35,917 bases of DNA, taken from assembly GCF_007845675.1 (NCBI RefSeq), contig NZ_VOBR01000049.1, positions 1 to 35,917 on the forward strand, in the 5' to 3' direction. Below the pieces are notes generated by a model. The model did not search any database, was not told the DNA's origin, and was given only the letters and a program-made list of their open reading frames with translations. This stretch comes from Lentzea tibetensis (GTDB taxonomy: Bacteria > Actinomycetota > Actinomycetes > Mycobacteriales > Pseudonocardiaceae). Positions 1-35,917 of this stretch are shown here, piece after piece; the stretch's first letter is position 1; each line of letters starts with the position of its first letter. The position numbers and the translations under genes were made by a program.

Positions 1-55
1 CGCCGGCAGGAAGAGAACCTGCCGGCCCGATAGGGGTACCACGCCGCACCCCAAG
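1..55. repeat. terminal direct repeat, left copy
   Basis: These 55 bases are identical to the last 55 bases of the window (35863-35917). Inside lies a perfect 9-bp stem (2-10 with 18-26) around a 7-nt AAGAGAA loop. Bases 49-70, which run past the repeat, are the exact reverse complement of 35814-35835, so if the two ends are neighbours in the genome the junction folds into a large nested hairpin. An exact 55-bp end-to-end match is what a de Bruijn assembler with k = 55 leaves when a contig is circular or stops at a dispersed repeat; the second explanation seems likelier because no replication gene is present. Confidence 0.9.
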
Positions 56-121
56 TCAAGGCCCAATCGCCAGGTGCCCACCACCCCGCTGACTGCGGAC
101 ACGCACACTCCTTGCCTGATC

Positions 122-228
122 ACACCGACCCACCTGCCGCCGGGCCCGCCTTCCGTCGGCACACCGACCCGCCTGCCGTCGGACTCGCCTTCCGTCGGTA
201 CACCGACCCGCTTACCGTCGGTCCCGCC
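122..228. repeat. 39-bp tandem repeat, about 2.7 copies
   Basis: Units at 122-160 and 161-199 (39 bp each) and a partial unit at 200-228 all begin ACACCGACCC and contain an inner CCGTCGG-type motif. Because 39 is divisible by three, all frames stay open, which explains the long Pro/Thr-rich reading frames here. I regard the stretch as non-coding. Confidence 0.75.
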
Positions 229-311
229 AGCTCGACCCACCCGCCGCTGGGCCCGACTTCCGCCCGATACGACACACCCTGGCCCTGCCGGGCCGCCGCT
301 CACGGCCACGA

Positions 312-667
312 GCGTGCTCACGCGGGCGTCCCCCGCACCCGAGAACCCCCGAACCGATGCTCCCAGCCAGCACCGACAATCCCCCGGCCCCACCGGCAGA
401 TCAGCCGCGAAACCGGGGGTGCGACAGCCCGCAACTTCTGCGGCGCAGCGTGGCCCCCGGCGAGCGAAGCGACGCCAGCACACCAAGCGACCCACCACGA
501 GACCGGCAGAAACCAAGAGAGCACAGGCCAACCGGCAGGTACCAAAAGAAAGGAGCGCCCGCCGCATTCCCCAACCCCCGCACTGCCCAACGGGCGCGGC
601 CCCGAACACAAACCGGCAGCCGAACGATCCCAAGCATCCGGACGGCCGGGGGCGGGGAGGGGCTCGC
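312..667. repeat. dispersed intergenic repeat, copy A
   Basis: Two blocks of this stretch recur at 12235-12660. Block 1 (about 315-380) matches about 12235-12308, sharing for example GCCAGCACCGACAATCC. Block 2 (about 530-665) matches about 12512-12650, sharing AAAGGAGCGCCCGCCGCA. The DNA between the blocks differs between copies. Block 2 in both copies has a GCGCCCG arm followed by a CGGGCGC arm, so a conserved hairpin is possible. I see no credible protein; the open frames are Pro/Arg-rich artefacts of high GC. Confidence 0.7.
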
Positions 668-684
668 GGATCAGGCGCAGCCTT

Positions 685-747
685 GCCACACGGAAGAGCC
701 CTCGTCAAGGCAGCTTTTCCGCCTTGACGAGGGCTCTTCCGTGTGGC
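685..747. terminator. long perfect hairpin, probable bidirectional terminator
   Basis: The 27-bp arms at 685-711 and 721-747 are perfectly complementary around a 9-nt loop (712-720, AGCTTTTCC). The pairing resumes outside: about 648-673 can pair with about 757-781 with few mismatches, giving an imperfect inverted repeat of roughly 134 bp. It lies just downstream of the minus-strand gene ending at 800 and would serve as its terminator; there is no U-tract, as is usual in actinomycetes. Confidence 0.75.
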
Positions 748-799
748 GACCGTGAGGTGATCCGCGGGCCCCTCCCCGCCCCACCACGAAAGCCAACCC

Positions 800-1372
800 T
801 CAGCAGGCGGACCGCTGAGGGTTCCCGCTCTCGACACCCTTGTCGATCCGCAACTCGTCGTCCTCCCACTTGAGGGGGTAGACGACCCGCCACCGGATGC
901 ACCGCTCAGGAAACTCGGCCGGAGCCTTCGAGGGGTCCTGCGTGCTGACCAACGTCATGAGCACCCGCAACCGCCCGCTGCGCGCATCGGACTCGATGCG
1001 CTGCACGACGATGCTCCCGTCCTGGGTGGTGGAGTACTCGGTCCGCCAGTGCTCCTCGCTGGTGTCGCGCGACCGCTCGCGGGTGACGGACCCGCGCCAC
1101 TTGGCGAAGTCGCGCTCGTTGATGGCGTCGAAGTTGCGCTGCAGGACGTTCTGCACGCGTTCGCGGTCCGGGTGGGCGAACGCATCGACGCTCAGCCGGA
1201 CCTCGGCATCCCCCGGCAGATCCGCGGGCGACGCCGACGAGCTCGACTGCACGACTGGATCGCCCTTGGCCTCGGCCGGGCGTTGGTACAGCTCGCGCAC
1301 GACCATGCCCGTGCCCACCGATGCGCCGGTGATCACCAGCACGGCGGGTAGCAGCCAGCGGCTTGTCCCCAT
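800..1372 (-). CDS. small membrane-anchored or secreted hypothetical protein
   Basis: The 190-residue product starts at ATG 1372. Residues about 5-25 form a hydrophobic segment with one Arg before it and RELYQRP after it, which fits an uncleaved signal anchor. A polar linker rich in Ser, Ala and Pro follows, then a globular domain from about residue 60 (HPDRERVQNVLQRNFDAIN onward) ending in a mixed strand-rich region. The pattern of an amphipathic helix followed by strands resembles the NTF2-like/SnoaL fold of many actinomycete exported proteins, but I do not recognise a family. The gene stands alone: its 3' end faces the long hairpin at 685-747, and its 5' end faces the AT-rich leader of the lanthipeptide operon. 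Coding pattern and strand bias support it as real; the function is unknown. Confidence 0.7.
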   Translation of the reverse strand: MGTSRWLLPAVLVITGASVGTGMVVRELYQRPAEAKGDPVVQSSSSASPADLPGDAEVRLSVDAFAHPDRERVQNVLQRNFDAINERDFAKWRGSVTRERSRDTSEEHWRTEYSTTQDGSIVVQRIESDARSGRLRVLMTLVSTQDPSKAPAEFPERCIRWRVVYPLKWEDDELRIDKGVESGNPQRSAC

Positions 1373-2018
1373 CCGTTCAGCCTAACCGCACCGCCTGGCC
1401 TACTCCGGGCGAGGTACTCACAATTGCCCATACCCGATACCTGCAGTGTGAAACGCGACTGTTTCAACATATTCAACGTTTGGAAGTAACCGTGCATACA
1501 GATGCATGGTTACTTCCAAACGCATGCAACTTGGACGGAGCAATACCTACTTGCGTTGGAAATTACTGAGGGGTAATCCCACACTACGAATGAGTGCAAG
1601 CAGGGTAGCCAATACCGCCGAACGGCGCAGCTAAACATGCAATAGGTGGCATTCGGGGCATCACCCGCTCAGCCCACCTGCAACAGGCAGTGTAAAACCC
1701 TTGCCAAGACAGAACTATACAACGAAAGTCGGCTGGAATACAGCAGGTAGAACGGCTGCCAATAATTGAGACCCATTGGTCTCGTTAGGCAACTGTAGCT
1801 GTACGCAACGAACGAATCGCCGAGCGGTAACGGTTCAACCGGGTGATGTGGACCCAAACCTCATCACCGAGCGTCACATACTCGCAGGTAACCATGCATC
1901 GAAAGGTCCCAAACGGCCTACCCATATCCCCGAGTTGGCGGATTGGCCATTGCGCTCGGATTGTGCGGGAATATGCGGCATCACCAATTCGCACCGAATC
2001 GCAGGGAGGGGAATTCCA
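1373..2018 (+). promoter_or_regulatory. AT-rich leader/promoter region of the lanthipeptide operon
   Basis: About 640 bases without a credible gene, visibly richer in A and T than all flanking DNA. It contains a near-perfect hairpin (1477-1522, listed separately), a dyad ATTAC/GTAAT around 1563-1576, and GAGACC-CATT-GGTCTC at 1768-1783. The reading frame of the synthetase stays open upstream to 1776, but those 81 codons lack LanKC character and no good ribosome site precedes them. I read this as a long 5' regulatory region where an activator such as a RamR-like protein could act; no such site can be named from sequence alone. Confidence 0.5.
1477..1522 (+). promoter_or_regulatory. 46-nt hairpin in the lanKC leader
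   Basis: Arms 1477-1497 and 1502-1522 pair over 21 positions; the only non-Watson-Crick position is a G-U wobble (1492 with 1507). The loop is four bases (ACAG). It lies about 500 bp upstream of the synthetase start, so it could be a terminator/attenuator, an mRNA structure or, as DNA, a large operator. It is not followed by a U-tract. Confidence 0.6.
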
Positions 2019-4592
2019 GTGGATCTCCGCTACGAGGCGTACTGCTTCGCGGACAGTCTCTTCTACGACGTGCAGAGCCTCACGGAAACCCCACGAGACG
2101 ATTTCGCACATGTGCTGCCGACGTTGCCCTCCGGCTGGAAGCAGGCGGATCACAACATCTGGCGCCACGTGCACCCTGACGGTGTCGTGCTCCCCACGCA
2201 GGGCTGGAAGATCCACGTCTCGGCGACGCTGCGCAACGCCGGACAGGTGTTGAAAGCGACCCATTCCTACTGCGTGGAGCACCGGATTCCTTTCAAGCAC
2301 CTCCGCACCCTGTCGATCGTGCTCGCCCGCAACTCGAAATACGCCCCGCGGGAGGGCAGCGGCAAGCTGATCACGATCTACCCCGCCGACGAGACGCAGA
2401 TGGAACGCATCCTCACCGACCTGTCGGCCGAGCTCGACGGGTTCGAGGGCGCGTACATCCTCAGCGACCTCCGCTACGGCGCCGGCCCGCTCTTCGTGCG
2501 CTACGGCGGCTTCGTCGAACAGTGGCTCGAGGTGGACGGCAAGCGCGTGCTGGCCATCCAGGACCGCGACGGCACCCTCGTTCCCGACCGGCGCAAGCCC
2601 ACGTTCAGCCTGCCGGAGTGGGTCGAGCTGCCCGCGTGCCTCGCACCGCACCTGGACGCCCGCAACAACAGCGGCGACCCGGCGCAGTTCCCCTACCAGG
2701 TCACCAAGTCTCTGCACTTCTCGAACGGCGGCGGCGTCTACCTCGCGAACCGCAAGTCGGACGGCAAAGAGGTCGTGCTGAAGGAGGCCAGGCCGCACGC
2801 CGGCCTCGACCGGCGCAGCGCTGACGCGGTGAGCAGGCTCCAGCACGAACACGACACGCTCGTCCAGCTGGCGGGCATCCCCGGTGTGCCGGAGGTGTAC
2901 GAGCACTTCGTCTGCTGGGAACACCACTTCCTCGCGATGGAGCTCATGCCGGGCAACCGGCTCAGCTGGTGGCTCGGCCACCACTACCCGCTGGCCCACA
3001 CCACCGTCACCGATGAGCAGCTCGCCGAGTACAGGACCCGCACGTTCGCACTGGTGGACAAGGTGGAGCGGACGCTCGACGCCGTGCACGAGCGCGGCCT
3101 GGTCTTCGGCGACCTGCACGCCCACAACATCCTGCTGGACGAGAACGAGCGCTTGTCGCTGATCGACTTCGAGCTGTCCTTCCCGATCGACTCCGACCAG
3201 CGCCCCACCCTCGGCGCTCCGGGCTTCCAGGCGCCACCGGATCGCAGCGGGTCCGATGTCGACGACTACGGGCTCGCGGCGCTGAAGCTGTGGCTCTTCC
3301 TGCCGCTCAACACGATGCTGGAGCTCGCGCCGGAGAAGCTCCAGTCCCATGTGGACTTCATCCGCCGCCGGTTCGACCTGCCCGACGAGTACTGCGACAG
3401 CATCATCGACGTGCTCACGCCGCGCACGAGCATCCCCGCGGCCACGCACATCGCCCTGGACGACGAACAGCCCGACTGGACGGTGGTGCGCAAGGCGATC
3501 GCCACCGCGATCCTGGCGAGCGCGACGCCGCACCGCGAGGACCGGCTGTTCCCCGGTGACGTCGAGCAGTTCGAGTTCAGTCCGGCGGCGTTCGCGTACG
3601 GCGCGTCCGGTGTGCTGCACGCGCTGCACGCGAGCGGCGAGGGCCGGTTCCCCGAGTACGAGCAGTGGCTGCTCGACGCGGTGCGCCGCGAACCGCCGAA
3701 AGAGCCCGGCTTCTACGCCGGCGCGCACGGCATCGCGCACGTGCTGGAGAACTTCGGCTACTCCGAGCAGGCGGCCGACCTGGTGGCGGAGTACGCGCCC
3801 ATGGTCGACGAAACACAGGACCACAGTCTGAGAAGCGGCCTGGCCGGCATCGGGCTGAACCTGCTGCACTTCGCGCACACCAGGCAGGACCGCGACTTCC
3901 TCGCGCAGGCGATCGACCTGGGCGACCGGACCGCGAGCATGCTGCCGAACGCGGAGCCGCCCGGTGACAAGGGCAGAGCCGGATTGTTCCTCGGCTGGTC
4001 AGGACCCGCGCTGTTCTTCGTCAGGCTCTTCGAGCACACCGGCGACCGCGCGTGGCTGGACCACGCGGAGCGGGCACTGGACCGCGACCTCGAGGAATGC
4101 GAGTTGGCGGTCGACGGCACGCTGCAGGTGCACGACGGTGATCGGACCCTGCCCTACGTGGAGGTCGGCGGCGCGGGCATCGCGCTCGTGCTCGACGAGT
4201 ACGCACGACACGTTCCGGACGCGCCGCCCGTCGCGAAGCTGCCCGACCTGGTGTCCTCCTGCGGCAGCGAGTACGTCAGCCATCCCGGACTCGGGTTCGG
4301 GCGGATGGGCCTGCTCGGCACGCTGGCGCAGGTGGTCCGCAGACAGCCCGACCCGGTTTTCGAGAAGGCGATCGAGCGGCATCTACGCGCGCTGGCCTGG
4401 CACGCGGTCTCGTACGAGAACGGGATCACGTTCCCCGGCTACCAGCTGCGCAGGCTGTCCATGGACCTGATGAGCGGCGCCGCAGGCGTGCTTCTGACGG
4501 TGGCGTCCACTCTGGACCAGACAGGCAGGATGCTTCCGTTCCTGGGCGTACAACCCCAACCGGCTGACGCGCTCGCCGCGTCGGCCCCCTGA
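2019..4592 (+). CDS. ramC: class III lanthipeptide synthetase (LanKC, RamC/AmfT type)
   Basis: The 857-residue trifunctional enzyme would dehydrate Ser/Thr of the precursor at 4658 and close thioether rings. Start GTG 2019 is chosen because AGGGAGGGG at 2003-2011 precedes it by 7 nt and the product then has normal LanKC length. Domain order: N-terminal phospho-Ser/Thr lyase domain (about 1-215); Ser/Thr kinase domain (about 225-500) with a glycine-rich SNGGGVYLA, Lys in VVLKEARP near 252, catalytic GDLHAHN near 363-369 and metal-binding IDFE near 382; and a LanC-like cyclase domain (about 520-850) with helical GxxG repeats (YGASGVLHAL, AGAHGIAHVL, VGGAGIALVL). I see no Cys-Cys-His zinc set in the cyclase part, which separates class III from class IV. 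Gene order synthetase-precursor-ABC-ABC is that of ramCSAB/amfTSBA. Confidence 0.93.
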   Translation: MDLRYEAYCFADSLFYDVQSLTETPRDDFAHVLPTLPSGWKQADHNIWRHVHPDGVVLPTQGWKIHVSATLRNAGQVLKATHSYCVEHRIPFKHLRTLSIVLARNSKYAPREGSGKLITIYPADETQMERILTDLSAELDGFEGAYILSDLRYGAGPLFVRYGGFVEQWLEVDGKRVLAIQDRDGTLVPDRRKPTFSLPEWVELPACLAPHLDARNNSGDPAQFPYQVTKSLHFSNGGGVYLANRKSDGKEVVLKEARPHAGLDRRSADAVSRLQHEHDTLVQLAGIPGVPEVYEHFVCWEHHFLAMELMPGNRLSWWLGHHYPLAHTTVTDEQLAEYRTRTFALVDKVERTLDAVHERGLVFGDLHAHNILLDENERLSLIDFELSFPIDSDQRPTLGAPGFQAPPDRSGSDVDDYGLAALKLWLFLPLNTMLELAPEKLQSHVDFIRRRFDLPDEYCDSIIDVLTPRTSIPAATHIALDDEQPDWTVVRKAIATAILASATPHREDRLFPGDVEQFEFSPAAFAYGASGVLHALHASGEGRFPEYEQWLLDAVRREPPKEPGFYAGAHGIAHVLENFGYSEQAADLVAEYAPMVDETQDHSLRSGLAGIGLNLLHFAHTRQDRDFLAQAIDLGDRTASMLPNAEPPGDKGRAGLFLGWSGPALFFVRLFEHTGDRAWLDHAERALDRDLEECELAVDGTLQVHDGDRTLPYVEVGGAGIALVLDEYARHVPDAPPVAKLPDLVSSCGSEYVSHPGLGFGRMGLLGTLAQVVRRQPDPVFEKAIERHLRALAWHAVSYENGITFPGYQLRRLSMDLMSGAAGVLLTVASTLDQTGRMLPFLGVQPQPADALAASAP

Positions 4593-4657
4593 GCCACCGG
4601 CCCCTCGGCCGGCGGGTACCACCCTCCGATAGATCCCCCGAAAAAGGAGAAGTCGAA

Positions 4658-4819
4658 ATGGGTTTCATTCTTGACATGCAGGACCTGGAGACCCCCGAGT
4701 CTTCGTCGGCGATGGCGTCGCACGGTGGCGGCGGCGGTGGCGGCGGCAGCACGTCCGCTTCCAACCTCTCCGTGCTGGCCTGCGGCTCCCACAGCGTCCT
4801 GAGCGTGGCGATCTGCTAA
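4658..4819 (+). CDS. ramS: class III lanthipeptide precursor (SapB/AmfS type) with octaglycine linker
   Basis: This 53-residue peptide starts at ATG 4658 after AAGGAGA (4644-4650). The leader begins MGFILDMQDLETPE; ILDMQ matches the LLDLQ-type motif that class III synthetases recognise. After SSSAMASH come eight consecutive Gly (23-30), then the core STSASNLSVLACG and SHSVLSVAIC. The core holds two S-x2-S-x3-C units (Ser35/Ser38/Cys42 and Ser46/Ser49/Cys53), separated by Gly43, exactly the layout of SapB and AmfS, and compatible with lanthionine or labionin rings. The peptide ends on Cys53, but no LanD decarboxylase gene is present, so a plain C-terminal ring is expected. The octaglycine tract is unusual and sits near the likely leader/core border. 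By family, the product would be an extracellular morphogen-like surfactant or a labionin peptide. Confidence 0.92.
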   Translation: MGFILDMQDLETPESSSAMASHGGGGGGGGSTSASNLSVLACGSHSVLSVAIC

Positions 4820-4849
4820 CCAGCTCCACTCAGAGCAGGTGACAGTGGC

Positions 4850-4878
4850 GGAGCGGCACAGGCGAAGTGTGCCGCTCC
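4850..4878 (+). terminator. hairpin after the precursor gene (partial terminator)
   Basis: Perfect 10-bp arms GGAGCGGCAC (4850-4859) and GTGCCGCTCC (4869-4878) enclose a 9-nt loop, 30 bp after the precursor stop codon. It lies between precursor and transporter genes of one operon, where a leaky terminator or mRNA-stabilising stem would keep precursor transcripts in excess. Confidence 0.6.
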
Positions 4879-4892
4879 ACCACACAAGGGGT

Positions 4893-4934
4893 CCGACAGC
4901 GCATGCCGGTTGCCGCCGGCACGACTGCTGTCGG
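4893..4934 (+). promoter_or_regulatory. second stem-loop ahead of the transporter genes
   Basis: Outer arms CCGACAGC (4893-4900) and GCTGTCGG (4927-4934) surround an inner GCCGG/CCGGC stem. Together with the hairpin at 4850-4878 it forms a tandem structure in the 159-bp gap before the first ABC gene. The ribosome site of that gene (GGAGGA, 4965-4970) lies outside the structure. Confidence 0.45.
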
Positions 4935-4978
4935 GCCCTTGCTCATGATGCGCCTCGACCGCCCTGGAGGAACAGATC

Positions 4979-6625
4979 GTGGCCAGACCAGGTGACAGAC
5001 TGTTGTCGTCAGTGATCAGGCGTGACTGGCGGTGGGTGTTCCTGGTGACCACCGCGGTCGTGGGCACCACCTGCGCGTTGCTCATCCCGAACGCGCTGGC
5101 CAAGGCCGTGGACATGGCGCTCGCGGGCACGCTCGACGCGCCCACCGTCCTGTGGCTGCTCACCGTCACCGGCACCGAGATCGCGGTCGACACCGCGAGC
5201 ATCGTCGTGGCGGCCGGGCTGACCAGCCGGGCAACGGCGTGGCTGCGGCACCGGGTGGCGCACCACCTGCTGCGCCTCGGCCATCCGGCTCCGTTCGCCG
5301 CTGGTGACGGAGTGAGCAGGCTGACCGGCGACTCCGCGATCGCGGGTGGCTTCGCCGTGCTGCTGGTGAACCTCGGCATCACCGTGGTGAGCTCCGCCGG
5401 TGCGGTGGTCGCACTGGCGTTGCTGGACTGGCGGCTGGCCGTGGTGTTCCTGGCGAGCGTGCCGTTCGGGTTGTTGCTCGTCCGCACGCACATGCGGCTC
5501 ACGGCGGACGACGTGCTCGCCTACCAGCAGGTTTCCGGCGACCTGGCCGCGCGACTGCTGGACGCGGTCGGCGGACTGCGCACCATCGCCGCGTCGGGCA
5601 CCGCCGAGCAGGAAGCGACCAGGGTGCTGCGCCCGCTGCCCGACCTCGCGGCCGCGGGCATCGGCATGTGGCGCACCCAGGCGCGGATGATCTGGCGCGC
5701 CGGTCTGCTCGTGCCGACGGTGCAGCTGTCCGTGCTGACCGCGGCCGGTTTCGGTGTGGTCGCCGGGCGGATCTCGGTCGGTTCGATGCTGGCCGTGCTC
5801 GGTTACACGGCACTGGCCATGGGCATCGTGGGACAGCTGAGCCAGCTGACCACGCTCGAACGAACTCGGGCCAGCGGCACGCGCCTGGCCGAGGTGCTGG
5901 ACTCGCCGGCGCCCGCGCACGGTGAGCTCGTGCTCCCCGCGGGGGCGGGCGATCTCGACATCCGCGGCGTGTACGACGTCGACCTGCACGTCCCCGCGGG
6001 CACTTTCCTCGCCGTGGTCGGCCGATCCGGTTCCGGCAAGTCCACTCTGGCCTCCGCGATCGGTGGCCTGAGCACACCCGCGCGCGGCCAGGTGCTGCTC
6101 GACGGTGTCCCGCTCAGCGACCTGACCTCCGGTTCGCTGCACGCCGCGGTCGGCGTGGCGTTCGAACGGCCCGCCCTGCTGGGCGGCACCGTCGCCGACT
6201 CCGTCGGCTACGGCATCGCCGTGGAGGACGCGCTGGTGCGCGCGGCGTGCGAGGCGGCCCAGGTGCACGACGTGGTGGTCCGCCTGCCCGACGGCTACGC
6301 CACGCCGATGGCCGACACACCGCTCTCCGGCGGTGAGGCGCAGCGCCTGGGCCTGGCCCGCGCGATCGTGCGCGACCCCAGGGTCCTGGTCCTCGACGAC
6401 GCGACAGCCAGCCTCGACACGGTGACCGAGTCCAAGGTGGACCAGGCGATCGACTCCGCGCTCCCCGGCCGCACCAGGGTCGTGGTGACGCACCGCGCGG
6501 CCACGGCCACCCGCGCGGACGTCGTGGTGTGGATGGAAGACGGCCACGTGCGCGGCACCGGCACCCACGACGACCTGTGGCAACACCCCGACTACCGCTC
6601 CGTCTTCACCGGAGGCGACGCCTGA
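4979..6625 (+). CDS. ramA: ABC exporter half-transporter of the lanthipeptide operon (degenerate ATP site)
   Basis: The 548-residue product starts at GTG 4979 with GGAGGA 8 nt upstream. An exporter-type membrane domain (about 20-300, six hydrophobic segments) is followed by a nucleotide-binding domain: Walker A GRSGSGKST near 348, signature LSGGEAQRLGLARAI near 449, Walker B VLVLDDATASLD near 470, and His in the switch VVVTHRA. The Walker B motif ends in Asp where the catalytic Glu is expected, so this half probably carries the non-hydrolysing site of a heterodimer with the next gene. There is no C39 peptidase domain, so it exports but does not cut the precursor. By position it corresponds to RamA/AmfB. 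The predicted role is export of the modified peptide across the cytoplasmic membrane. Confidence 0.9.
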   Translation: MARPGDRLLSSVIRRDWRWVFLVTTAVVGTTCALLIPNALAKAVDMALAGTLDAPTVLWLLTVTGTEIAVDTASIVVAAGLTSRATAWLRHRVAHHLLRLGHPAPFAAGDGVSRLTGDSAIAGGFAVLLVNLGITVVSSAGAVVALALLDWRLAVVFLASVPFGLLLVRTHMRLTADDVLAYQQVSGDLAARLLDAVGGLRTIAASGTAEQEATRVLRPLPDLAAAGIGMWRTQARMIWRAGLLVPTVQLSVLTAAGFGVVAGRISVGSMLAVLGYTALAMGIVGQLSQLTTLERTRASGTRLAEVLDSPAPAHGELVLPAGAGDLDIRGVYDVDLHVPAGTFLAVVGRSGSGKSTLASAIGGLSTPARGQVLLDGVPLSDLTSGSLHAAVGVAFERPALLGGTVADSVGYGIAVEDALVRAACEAAQVHDVVVRLPDGYATPMADTPLSGGEAQRLGLARAIVRDPRVLVLDDATASLDTVTESKVDQAIDSALPGRTRVVVTHRAATATRADVVVWMEDGHVRGTGTHDDLWQHPDYRSVFTGGDA

Positions 6626-6677
6626 TGCCCCTGAGCCCACGCCCCTTGCATTCCTCCTCGACGGACGGTGGTGAGTG

Positions 6678-8402
6678 ATGGACGTGCTCCGCCTCTACTT
6701 CAACGCACTGACCGGCCATCGCCGCGGTGTGCTCATCCTGCTGGCCTGGTCGGTGCTGGAAGGGATCCCCGCGTTCCTGTCCGGCCGGCTGGTGGGGCTC
6801 GCGGTCGACCGCGGGTTCGGCGCGGGCGACGTGTGGACGGGTGTGCGGTGGCTGGTGGTGTTCGCGTTCGTCTCGGTGCTCGGCGCGTGGGGGCAGCGGC
6901 AGGTGTTCGCGCGGCTCGGCGGGGTGATCGAGCCGATGCGGGACGCGCTGGTGCGGATCGTCGTGCGTGGTGTGCTGACGGATCCGGCCACGCACCGGCG
7001 GCAGCCGGACGCCAGCGCGGTCGCGCGGATCACGCGCCACGTCGAGGTTGTTCGTGACGCGACGGCCGGGATGCTGGTGCAGACGCGGGGACTGCTGGTC
7101 ACCACGGCGGCCGCGCTGATCGGTCTCGCCACCACCGCGGGGCAGCTGGCTTGGATGCTCGGGTTGCCGATCGTGGTGGCGCTGGTGTTGTTCGGCATGC
7201 TGCTCCCCTCGCTGGCACGCAGGCAGCGGGACGCGGTGCTGGCCGAGGAGCACGCCGCGGAAGCAGCGGGCGACGTGCTGGTCGGGATCCGCGACGTGGT
7301 GTCGTGCGGAGCCGAACAGGTTGCCGGCGCGACGGTTTCGGCGGCGGTCGACCGGCAGGCCGGCGCTGCTGTGCGGGTCGCGTGGGCGAACGCGTTGCGC
7401 GGTCTGGTGATCGGGTGCGGCAGTCTGGTGCCGTTGATGCTGCTGGTCGTGCTGGCACCCGGACTGGTCGCATCAGGACAGTTGACGAAGGGCGCGGTGC
7501 TCGGCGCGGTCGTCTACCTGACGACGAACGTGCAGCCCGCGTTGCTGCAGCTCGCGAACGCCACGAGCACCGTGGTGCTGCGGCTGATGGTCGCGTTGAA
7601 GCGGCTCGGCGAAACGGCGCCGAAAACGACACCGGTCAGTGGTGACGAGGTGCCTGACGGTCACGACATCGCGTTGCGCGGCCTCACGTTCGGCTGGGGC
7701 GGGCACGCCGAGCCGATCGTGCGGGATCTCGACCTGGATCTCGCCGCGGGTGAGCATCTCGCGGTGGTCGGTCCCAGCGGCATCGGCAAGTCCACTTTGG
7801 CCGGTCTGCTGACCGGGATGATGTCGCCGCAACGCGGCAGCGTGCTGTTCGGCGGCGTGCCGGTCGACATGGTGCGGCCCGCGGTGCGGCACAAGGCGAT
7901 CGCGCTGACCCCGCAGGAGACCTACCTGTTCACCGGCACGGTGCGCGAGAACCTCGCACTGTTCGCGCCCGCCGCATCCGATGCGGAACTGCTGGACGCC
8001 GCGGCGAAGGTCGGCGCGGCCGACCTGGTGGAACGAGTGGGTGGGCTGGACGCCACGCTGGGCCACGCGGGTGCCGGGCTGTCCGCGGGCGAGGCACAGC
8101 TGCTGGCGCTGGCCAGGGTGCACGCCTCCGCGGCCGAAGTGGTGATCCTCGACGAGGCGACCTCGCACCTGGACCCGTCCGCCGAGGCACGCGTCGAACG
8201 CGCTTTCGCGGCACGCAACGGAACTCTCGTGGTGATCGCGCACCGGCTGAGCTCGGCGCTGCGCGCGGACCGGGTGCTGGTGATGGACGGCGGCGCGCCT
8301 CTTCTGGGCACGCACCAGGAACTTCTGGCGACGTCAGACATGTACGCGCAGCTCATGCTGGCCTGGGATCCGACCCACACCAGCACGAGCCTGCAGCATT
8401 AG
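6678..8402 (+). CDS. ramB: ABC exporter half-transporter of the lanthipeptide operon (catalytic ATP site)
   Basis: The 574-residue partner of the preceding gene, 52 bp downstream. I take ATG 6678; the directly preceding GTG 6675 is also possible, and GGTGGTGA just upstream is the ribosome site. The six-helix membrane domain (about 10-310) is followed by Walker A GPSGIGKST near 365, signature LSAGEAQLLALARV near 467, Walker B VVILDEATSHLD near 488 with the catalytic Glu present, and the His switch VVIAHRLSSA. The signature deviates (LSAGE), while the partner has LSGGE but lacks the Glu: the complementary pattern of asymmetric heterodimeric exporters. Its stop codon overlaps the convergent DUF3145 gene by 4 bp, so the operon ends here and contains no ramR-like regulator. 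Confidence 0.9.
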   Translation: MDVLRLYFNALTGHRRGVLILLAWSVLEGIPAFLSGRLVGLAVDRGFGAGDVWTGVRWLVVFAFVSVLGAWGQRQVFARLGGVIEPMRDALVRIVVRGVLTDPATHRRQPDASAVARITRHVEVVRDATAGMLVQTRGLLVTTAAALIGLATTAGQLAWMLGLPIVVALVLFGMLLPSLARRQRDAVLAEEHAAEAAGDVLVGIRDVVSCGAEQVAGATVSAAVDRQAGAAVRVAWANALRGLVIGCGSLVPLMLLVVLAPGLVASGQLTKGAVLGAVVYLTTNVQPALLQLANATSTVVLRLMVALKRLGETAPKTTPVSGDEVPDGHDIALRGLTFGWGGHAEPIVRDLDLDLAAGEHLAVVGPSGIGKSTLAGLLTGMMSPQRGSVLFGGVPVDMVRPAVRHKAIALTPQETYLFTGTVRENLALFAPAASDAELLDAAAKVGAADLVERVGGLDATLGHAGAGLSAGEAQLLALARVHASAAEVVILDEATSHLDPSAEARVERAFAARNGTLVVIAHRLSSALRADRVLVMDGGAPLLGTHQELLATSDMYAQLMLAWDPTHTSTSLQH

Positions 8403-8902
8403 CCGACGCGGTGCAGCCAGGTGACGGGAGCCCCGTCGCCTGCTCGCCGGAACGGTTCCAAAGCGTCGTCCCAGGCCGCGCCGAGCAGTTCGTCCACACC
8501 GTGGGCGAACGACTCACCACCACGACTGCGGGCGGCGAGGGCGCGAAGCTGGTCCTCGGACACGACGATGTCGCCGTTGGCACTGGTTCTCGCGTGCCAC
8601 AGACCGAGAACGGGCGCGAAGCAGAAGCGTTCGCCGTCGGTACCCGGCGACGGTTCCTCGGTCACCTCGAACCGAAGCATGGGCCACGCGCGCAACGCGG
8701 CCACGAGTTTGGCGCCTGTGCCGGAGTCTCCGGTCCAGGCGCATTCGGCGCGCAACTGGCCTGGTGCCGCGGGCTGCGCCGCCCATCGGAGGTCTACTCG
8801 TTCACCCAGGGTGCCCGAGATCGCCCACTCGACGTGCGGACAGACCGCAGACGGCGACGAGTGGACGTAGACCACGCCACTGGTGCTGCCACGGGTGCTC
8901 AC
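8399..8902 (-). CDS. DUF3145 family protein
   Basis: The 167-residue product begins MSTRGSTSGVVYVHSSPSAV followed by CPHVEWAISGTLG, which I recognise as the conserved N-terminus of DUF3145, a family confined to actinomycetes. It is soluble, with no signal peptide or membrane segment, and contains two conserved stretches: RCxW-like strands around 45-80 and a C-terminal helical part ending VTWLHRVG. The function is unknown; it is normally a stand-alone housekeeping gene, so its place beside the lanthipeptide operon is probably chance. Its stop overlaps the last transporter codons (8399-8402), making the two genes convergent without an intergenic terminator. Confidence 0.88.
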   Translation of the reverse strand: MSTRGSTSGVVYVHSSPSAVCPHVEWAISGTLGERVDLRWAAQPAAPGQLRAECAWTGDSGTGAKLVAALRAWPMLRFEVTEEPSPGTDGERFCFAPVLGLWHARTSANGDIVVSEDQLRALAARSRGGESFAHGVDELLGAAWDDALEPFRRAGDGAPVTWLHRVG

Positions 8903-9024
8903 TGCTGACCTCCGCTACTCGACGAGGGACGTCTTCCCCTACGGCCTGTCGAGCGAAGCGATCTTCGTGATTCCCGTTTGGTGCATTCTGCCTTGCGATG
9001 GCCGTTGTCCGCCATAAGAACCAG

Positions 9025-9098
9025 CACGATCATCACCCGACCGGGGCAGATCCGGGACTTTAGGCCCTGAGAGCCCGGTCGGGTGATACGTGATCGTG
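9025..9098 (-). terminator. two-part hairpin terminator of the protease gene
   Basis: Inner arms 9032-9045 (ATCACCCGACCGGG) and 9074-9087 pair perfectly over 14 bp. After a 4-nt bulge the outer arms 9025-9031 and 9092-9098 pair over 7 bp. It begins 3 bp after the protease stop codon, and no gene on the other strand ends here. Confidence 0.75.
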
Positions 9099-9100
9099 AT

Positions 9101-10459
9101 CTAGATTGCGTTTACCGCGGCGACGACATCGACTAGGCCGGTGCCCTTGTCGAAGCTCGACGTGTACGGCCCGACCTGCTGGTACCCGGATCCGTACTTG
9201 TGGGCCGACGCCTTCAGCGCCCGCTCGATGTCAGCGGGAGTCGCGTTCGGCCTGGCCTGGAACATCTGTGCGACGATCCCCGCGATGTGGGGTGCCGCCA
9301 TGGACGTTCCACTGATGGTGTTGAACGTGCCGACGTCGAGCAGGCCGGGGCCGTTCTGCGGCTTGAGGCCGGTCGAGCAGATCACCAGGTACAGCCGGCA
9401 GGACGAGGTGATGTTCTCGCCGGGAGCCGAGATGTCCGGCCACGTCGAGGAGTCCGTCGCCAGGCCGCGCGACGAGAAGTCGGACACCGCGCCGTCGCGC
9501 GTGCCGGTCTCCTGGTCGTTGTAGGACGCCACCGACAGCACGCCCGGAGTCGGGTCCATGCCGGGCGGGTTGGACAGGTTCGTCGAACCGTCGCCGCCGT
9601 CGTTGCCGTTGGCCCACACCGTGACCACGCCTTCGGCCGCGAGCGCGCGCTGGAGCTTGACGGTCACCGAGTTCGCGTCGAACGCCCCACCACCGGACGG
9701 GCCGTACGAGTTGTTGATCACCTTGATCGGCGGGCACACGCTCGCCGGGACGCCGGCACCGCAGGGAGCGCGGTGGTTCTCCAGCACCCAGTTGAGCGCC
9801 GCGTCCGCGCCGATGATGAACAGCGCGGCACCGGTGGAGATCACGACGGCCTTGGCGCCGGGAGCCGCGCCGCGCACGACCGGGCCACCGGACAGCTGCA
9901 CGTCGTTGCCGACCGCGATGCCCGTGACGTGCGTGCCGTGGCCACCGACGGACAGCGTGTCGGTGTCGACGATCGTCGGCAGGTCGACGATGCAGTTCGT
10001 GGCGCTGCTCGACTCGTCGAGGCAGGTGCTCTTGAGGTTGCGGACGATCTTCGACGAGCCGTCCGGCAGCTTGAACGACGGGTGCGTCGGGTCGACGCCG
10101 GAGTCGATCACCGCGACCGTGACGCCGCGGCCGTCGAGCCCGAGGTTGTTGCGCGCCTCGACCCCGCGCGTCGCGACGTGCGACGTGGAGCCGAGGAACT
10201 TGATCGCGCGGTTCGCCTCGACCTGCGTGACCCCTGGGTTCACGCGGGCGGAGTTGATCTGCGCCTGGCTGCCGCGTGCGGCGACGACGCCGATCTTGCG
10301 GAAGCTGGTGATCTTCGTCAGCCCGGACCGTGCGACGGCCTGTTCGGCCGAACTGATGTCGGTCGCGTGCACGAACACCGTGTCGAGCGTCAACGCCGAC
10401 GCGTGCGGGGCTGAGACGGCCACGAGCGCGGCGGCGAGCAGGGTGGCTCGTTTGAACAT
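9101..10459 (-). CDS. secreted subtilisin-like serine protease (peptidase family S8)
   Basis: The 452-residue product starts at ATG 10459, preceded by GGAGGG; an upstream in-frame start would put non-signal sequence before the signal peptide. Residues 1-22 are a Sec signal peptide (MFKR, hydrophobic core, SAPHASA). Residues about 25-90 resemble an inhibitor-I9 propeptide. The catalytic domain follows, with Asp119 in VAVIDSGVD, His174 in GGHGTHVTG, oxyanion Asn286 in ANGNDGG and Ser386 in SGTSMAAPHIAG, so all catalytic residues are present. Cys pairs (147/156, 233/242, 354/361) may form disulfides. No C-terminal anchor is seen, so it is probably released. It lies next to the lanthipeptide operon, which lacks its own leader peptidase; a role in trimming the exported peptide is possible but unproven. 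It has its own terminator and promoter. Confidence 0.93.
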   Translation of the reverse strand: MFKRATLLAAALVAVSAPHASALTLDTVFVHATDISSAEQAVARSGLTKITSFRKIGVVAARGSQAQINSARVNPGVTQVEANRAIKFLGSTSHVATRGVEARNNLGLDGRGVTVAVIDSGVDPTHPSFKLPDGSSKIVRNLKSTCLDESSSATNCIVDLPTIVDTDTLSVGGHGTHVTGIAVGNDVQLSGGPVVRGAAPGAKAVVISTGAALFIIGADAALNWVLENHRAPCGAGVPASVCPPIKVINNSYGPSGGGAFDANSVTVKLQRALAAEGVVTVWANGNDGGDGSTNLSNPPGMDPTPGVLSVASYNDQETGTRDGAVSDFSSRGLATDSSTWPDISAPGENITSSCRLYLVICSTGLKPQNGPGLLDVGTFNTISGTSMAAPHIAGIVAQMFQARPNATPADIERALKASAHKYGSGYQQVGPYTSSFDKGTGLVDVVAAVNAI

Positions 10460-10612
10460 GGACCCTCCGTGAACATCGATAGGCAATACACCTAACGAGT
10501 GATCCACTATCCGGTGACGGCTGTCACGGATCGTCTCAACTGGGTGATCCGACAGGCCCGAACACGCTCCGCAGCGCTACGGTGTCGTGCCCTCACAGAA
10601 AGGTGACAACTC

Positions 10613-11833
10613 GTGCGGCTCATCCGGCTTGGTGCCGAACCCTCGGCCGTGGGCGCGGACGTGCGAGCCGCGCTGACCACGTGGGGTGTCGGCAACGAGA
10701 TCGTCGGCGGCGTCGCCCTGCTGGGCGTGCAGCCGCCGGACTGCCCGCGTCCGCTGGACGCGGTGGTCGTGATGCCGCGCGGCGTGCTCGTGATCGTCGG
10801 CGTGGACCTCCCGGATCCGGCGATGCGCCTGGAGGCGCCGCTCGCGGGCCAGTGGAAGATCGACGGCTGGCCCCTGGTGAGCCCGGACGGCACTCCCAAC
10901 CCGGCGACCGAGGCCGTCGAGGCGGCGACCGCCGTCGCCCACCGCATCCAGGCCATGCGCGCCACCCCGCTCCCGGTGAGCACCGTCGTGGCCGTCGGCC
11001 CGTACGTGAAGCAGGTGGTGCAGCCGACGTCCGACCTCAACCGAGGCGTGCGCGTCCTGCACCCGAAGCCCACCACGCTGATGGCCTCGGCCCGCGAGCT
11101 CGCCACGTCCGCACTGCCGTGCAGCGTCGAACAGGCCGCCAAGCTCTTGGCCGTCGTCTCCCCTTCCGGCTCGCCGCCACAGGTGGCCGCACTGCTGGCC
11201 GAGGGCTTCTCCGACGCCCCGACGCCCGACCTGGCGTCGGCGAGCACCATGCTGATCCCGAAGGTGACCGACCCCCGCCCCACGTCCCGCAAGCGCTTGC
11301 CGTGGCTGCTGTGGGCCGGCGGCGCCGTGGTGTCCCTGCTGCTGGTCGTCTGGCTGGTCGTGGCACTGGCCTCGGGCGACGACACCGCGGCCGCCGTGTC
11401 GGAGAGCCCACCGCCGCAGCCGACGACCGTCGTCGTGGACGGCACGTCGTTCACACCCCAGAGCGCCCACAGGAACGACGAGTGCGCACCCCAGGCCTAC
11501 GGCGACGTGAAGGCGTGGCTGATCGCCAACGAGTGCCGCCGCCTGGAACGCGCCCAGTACGAGACAGCCATCGACAACCGCAAGGTCACCGTGGTCGTGG
11601 CATCGCTGGACGTCCTGGACGCCCCGAGCGCACAGGCGTTCCACGCCGTCGTGGTCGCCCCCGGCTCGGGCGGCATCAACGGCCTGGACGGCAAACCTCT
11701 TGAGCGCGCGGCTTTCGCCAGCTCCATCAAGGGCACGCGCGTCCACATCGCGCAGGCCGTGTGGGCCGGTGGTGCCGGTGACCCGCTGCTGGACGCGGTC
11801 GCGAAGCAGGCGTTGCGGCTCCCCGCGCAATAA
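10613..11833 (+). CDS. single-pass membrane protein of unknown function
   Basis: The 406-residue product starts at GTG 10613 with GAAAGG about 9 nt upstream. The cytoplasmic N-terminal part (about 1-220) opens with RLIRLG, then a WGVGNEIVGG helix and DAVVVMPRGVLVIVGVDLP, a pattern that recalls NERD-like nuclease-related domains (glutamate in a helix, then VDxVVxxPxGVxVI), although the expected later Lys/Gln residues are not obvious. A basic stop-transfer sequence (RKR) and one transmembrane helix lie at about 228-255, followed by a Pro/Ser-rich linker and an extracellular domain of about 130 residues with Cys near 290 and 306. It is divergent from the protease gene across 150 bp, so the two share a promoter region. 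I do not recognise a characterised relative. Confidence 0.72.
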   Translation: MRLIRLGAEPSAVGADVRAALTTWGVGNEIVGGVALLGVQPPDCPRPLDAVVVMPRGVLVIVGVDLPDPAMRLEAPLAGQWKIDGWPLVSPDGTPNPATEAVEAATAVAHRIQAMRATPLPVSTVVAVGPYVKQVVQPTSDLNRGVRVLHPKPTTLMASARELATSALPCSVEQAAKLLAVVSPSGSPPQVAALLAEGFSDAPTPDLASASTMLIPKVTDPRPTSRKRLPWLLWAGGAVVSLLLVVWLVVALASGDDTAAAVSESPPPQPTTVVVDGTSFTPQSAHRNDECAPQAYGDVKAWLIANECRRLERAQYETAIDNRKVTVVVASLDVLDAPSAQAFHAVVVAPGSGGINGLDGKPLERAAFASSIKGTRVHIAQAVWAGGAGDPLLDAVAKQALRLPAQ

Positions 11834-11842
11834 CCTTGGCGG

Positions 11843-12208
11843 ATGATCGGACAACTTCGCTCGGTAGTTCTGGACTGTCCTGATCCGTTCGCACTCGCGC
11901 CGTTCTACTGCGAGCTGCTCGGCGCTTCGGTGCTGGACGGCAGCGACGCCACGTGGGTGGTCATCGTCGACGCCGAAGGCCGGCGCATCGCCTTCCAGCA
12001 GGCGCCCGAGTACCAGCCACCTCGCTTCCCCGACCCGGCCGCTTCGCAGCAGTTCCACCTGGACGTGCTCGTCTCGGACGTGTCCGTGGCCGAGCCCCAG
12101 GTGCTAGCTCTCGGGGCGAAGCTGGTGCAGGCCAACGACAGCGACTGGTTCCGCGTGTACACCGATCCGGTGGGGCACACGTTCTGCCTGGTCTGGTTCG
12201 AGGAGTAG
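11843..12208 (+). CDS. VOC superfamily (glyoxalase-like) protein
   Basis: The 121-residue product has the paired beta-alpha-beta-beta-beta halves of the vicinal oxygen chelate fold. The first half starts IGQLRSVVLDCPDPFALAPFYCELLGA; the second contains QFHLDVLVSDVSVAEPQVLALGA and ends with DPVGHTFCLVWFEE. Candidate metal or substrate ligands are His in FHLDV, His in VGHTFCL and Glu near the C-terminus. Such small proteins include lyases, dioxygenases and antibiotic-binding resistance proteins, so the substrate cannot be named. It follows the membrane protein by 9 bp and is probably co-transcribed with it; ATG 11843 is the start used. Confidence 0.85.
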   Translation: MIGQLRSVVLDCPDPFALAPFYCELLGASVLDGSDATWVVIVDAEGRRIAFQQAPEYQPPRFPDPAASQQFHLDVLVSDVSVAEPQVLALGAKLVQANDSDWFRVYTDPVGHTFCLVWFEE

Positions 12209-12234
12209 GGCGGCACGACGCTTCCGCGTCGGCG

Positions 12235-12660
12235 CGCTCGCGCGGGCGTCCCCCGGTGCTGAGAACCCCCCGATCCATGCTCGCAGCCAGCACCGACAAT
12301 CCCCGGCCCACAGGCACGCCAACCCCCGAAACCCGCAGAAGCAAAGGCCCGCCACACACCCACCGGCACGAACGCGGCGAGCAGCGACAGGCGCCACCAT
12401 CGATCGCAGCAGGTCAAAGCTCGTGAGTGATTAGGAGTGCCATAGGCCTCCTAATCACTCACGAGCCCTGACCTGCCAACCTGACGAAGGCCTACTAGGG
12501 AGCACAGCGAAAACCGGCAGGTGCCAAGAGAAAGGAGCGCCCGCCGCACTGGCGACCCCGCATTGCAGAACGGGCGCGGCCCCCGAGCCAAAACCGGCGG
12601 CCGAATGATCAGAGCAAACCTTCCCGGAGGGCAGGGGGTGGGGAGGGGCTCGCCACCCAC
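12235..12660. repeat. dispersed intergenic repeat, copy B
   Basis: Second copy of the element at 312-667, in the same orientation. Block 1 (about 12235-12308) and block 2 (about 12512-12650) are clearly related to copy A, while the middle is different and here holds the hairpin at 12409-12476. Both copies sit in gene-free DNA next to gene 3' ends. The roughly 470 bases between the VOC gene and the flavoenzyme gene otherwise hold no gene I can support. Confidence 0.7.
12409..12476. terminator. long hairpin between convergent genes
   Basis: Perfect 19-bp arms at 12419-12437 and 12448-12466 (GTGAGTGATTAGGAG and its complement) surround a 10-nt loop. Beyond a 2-nt internal loop, an outer 8-bp stem (12409-12416 with 12469-12476) continues the pairing. 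It lies between the convergent VOC gene and flavoenzyme gene, so it can end transcription from both sides. Confidence 0.8.
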
Positions 12661-12676
12661 CACCGCAAAGACGCAC

Positions 12677-14017
12677 CTACAACCCGTAAGACTCCAGCAA
12701 CCGCAACCACACCTCACTGATAGTCGGGTAAGCGGGAACGGCGTGCCACAACCGATCCACAGTCACCTCCCCAACAATCGCAACAGTGGCAGCGTGCACC
12801 ATCTCAGCAACGTCCTGCCCAACGAACGTAACCCCGACCAACGTCCGCCGAGACTCGTCGACAACCATCCGCGCCCGCCCGCTGTACCCGTCAGCGTGCA
12901 ACGACGACCCAGCAACAGCGATGTCCAAGTCAACGCCCCGAACAGAAAGCCCGGAAGCACGAGCCTGCTCAGCAGTCCGCCCGACAAACGCGACCTCGGG
13001 GTCGGTGAACACGACCTGAGGCACCGCAACGTGATCAGCAGAAGCGGCCCCAGCAGACCACGGCACAGGCTCCTCACCCGCAACACGGGCCAGGATCGCA
13101 CTCCCGACCGCCCGAGCCTCGTACTTCCCTTGGTGCGTCAACATGATCCGCCCGGTGACATCACCGGCCGCGTACAACCACCGACCATCCACACCGGACA
13201 CGAGCCCGGTGTCATCGACAGCAAGCGGCTCACCGGAAGACGTAGCAGGCTTCCGCCCGGTGGCGATGAGAATCTCGTCCCCACGCACCACCCGCCCGTC
13301 CTCCAACGTCAACGCACCGGGCGCGACGGACGCGGCCCGAGCGTTCAGCAGCACCTCGACCCCGTCGGCGCGCAACCCGTCGCACACCAGCGGCCCGACG
13401 AACTCCTCGAACCGGGGCAACGGCCGCGGCCCCGAAACAACCAGCGTCACCGAGGACCCGAGCCGCGCCCACACCTGCGCCATCTCGACACCAACGACAC
13501 CGCCACCCAGAACAACCAGACTGGACGGCACGGCCTTGGCAGAAGTCGCTTCGCGGGAAGTCCACACCGGAGTGGAGGAGAGGCCGGGCAGCGGCGGCAT
13601 CTTGGGCACGCTGCCGGTGCACATGACGACGGCGTGCCGGGCGCGGTAGACGTCCGACCCGACGGTCACCTCGCGTTCGCCGGTGACCGAGCCGCGGCCG
13701 CGCACGACGGTGATGCCGGCACCCTCGGCCCACTTCACCTGGCCGCTGTCGTCCCAGTTCGAGGTGAACTCGGTGCGGCGCGCGAGCACCGCGGGCACGT
13801 CGAGCGGGCCGACGGGCACGCCGGGGACGCGGGCCGCGGCGGCACGCGCGTGGCCCGGTCTCAACAACGCCTTGCTCGGCATGCACGCCCAGTACGAGCA
13901 CTCACCGCCGACGAGTTCCGCCTCGATCATGACCGTGCTGAGGCCACCCGCCGCGGTGCGCCCGGCGACGTTCTCGCCGACCGGACCGCCACCCACAACG
14001 ACGACGTCGAAGTCCAT
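12677..14017 (-). CDS. FAD-dependent pyridine nucleotide-disulfide oxidoreductase
   Basis: The 446-residue flavoprotein belongs to the dihydrolipoamide dehydrogenase/mercuric reductase family. The N-terminal FAD fold starts DFDVVVVGGGPVGENVAG; the redox-active pair is Cys40/Cys45 in GGECSYWACMPSK. A NAD(P) Rossmann fold VVLGGGVVGVEMAQVW lies around 175, and the second FAD motif, LYAAGDVTG, around 300. The C-terminal dimerisation domain ends PAYPTISEVW: where lipoamide and glutathione reductases have the active-site His of HPT, this protein has Tyr430, with Glu435 kept. Tyr at this place is known from mercuric reductase, but the C-terminal Cys pair and N-terminal metal domain of MerA are absent, so mercury reduction is not supported. 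The electron acceptor is unknown. The gene is followed by the hairpin at 12409-12476. Confidence 0.88.
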   Translation of the reverse strand: MDFDVVVVGGGPVGENVAGRTAAGGLSTVMIEAELVGGECSYWACMPSKALLRPGHARAAAARVPGVPVGPLDVPAVLARRTEFTSNWDDSGQVKWAEGAGITVVRGRGSVTGEREVTVGSDVYRARHAVVMCTGSVPKMPPLPGLSSTPVWTSREATSAKAVPSSLVVLGGGVVGVEMAQVWARLGSSVTLVVSGPRPLPRFEEFVGPLVCDGLRADGVEVLLNARAASVAPGALTLEDGRVVRGDEILIATGRKPATSSGEPLAVDDTGLVSGVDGRWLYAAGDVTGRIMLTHQGKYEARAVGSAILARVAGEEPVPWSAGAASADHVAVPQVVFTDPEVAFVGRTAEQARASGLSVRGVDLDIAVAGSSLHADGYSGRARMVVDESRRTLVGVTFVGQDVAEMVHAATVAIVGEVTVDRLWHAVPAYPTISEVWLRLLESYGL

Positions 14018-14031
14018 GCACCCGACCCTAG

Positions 14032-14077
14032 TGCTGCGAGGGCCACCCCGGCGTCCGCCGGGGTGGCCCTCGCAGCA
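14032..14077 (-). terminator. perfect 21-bp hairpin terminator
   Basis: Arms 14032-14052 and 14057-14077 are perfectly complementary around a GTCC tetraloop. It lies directly after the TetR gene stop (14088, minus strand) and before the flavoenzyme start (14017), separating the two transcription units, although weak read-through is possible. Confidence 0.85.
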
Positions 14078-14087
14078 GCCGGAAGAA

Positions 14088-14690
14088 CTAGGGGTCGAGC
14101 ACCGAGGCGAGCATTCGGGCGATCACCTCGTCGGCGGTGCCGAACACGACCGGACGGTCCTGCTCGTCCACGCGTTCGGCCAGCTTGAACAGGGCGTCCG
14201 CGGTGTGCACGGCGATGCGGAAGGTCAGCATCACCGGACCCGGTCCGCGCACGCCGAAGCGGTCGACGAACATCTCGGCCAGCCGTTCGGCCATCAGCTC
14301 GTACTGGTCGACGCTCGAGTCGAGCCGGTGGCTGTCCAGCATGTCGCTGAACCGCACCCGCCCGAACCCCGGCACCTCCGCGAGCATGCGCAGGTACACG
14401 CCGACGATCTGGCCCATCGCGTCCCGCCAGTTGTCCGCGATGAGGTCGTCGGAGAAGAGCTTCTCCACCTCGTCCAGGTAGGACTCCATGCCGCGCAACG
14501 CGAGTGCGTGCACGACTGAGCGTTTGTCCGGAAAGTATTGGTAGAAGGAGCCAATGGGCACACCGGCCACATCGACGATGCGCGCAGTGGTGATGTCGTC
14601 GTAGTCGTAGTCGTTCAGCAGGCTCGCACAAGCGTCCAGGATCGCGGTGACTGTAGCCGCGCCCCGTTGTTGCACCGGCTGTCGACGCAT
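14088..14690 (-). CDS. TetR/AcrR family transcriptional regulator
   Basis: With ATG 14690 the product has 200 residues, the usual TetR length; GTG starts upstream would add a tail with no family character. The N-terminal helix-turn-helix domain (about 10-60) reads ATVTAILDACASLL, then ITTARIVDVAGVPIGSFYQYF with the family's typical recognition helix, then PDKRSVVHAL. The C-terminal ligand domain (about 70-200) is helical, with AMGQIVGVYLRMLAEVPGF. The ligand is unknown. It is followed by its own strong hairpin, and the next gene in the same direction is the flavoenzyme, a possible but unproven target. A dyad overlapping a likely -10 box upstream suggests self-control. Confidence 0.88.
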   Translation of the reverse strand: MRRQPVQQRGAATVTAILDACASLLNDYDYDDITTARIVDVAGVPIGSFYQYFPDKRSVVHALALRGMESYLDEVEKLFSDDLIADNWRDAMGQIVGVYLRMLAEVPGFGRVRFSDMLDSHRLDSSVDQYELMAERLAEMFVDRFGVRGPGPVMLTFRIAVHTADALFKLAERVDEQDRPVVFGTADEVIARMLASVLDP

Positions 14691-14742
14691 CACCCTGGCT
14701 AACCTGCCCCTAGCCGGGTCTTCATGCACGTGAACATCTTTA

Positions 14743-14759
14743 TCTATACGAGCGAGTAT
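14743..14759 (-). promoter_or_regulatory. possible TetR promoter with overlapping dyad
   Basis: On the minus strand TATAGA (14743-14748) is a fair -10 box about 53 bp before the TetR start, and it overlaps the dyad ATAC-N6-GTAT (14746-14759). Such an overlap would fit autorepression. The dyad is short and only one copy is seen. Confidence 0.35.
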
Positions 14760-14787
14760 GCCCAGCACAGGTTCCTGACAGGTTTCA

Positions 14788-15006
14788 TCAACCGGGATCG
14801 CCTCGTCGCTTTCTGTGCACAACCCACGCGAAGTCGACTAGGCAAACGACGACGAGAACACCGAGCAGGATCGCGAGCCACAACAGGTCGGCGCGCGCCG
14901 CGAGCACCGCCGCGACACCGTTGAAGACGACGCCGAATCCCGCCAGCCACAACCGGAGCGTCAGCGCGCTCCGGGGCGGAGCGGGCGGCGGCAAGTAGTC
15001 CGACAC
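14788..15006 (-). CDS. small two-helix membrane protein (possibly DUF6343-like)
   Basis: The 72-residue product starts at GTG 15006, one base after the stop codon of the upstream gene, with GGGAAG as a ribosome site inside that gene; this implies translational coupling. After SDYLPPPAPPRS it has two hydrophobic helices (about 15-35 and 40-60), separated by AARAD, and ends in a basic tail HRKRRGDPG, so the C-terminus is probably cytoplasmic. The layout of a SxLxLRLxLAxFG opening, two helices and an Arg-rich end resembles DUF6343 proteins of actinomycetes, but I hold that loosely. No function is known. Confidence 0.6.
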   Translation of the reverse strand: MSDYLPPPAPPRSALTLRLWLAGFGVVFNGVAAVLAARADLLWLAILLGVLVVVCLVDFAWVVHRKRRGDPG

Positions 15007-15007
15007 G

Positions 15008-15622
15008 TCATCTGGCTTCCCGCAAACCCATCGGCTCAACCCGTCTCAGCCTGGTCGGGTCCGGCTTCGGAGGCTTCGTCACATATGGGCTGACCAGCCG
15101 CGTCAGCGCCAGGCCCGGCGCGATGAGCGGGACGATCGCGGACAGCACGGCGGCCGTGACGCAGGCCCGCAGCACGTCGCGCGGGATGACCGCGACCCGG
15201 TCGACGACGAACGCGCGCCGCCCGGTGATCGAGACGACAGCGAGCACCGCCATGAACGCGACCATGCTCAGCAACGCCCTGTGCACGGCGTGCTGGTAGC
15301 CGGCCGCCTCACCTGCCACGAGCACCGCGAACCAGCCCGACAGCGCCGGCAGTTGCGCACGCTCAGTAGTCGCGGCCCAGCTCAGACCGCCGACAGTGGC
15401 CAGCCAGATCAGGACGTCGGCGCGCTCACGCGCCCATTCGGACGCCGCGTGCAGCGGCAGTCCGGTCCAGGCGACGAGCCCGAGCGGCGTCGGCTGGTGC
15501 GGGGTCAACTGGCCGATGACCCAGGCGAGCGTCCAGATCGACAAGATCGCGGCGAGCACGAGCTGCGGGCGCGGCCTGCGCACCGCGCACAGGTAGAGGC
15601 GGAGGAGCTCCGCACGCGTCAT
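15008..15622 (-). CDS. multi-pass membrane protein of unknown function
   Basis: The 204-residue product starts at ATG 15622 (MTRAELLRLYLCAVRR); upstream in-frame codons add a segment with no membrane or family character. About five hydrophobic segments follow: LVLAAILSIWTLAWVIG, a LGLVAWTGLPLHAA stretch, VLIWLATVGGLSW, a LLSMVAFMAVLAVVS segment and a C-terminal LRACVTAAVLSAIVPLIAPG segment. The tail is basic and Pro-rich (TKPPKPDPTRLRR). It is divergent from the MarR gene at 15782 and coupled to the small membrane protein downstream. I do not recognise the family; a role as a partner of that small protein is inferred only from gene coupling. Confidence 0.65.
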   Translation of the reverse strand: MTRAELLRLYLCAVRRPRPQLVLAAILSIWTLAWVIGQLTPHQPTPLGLVAWTGLPLHAASEWARERADVLIWLATVGGLSWAATTERAQLPALSGWFAVLVAGEAAGYQHAVHRALLSMVAFMAVLAVVSITGRRAFVVDRVAVIPRDVLRACVTAAVLSAIVPLIAPGLALTRLVSPYVTKPPKPDPTRLRRVEPMGLREAR

Positions 15623-15781
15623 GGTCCCCAGATTGCCCTCACGCGCTCTGACCTGGGCGAGCATCACTCCGACGGCACCCACATCAACCACGTTCGGTGG
15701 CACCACTACTACAGCCCGTCAATGAAACGTCTCGCCAGGTTGCGACATCGGATCGTGGGATCTTTTCTAGACTTACCGCTC

Positions 15782-16210
15782 ATGAGCATCGATCGGCTTC
15801 TGCGCCTGCCCAGCTACCTGATGCTCCAGCTCGTCAAGGAAGCGCGCAGGCTCACCACCGGCGACCTGCGCGGTTCGCACCTGGCCGTGCTGGCCTGCGT
15901 CGCGGACATCGGCCCGGTCGCGCAGAAGACGATCAGCGACCGGCTGCGGATCGACGCGAGCGACCTGGTGTCGCTGCTCGACCACCTGGAGAACCGCGGC
16001 TTCGTCGGCAGGACGCGGGACGAGACGGACCGGCGGCGCTACTCCGTCGAGGTGACGTCGCACGGGCGCCGAGCGCTGGTGAAGCGGCTGGACGTCGCTG
16101 AGCAGCGGGAAGCCGAGCTGCTGGCCCCGCTGACCGACCGTGAGCGCGATGACCTAACCGCACTACTGCTGAAGGCGTATCTGCACCGCGAGGATTTGCG
16201 TGTAGATTAG
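15782..16210 (+). CDS. MarR family winged-helix regulator
   Basis: The 142-residue product has typical MarR length with ATG 15782. The winged helix-turn-helix reads SHLAVLACVADIGPVAQKTI, then SDRLRIDASDLVSLLDHLENRGFV and the wing RTRDETDRRRYSVEVTSHGRRAL. Flanking helices would form the dimer. No ribosome site precedes the ATG; instead TAGACT (15768-15773) lies 8 nt upstream, where a -10 box would give a leaderless mRNA. An upstream in-frame ATG at 15722 is possible but adds an uncharacteristic basic tail. It faces the membrane protein gene across 159 bp, so that gene is a candidate target. It ends 69 bp before the HelD gene. Confidence 0.85.
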   Translation: MSIDRLLRLPSYLMLQLVKEARRLTTGDLRGSHLAVLACVADIGPVAQKTISDRLRIDASDLVSLLDHLENRGFVGRTRDETDRRRYSVEVTSHGRRALVKRLDVAEQREAELLAPLTDRERDDLTALLLKAYLHREDLRVD

Positions 16211-16279
16211 ACAGTCTGCACACGCAAGAGAGTCAGGCGTAAAACCCTGATAGAACACCGTATCGAGAAATGAGGCACG

Positions 16280-18541
16280 TTGTCAAGCCCCTCCGTTGAC
16301 CTCCGGTCTTCCGAAATGGAACCGGAGCAGGAATACGTGGCCATGTTGTACGGCCGGCTGGACGACCTCCGCGAGCAGACTTCGAAACGCCTCGCCCAAT
16401 CCCTCCGGCAGAGCGGCGGGACGCCGCAGATGCGCTCGGAGCGCGACACCTCGGTCGCGATGTACACGGACCAATTGGCTCAGTACAGCGCGGTGGAGAA
16501 CGGCCTGGCGTTCGGCAGGCTCGATTTCCACAACGGTGAGCGCTTCTACATCGGCCGCATCGGCCTGTTCGACGAGGACAAGGAATACGAGCCGCTGCTC
16601 ATGGACTGGCGCGCCCCCGCGGCCAGGCCGTTCTACCTCGCGACCGCGGCCTCACCGGACGGCGTGCGCCGCCGCAGGCACCTCCGCACGAAGCAGCGGA
16701 AGGTCGTCGGGCTCGACGACGAGGTCTTGGACATCAACTCGGCCGAGCTCGGCCGCAACGAGGGCCTGACCGGCGAGGCGACGCTGCTCGCCGCGCTGAA
16801 CGCCACGCGCACCGGCCAGATGAGCGACATCGTCGCGACGATCCAGGCCGAGCAGGACACGATCATCCGGTCCGAGCTGAACGGTGTCGTCGTCGTGCAG
16901 GGCGGTCCCGGCACCGGCAAGACCGCGGTGGCACTGCACCGCGCGGCCTACCTCCTCTACACGCACCGCCGCCAGCTCGCGAAGCGCGGCGTGCTCGTCG
17001 TCGGCCCGAACTCGACGTTCCTGCGCTACATCAGCCAGGTCCTGCCGTCGCTCGGCGAGACCGGCGTGCTGCTGTCCACTGTGGGCGAACTGTTCCCCGG
17101 CATGAACGCGACCGGTCGCGAGCCGACCGAGGTCGCCGCGCTCAAGGGCCGCATCGAGATGGCGGACGTCGTGGCCGCCGCGGTGCGCGACCGCCAGGAG
17201 GCGCCCCCGCTCGTCGAGGTCCCGTTCGACCAGGACGTGCTGCGCCTGGACCGGCGGATGATCAGCGAGGCGCGCGGCCGTGCCCGCCGCACCCGCCGCG
17301 CGCACAACGAGGCGCGCCGCACGTTCGCGCGCGAGATCATCTCGACGCTCGCGAACCAGGTCGTCAACCGGCTCGGCAGGCACCTGCTGGACTCCGCGGA
17401 CATCGACGACATCCGCCGCGAGCTGCGCGAGAGCGAGGACGTGCAGGCGGCCATCAACAAGCTCTGGCCGATCCTGTCGCCGCAGGCGCTGCTGACCGAG
17501 CTGTACGCGAACCCGAAGCGCCTCAACCGCGCGATGTCCAAGTTCACCAGGGAAGAGCGCGCGCTGATGGAGCGTTCTCCCGACACGCCTTGGACTCCGG
17601 CCGACGTACCGCTGCTGGACGAGGCGGCCGAGCTGCTCGGCGAGGACGACGCGGACGCCAAGGCCCGCGCGGAACGCCAGCGCCGCCAGGCCGTCGAGTA
17701 CGCGCAGGGCGTGCTGGACATCCTCGACCTCGAGGACGACGCGGACCCAGAGATCCTGATGGCGACCGACCTGATGGACGCCTACCGGCTGGCCGAACGG
17801 CACGGCGTGGACCGCTACGAGACGGCCGCCGAGCGCGCCGCGGCGGACCGCACCTGGACGTTCGGGCACATCATCGTCGACGAGGCGCAGGAGCTGTCGG
17901 CGATGGCGTGGCGGACGCTGATGCGCCGCTGCCCCAGCAAGTCCATGACGGTCGTCGGCGACATCGCGCAGACCGGTGACGTCGGCGGTGCCACGTCGTG
18001 GGGCCACGTGCTGTCGCCGTACGTCATGAACCGCTGGCGCCTCACCGAGCTGACGGTCAACTACCGCACGCCCGCCGAGATCATGGAGGTCGCGGCCGAC
18101 GTGCTGGCCTCGGTCGACCCGGAGCTGGTGCCGCCGACGTCGGTCCGCGAGACCGGCGTGGCGCCGTGGGTGGCCGCGGTCTCGTCGTTCGACGAGCTGC
18201 CGTCGCTGATCAGCCGCGAGGTCGCCGAGATCGGCGACGGCAAGGTCGCGGTGATCGTTCCCGCCGCGCTGCTGTCGTCGGCCGGGCAGGCCGTGGCCGA
18301 GGCGGTGCCGGGTGCGTCGGTGGGCAACGACCTGGAGGAGGCGCAGACGGTGGTGCTGGGCGTGGCCGACGCCAAGGGGCTCGAGTTCGACTCCGTCGTG
18401 GTCGTCGACCCGGCCGGGATCCTGGCCGAGTCGCCGCGCGGCGCGTCGGACCTCTACGTCGCGCTGACGCGTGCGACGCAGCGGCTCGGCGTCGTGCACA
18501 CCGGCGACCTGCCGAACGTCCTAGCCCGCCTGAAGGCCTAG
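16280..18541 (+). CDS. helR: HelD-family RNA polymerase recycling ATPase (HelR-like)
   Basis: The 753-residue UvrD/Rep-like superfamily 1 ATPase binds RNA polymerase and strips stalled or inhibitor-bound complexes from DNA. TTG 16280, with GAGG 5 nt upstream, is used; ATG 16316 is an alternative. The N-terminal coiled coil (MEPEQEYVAMLYGRLDDL onward, about 12-60) is the arm that enters the polymerase secondary channel. Then come a HelD-specific region (GRLDFHNGERFYIGRIGL, DWRAPAARPFY), Walker A GGPGTGKT near 206 followed by ALHRAAYLLYTHR, a long charged middle insertion (about 330-500) that in this family reaches the active-site channel, Walker B HIIVDEAQELS near 530, and helicase motifs LTVNYRTP and KGLEFDSVVVVDP. 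HelR members protect against rifamycins; no rifamycin-associated element is visible in the 69 bp upstream. Confidence 0.9.
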   Translation: MSSPSVDLRSSEMEPEQEYVAMLYGRLDDLREQTSKRLAQSLRQSGGTPQMRSERDTSVAMYTDQLAQYSAVENGLAFGRLDFHNGERFYIGRIGLFDEDKEYEPLLMDWRAPAARPFYLATAASPDGVRRRRHLRTKQRKVVGLDDEVLDINSAELGRNEGLTGEATLLAALNATRTGQMSDIVATIQAEQDTIIRSELNGVVVVQGGPGTGKTAVALHRAAYLLYTHRRQLAKRGVLVVGPNSTFLRYISQVLPSLGETGVLLSTVGELFPGMNATGREPTEVAALKGRIEMADVVAAAVRDRQEAPPLVEVPFDQDVLRLDRRMISEARGRARRTRRAHNEARRTFAREIISTLANQVVNRLGRHLLDSADIDDIRRELRESEDVQAAINKLWPILSPQALLTELYANPKRLNRAMSKFTREERALMERSPDTPWTPADVPLLDEAAELLGEDDADAKARAERQRRQAVEYAQGVLDILDLEDDADPEILMATDLMDAYRLAERHGVDRYETAAERAAADRTWTFGHIIVDEAQELSAMAWRTLMRRCPSKSMTVVGDIAQTGDVGGATSWGHVLSPYVMNRWRLTELTVNYRTPAEIMEVAADVLASVDPELVPPTSVRETGVAPWVAAVSSFDELPSLISREVAEIGDGKVAVIVPAALLSSAGQAVAEAVPGASVGNDLEEAQTVVLGVADAKGLEFDSVVVVDPAGILAESPRGASDLYVALTRATQRLGVVHTGDLPNVLARLKA

Positions 18542-18862
18542 CCAGGCGGCGCCGACTCCGACGACGACGCTCACCACGGCGTTCAGCGCGGCGAACCGGT
18601 ACTCGCGGCATTCGAACAGCCGCACGGTCTCGTAGCTGAACGTGCTGTACGTGGTGAGCCCACCGCACAGACCGGTGCCGAGCAGCGGCATCCACGCGCT
18701 GCTCGCACCGGTCAGCAGGCCGAGCACGAAGCACCCGACGACGTTGACGGTGAGCGTGCCGTAGGGGAAGTCCGACTCGTGGCGCGACTGCACGAGCCGG
18801 TCGGTGAGGTAGCGCAGCGGCGCGCCGACAGCTGCGCCGATGAACACCATCAGAGCGTCCAT
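18521..18862 (-). CDS. crcB: fluoride channel subunit FluC/CrcB (second of pair)
   Basis: The 113-residue four-helix membrane protein exports fluoride as a dual-topology dimer. ATG 18862 (MDALMVFIGAAVGAPLRYL) is the start; it overlaps the end of the preceding crcB gene by 13 bp. Family marks are the GGxxGAxxRY-like opening (GAAVGAPLRYL), the Asn helix GTLTVNVVGCFVLG and the central break GLCGGLTTYSTFSYE, which forms the Na+ site and the Phe-lined pore. Two adjacent, unequal crcB genes are the Gram-positive arrangement where the two proteins may form a heterodimer. The 3' end overlaps the convergent helR gene by 21 bp. Confidence 0.93.
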   Translation of the reverse strand: MDALMVFIGAAVGAPLRYLTDRLVQSRHESDFPYGTLTVNVVGCFVLGLLTGASSAWMPLLGTGLCGGLTTYSTFSYETVRLFECREYRFAALNAVVSVVVGVGAAWLGLQAG

Positions 18863-19257
18863 CGCACCAACCTCGTGCCGGCGAACGCGGCCGCGAACGC
18901 GCAGACGGGCGTCAGCAGCAGGTACCACGAGAAGTCGACCGCGTAGGCGGAGAACGTGGTGAAGCCGCCGAGCACGCCCACGCCGAGGAACGGCCGCACC
19001 AGCGGGTGCGCCTGGTAGACGTCGACGACGAGCACCATGAGCACGCCGATCAGGAACGAGCCCAGCACGTTGATCGCGAAGATCCCGAACGCGCCGGGTA
19101 CCGCGGCCGAGAGGGCGTAGCGGGCCACTCCGCCGAGCCCGCCGCCGAGCGCGATCACCGCGAGCACGCCGCCGTGCGTGCGGGTGAGTTCGGCTCGGTG
19201 CGCCGGGACGTGCAGGTCGACGTCCGGGTCGATCGGCTCGTCAGCTGGGGTCGGCAA
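18850..19257 (-). CDS. crcB: fluoride channel subunit FluC/CrcB (first of pair)
   Basis: The 135-residue product starts at TTG 19257, a start that lies inside the end of the marR gene (17-bp overlap); a later GTG in DPDVDLHV is an alternative. An acidic N-terminal tail of about 28 residues (DEPIDPDVDLHVPAHRAEL) precedes the channel and is common in actinomycete CrcB proteins. Channel marks: GGGLGGVARYAL, GIFAINVLGSFLIG with the pore Asn, and GVLGGFTTFSAYAVD with the TTFS break. With the following gene it forms a paired, probably heterodimeric, exporter. No fluoride riboswitch can be seen, since the upstream region is the marR coding sequence; expression likely depends on the marR promoter. 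Confidence 0.92.
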   Translation of the reverse strand: MPTPADEPIDPDVDLHVPAHRAELTRTHGGVLAVIALGGGLGGVARYALSAAVPGAFGIFAINVLGSFLIGVLMVLVVDVYQAHPLVRPFLGVGVLGGFTTFSAYAVDFSWYLLLTPVCAFAAAFAGTRLVRWTL

Positions 19258-19681
19258 GGTGGTCGACGAGGCGGTCCAGCGCGGCCAGCGCGCGGACCAC
19301 GTCCGCTCGTTCGGTGTCCTCCAGCTTGCCCAGCGCGGCGCCGATGCGCTTCACGTGCTCGCGCTGCCACACGGCCAGCTGCTCGTGGCCGCGGGTGGTC
19401 ACCGAGAGGCGCGCGACGCGGCGGTCCTTCGGGTCACCGCCCCTGATCACCAGTCCGGACTCGATCAGCTGGCTGATCAGGCCGGACACCGTGTTCGGGG
19501 CGAGTCGCAGCTCGGCGGCCAGCTCGCCGACCTTCATCGGCGGCCGCTCGGCCAGCGTCTGCAGCAGCTCGACCTGCGCCATCGGCAGCGACTCCCACGG
19601 CCAGTCGGCGCGGATGCTCGTCCGCAGCGCTCGGCGCAGCCTCGTGACGACGTCGGTGAGCGTGCGGGCCTCGTCTGACAT
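19241..19681 (-). CDS. MarR family winged-helix regulator
   Basis: The 146-residue regulator has the DNA-binding core QVELLQTLAERPPMKVGELA, AELRLAPNTVSGLISQLIES and the wing GGDPKDRRVARLSVTTRG. N- and C-terminal helices (LTDVVTRLRRALR; ADVVRALAALDRLVDHLA) form the dimer. Its gene is divergent from the MFS exporter across 56 bp holding an inverted and a direct repeat, the standard layout for a regulator of drug efflux. Downstream it overlaps the first crcB gene, so the fluoride channels are probably transcribed with it. The ligand is unknown. Confidence 0.9.
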   Translation of the reverse strand: MSDEARTLTDVVTRLRRALRTSIRADWPWESLPMAQVELLQTLAERPPMKVGELAAELRLAPNTVSGLISQLIESGLVIRGGDPKDRRVARLSVTTRGHEQLAVWQREHVKRIGAALGKLEDTERADVVRALAALDRLVDHLADPS

Positions 19682-19690
19682 GCGGCAACC

Positions 19691-19735
19691 TTACTGAAAG
19701 CCGTAAATACCTCTGGGTCAGATATAATCTGGGTA
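19691..19735. promoter_or_regulatory. divergent promoter and operator of marR and MFS exporter
   Basis: The 56-bp gap holds TATAAT (19723-19728), a consensus -10 box only 9 nt before the exporter ATG, implying a leaderless or nearly leaderless mRNA. Two direct repeats TCTGGGT (19712-19718 and 19728-19734) flank the box, 16 bp apart. TTAC-N8-GTAA (19691-19706) is a dyad nearer the marR side. These are the candidate MarR binding sites. Confidence 0.55.
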
Positions 19736-19737
19736 CG

Positions 19738-20745
19738 ATGAACTGGCTGGTGATCGGCACGGTGTGCTTCGGCGCGTTCATGGGGCAGCTCGACGCGAGC
19801 ATCGTCACGCTCGCCTTCCCCGCGATCGGTGAACGCTTCGGGGCCGATGCCGCGCGCGTCGAGTGGGTGTCCCTCGCGTACCTGATCGCGCTGGTCGCGC
19901 TGCTCGCGCCGGTCGGGAGGTTCGCCGACCGGGTCGGCCGCAAGCGCGTCTACGTCGGCGGTTTCACGGTGTTCACGGCGGCGTCGCTGGCGTGCTGCCT
20001 GGCGCCGACGCTCGACGCGCTGGTGGTGGCGCGGGTGGTCCAGGCGGCCGGTGCGGCGATGTTGCAGGCCAACAGCGTCGCGTTGATCGTGACGAACGTC
20101 GCACCGGAGAAGATGCGCGCGGCACTGGGCGTGCAGGCCGGCGCGCAGGCGCTGGGGCTCGCCGCCGGGCCGCTCGCGGGCGGGTTCCTCGTCACCTCGC
20201 ACGGGTGGGCGTCGGTGTTCGCGATCAACGTGCCGGTGGGCGTGGCGGCGATCGTCGCCGGGCACTTCCTGTTGCCCGACGCGGAGTCGCGCGGTGCGCG
20301 GATCGAGCTCACGCCGTTGCGCGATCCGCTCGTGGTCGCCGGTCTCGGCGGCGTGCTGGTCGCGTACGCGGTGCTGTTCGCGCCGATGGTGGTGCTGCCG
20401 TTCACCATGCGGCAGCCGTTGACCGACGTCGGGCTCGTGGTCGCGGTGCTGCCCACCGGGTTCGCGGTGGCCGCGACGCTGCTCACCAGGGCATCGCGCC
20501 GCGCCGGGATCACTCTGTCCATTGTGGCTGGTCTGCTGTTGACCAGTCCTGTACCCGCTGTTGTTCCCCTTTTCCTGCTGGGCATCGGACTCGGCATCGT
20601 GGTCCCGGCGAGCAGCAAAGCCGTGATGGCGCGGATTCCGGCGTGCAGCGCGGGACTCGGCAGCGGACTCGTGAACATGGCTCGGGGAATGGGCACCGCG
20701 GCAGGAGTCGCGGTCGCGTCGCTGTTGGTTCACTCCTTCCAGTGA
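19738..20745 (+). CDS. compact MFS exporter (DHA2-like)
   Basis: The 335-residue membrane transporter opens with the DHA2-type MGQLDASIVTLAFPAI helix. It has motif A-like RFADRVGRKRVYVGGF between helices 2 and 3 and motif C-like LAAGPLAGGFLVTSHGWASVFAINVPVG in helix 5. It is well below the usual 450-500 residues of 14-helix DHA2 pumps: after helix 6 the sequence DAESRGARIELTPLRDP passes directly into a helix-8/9-like region, so the central extra helices and adjacent loops are missing. About ten or eleven helices remain. Since the frame is intact and typical, this looks like a genuinely short pump or an old internal deletion. The divergent MarR gene and leaderless promoter suggest inducible efflux. 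The substrate is unknown. Confidence 0.87.
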   Translation: MNWLVIGTVCFGAFMGQLDASIVTLAFPAIGERFGADAARVEWVSLAYLIALVALLAPVGRFADRVGRKRVYVGGFTVFTAASLACCLAPTLDALVVARVVQAAGAAMLQANSVALIVTNVAPEKMRAALGVQAGAQALGLAAGPLAGGFLVTSHGWASVFAINVPVGVAAIVAGHFLLPDAESRGARIELTPLRDPLVVAGLGGVLVAYAVLFAPMVVLPFTMRQPLTDVGLVVAVLPTGFAVAATLLTRASRRAGITLSIVAGLLLTSPVPAVVPLFLLGIGLGIVVPASSKAVMARIPACSAGLGSGLVNMARGMGTAAGVAVASLLVHSFQ

Positions 20746-20810
20746 GCGTGACTGGGCCGATCGGGCACATTTGCTGACGGGCCGGTGGCGCGCCTCAGTA
20801 GCCTGCTCGC

Positions 20811-21608
20811 ATGACGTTGAGCTGGGTTCCAGAAGGTGTCGACACCGGTCTGCCGAGCGCCGCGAGGTTGTACGACTACCTGCTGGGCGGCGGCCACAAC
20901 TTCGCGGCCGACCGGGCGCTCGCCGAGAAGTTCCTGAAAGCGCAACCGAACGGGCGCACCATCGCGCGGCTCAACCGGGCGTTCCTGCGGCGTGCCGTGC
21001 TGTTCCTGATGGACCAGGGCATCCGGCAGTTCCTCGACCTCGGCTCGGGCATCCCGACCGTGGGCAACGTGCATGAAATAGCGCAGAAGGCCGATCCGGA
21101 AGCCCGCGTCGTGTACGTGGACTTCGAGGACGTCGCCGTCGCGCACAGCAGGCTGATCCTCGAGGGCGACGAGCGCGCGACGATCATCCAGGAGGACATG
21201 ACCGACCCGGCCGCCGTGCTCGCGGCCGCGCAGCGCAGCGGCCTGATCGACTTCTCCCAACCCGTCGGCGTGCTCACCGTCGGCGTCTTCCACTTCGTCG
21301 CGCCGGAGAAGGACCCGGCCAGCATCGTCGCCGCCTACCGCGACGCGGTCGTTCCCGGCAGCCACCTGGCGTTCTCGCAGTTCACCCAGGATCTCCAGCC
21401 CGAGGAGATGGCGGGTGTCGTCGAGGTCATGAAGAAGAGCATGAACCCGATGTTCCCGCGCACGAAACAGGAGATCACGGCCCTGTTCGACGGCTTCGAG
21501 ATCACCGAACCCGGCATCGTCCCGCTGCCGCTGTGGCGCCCGGACTCGGAGAACGACGACGATCCGGACAAGGCGGGCATCTACGCGGCCGTGGGTCGAA
21601 AGTTGTAG
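20811..21608 (+). CDS. SAM-dependent methyltransferase, DUF574 type (Methyltransf_19)
   Basis: The 265-residue product has the hallmark opening of this actinomycete family: TGLPSAARLYDYLLGGGHNFAADRALAEKFL, followed by NRAFLRRAVLFLMDQGIRQF and the SAM-binding loop LDLGSGIPTVGNVHEIA. VVYVDFEDVAVAHSR supplies the acidic residue that binds the SAM ribose, and TIIQEDMTDP the adenine-side Asp. The family is greatly expanded in actinomycetes; the acceptor substrate is not known. ATG 20811 gives the usual N-terminus. It lies 65 bp downstream of the MFS gene and 46 bp upstream of the PAS-GGDEF-EAL gene, both on the same strand; I see no clear functional tie. Confidence 0.9.
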   Translation: MTLSWVPEGVDTGLPSAARLYDYLLGGGHNFAADRALAEKFLKAQPNGRTIARLNRAFLRRAVLFLMDQGIRQFLDLGSGIPTVGNVHEIAQKADPEARVVYVDFEDVAVAHSRLILEGDERATIIQEDMTDPAAVLAAAQRSGLIDFSQPVGVLTVGVFHFVAPEKDPASIVAAYRDAVVPGSHLAFSQFTQDLQPEEMAGVVEVMKKSMNPMFPRTKQEITALFDGFEITEPGIVPLPLWRPDSENDDDPDKAGIYAAVGRKL

Positions 21609-21654
21609 TCCGTTCCCACCTTGTTGGCCACTCGGGCCCGGTTCCGTACTCTCT

Positions 21655-23601
21655 GTGAACAGTATGCAACGGTCTCAACTAGCCCATGTCTGGGCGCGCG
21701 CGATCTCGTCGACCGCGTACGTCCCGCTGTCCCCTGCCGAGATCGAGGCGTACCTCTACGAGCTGCTCGAACTCCTGCCCACCGCACCGGAAACGGTCGC
21801 CGAGCGCATGGTCGCGATCCGCCTCACCGGCCCGGACTCGCTGCGCCGCACCATCGAGGTGCTGGCACCCGAGTACGAACAGAGCGTGATCGCCACGCTG
21901 AGCTCGCAGTACGCGTTCGCCATGCGGCTGGACGCCTTCGACCAGCAGGAGCAGATCAAGGTCGCCCTGATGGCGTCGAAGCGGCGCGTCGAACGGGTGC
22001 TGAAGGTCAGCGAAGCCCGCTTCCGCGAGGTCTTCACGTCGTCCGCGCTGGGCATCGCGATCACCGACTTCGCAGGCGTGTGCGTCGAAGCCAACGACAC
22101 GCTGGCCGAGATCGTCGGCCACGGCTCGCTGATCGGCCGGTCCCTGTTCGACTTCTTCCACCCGGCCGACGCCGAACGCCTCGGTGCCGCCTACCGCCGC
22201 GTCCGCAACGGTGTGGTGGACCGCTTCCGCGAGCAGCGCAAGCTCATCCGCGCCGACGGCGAGCCCGTGTGGGTCTACCTGGCGGGGTCCCTGCTGCACG
22301 ACGCGGACGGCGTGCCGACCCACCACGTGACGATGATCGAGGACATCAGCGAGCTCTACCTGCTCCAGAAGAACCTCGACCACCAGCTGCTGCACGACTC
22401 GCTCACCGGCCTGCCGAACCGCCAGCACTTCGTCACCCAGCTGGAGAAGCTCCACGGCCAGGGCCCGATCACCCTGTACCACCTGGATCTCGACGCCTTC
22501 TCCGTCGTGAACAACGGCCTCGGCCACGCGGCGGGCGACACCCTGCTGCGCTCGGTCGCCCAACGCCTGCACGCCGTGGCGTCCGCGCAGAACGCCGTGC
22601 TGGCGCGCATCGGCGGCGGCGAGTTCGGCATCGTGTGCTTCGCCAACGAGGTCCCCGAGATGGTGTCGCTGATCCAGGAGGAGCTGACCGAACCGACCTA
22701 TGTGGACGGACACGGCCTCGCCCTGTCCGTCAGCATCGGCGTGGTGGACCGCCCGCCTGGTTCGTCGAGCGTGTCCGAGTTGTTGCGCGCCGCCAACTCC
22801 GCGCTGCGGCAGGCCCAGCAGCGCGGCATGCGGCAGTGGGCGTTGTACGACCCGCACGAGGACGCCGTGCGGCGCGGGCAGGCCGCGCTGGCCGCCGCGT
22901 TGCCCGGTGCGGTGGAGAGCGGTGAGCTGTCCGTCGACTACTCGGCCGTGCTGGACCTGCCTTCGCGTGAGGTGATCGGGCTCGCCGCCCGGCTGCGGTG
23001 GGGCGATCTCGGGCACGCGCAGACGCTCGCGCTGGCCGAGGAGACCGGGATCTCGCTGCCGATCGGGCAGTGGCTGCTGCACGAGTCGTGCGCGCAGGCC
23101 GCGCAGTGGTTGTCCGCCCTGGGTGAGCGGGCGCCGATGCTGCACGTGGCGCTCAGCCCGTTGCAGTCGCGCGACGAGGATCTGGTGGCGCACGTGAAGC
23201 GAACGCTGGACGAGACCGGGCTGCCCGCGTCCCAGCTCCGGGTGGCGCTGGACATCGGGTCCGTGCTGGCCGGTGACGACAACGTGCACGTGCTGGCGGA
23301 CAACGGGATCGGCACCGGCGTCGACGGGTTTCACGGCGGGTACCACGAGCTGGCCCTGTTGAGCGAGCTGCCCGTGCGGGCTGTCGTGGTGCGCGCGGCC
23401 GTGGCCGCCGAGGGGACCGTCCTGCACGCGGCCATGGGCGACGTGGTGGCCGCCGTGCACCGGCTCGGCGTCCGGGTCGTGGCCGACGGAGTCGGTTCGG
23501 ACGGGGACGCCGACTGGTGGACCTCGGTCGGTGCGGATGCGGTGCACGGGTTGATGCCCGCGCTGTCCGCCGCCGAGATGACCGAGTACCTGGCGAACTA
23601 G
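21655..23601 (+). CDS. PAS protein with degenerate GGDEF and EAL domains
   Basis: The 648-residue cytoplasmic protein has no membrane segment. GTG 21655 or ATG 21664 may start it; no ribosome site is seen, so a leaderless mRNA is possible. Layout: a helical N-terminal domain (about 1-110), a PAS sensor (about 115-235, RFREVFTSSALGIAITDF), a GGDEF domain (about 245-400) and an EAL-like domain (about 410-645). The diguanylate cyclase signature reads GGGEF (320-324), losing the metal-binding Asp. The EAL signature reads GLAARLRW (442-449), with Ala444 in place of the catalytic Glu. Both enzymatic activities are therefore doubtful; a c-di-GMP-binding or protein-binding signalling role is more likely. 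The gene converges with pntB, with stop codons overlapping by 3 bp. Confidence 0.9.
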   Translation: MNSMQRSQLAHVWARAISSTAYVPLSPAEIEAYLYELLELLPTAPETVAERMVAIRLTGPDSLRRTIEVLAPEYEQSVIATLSSQYAFAMRLDAFDQQEQIKVALMASKRRVERVLKVSEARFREVFTSSALGIAITDFAGVCVEANDTLAEIVGHGSLIGRSLFDFFHPADAERLGAAYRRVRNGVVDRFREQRKLIRADGEPVWVYLAGSLLHDADGVPTHHVTMIEDISELYLLQKNLDHQLLHDSLTGLPNRQHFVTQLEKLHGQGPITLYHLDLDAFSVVNNGLGHAAGDTLLRSVAQRLHAVASAQNAVLARIGGGEFGIVCFANEVPEMVSLIQEELTEPTYVDGHGLALSVSIGVVDRPPGSSSVSELLRAANSALRQAQQRGMRQWALYDPHEDAVRRGQAALAAALPGAVESGELSVDYSAVLDLPSREVIGLAARLRWGDLGHAQTLALAEETGISLPIGQWLLHESCAQAAQWLSALGERAPMLHVALSPLQSRDEDLVAHVKRTLDETGLPASQLRVALDIGSVLAGDDNVHVLADNGIGTGVDGFHGGYHELALLSELPVRAVVVRAAVAAEGTVLHAAMGDVVAAVHRLGVRVVADGVGSDGDADWWTSVGADAVHGLMPALSAAEMTEYLAN

Positions 23602-24956
23602 AGCTGCTTCAGCGCGGCCAGCAACTTCGTCAGCGAGTCCTTGGCGTCGCCGAACAGCAGCGTCGTCTTGTCGTTGTACAGCAACGTGTTGTCCACGCCT
23701 GCGAACCCCGGTCGCATGGACCGCTTCATGAACACCACGGCCCGAGCCCGGTCGACGTCGAAGATCGGCATCCCGTAGATGGGACTGCTGGGCTCGTCCC
23801 GCGCACCGGGGTTGACCACGTCGTTGGCGCCCACGACCAGCGCGACGTCGACGGACGTGATGCCGGGGTTGATGTCGTCGAGCTCCTTCAGCTGCTCGTA
23901 CGGCACGTCGGCCTCGGCCAGCAGCACGTTCATGTGCCCCGGCATCCGGCCGGCGACGGGGTGGATCCCGTAGCTGACCGACACCCCGCGCGTCTCCAGC
24001 AGGTGCACCAGCTCACGCGCGGCGTGCTGAGCCTGCGCGACGGCGAGCCCGTACCCCGGCACCACGACGACGGAGTGCGCGTACCCCAGCAGGATCGCGA
24101 CGTCCTCGACCGTGCCGGACCGCACCGTCCGCTGCTCCCCCGCGACAGCCACGAGCGCGGGCGCGGTGAACGCGCCGAAGAGGATGTTCGTCAGCGGCCG
24201 CCCCATGGCCTGCGCCATCAACCGGGTCAGGATGGTGCCGGACGCGCCGACGAGCGTGCCCGCCACGATCAACAGGGTGTTGGCGAGCACGTACCCGGAC
24301 GCGGCCACGGCCAGGCCGGTGAACGCGTTCAGCAGCGAGATCGCGATCGGCACGTCCGCTCCGCCGACGGGCAGGACGAACAGCACGCCCAGCGCCAACC
24401 CGGCCAAAGCCAGCAGCACCAACAGGAACCCGGACGGGAACACCGACACGGCAACGGCCAGCACCACCGAGACAACGGCCACGCCGACGCTGACCACCTG
24501 GCCCGCGGGCAACACCACCGGCCGCGAGGTCATCAGCTCCTGCAGCTTCAGGAACGTCACCACGCTGCCGGAGAAGCTGACCGACCCGATCAGCACGGTC
24601 AGCACAGTCGCGACCCGGAACAGCACGGACGACGTGGGCACCGCGAGGAACTCGGCCAGCGCGACGAGCGCCGCTGCGGCACCACCGACACCGTTGAACA
24701 GCGCCACCATCTGCGGGATGGCGGTCATCTTGACCGAACGCGCCGCCGGGATGCCCACGACGACGCCCAGTGCCATCGCCACGAGGATCAACAGTCCGTT
24801 GTGGACGGCACCGTGCACGTACGCGGTGACCACGGCGATGGCCATGCCGAAGGCGCCGATCAGGTTGCCCGCCCGCGCGTACCGCGGCGTGGACAGCCCC
24901 TTCAGCGCGAGGATGAAGCAGAGCGCCGCGACGAGGTAGACCAGTTGGACCGTCAT
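23598..24956 (-). CDS. pntB: proton-translocating NAD(P) transhydrogenase subunit beta
   Basis: The 452-residue subunit starts at ATG 24956 within an ATGA overlap with the upstream gene. The N-terminal two thirds form the membrane domain dII, about nine helices (MTVQLVYLVAALCFILALKG onward), with the conserved PARSVKMTAIPQMVALFNGVGG stretch. The C-terminal domain dIII (about 270-452) binds NADP(H): GYGLAVAQAQHAARELVHLL is the nucleotide fingerprint, followed by GVSVSYGIHPVAGRMPGHMNVLLAEADV, GANDVVNP and GMPIFDVDRA. The complex uses the proton gradient to make NADPH from NADH. It is the last gene of the run nos-permease-pntAA-pntAB-pntB. Confidence 0.96.
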   Translation of the reverse strand: MTVQLVYLVAALCFILALKGLSTPRYARAGNLIGAFGMAIAVVTAYVHGAVHNGLLILVAMALGVVVGIPAARSVKMTAIPQMVALFNGVGGAAAALVALAEFLAVPTSSVLFRVATVLTVLIGSVSFSGSVVTFLKLQELMTSRPVVLPAGQVVSVGVAVVSVVLAVAVSVFPSGFLLVLLALAGLALGVLFVLPVGGADVPIAISLLNAFTGLAVAASGYVLANTLLIVAGTLVGASGTILTRLMAQAMGRPLTNILFGAFTAPALVAVAGEQRTVRSGTVEDVAILLGYAHSVVVVPGYGLAVAQAQHAARELVHLLETRGVSVSYGIHPVAGRMPGHMNVLLAEADVPYEQLKELDDINPGITSVDVALVVGANDVVNPGARDEPSSPIYGMPIFDVDRARAVVFMKRSMRPGFAGVDNTLLYNDKTTLLFGDAKDSLTKLLAALKQL

Positions 24957-25228
24957 CGCTTGTGCCCCTTGAACATCTCGAGCATCCGGTCGGTCACCAC
25001 GAACCCGCCGACGACGTTCACGGTCGCCAGGAACACCGCGAGCAGACCGAGCACCAGCTCCAGCGCGGACTCGGCGTTGCCGGTGATCAGGATGGCGCCG
25101 ACCAGGATCACGCCGTGGATGGCGTTGGCGCCGGACATCAGCGGCGTGTGCAGGATGGTGGACACCTTCGACACGACCTCGAAGCCCACGAACACGGCCA
25201 GCACGAAGATCGTCAGCAGGTCGATCAA
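24953..25228 (-). CDS. pntAB: NAD(P) transhydrogenase alpha-2 (membrane) subunit
   Basis: The 91-residue subunit starts at TTG 25228, overlapping the stop of the alpha-1 gene as TTGA, with AAGGAG about 6 nt upstream inside that gene. Three hydrophobic helices are present: LLTIFVLAVFVGFEVV, a segment through GANAIHGVILVGAILI, and LELVLGLLAVFLATVNVVGGFVV. The segment VSKVSTILHTPLMSGANAIHG is the family's conserved loop, and the tail VTDRMLEMFKGHKR is the standard end. Together with pntB it forms the proton channel. A split alpha subunit (three genes) is the usual form in actinomycetes and Rhodospirillum. It overlaps pntB by 4 bp. Confidence 0.95.
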   Translation of the reverse strand: MIDLLTIFVLAVFVGFEVVSKVSTILHTPLMSGANAIHGVILVGAILITGNAESALELVLGLLAVFLATVNVVGGFVVTDRMLEMFKGHKR

Positions 25229-26322
25229 GGCAGCTCCTTGCGCACGACGCCGTCGTGGGTGACGCAGCACCCCGCGAGCACCTCATCGGTCATGTCCGGG
25301 ACCACGGCGCCGTCCACCAGCATCGGCTTCAGCAGGTTCAGCACGTTGCGCGCGTAGAGCTTGCTGGCGTGCACCGGCATGCCCGACGGCAGGTTCAGCG
25401 CGCCGTGCACCAGCACCTCGCCGACCCACGTGTCCTCACCGGGCACCGAGCCCGCACAATTGCCACCGGACTCCGCCGCGCCGTCGACGACGACCGAGCC
25501 GGGTGTCATGGCCTTCAGCATGTCCGTGGTCACGAGCACGGGCGCCCGGCGTCCGGGCACCGCCGCGGTCGTGATCACGACGTCGGACGCGGCGACCCGC
25601 TCGCCGATCAGTTCCCGTTGGCGTTCGAGGAACTCCTCGGACTGGGCAGACGCGTAGACGCCGTCCTGCTTCTCCAGGTCCAGCTCCAGGAACCTCGCGC
25701 CGAGACTGCGCACCTCCTCGGCCGCGGCGGCGCGGATGTCGTACGCCTCGACGACAGCGCCGAGCCTGCGCGCGGTCGCGATCGCCTGCAGGCCCGCGAC
25801 TCCGGCACCCAGCACCAGCACCTTCGCCGGTGGCACGGTGCCCGCGGCGGTGGTGAACATCGGCAGGAAGCGCGGCAGCCGTTCGGCCGCGATGAGCACC
25901 GCGCGGTAGCCGGCGACCAGCGCCTGCGACGACAACGCGTCCATCGACTGCGCCCGTGTCACGCGCGGCAGCAGATCGAAGCTGAACGACGTGACGCCCC
26001 GCTCGGCGTACAGCCGCACGAGATCGGGTTCGGTCGCGGGCGACAGGAAGCTGATCGTGATGTCGCCCTGCCTGAGGTTTCGGGCTTGGTCAACGGTCAA
26101 CGGCTGAACGGACAGGACAACGTTGACGTCACCCACGGGGTCGTCCGGCACGACGGAAGCACCAGCCGCTCGGTACGCGGCGTCAACCGCGTGCGCATGG
26201 CGCCCGGCACCTTCCTGGACCAGCACAGTGAGTCCCGCTTCGACCAGCGGCGCAACGGTTTCCGGTACGCAGGCGACGCGGCGCTCAGCGGGCCGCGACT
26301 CTGCGGGTGTTCCCACTCTCAC
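25225..26322 (-). CDS. pntAA: NAD(P) transhydrogenase alpha-1 subunit (NAD-binding)
   Basis: The 365-residue soluble domain dI binds NAD(H). It opens VGTPAESRPAERRVACVPETV, related to alanine dehydrogenase. The Rossmann fingerprint is KVLVLGAGVAGLQAIATARR near 170, with the acidic ribose-binding residue in VVEAYDIRAAAAEEVRSLG; RAQSMDALSSQA, the mobile-loop region and ALNLPSGMPVHASKLYARNV are further conserved blocks. GTG 26322 is taken as the start; a second GTG two codons later is possible. It follows the permease stop by only 18 bp and overlaps pntAB, so it is expected to be co-transcribed with both neighbours. Confidence 0.95.
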   Translation of the reverse strand: MRVGTPAESRPAERRVACVPETVAPLVEAGLTVLVQEGAGRHAHAVDAAYRAAGASVVPDDPVGDVNVVLSVQPLTVDQARNLRQGDITISFLSPATEPDLVRLYAERGVTSFSFDLLPRVTRAQSMDALSSQALVAGYRAVLIAAERLPRFLPMFTTAAGTVPPAKVLVLGAGVAGLQAIATARRLGAVVEAYDIRAAAAEEVRSLGARFLELDLEKQDGVYASAQSEEFLERQRELIGERVAASDVVITTAAVPGRRAPVLVTTDMLKAMTPGSVVVDGAAESGGNCAGSVPGEDTWVGEVLVHGALNLPSGMPVHASKLYARNVLNLLKPMLVDGAVVPDMTDEVLAGCCVTHDGVVRKELP

Positions 26323-26340
26323 AGGACAGACGTTACGGGA

Positions 26341-27513
26341 TCACGGTGACCTGGACCACAGTACTTTCCGCGTGAGCCACCCGGCGGCACCGAGAGCGAG
26401 CACCAGGACACCGGCCGCGACCGACGCGATCGGCAGGCTGAACGCCAGCACCGCGCAGCCGAGCAGACCCAGTGCCGGAACGACGCGGCGGCCCAGTGAC
26501 CAGGCGCTCACGTTCGTGATGGCGTAGTAGCCGAGCACGCAGAACGACGAGAACCCGATGGCTCCGCGCAGGTCCGCCACCAGCACCAGGACGATGACGA
26601 CAAGTCCGACGACGACCTCGGCGTGTCGCGGCACCCCGTTGTGCACTGTCGCCAGCACCGGGGGCAGGTGCCGGTCGCGCGCCATCGCGAGCACGGTCCT
26701 GGACACCCCGAGTATCAGCCCGAGAAGCGCACCCAGTGCGGCGAGGCAGCCGGACACCCGGATCAGCAGCGCCAGGTCCGGCGCGACGGCGGCCAGCGGC
26801 GCGGGTGCCGACGCGAGCACGTCCGCGCCGACCGCGTTCAGAGCCGTGAACGCGACCACCGCGTAGACCGCGAGCGTGATGCCCAGCGCGAGCGGGATCG
26901 CGCGCGGGATCGTGCGCTCCGGGTCGCGCACCTCCTCGCCGAGCGTCGCGATGCGCGCGTACCCGGCGAACGCGAAGAAGAGCAGTCCGGCGGCCTGCAG
27001 CACCCCACCCGCTTTGAAGGCACCGAAATCGGCGTTGCCGTCCGCGGTGACGGCCACGGTTCCCAGTGCCAGCAACGTGATCGTCACGATGACCTTCGTC
27101 AGCAGCACGGACTTCTGCACGCCGACCACGTTGACCGCCGTGAGCGCGACGACCGCGAGCACCGCGAACAGCCGGGGCTGCCCGGCGTAGGCGCCGAACG
27201 TCATCGCCATCGCCGCGCAGCTCGCGGTCTTGCCGACCACGAAGCCCCAGCCTGCGAGGTAGCCCCAGAACGGGCCGAGGCGTTCCCGTCCGTAGACGTA
27301 CGTGCCGCCGGACTCCGGGTACCGCGCGGCGAGCCAGGCGGACGACATCGCGTTGCAGTACGCCACGAACCCGGCGATCACGAGCGCGAGGAGCAGTCCG
27401 GATCCGGCGACCGCGGCCGCCGGACCGAACACCGCGAACACGCCGGCACCGATCATGGAGCCGAGCCCGATGACGACTGCGTCGGTCAGGCCGAGCCTGC
27501 GCGTGAGTTCCAC
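26341..27513 (-). CDS. APC superfamily amino-acid permease
   Basis: The 390-residue transporter has eleven or twelve predicted helices. The first helix carries the unwound substrate motif LGLTDAVVIGLGSMIGAGVFAVFGPAA, where GSMIGAGVF binds the amino-acid backbone. RYPESGGTYVYGRERLGPFWGYLAGWGF follows in helices 2-3, and FFAFAGYARIATLGEEVRDPERTIPRAI is the conserved helix 6 and loop. This places it in the APA/cationic amino acid transporter-like group. Substrate prediction is not possible from motifs, but it lies 16 bp after the nitric oxide synthase gene and 18 bp before pntAA, so arginine or citrulline transport is an attractive inference. Start GTG 27513; the ribosome site is weak, which fits coupling to the upstream gene. 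Confidence 0.9.
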   Translation of the reverse strand: MELTRRLGLTDAVVIGLGSMIGAGVFAVFGPAAAVAGSGLLLALVIAGFVAYCNAMSSAWLAARYPESGGTYVYGRERLGPFWGYLAGWGFVVGKTASCAAMAMTFGAYAGQPRLFAVLAVVALTAVNVVGVQKSVLLTKVIVTITLLALGTVAVTADGNADFGAFKAGGVLQAAGLLFFAFAGYARIATLGEEVRDPERTIPRAIPLALGITLAVYAVVAFTALNAVGADVLASAPAPLAAVAPDLALLIRVSGCLAALGALLGLILGVSRTVLAMARDRHLPPVLATVHNGVPRHAEVVVGLVVIVLVLVADLRGAIGFSSFCVLGYYAITNVSAWSLGRRVVPALGLLGCAVLAFSLPIASVAAGVLVLALGAAGWLTRKVLWSRSP

Positions 27514-27529
27514 GCGCCCATCATGACGA

Positions 27530-28711
27530 TCAGTGCTGAACGGGGCAGGTACCGGGGGTGGAGGGGAAGAAGTTCGGCAGCAGCTCTTCCGAGTCGTAGT
27601 ACCGGTGGTAGACGGGCGTGATGCCGCCCGACACCGGCGGCACGATCCACGACCAGTCGGCGGGGCAGCTGCGACCGGCCGCCTCCTCCTTCTTGAGGTG
27701 CGTGAGGAAGCGCTGCGACTCGGTGTGGTGGTCGGTGATCGTCACCCCGGCCTGCGCGAACGAGTGCAGCACCGCCCGGTTCAGCTCGACGAGCGCCCGG
27801 TCGCGCCACAGCGTCTGCTCGGACGAGGTGTCGAGCCCCATCCGCTTCCCGATGTACGGCAGCAGGTCGTACCGGTCGTGGTCCGCGAGGTTGCGCGCAC
27901 CGATCTCGGTGCCCATGTACCAGCCGTTGAACGGGGCCGACGGGTAGTCGATGCCGCCGATGCGCATCCGCATGTTGCTGATCGCGGGCACCGCGTGCCA
28001 GCGGACACCGAGCTTCTCCAGCCAGTCCAGCTCCGGATGCGACAGCGGCACCTCCAGCACCGCGTCGGGGGGCAGGTCGACGAGGCACGACTTGCGTCCC
28101 TCCGTCCGCACCATCACCGGCAGCACGTCGAACGGCCCGCGCTCGGCGGGCGGCTGCCAGCCGTTGCGCAGCGCCTCCTCGGTCAGCGCCAGGTTGCGCG
28201 CGTCGCCCATCACGCCACCGTCCTTGCCGCGGTAGGCGGCGTACCGGACGATCTGCTCGTTGAGAATCCGCGGTGCGGGCGAACCGGGTTCCTCGGGGGC
28301 GAAGACGCTGATGACCGGGCGGATCTTGCCGCCGTTCGTGGCGACGCGCAGGTGCTCGACGCACTCGCGCGCCACGTCGGCGGGCTCGCTCACCTCGCGC
28401 AGGTCGCGAACCTTCAGGCTGCGCCAGTACAACCGGCCGATGCAGCGGGCGCTGTTGCGCCACGCGACCCTGGCGCCGAAGGTGAGTTCGGCCGTGGTGT
28501 GCCGATAGGTGCCGGTCGCGGCGATCTCCGCGTGCACCTCGGCCAGTCGGGCTTCCACCTTGCCGAGATCTGGGTTTTCGGCGTGGTGCTGGCGAACGAA
28601 GTCCTCTGCCTCTGCGATGTCGAACTCGGTGGGGGTCTCCGTGATCGAGTGCTCGACAAGGGAGGCGGACAGAGACATCACAACAGTCGGGGAGCTCGGG
28701 ACGGGGGCCAT
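27530..28711 (-). CDS. nos: bacterial nitric oxide synthase, oxygenase only
   Basis: The 393-residue heme enzyme converts L-arginine to citrulline and NO. Cys90 in WRNSARCIGRLYW is the axial heme ligand; Glu269 in GWYMGTEIGARNL binds the substrate guanidinium; ADWSWIVPPVSGG supplies pterin-stacking aromatic residues; and TPVYHRYYD is the terminal conserved block. Length matches bacterial NOS, which lacks the fused reductase and borrows electrons from cellular flavoproteins. The start is uncertain: ATG 28711, GTG 28732 or ATG 28678 are all in frame and none has a clear ribosome site. No reductase gene is adjacent, but the downstream permease and transhydrogenase genes could provide arginine and NADPH. 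No TxtE-like neighbour is adjacent, so a nitration pathway is not indicated. Confidence 0.95.
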   Translation of the reverse strand: MAPVPSSPTVVMSLSASLVEHSITETPTEFDIAEAEDFVRQHHAENPDLGKVEARLAEVHAEIAATGTYRHTTAELTFGARVAWRNSARCIGRLYWRSLKVRDLREVSEPADVARECVEHLRVATNGGKIRPVISVFAPEEPGSPAPRILNEQIVRYAAYRGKDGGVMGDARNLALTEEALRNGWQPPAERGPFDVLPVMVRTEGRKSCLVDLPPDAVLEVPLSHPELDWLEKLGVRWHAVPAISNMRMRIGGIDYPSAPFNGWYMGTEIGARNLADHDRYDLLPYIGKRMGLDTSSEQTLWRDRALVELNRAVLHSFAQAGVTITDHHTESQRFLTHLKKEEAAGRSCPADWSWIVPPVSGGITPVYHRYYDSEELLPNFFPSTPGTCPVQH

Positions 28712-28755
28712 GGCGGGACACCGTAATTGCACATTCGTGGAGCTGGAACCGCCTG

Positions 28756-28769
28756 TTCGGTTAGCCGAA
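28756..28769. promoter_or_regulatory. dyad upstream of nos
   Basis: TTCGG-TTAG-CCGAA is a 14-bp inverted repeat 45-58 bp upstream of the chosen nos start, within the 174-bp gap before the next gene. It could be an operator; the short length leaves chance occurrence open. Confidence 0.3.
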
Positions 28770-28885
28770 GACGATCTCTGGACCGCGTCCGATGCATTGA
28801 GTAGGTACTTGATAGTGCAAGCGGGTGACGGAGAGTGCGAAAAAGGGTGGTGTTCAACCGTTATCGCGCCGAGATCGCCCGTTGA

Positions 28886-29476
28886 TCAGTGAGCCGCGTC
28901 ACGGACGGATTCGACCCGATCGGGTGAAGTTGCCAGCCTGGTTACCAGTTGACCGCGAACGCGTGCCGGGAGCGCCGGGGCGAACCTCGTGAAGTAGCTG
29001 TCCAAGTGTCCTTTTGTGCCGAACATGAACGGCAGGTCGGCGGGTAACAACTGACGAATAGCGAGCAGTGGTACGGGCGAACGCAACGGGCGGAAGTTCC
29101 GGTTCCACAGCCCTGGTTCGTCACATGACGGATGGAACTGCCCGATCATCAGGCCACTCGCGACGAACTCGTCCTTCGCCTTTCGCTGAAGCGCATCCAG
29201 CTCGAATGGATCAGCGTCCGGGAGGACCAGCAAATACGTGAGCAATTCGCGTTCCGTCACGTCCAGCTGGTCCGCCCATTCCGCGTACCGCACGCGCAAC
29301 GCGTCCAGGTCGGGCGTGCCGTGCCGCACGTCCAGGTGGAACAGATCGCGTCGCATCGAGGCCTGCGTGTACGGGCACACCGGACCTGTCCGGCCGAGAT
29401 CCGCGTGGCCGGGCACCAGGAACTCTCGTGCCCAGCGGACGACCTCTGTCAGCGCGTCGACATCATGGACGTTCAC
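28886..29476 (-). CDS. DUF6875 domain protein
   Basis: The 196-residue soluble protein starts at GTG 29476, inside a GTGA overlap with the acetyltransferase gene and with GGAGGG 5 nt upstream. Recognisable blocks are GRTGPVCPYTQASMRRDLF near 25-45, DEFVASGLMIGQFHPSCDEP near 115-135 and the signature GLWNRNFRPLRSPVPLLAIRQ followed by DLPFMFG near 138-170, which I associate with DUF6875. The conserved Cys, His and Arg residues suggest an enzyme, but no activity is known to me. Tight coupling to a GNAT protein suggests that the two act in one pathway. Confidence 0.75.
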   Translation of the reverse strand: MNVHDVDALTEVVRWAREFLVPGHADLGRTGPVCPYTQASMRRDLFHLDVRHGTPDLDALRVRYAEWADQLDVTERELLTYLLVLPDADPFELDALQRKAKDEFVASGLMIGQFHPSCDEPGLWNRNFRPLRSPVPLLAIRQLLPADLPFMFGTKGHLDSYFTRFAPALPARVRGQLVTRLATSPDRVESVRDAAH

Positions 29477-30042
29477 GCCGCCCTCCACATGGGAACCAGC
29501 TGGGGGCCATCGGGAATCTGAATGCGTCCACCGAGCGGGCGGAAACCCATCAGGTGCGCGCCCGCCAGGCCCGCGGCCGAGCTGGCCTCCACGTACATCG
29601 GCCCGGTGCAGCGTTCGAGAAACCCGGTGGCCAGCAGGCGTCCGACCCCGGTGCGCGCGTGCAGGACACCGCAGAACGAGATGTACCAATGAGGTTCGCG
29701 CGGATGGTGCTCGACTTGCCGCGCACTGATCTCCGCCATCCGCTCGGCGCCTTCGCCCAACACGTCCCGCATCCGGCGCGCGATCTCGCGTTCCTGCCTG
29801 GCGCACAACGGACTCGCGCCCGGAGGCAACGCCAGCAGCACCCCGTCGCGCTCGGACGTCGTGAACACCGAGCCGTGCGCCAGCGACAGGTCCACGAAGA
29901 CGCGGAAGAAGTCGGGCAGCACCCGCCGCCTGACCTCGCCGTCGGGCACGATCCACCTGGTCAACGCGTCGTCGTGGAACGCTTCCGCCAGCACGAATGC
30001 CAGCTCCTCCGCGTCCCCGCGCTCCCCCATGACGATCTCCAT
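29473..30042 (-). CDS. GNAT family acetyltransferase
   Basis: The 189-residue product starts at ATG 30042. The N-terminal half has the GNAT opening (DAEELAFVLAEAFHDDALTRWIVPD), in the style of the acyltransferases that carry a DDxLxxWxxPD motif. The acetyl-CoA region comes late: PHWYISFCGVLHARTGVGRLLATGFLERC, with TGVGRLL as the pyrophosphate-binding loop, followed by the strand PMYVEASSAAGLAGAHLMGFRPLG. The acceptor is unknown. The gene overlaps the DUF6875 gene by 4 bp and follows the monooxygenase gene by 64 bp on the same strand. Confidence 0.85.
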   Translation of the reverse strand: MEIVMGERGDAEELAFVLAEAFHDDALTRWIVPDGEVRRRVLPDFFRVFVDLSLAHGSVFTTSERDGVLLALPPGASPLCARQEREIARRMRDVLGEGAERMAEISARQVEHHPREPHWYISFCGVLHARTGVGRLLATGFLERCTGPMYVEASSAAGLAGAHLMGFRPLGGRIQIPDGPQLVPMWRAA

Positions 30043-30106
30043 GCCCTGAGCGTGCTCCGCGCAAGCTGAGATCGGGCTGTGGACGGGTGTGACGCGAGGA
30101 ACGGTC

Positions 30107-31177
30107 TCAGAGCGACGGTGCGCGCCAGTCGCTGAACCTGGTCATGCCGCGCACTGCGACGCGCGGCGGCGTGAGCCGGAAGACCAGGTCCCGCAAAGCG
30201 ATCACGGCCGGGTTGCGCAGCTCGAAGCCCAGTCTGCCGATCGAACGGGACGCGCGGGCGATGGCCTGCGTGCGCGGCCTGCGCTCCTGGTCGTAGCGCT
30301 GGAGACCGGCCGTCACGTCACCGGGTGCCATGGCGGCGGCGAGCACGACGGCGTCCTCCAGCGCCATGCACGCGCCCTGGCCCATGTACGGGGTCATGGC
30401 GTGCGCCGAGTCGCCGAGCAGCGCGACGTTTCCGCTGACGTAGCTGGGCAGCGGCGTCGCGAGCCAGTGGATGTCGTGGCGCAGCACGGTTTCCGGTGGC
30501 GTGTCCGCGATCAGGCGCGGGAGCGGGTCGTGCCACGAGCCGAACAGCTCGCGGACGTCCAGGTCGGCGTTCGGTGCAGCGACCACGGAGCCGTACCAGT
30601 AGACGCGGCCGTCGCCGAGCGGCAGCACGCCTGCCTCCATGCCGGCGCCGAGCGTCTGCGAGACCTCGAGCCCGTCGAACGGGCCGGGTGCGATGCCGCG
30701 CCACGCCGTCGCGCCCGCGTAGACCGGGCCCGGCACGTCCGGGAACAGCTCGGCCCGCACGAAGCTGCGGATGCCGTCCGCGGCGACGATCAGGTCGGCG
30801 TCGAGCGACGACAGCGACGTGACCTCGGTCGAGGTGTGCAGGCACGACGCGGGCAGCGGCGCGAGCAGCGCGCGGTGCAGGTCCGCGCGGTGGATCGCGA
30901 CGAGCTCCTCCTGCCCGACCTCCGCGAGCTTCGCGAGCCAGCGCCCGTTCGGCGTCCGCACGCCACCGGGCACGCGCGGCGTGCCGAGCCTGCGCACCTC
31001 GGCGCCGATGCCCAGCGCGTCGACGGCGCGCAGCGCGTTCGCCATGACGCCGATACCGGCTCCGACCTCGCCGAACTCCGGTGCGCGCTCGAGCACGTCG
31101 ACGTCCCAGCCGACCTTGCGCAGCGCGACGGCCGCGGCGACACCGCCGAGTCCCCCGCCGATCACGATGGCCTTCAT
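30107..31177 (-). CDS. FAD-dependent monooxygenase (PHBH fold)
   Basis: The 356-residue group A flavoprotein hydroxylase begins MKAIVIGGGLGGVAAAVALRK (GxGxxG at 7-12). LERAPEFGEVGAGIGVMANALRAVDALG binds FAD; ADLIVAADGIRSFVR is the DG motif that contacts FAD and NAD(P)H; and VALLGDSAHAMTPYMGQGACMALEDA is the GD motif for the ribityl chain. Length is close to TetX-like and zeaxanthin-epoxidase-like members and shorter than Rox-type enzymes. The divergent TetR gene and the paired operator at 31189-31224 suggest substrate-inducible expression, so the role is probably oxidation of a xenobiotic or signalling molecule; the substrate cannot be named. AGAGGTGGGG lies just before ATG 31177. Confidence 0.93.
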   Translation of the reverse strand: MKAIVIGGGLGGVAAAVALRKVGWDVDVLERAPEFGEVGAGIGVMANALRAVDALGIGAEVRRLGTPRVPGGVRTPNGRWLAKLAEVGQEELVAIHRADLHRALLAPLPASCLHTSTEVTSLSSLDADLIVAADGIRSFVRAELFPDVPGPVYAGATAWRGIAPGPFDGLEVSQTLGAGMEAGVLPLGDGRVYWYGSVVAAPNADLDVRELFGSWHDPLPRLIADTPPETVLRHDIHWLATPLPSYVSGNVALLGDSAHAMTPYMGQGACMALEDAVVLAAAMAPGDVTAGLQRYDQERRPRTQAIARASRSIGRLGFELRNPAVIALRDLVFRLTPPRVAVRGMTRFSDWRAPSL

Positions 31178-31188
31178 GCCCCACCTCT

Positions 31189-31224
31189 TCTACAGCTGTA
31201 GAGGTCGTCATACTACAGCTGTAG
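31189..31224. promoter_or_regulatory. twin palindromic TetR operators between monooxygenase and regulator
   Basis: TCTACAGCTGTAGA (31189-31202) is a perfect 14-bp palindrome, and CTACAGCTGTAG (31213-31224) repeats its 12-bp core exactly. The centres are 23 bp apart, near two helical turns, so two dimers could bind on the same DNA face. They fill the 61-bp gap between the divergent starts, overlapping both promoters; the CATACT/AGTATG hexamer between them is a possible shared -10 region. Confidence 0.9.
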
Positions 31225-31238
31225 AACGGGAGGGCGAT

Positions 31239-31775
31239 GTGACCGAGCGCATGGCCGCACTGGCCGACGCGGCCATCCACCTCGTGGCCACGAAGGGCAT
31301 GCGCGGGCTGACCCACCGCGCGGTCGACGCGCAGGCCGGGCTGCCCGAGGGCTCGACGTCGGCGTACTTCCGCACGCGCAAGGCGTTGATCGAAGGGCTG
31401 GTCCGCAGGCTCGCCGAACTGGAGCAGGCCGAGGTCCAGCTGGACCCGGCCGACGTCGCGGGCAGCATCGCGGGCGTGCTCGAGCGCTGGCTGACGACCG
31501 GCAGGGAGCGCACGCTCGCCCGGTACGCGTGCATGCTCGAGGCCACGCACCACCCCGAGCTGCGAGGCATCCTGGAACACGGCATCGCGCCGCGCGAGCA
31601 GGCCGAGCAGCTGGCCGCGGCGCTGGGATCGGTCGATCCGCGACGCGACGGCGGGCACCTCGTCGCGTTCCTCGAAGGCCTGCTGTTCTACCGGCTCGTC
31701 GGTGCCGGTTCGACGCTGGAGCCCGCGAACCGCGACGACCTGAAGATCGCCGTCGAAAAGGCGTTGCGGTTCTGA
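31239..31775 (+). CDS. TetR family regulator of the divergent monooxygenase
   Basis: The 178-residue product starts at GTG 31239 after GGGAGGG; longer in-frame versions would read through the operators. The DNA-binding domain reads MAALADAAIHLVATKGMRGL, THRAVDAQAGLPEGSTSAYF and RTRKALIEGLVRRLAELE, with the GSTSAYF recognition helix of TetR proteins. The C-terminal ligand domain is short (about 60-178) and helical. Its position next to two perfect palindromes supports direct control of itself and the monooxygenase. The inducer is unknown. It ends 14 bp before the leader ORF of the ABC-F gene, so read-through into that operon is possible. Confidence 0.92.
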   Translation: MTERMAALADAAIHLVATKGMRGLTHRAVDAQAGLPEGSTSAYFRTRKALIEGLVRRLAELEQAEVQLDPADVAGSIAGVLERWLTTGRERTLARYACMLEATHHPELRGILEHGIAPREQAEQLAAALGSVDPRRDGGHLVAFLEGLLFYRLVGAGSTLEPANRDDLKIAVEKALRF

Positions 31776-31789
31776 GTAGCGTCGCAGAC

Positions 31790-31822
31790 ATGGGATTCGG
31801 CTACGGGGTCTTCTACCTCTGA
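31790..31822 (+). CDS. leader peptide ORF (uORF) of the ABC-F operon
   Basis: A 10-codon frame encodes MGFGYGVFYL and a TGA stop, 56 bp upstream of the ABC-F start. It is rich in aromatic residues and followed after 3 bp by a perfect 7-bp hairpin. Short ORFs followed by a hairpin ahead of ABC-F genes are known to sense ribosome-targeting antibiotics by stalling. The peptide is inferred to be translated; no strong ribosome site precedes it, but TAGCGT at 31777-31782 would allow a leaderless transcript. Confidence 0.6.
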   Translation: MGFGYGVFYL

Positions 31823-31825
31823 GCA

Positions 31826-31846
31826 GGACGTGCTGCTGACACGTCC
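31826..31846 (+). promoter_or_regulatory. attenuator-like hairpin between leader ORF and ABC-F gene
   Basis: GGACGTG (31826-31832) pairs perfectly with CACGTCC (31840-31846) around a 7-nt loop. A ribosome stalled near the end of the leader ORF would cover or disturb the left arm. No U-tract follows, so control of translation or a Rho-type mechanism is as likely as intrinsic termination. Confidence 0.55.
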
Positions 31847-31878
31847 GAGTTCGCCATGCCCATTTTCCGAGGTACCCC

Positions 31879-33477
31879 ATGCGCACGCATGTGCATTTGA
31901 CGACCGAAAACCTGTCCAAGGGCTTCGACACCGCACCCGTTCTCGACGGCGTGTCGCTCACCGTCAGCGCCGGCCAGCGGCTCGGCGTGATCGGCGAGAA
32001 CGGTCGAGGCAAGACCACGCTGCTCCGGTTGCTCGCCGGGGAGATCGCACCCGACAACGGCACGATCGCGCGCCACGGCTCCGTGTGCCTGGTGACGCAG
32101 GAGATGCCCGCCGACGGCACCGTCGGCGAGCTGCTCGACGCCGCGCTGGCGCCCGCGCGCGCCGCACTGTCCGAACTGGACGAAGCGGCGATTCTTCTTG
32201 CGCTGCCAGGAAACGAGCAGCGCTACGCGGACGCGCTCGCGCACGCCGAGCGCATCGAGGCGTGGGACGCCGAGCGGCGTCTCGAGCTGGCGCTGAAAGG
32301 CCTTGACGCACACCCGGACCACGACCGGCCGCTGGCCGAGCTGTCGGTGGGGCAGCGCTACCGCGTGCGGCTGGCGTGCCTGCTCGCCGAGCGCGCGGAC
32401 GTGCTGCTGCTCGACGAACCGACCAACCACCTGGACGAGAACGCGTTGGCGTACCTGGCGGAACGGCTGGGTGAGCACGCCGGTGTCGTGGTGATGGTGA
32501 GCCACGACCGGATGCTGCTCGACGACGTGTGCACGTCCGTGCTCGACCTCGACCCGACCCCCGATGGCGAGCTCCGCACGCACGGGGGCGGGTACACCGC
32601 GTTCAAGGCGGCCAAGAAAGCCGAGCGGGCGCGCTGGGAGCAGCGGTTCCAGCAGGAGAACGACGCGCACGACCGGCTCGCGGAGGAGGTCGAGAAGGCC
32701 AAGTCGCGGCTGGTCGACGGCTGGCGTCCGCCGAAGGGTGCGTTCAAGCACAAGCGCTCGACGCGCGCGCCGAGCAAGGTGCGCAACGTCGCGCGCAGGC
32801 TGGAGGAGCTCGGCGAACGCCGCGTCCCGCCACCGCCGCCACCGTTGCGGTTCACGCCACCCGCGCTCGAGGTGAAGGGAGATCTGCTCGTCGCGTCGGG
32901 TCTGGAGGTGCCAGGCCGGTTGTCGCTGGAGGAATCGCTCGCGCTCGCTGCGGGCGACCGGCTGCTCGTGCTGGGGCCCAACGGTTCCGGGAAGTCCACG
33001 CTGCTCAACGTGCTCGCCGGGCGGATCGCACCGGTGTGCGGGAGCGTGCACCACTCGGGCCAGGTCGGCCTCCTGGCGCAGGAGTCCGTCTTCGACGACG
33101 AGTCGCGACGCGCCGGTGACGTGTGCCCGCGCGCGCTCGAACTCGGTCTGCTTTCGGAAATCGACCTGCACAAGCCGGTCGGTGTGCTGTCAACTGGACA
33201 GAGGCGGAGGTTGTCGCTCGCGCAGCTGCTCACCGGGCGCCCGGACGTGCTGCTGCTGGACGAGCCGACCAACCACCTGTCGATCGCACTGGTCGACGAG
33301 CTGACCGAGGCGCTGCACGCCACGTCGGCGGCGGTGGTCGTGGCGACGCACGACCGTTGGTTTCGCACGGAGTGTGCCGCCTGGCGGACCGTAACTCCGA
33401 AACTTCCTTCACAGAGTCATGAAACTTCTGTAGCTTCGAAATCAGGTCCGCATAGCACTGGGAGGTGTGCGAGATGA
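31879..33477 (+). CDS. ABC-F family ribosome-protection ATPase
   Basis: The 532-residue soluble protein has two ABC domains and no membrane part. First domain: Walker A GENGRGKTT (39-47), signature LSVGQRYRVRLA (155-166), Walker B VLLLDEPTNHLD (175-186). The interdomain linker (about 240-320) is charged and helical, with a Pro run at 317-322; it is the part that in antibiotic-resistance ABC-F proteins reaches the peptidyl-transferase centre. Second domain: Walker A GPNGSGKST (366-374), signature LSTGQRRRLSLAQ (437-449), Walker B LLLDEPTNHLS (458-468). Both catalytic Glu residues are present. The family expels bound antibiotics from ribosomes. A leader ORF and hairpin precede it, and its stop overlaps the P450 start as ATGA, so resistance and P450 expression are coupled. 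Confidence 0.92.
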   Translation: MRTHVHLTTENLSKGFDTAPVLDGVSLTVSAGQRLGVIGENGRGKTTLLRLLAGEIAPDNGTIARHGSVCLVTQEMPADGTVGELLDAALAPARAALSELDEAAILLALPGNEQRYADALAHAERIEAWDAERRLELALKGLDAHPDHDRPLAELSVGQRYRVRLACLLAERADVLLLDEPTNHLDENALAYLAERLGEHAGVVVMVSHDRMLLDDVCTSVLDLDPTPDGELRTHGGGYTAFKAAKKAERARWEQRFQQENDAHDRLAEEVEKAKSRLVDGWRPPKGAFKHKRSTRAPSKVRNVARRLEELGERRVPPPPPPLRFTPPALEVKGDLLVASGLEVPGRLSLEESLALAAGDRLLVLGPNGSGKSTLLNVLAGRIAPVCGSVHHSGQVGLLAQESVFDDESRRAGDVCPRALELGLLSEIDLHKPVGVLSTGQRRRLSLAQLLTGRPDVLLLDEPTNHLSIALVDELTEALHATSAAVVVATHDRWFRTECAAWRTVTPKLPSQSHETSVASKSGPHSTGRCAR

Positions 33478-34679
33478 CCGAAACGATCTCCACTGGGCTG
33501 CCAATGGAACGTGAAAACCCTTTTGATCCACCGGCTGAGCTGCGCGAACTGAGGGAGGACGCGCCGATCAGCCGAATGATCTTCGCAGATGGCCACGAGG
33601 GCTGGTTGGTCACCGGTCACGCGGAGGTCCGCACATTGATGGCGGACAACAGGCTGAGCACGCGGTCGGAACTTCACCATCCGCTGTTCAGACTGGGCAA
33701 CGGTGATCTGCCGGAGCGACCGAAGGCCGAGCCGGGCTTCTTCCTCGGCATGGACGCTCCGGACCACACGCGGCTGCGGAAGATGCTGACCGGCCAGTTC
33801 ACCGTGCGCCGGATGAACCAGCTGTCGGCGTGGATCGGCACGATCGTCGACGAGCAGCTGAAGGCCATGCGCGCCAAGGGTTCGTCCGCCGACCTGGTCG
33901 AGGAGTTCGCGCTGCCGGTGCCGTCGCTGGTGATCTGCGAGCTCCTCGGCGTGCCGTACGAGGAGCGCGGCCGGTTCCAGGAGGACACGGCGAAGATGCT
34001 GAACTTCGACAACGGCATGGCCGAGATCGAGGCAGCGGTCCGCCGGATCCAGGACTACATGCTGGAACTGGTGGAGCGGAAGAAGGCGTCGCCCGGCGAC
34101 GACATGCTCAGCGGCCTGATCACCACCGGCGAGCCCACCGACACCGAGGTCGGCAACATGGGCATGCTGCTGCTCCTCGCCGGCCACGAGACGACCGCGA
34201 ACATGCTGGGGCTGGGCACGTTCGCCCTGCTGCAGCACCCGGACCAGCTGGCGCTGCTGAAAGCCCAGCCGGACCTGATCGACAACGCGGTCGAGGAACT
34301 GATGCGGTACCTCACGATCGTGCACATGGGCACGATCCGGACAGCGCTGGAGGACTTCGAGTTCGAGGGCCACCAGATCAAGGCGGGCGACTCGCTGTCC
34401 CTGCACCTGCCGACGGCGAACCGGGATCCCGACAAGTTCGAGAACCCGGACGCACTGGACATCACCAGGCCGTCGTCCGGCAGGCACGTGTCGTTCGGCC
34501 ACGGCATCCACCAGTGCCTCGGCCAGCAACTGGCGCGAATCGAGATGCGGATCGGGTTCACCGCGCTGTTCCAGGAGTTCCCCGACCTGCACCTGGCCGT
34601 TCCGGCGTCCGAGGTACCGCTGCGTTCCCGGATGGCGATCTACGGCGTCCACTCGTTGCCAGTAGCGTGGACGGCATGA
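33474..34679 (+). CDS. cytochrome P450 (bacterial class I)
   Basis: The 401-residue enzyme starts at ATG 33474 with GGGAGG 8 nt upstream. Motifs: oxygen-activating AGHETT in helix I (236-241), Glu275-x-x-Arg278 in helix K, and the heme loop FGHGIHQCLG with Cys348 as ligand. MDAPDHTRLRKMLTGQFT is the C-helix region with heme propionate contacts. Overall style is that of CYP105-like actinomycete P450s, which oxidise xenobiotics and natural products. It overlaps the ABC-F stop and the ferredoxin start by ATGA at both ends, so a dedicated electron donor follows directly. The ferredoxin reductase is not encoded in the window. The substrate is unknown; modification of the antibiotic sensed by the leader is one idea. 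Confidence 0.95.
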   Translation: MTETISTGLPMERENPFDPPAELRELREDAPISRMIFADGHEGWLVTGHAEVRTLMADNRLSTRSELHHPLFRLGNGDLPERPKAEPGFFLGMDAPDHTRLRKMLTGQFTVRRMNQLSAWIGTIVDEQLKAMRAKGSSADLVEEFALPVPSLVICELLGVPYEERGRFQEDTAKMLNFDNGMAEIEAAVRRIQDYMLELVERKKASPGDDMLSGLITTGEPTDTEVGNMGMLLLLAGHETTANMLGLGTFALLQHPDQLALLKAQPDLIDNAVEELMRYLTIVHMGTIRTALEDFEFEGHQIKAGDSLSLHLPTANRDPDKFENPDALDITRPSSGRHVSFGHGIHQCLGQQLARIEMRIGFTALFQEFPDLHLAVPASEVPLRSRMAIYGVHSLPVAWTA

Positions 34680-34870
34680 GGATTTCCGTCGACCAGTCCC
34701 GCTGCTGCGGGTCCGGCATGTGCGTCCTGACGGACCCGGAGCTGTTCGACCAGAGCGAGGAGGACGGCACCGTCGTCCTGCTCGAGCCCAACCCGACCGG
34801 TGAGCACGAGAAGCTCGCCCGCGAGGCCGAGAACCTCTGCCCCGCGGGCGCGATCACCGTCACCGATTAG
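34676..34870 (+). CDS. [3Fe-4S]-type ferredoxin partner of the P450
   Basis: The 64-residue protein opens MRISVDQSRCCGSGMCVLTD and ends with ENLCPAGAITVTD. Cluster ligands are Cys10, Cys16 (C-x5-C) and the Cys of CPAGAI; the residue at the place of a fourth ligand is Ser13, so a 3Fe-4S cluster is expected. Cys11 is an extra Cys next to the first ligand. It matches the small ferredoxins that serve CYP105-type P450s and starts within the P450 stop (ATGA). A hairpin follows 5 bp downstream. Confidence 0.93.
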   Translation: MRISVDQSRCCGSGMCVLTDPELFDQSEEDGTVVLLEPNPTGEHEKLAREAENLCPAGAITVTD

Positions 34871-34875
34871 TCGAG

Positions 34876-34906
34876 GCTGAGGGGGAGCCTCCGGTTCCCC
34901 CTCAGC
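34876..34906. terminator. bidirectional hairpin between ferredoxin and TNT genes
   Basis: Arms 34876-34886 and 34896-34906 pair perfectly over 11 bp (GCTGAGGGGGA and complement) around a 9-nt loop. The right arm includes the stop codon of the convergent TNT gene, so one structure can serve both transcripts. Confidence 0.75.
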
Positions 34907-35540
34907 TCACACGGGCGAGGTACCCGTTGGTGATGAGCCAGCCGACGTTCAGCGCTCCGTCACCCGGCACCAGCGCGCGGTCGAGCTTCTCCTGCACCCC
35001 GTTGCCCGGCTGCTGGAACCAGGGCGCGATCGGCCCTTCCCACACCTTGAACGACTTCGTCACCCGATAGGCGTGGTAGTTGCACCGGTACGCGGGGTCG
35101 AACGTGTTGAGACTCTGCGGCGGAATGGCCCGCGACGAGTACGGCGAGCCCGCAGGCGCGAGGAACGCACCGAACTCACTGCCGAACCGGTCCAGCTTGC
35201 GCCCCACGCGCAGCTCGCTGACCCACTTGATCGGCTGGTTGTCGGGCCCCAGCCGGAAGCCGTCCTGCGGCGGGTACTTCCAGCTGTTCGCCGTCGCGTC
35301 CCAGTACTTCTCGAGGAACTTCTGCGGGCTCAGCCCGCCGAACCGGTGGTAACCGGCGAGAATCGGGCCGACCGGCTGCTGCCACGGCCTGGGGAGGTGG
35401 TCGGGGCCGAACCTGGCGTCACCCTGGTGGGTTCCGCTGCACAGCTCCGGCGGCGCGGACGCGAGCGCTGGGGTGACACCGCCCAGCAGAGTGGTGACCG
35501 AGACGAGGACGGCGAGCAGCAACCGTTTGCCAGCAAACAT
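34902..35540 (-). CDS. secreted TNT-domain protein (putative NAD glycohydrolase)
   Basis: The 212-residue product starts at ATG 35540: residues 1-28 form a Sec signal peptide (MFAGKRLLLAVLVSVTTLL, then ALA-SA). The mature protein has an N-terminal part with Cys34 and a TNT domain (about 87-205), recognised by YPPQDGFRLG near 89, LRVGRKLDRFGSEFGAFLAP (110-129), the segment YSSRAIPPQSL, VTKSFKVWEGPIAPWFQQPG (160-179) and NGVQ with Gln183. Arg118 and Gln183 match the conserved Arg and Gln of the NAD-cleaving toxin at the C-terminus of CpnT from Mycobacterium tuberculosis. Here the domain stands alone after a signal peptide, and I see no immunity gene beside it, so action outside the cell (antagonism or NAD scavenging) is inferred. 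Confidence 0.85.
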   Translation of the reverse strand: MFAGKRLLLAVLVSVTTLLGGVTPALASAPPELCSGTHQGDARFGPDHLPRPWQQPVGPILAGYHRFGGLSPQKFLEKYWDATANSWKYPPQDGFRLGPDNQPIKWVSELRVGRKLDRFGSEFGAFLAPAGSPYSSRAIPPQSLNTFDPAYRCNYHAYRVTKSFKVWEGPIAPWFQQPGNGVQEKLDRALVPGDGALNVGWLITNGYLARVS

Positions 35541-35862
35541 TCCTGCATCGTGGCGGGGGCGGTGGGGGTGCCGCAAGCCCTCAGACGGTGGGAGATCACG
35601 GGTATCTCGGCCGTGGGCGGGTGCTTCAGCGGGCGGCGCGTGGGGCTTCGCTCGGCTGCCGGGTTCGTCGGGGCTGCGTTCTTTGTCTGGCTGCCGGTTC
35701 TCGTCGGGGCTGGGGTTCTTTGCCTGGCTGCCGGTTCTCGTCGAGGCTGGGGTCTGATGCTTGCTGTGCTTCGGTGTTTCGGTGTCGGGTGGTTGGGTCG
35801 CGCCTTCGGCGCAGCGATTGGGCCTTGACTTGGGGCCCCTCGCGGCGTGGTGGGGCCGGCTC
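35541..35862. other. gene-free region with 37-bp tandem repeat
   Basis: No credible gene is present. Units at 35678-35714 and 35715-35751 (37 bp, both beginning GTTCTTTG and ending GGCTGGG) follow a partial unit at about 35646-35677. The stretch 35814-35835 is the exact reverse complement of 49-70 at the other end of the window. The region resembles the non-coding repeat DNA at the left end in composition. Confidence 0.65.
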
Positions 35863-35917
35863 CGCCGGCAGGAAGAGAACCTGCCGGCCCGATAGGGGTA
35901 CCACGCCGCACCCCAAG
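35863..35917. repeat. terminal direct repeat, right copy
   Basis: Exact copy of bases 1-55, including the 9-bp stem (35864-35872 with 35880-35888) around AAGAGAA. See the left copy for its meaning. Confidence 0.9.

Follow-up and report, generated by a model that had tools for sequence, protein, structure and literature searches.

Nitric oxide synthase and transhydrogenase genes of Lentzea tibetensis probably form two neighbouring transcription units

What reduces an oxygenase-only bacterial nitric oxide synthase (NOS), and how NO output is linked to cellular redox state, are standing questions. NOS of the B. subtilis and S. aureus type consists of a single oxygenase domain with an invariant Cys and Glu, and the accessible part of PMC9500659 describes most bacterial NOS as having no reductase domain. 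The neighbourhoods of actinobacterial NOS genes given in the excerpt of PMC10831120 are biosynthetic clusters. Proton-translocating transhydrogenase (PNT) is known in a form encoded by three genes, pntAA-pntAB-pntB, with overlapping starts. Among the amino-acid carriers of the APC superfamily, GkApcT accepts arginine when its Met321 is replaced by Ser (PMC5803215, in the part available), and for the actinobacterial regulator GlxR the consensus TGTGA-N6-TCACA is given in the portion of PMC7999487 at hand.

The window analysed here is a stretch of 35,917 nucleotides of L. tibetensis in which genes of these three kinds lie side by side (Table 1). The original prediction had listed five minus-strand genes separated by gaps of 16 and 18 bp and then by two 4-bp overlaps; all of them were present at the positions given, with the expected Pfam domains, and the spacing was correct throughout. 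The nos product displayed an oxygenase domain with an invariant Cys97 and no reductase domain, as is characteristic of bacterial NOS; PF02898 matched residues 39-390 of 400 (497.7 bits, E 2.4e-149), and Cys97 and Glu276, which we take to be the heme ligand and the substrate binder, respectively, occupied invariant columns in an alignment of 17 NOS. The gene resembles those of B. subtilis and S. aureus in these features and differs from them in its neighbours, pnt and an APC permease. The product of pntAA-AB-B is predicted to be a proton-translocating transhydrogenase, as judged from AlaDh_PNT domains, a 4TM segment and PNTB encoded by successive genes. In domains, order and overlapping starts the three genes are like the known three-gene systems, whereas their position next to nos, in a clade of Lentzea, Saccharothrix and Umezawaea, sets them apart. 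For pntAA, both AlaDh_PNT_N and AlaDh_PNT_C were found and the score against NF006942 was slightly below the cut-off. The genome contained one PntB match, the pntB of the window.

Table 1. Genes and candidate regulatory sites of the nos-pnt region, numbered from the first nucleotide of the window.
Feature	Position	Strand	Remarks
nos, bacterial nitric oxide synthase, oxygenase only	27530..28711	-	PF02898, no other Pfam domain; ATG at 28711, stop ends at 27530
APC-superfamily amino-acid permease	26341..27513	-	PF00324, PF13520; GTG start
pntAA, NAD(H)-binding subunit of proton-translocating transhydrogenase	25225..26322	-	PF05222, PF01262
pntAB, 4-TM subunit	24953..25228	-	PF12769 (PNTB_4TM)
pntB, NADP(H)-binding and membrane subunit	23598..24956	-	PF02233 (PNTB)
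PAS-GGDEF-EAL gene, convergent	21655..23601	+	4-bp overlap with the end of pntB; conserved neighbour
pnt promoter-like module	26330..26360	-	TGTGG-N6-TCACC, 9 nt, TAACGT (-10-like), 7 nt, GTG
nos -10-like hexamer TACGGT	28720..28725	-	8 nt before ATG
Crp-like half-sites GTGA-N6-TCAC	28888..28903	-	~180 nt before nos, where the DUF6875 gene ends

Several features around the block were also recorded. The PAS-GGDEF-EAL gene and a Methyltransf_19 gene (20811-21608) flanked it in nearly all linked loci. On the other side, the DUF6875 gene and a gene of 189 aa without Pfam match (28886-30042) lie between a FAD monooxygenase gene and nos; in many relatives the FAD monooxygenase gene ends about 150-220 bp upstream of nos. 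A second, divergent NOS is encoded elsewhere in the same genome (C44, L048:5698-6804), beside a histidine kinase gene; it is 49% identical and has a shorter PF02898 match (8-309 of 362), of a kind common in the family survey.

Relatives were compared in the best 80 of 590 related stretches scanned with the NOS alignment, comprising 22 Lentzea loci (L071, filed as Nocardia, being counted among them), 11 Saccharothrix, 3 Umezawaea, 1 Actinosynnema and 43 from other genera, with gene starts outside the window approximate (purpose-made gene caller or nearest start codon). Within this set, pntAA-AB-B came after nos in 21/21 judgeable Lentzea loci, the contig of the 22nd (L066) ending before pnt, in 11/11 Saccharothrix and in 2/3 Umezawaea. 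All five genes stood in order in 18 of the 21, and the other three had nos-pntAA-AB-B without the permease, which lay between nos and pnt in 19/22 Lentzea loci and 0/11 Saccharothrix. In U. beigongshangensis the permease gene was found behind nos with no pnt there and no PntB match, and in the Actinosynnema locus pntAA alone was beside nos. The proposed order nos-APC-pntAA-AB-B was thus borne out within the three genera, less the permease in Saccharothrix and in the two Umezawaea with pnt, but in none of the 43 loci of other genera was pnt seen beside nos (up to about 9 kb on each side, less at contig ends). The recurrence of the five-gene order is not due to chance. No description of the nos-permease-pnt arrangement appeared among the open-access literature matches listed.

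Spacing varied. Of the 18 Lentzea loci that have both the permease and pntAA, only that of the nearest relative, L054, shared the 18-bp spacer ahead of pntAA; the other 17 had 39-40 bp (14 loci) or 1352-1422 bp (three loci, because of an insertion there). The insertions in these three of 18 loci are of the OrfB/TnpB type, confirmed by Pfam in L065 and judged by likeness in L059 and L060; a further one, Pfam-confirmed, separates pntAB from pntB in L073. Between nos and the permease the gap was 3-39 bp in 18 of the 19 Lentzea loci with both and 593 bp in L066; judged from the sequence, the two genes are close enough for co-transcription.

The surroundings of the block (16316-34679) kept their order and orientation in the 11 Saccharothrix loci, with some genes missing. 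Three regions (18521-18862, 19241-19681 and 33576-34679) were kept in 11/11 loci and a fourth (16316-18541) in 10/11. Since the surroundings are collinear too, the shared order within the clade is weak evidence of function, and the idea of the nos-pnt block as a synteny island was rejected, about 16 kb around it being likewise collinear. These regions favour a reading in which nos and pnt are neighbours without functional tie, inherited with one ancestral chromosome segment, but other outer genes were not kept to the same extent (19738-20745 in 6/11, 18850-19257 in 5/11, 31879-33477 and 34902-35522 in 0/11 Saccharothrix loci), the permease remains beside nos in U. beigongshangensis, and a Crp-like site upstream of nos, described below, is clade-specific and maintained. 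We give such plain inheritance even odds; it is compatible with two transcription units.

A conserved promoter-like element was found just before pntAA. Aligned DNA from Lentzea, Saccharothrix, Umezawaea and Actinosynnema shared a module of the form TGTGG-N6-TCACC, ~10 nt, TANNNT, ~7 nt, GTG, which in the window overlaps the permease stop codon and directly precedes pntAA. Its strict form was present in 32/36 nos-linked pntAA loci and its relaxed form in 35/36; the sole miss, L060, is the locus whose first half-site is altered by the edge of an insertion. Despite the insertions, the module was intact beside pntAA in L059 and L065, and it was also kept in the two Umezawaea loci with pnt, where the nos-pntAA gap is 599 and 1866 bp. 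A search of six whole genomes with the composite pattern gave one match in each, always before pntAA, vs. 1 match in all six together for the reversed control, and no perfect half-site pair occurred elsewhere in the window. The arrangement is like that of GlxR/Crp-regulated actinobacterial promoters, with a TGTG-N8-CAC-like site beside a -10-like hexamer, but the half-sites of this candidate site depart from the GlxR consensus (TGTGG and TCACC vs. TGTGA and TCACA). A generic sigma-70 scan, tuned to another consensus, found no promoter in the region (0.3 expected), and no terminator-like site was found there. Other candidates were set aside: an RNA element in the spacers (four folds with z-scores from -0.22 to 1.27 and no RNA structure), a Rex site (mismatch of the inner bases with the Rex pattern) and a relic of the module in U. 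beigongshangensis (two one-mismatch matches against 1.4 expected).

In the trees, nos-linked PntAA (16 loci) and nos-linked PntB (14 loci) each grouped together, separately from the unlinked PNT included for comparison (20 loci in each tree), and the PNT of the window clade formed a subclade separate from most of these 20 Pseudonocardiaceae loci. The nearest unlinked PNT were L136, in which the module precedes pntAA by an equal distance, and L139, with a looser GTG-N8-CAC form and TANNNT. Elsewhere among the unlinked loci, GTG-N8-CAC occurred at other distances in 4/20 and was absent within 150 nt in 14/20 (starts being approximate). As 16/20 unlinked loci were without even GTG-N8-CAC within 150 nt or had it elsewhere, the module belongs to the PNT subclade and not to pnt generally. 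A lone pntAA beside nos, without pntAB or pntB, was observed in Actinosynnema (L085) and a near relative, G021 (L049); the two copies showed a dN/dS of about 0.07, L085 kept the module, and G021 and G059 had a full but distant PNT elsewhere in the genome (L134 and L135).

The conserved module indicates that pnt is most likely read from a Crp-like promoter of its own. The original prediction of a single operon had itself named a separate promoter before pntAA as an observation that would speak against it, and such a promoter is what the module resembles; a single operon judged from gap lengths alone was rejected once the module emerged. We consider it probable, at about 0.75, that nos, with or without the permease, and pnt are two neighbouring transcription units and not one supply-line operon. 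The genes, the gaps, the phylogeny and the conserved module, with its single occurrence in each of six genomes, were read directly, and from them we infer promoter activity, the identity of the regulator, a leaderless start and the metabolic roles, as follows. The first unit would be nos with the permease behind it, and the second pntAA-pntAB-pntB, encoding the sole PNT found in this genome, with a promoter just before pntAA, in which a TANNNT -10, together with a Crp/Fnr-type site lying across the -35 region, would give a leaderless message. This promoter probably came with the transhydrogenase and would predate the neighbourhood of nos; the permease may have been placed between nos and pnt once, in the ancestor of Lentzea and Umezawaea. 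PNT would supply NADPH for the whole cell, and NOS would draw on the general NADPH pool via an unlinked reductase. Because the gaps are short and no terminator-like site is present, read-through from nos into pnt is possible and an additional long mRNA may exist.

In the prediction, a single operon would feed NOS: the permease would bring in arginine and PNT would provide NADPH. Short gaps, an order conserved within the clade, the lack of a terminator-like site in the region and Crp-like sites at both nos and pnt are in keeping with it, but pntAA has its own conserved promoter-like module and the permease is absent from all 11 Saccharothrix loci. The occurrence of the genes across genomes also argues against it. 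Of 150 family genomes, NOS was present in 84 and PntB in 118 (68 with both, 16 with NOS only, 50 with PntB only and 16 with neither, as tallied by hand from two survey tables), with no association beyond chance in these 150 genomes (Fisher P = 0.55); NOS and PntB were within about 4 kb on the same strand in 14 of them. The locus survey and the genome survey overlap, several strains being in both. Across the phylum, NOS was found in 7/346 genomes, and in the six other NOS genomes no PntB match was obtained at E 1e-60 (few candidates per genome scored).

The permease adds further arguments. Its nearest solved structures were xCT-like, CAT1 and GkApcT carriers, with profile E-values of 1.6e-36 for CAT1 and 4.1e-33 for GkApcT, as expected of homologous APC carriers. 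At the position of GkApcT Met321, which we infer through the CAT1 alignment, it has Leu266 in place of Met or of the small residue (Ser) through which a CAT-type carrier accepts arginine, and at the conserved TM6 Asp237 position of CATs it has Ala186; both residues were invariant in nine aligned sequences. A third position was CAT-like (Ala183, where CATs have Val), and the TM5 lysine was Lys in the window permease and Arg in several relatives. The proposed role as an arginine carrier is hence unsupported by the residues of the predicted protein. Of the 150 family genomes, at least 108 encode relatives of the permease, and NOS is missing from some of these. In a tree of 43 of 49 rows (L034, L036, L037, L039 and L047 were dropped as presumed duplicates and L163 as short), in-operon permeases lay on one side of a branch with support 99/88. 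They form one group, so the permease joined nos once in the sampled tree, and independent recruitment in two lineages was rejected. In seven pairs, dN/dS was 0.09-0.25 for the permease and 0.09-0.23 for nos; this purifying selection, together with the presence of the permease in 19/22 Lentzea loci among the best 80 of 590 stretches, suggests that its position beside nos has some value, and nos and the permease may be a true pair. The pntAA module, the independent occurrence of nos and PntB and the permease lineage in genomes without NOS weaken the supply-line operon to the point where we hold it improbable, and two units remain the preferred reading.

Upstream of nos, the hexamer and start codon (TACGGTG followed by the start) were recovered by pattern in 34/38 loci; in the other four, TACGGT was seen by eye in three and TATGTT in L074. 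The nos message would, by inference from this spacing, be leaderless or nearly so. Farther upstream, the full 8-base Crp-like core occurred 157-193 nt before the nos start used in 31/38 loci and 7/8 of its bases in 4 more (L063, L068, L077 and L129); among these 38 it was absent near this position in L065, L074 and L130. None of 41 scored loci of other genera had the core upstream of nos (2/43 had no called gene, and some starts from the purpose-made caller were clearly off). With these sites the Crp-like element of nos could co-regulate both units.

Under such control, a Crp-family regulator would switch nos and pnt together, as separate units, and make NO production and NADPH balance one regulon. 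The clade-specific full core at a nearly fixed distance, the promoter-like module at pntAA, the seven matches to Crp-type HTH over the cut-off in the genome and the likeness to the GlxR consensus cited above are in its favour. Against this, the nos -10 is a long way from the nos site, which may have another function, the nos and pnt sites are not of one exact type, the window nos site matches only 9/16 consensus bases, GTGA-N6-TCAC occurs 141 times in the whole genome vs. 68 for the control, and the comparison with other genera depends on the called starts. A common Crp-type regulator is plausible from the motifs, and putative Crp-type control common to both is the most promising tie left between nos and pnt, but the regulon as such we regard as rather unlikely. 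The chances given to co-regulation and to plain inheritance overlap because both are compatible with two units.

More broadly, NO synthesis and the proton-driven transhydrogenase could be one Crp-controlled module, in which PNT, driven by the proton gradient, sets the NADPH for NOS and NO acts back on respiration and so on the gradient; we think this very doubtful. Were it true, the lone pntAA of Actinosynnema would be a partner or a sensor in its own right. The locus also counsels caution more widely: where actinomycete genes are separated by very short gaps, a promoter can lie hidden within the last part of the preceding gene. A nos-pnt regulon, if real, would offer a tractable place to examine how NOS is reduced and how NO output is coupled to the redox state of the cell.
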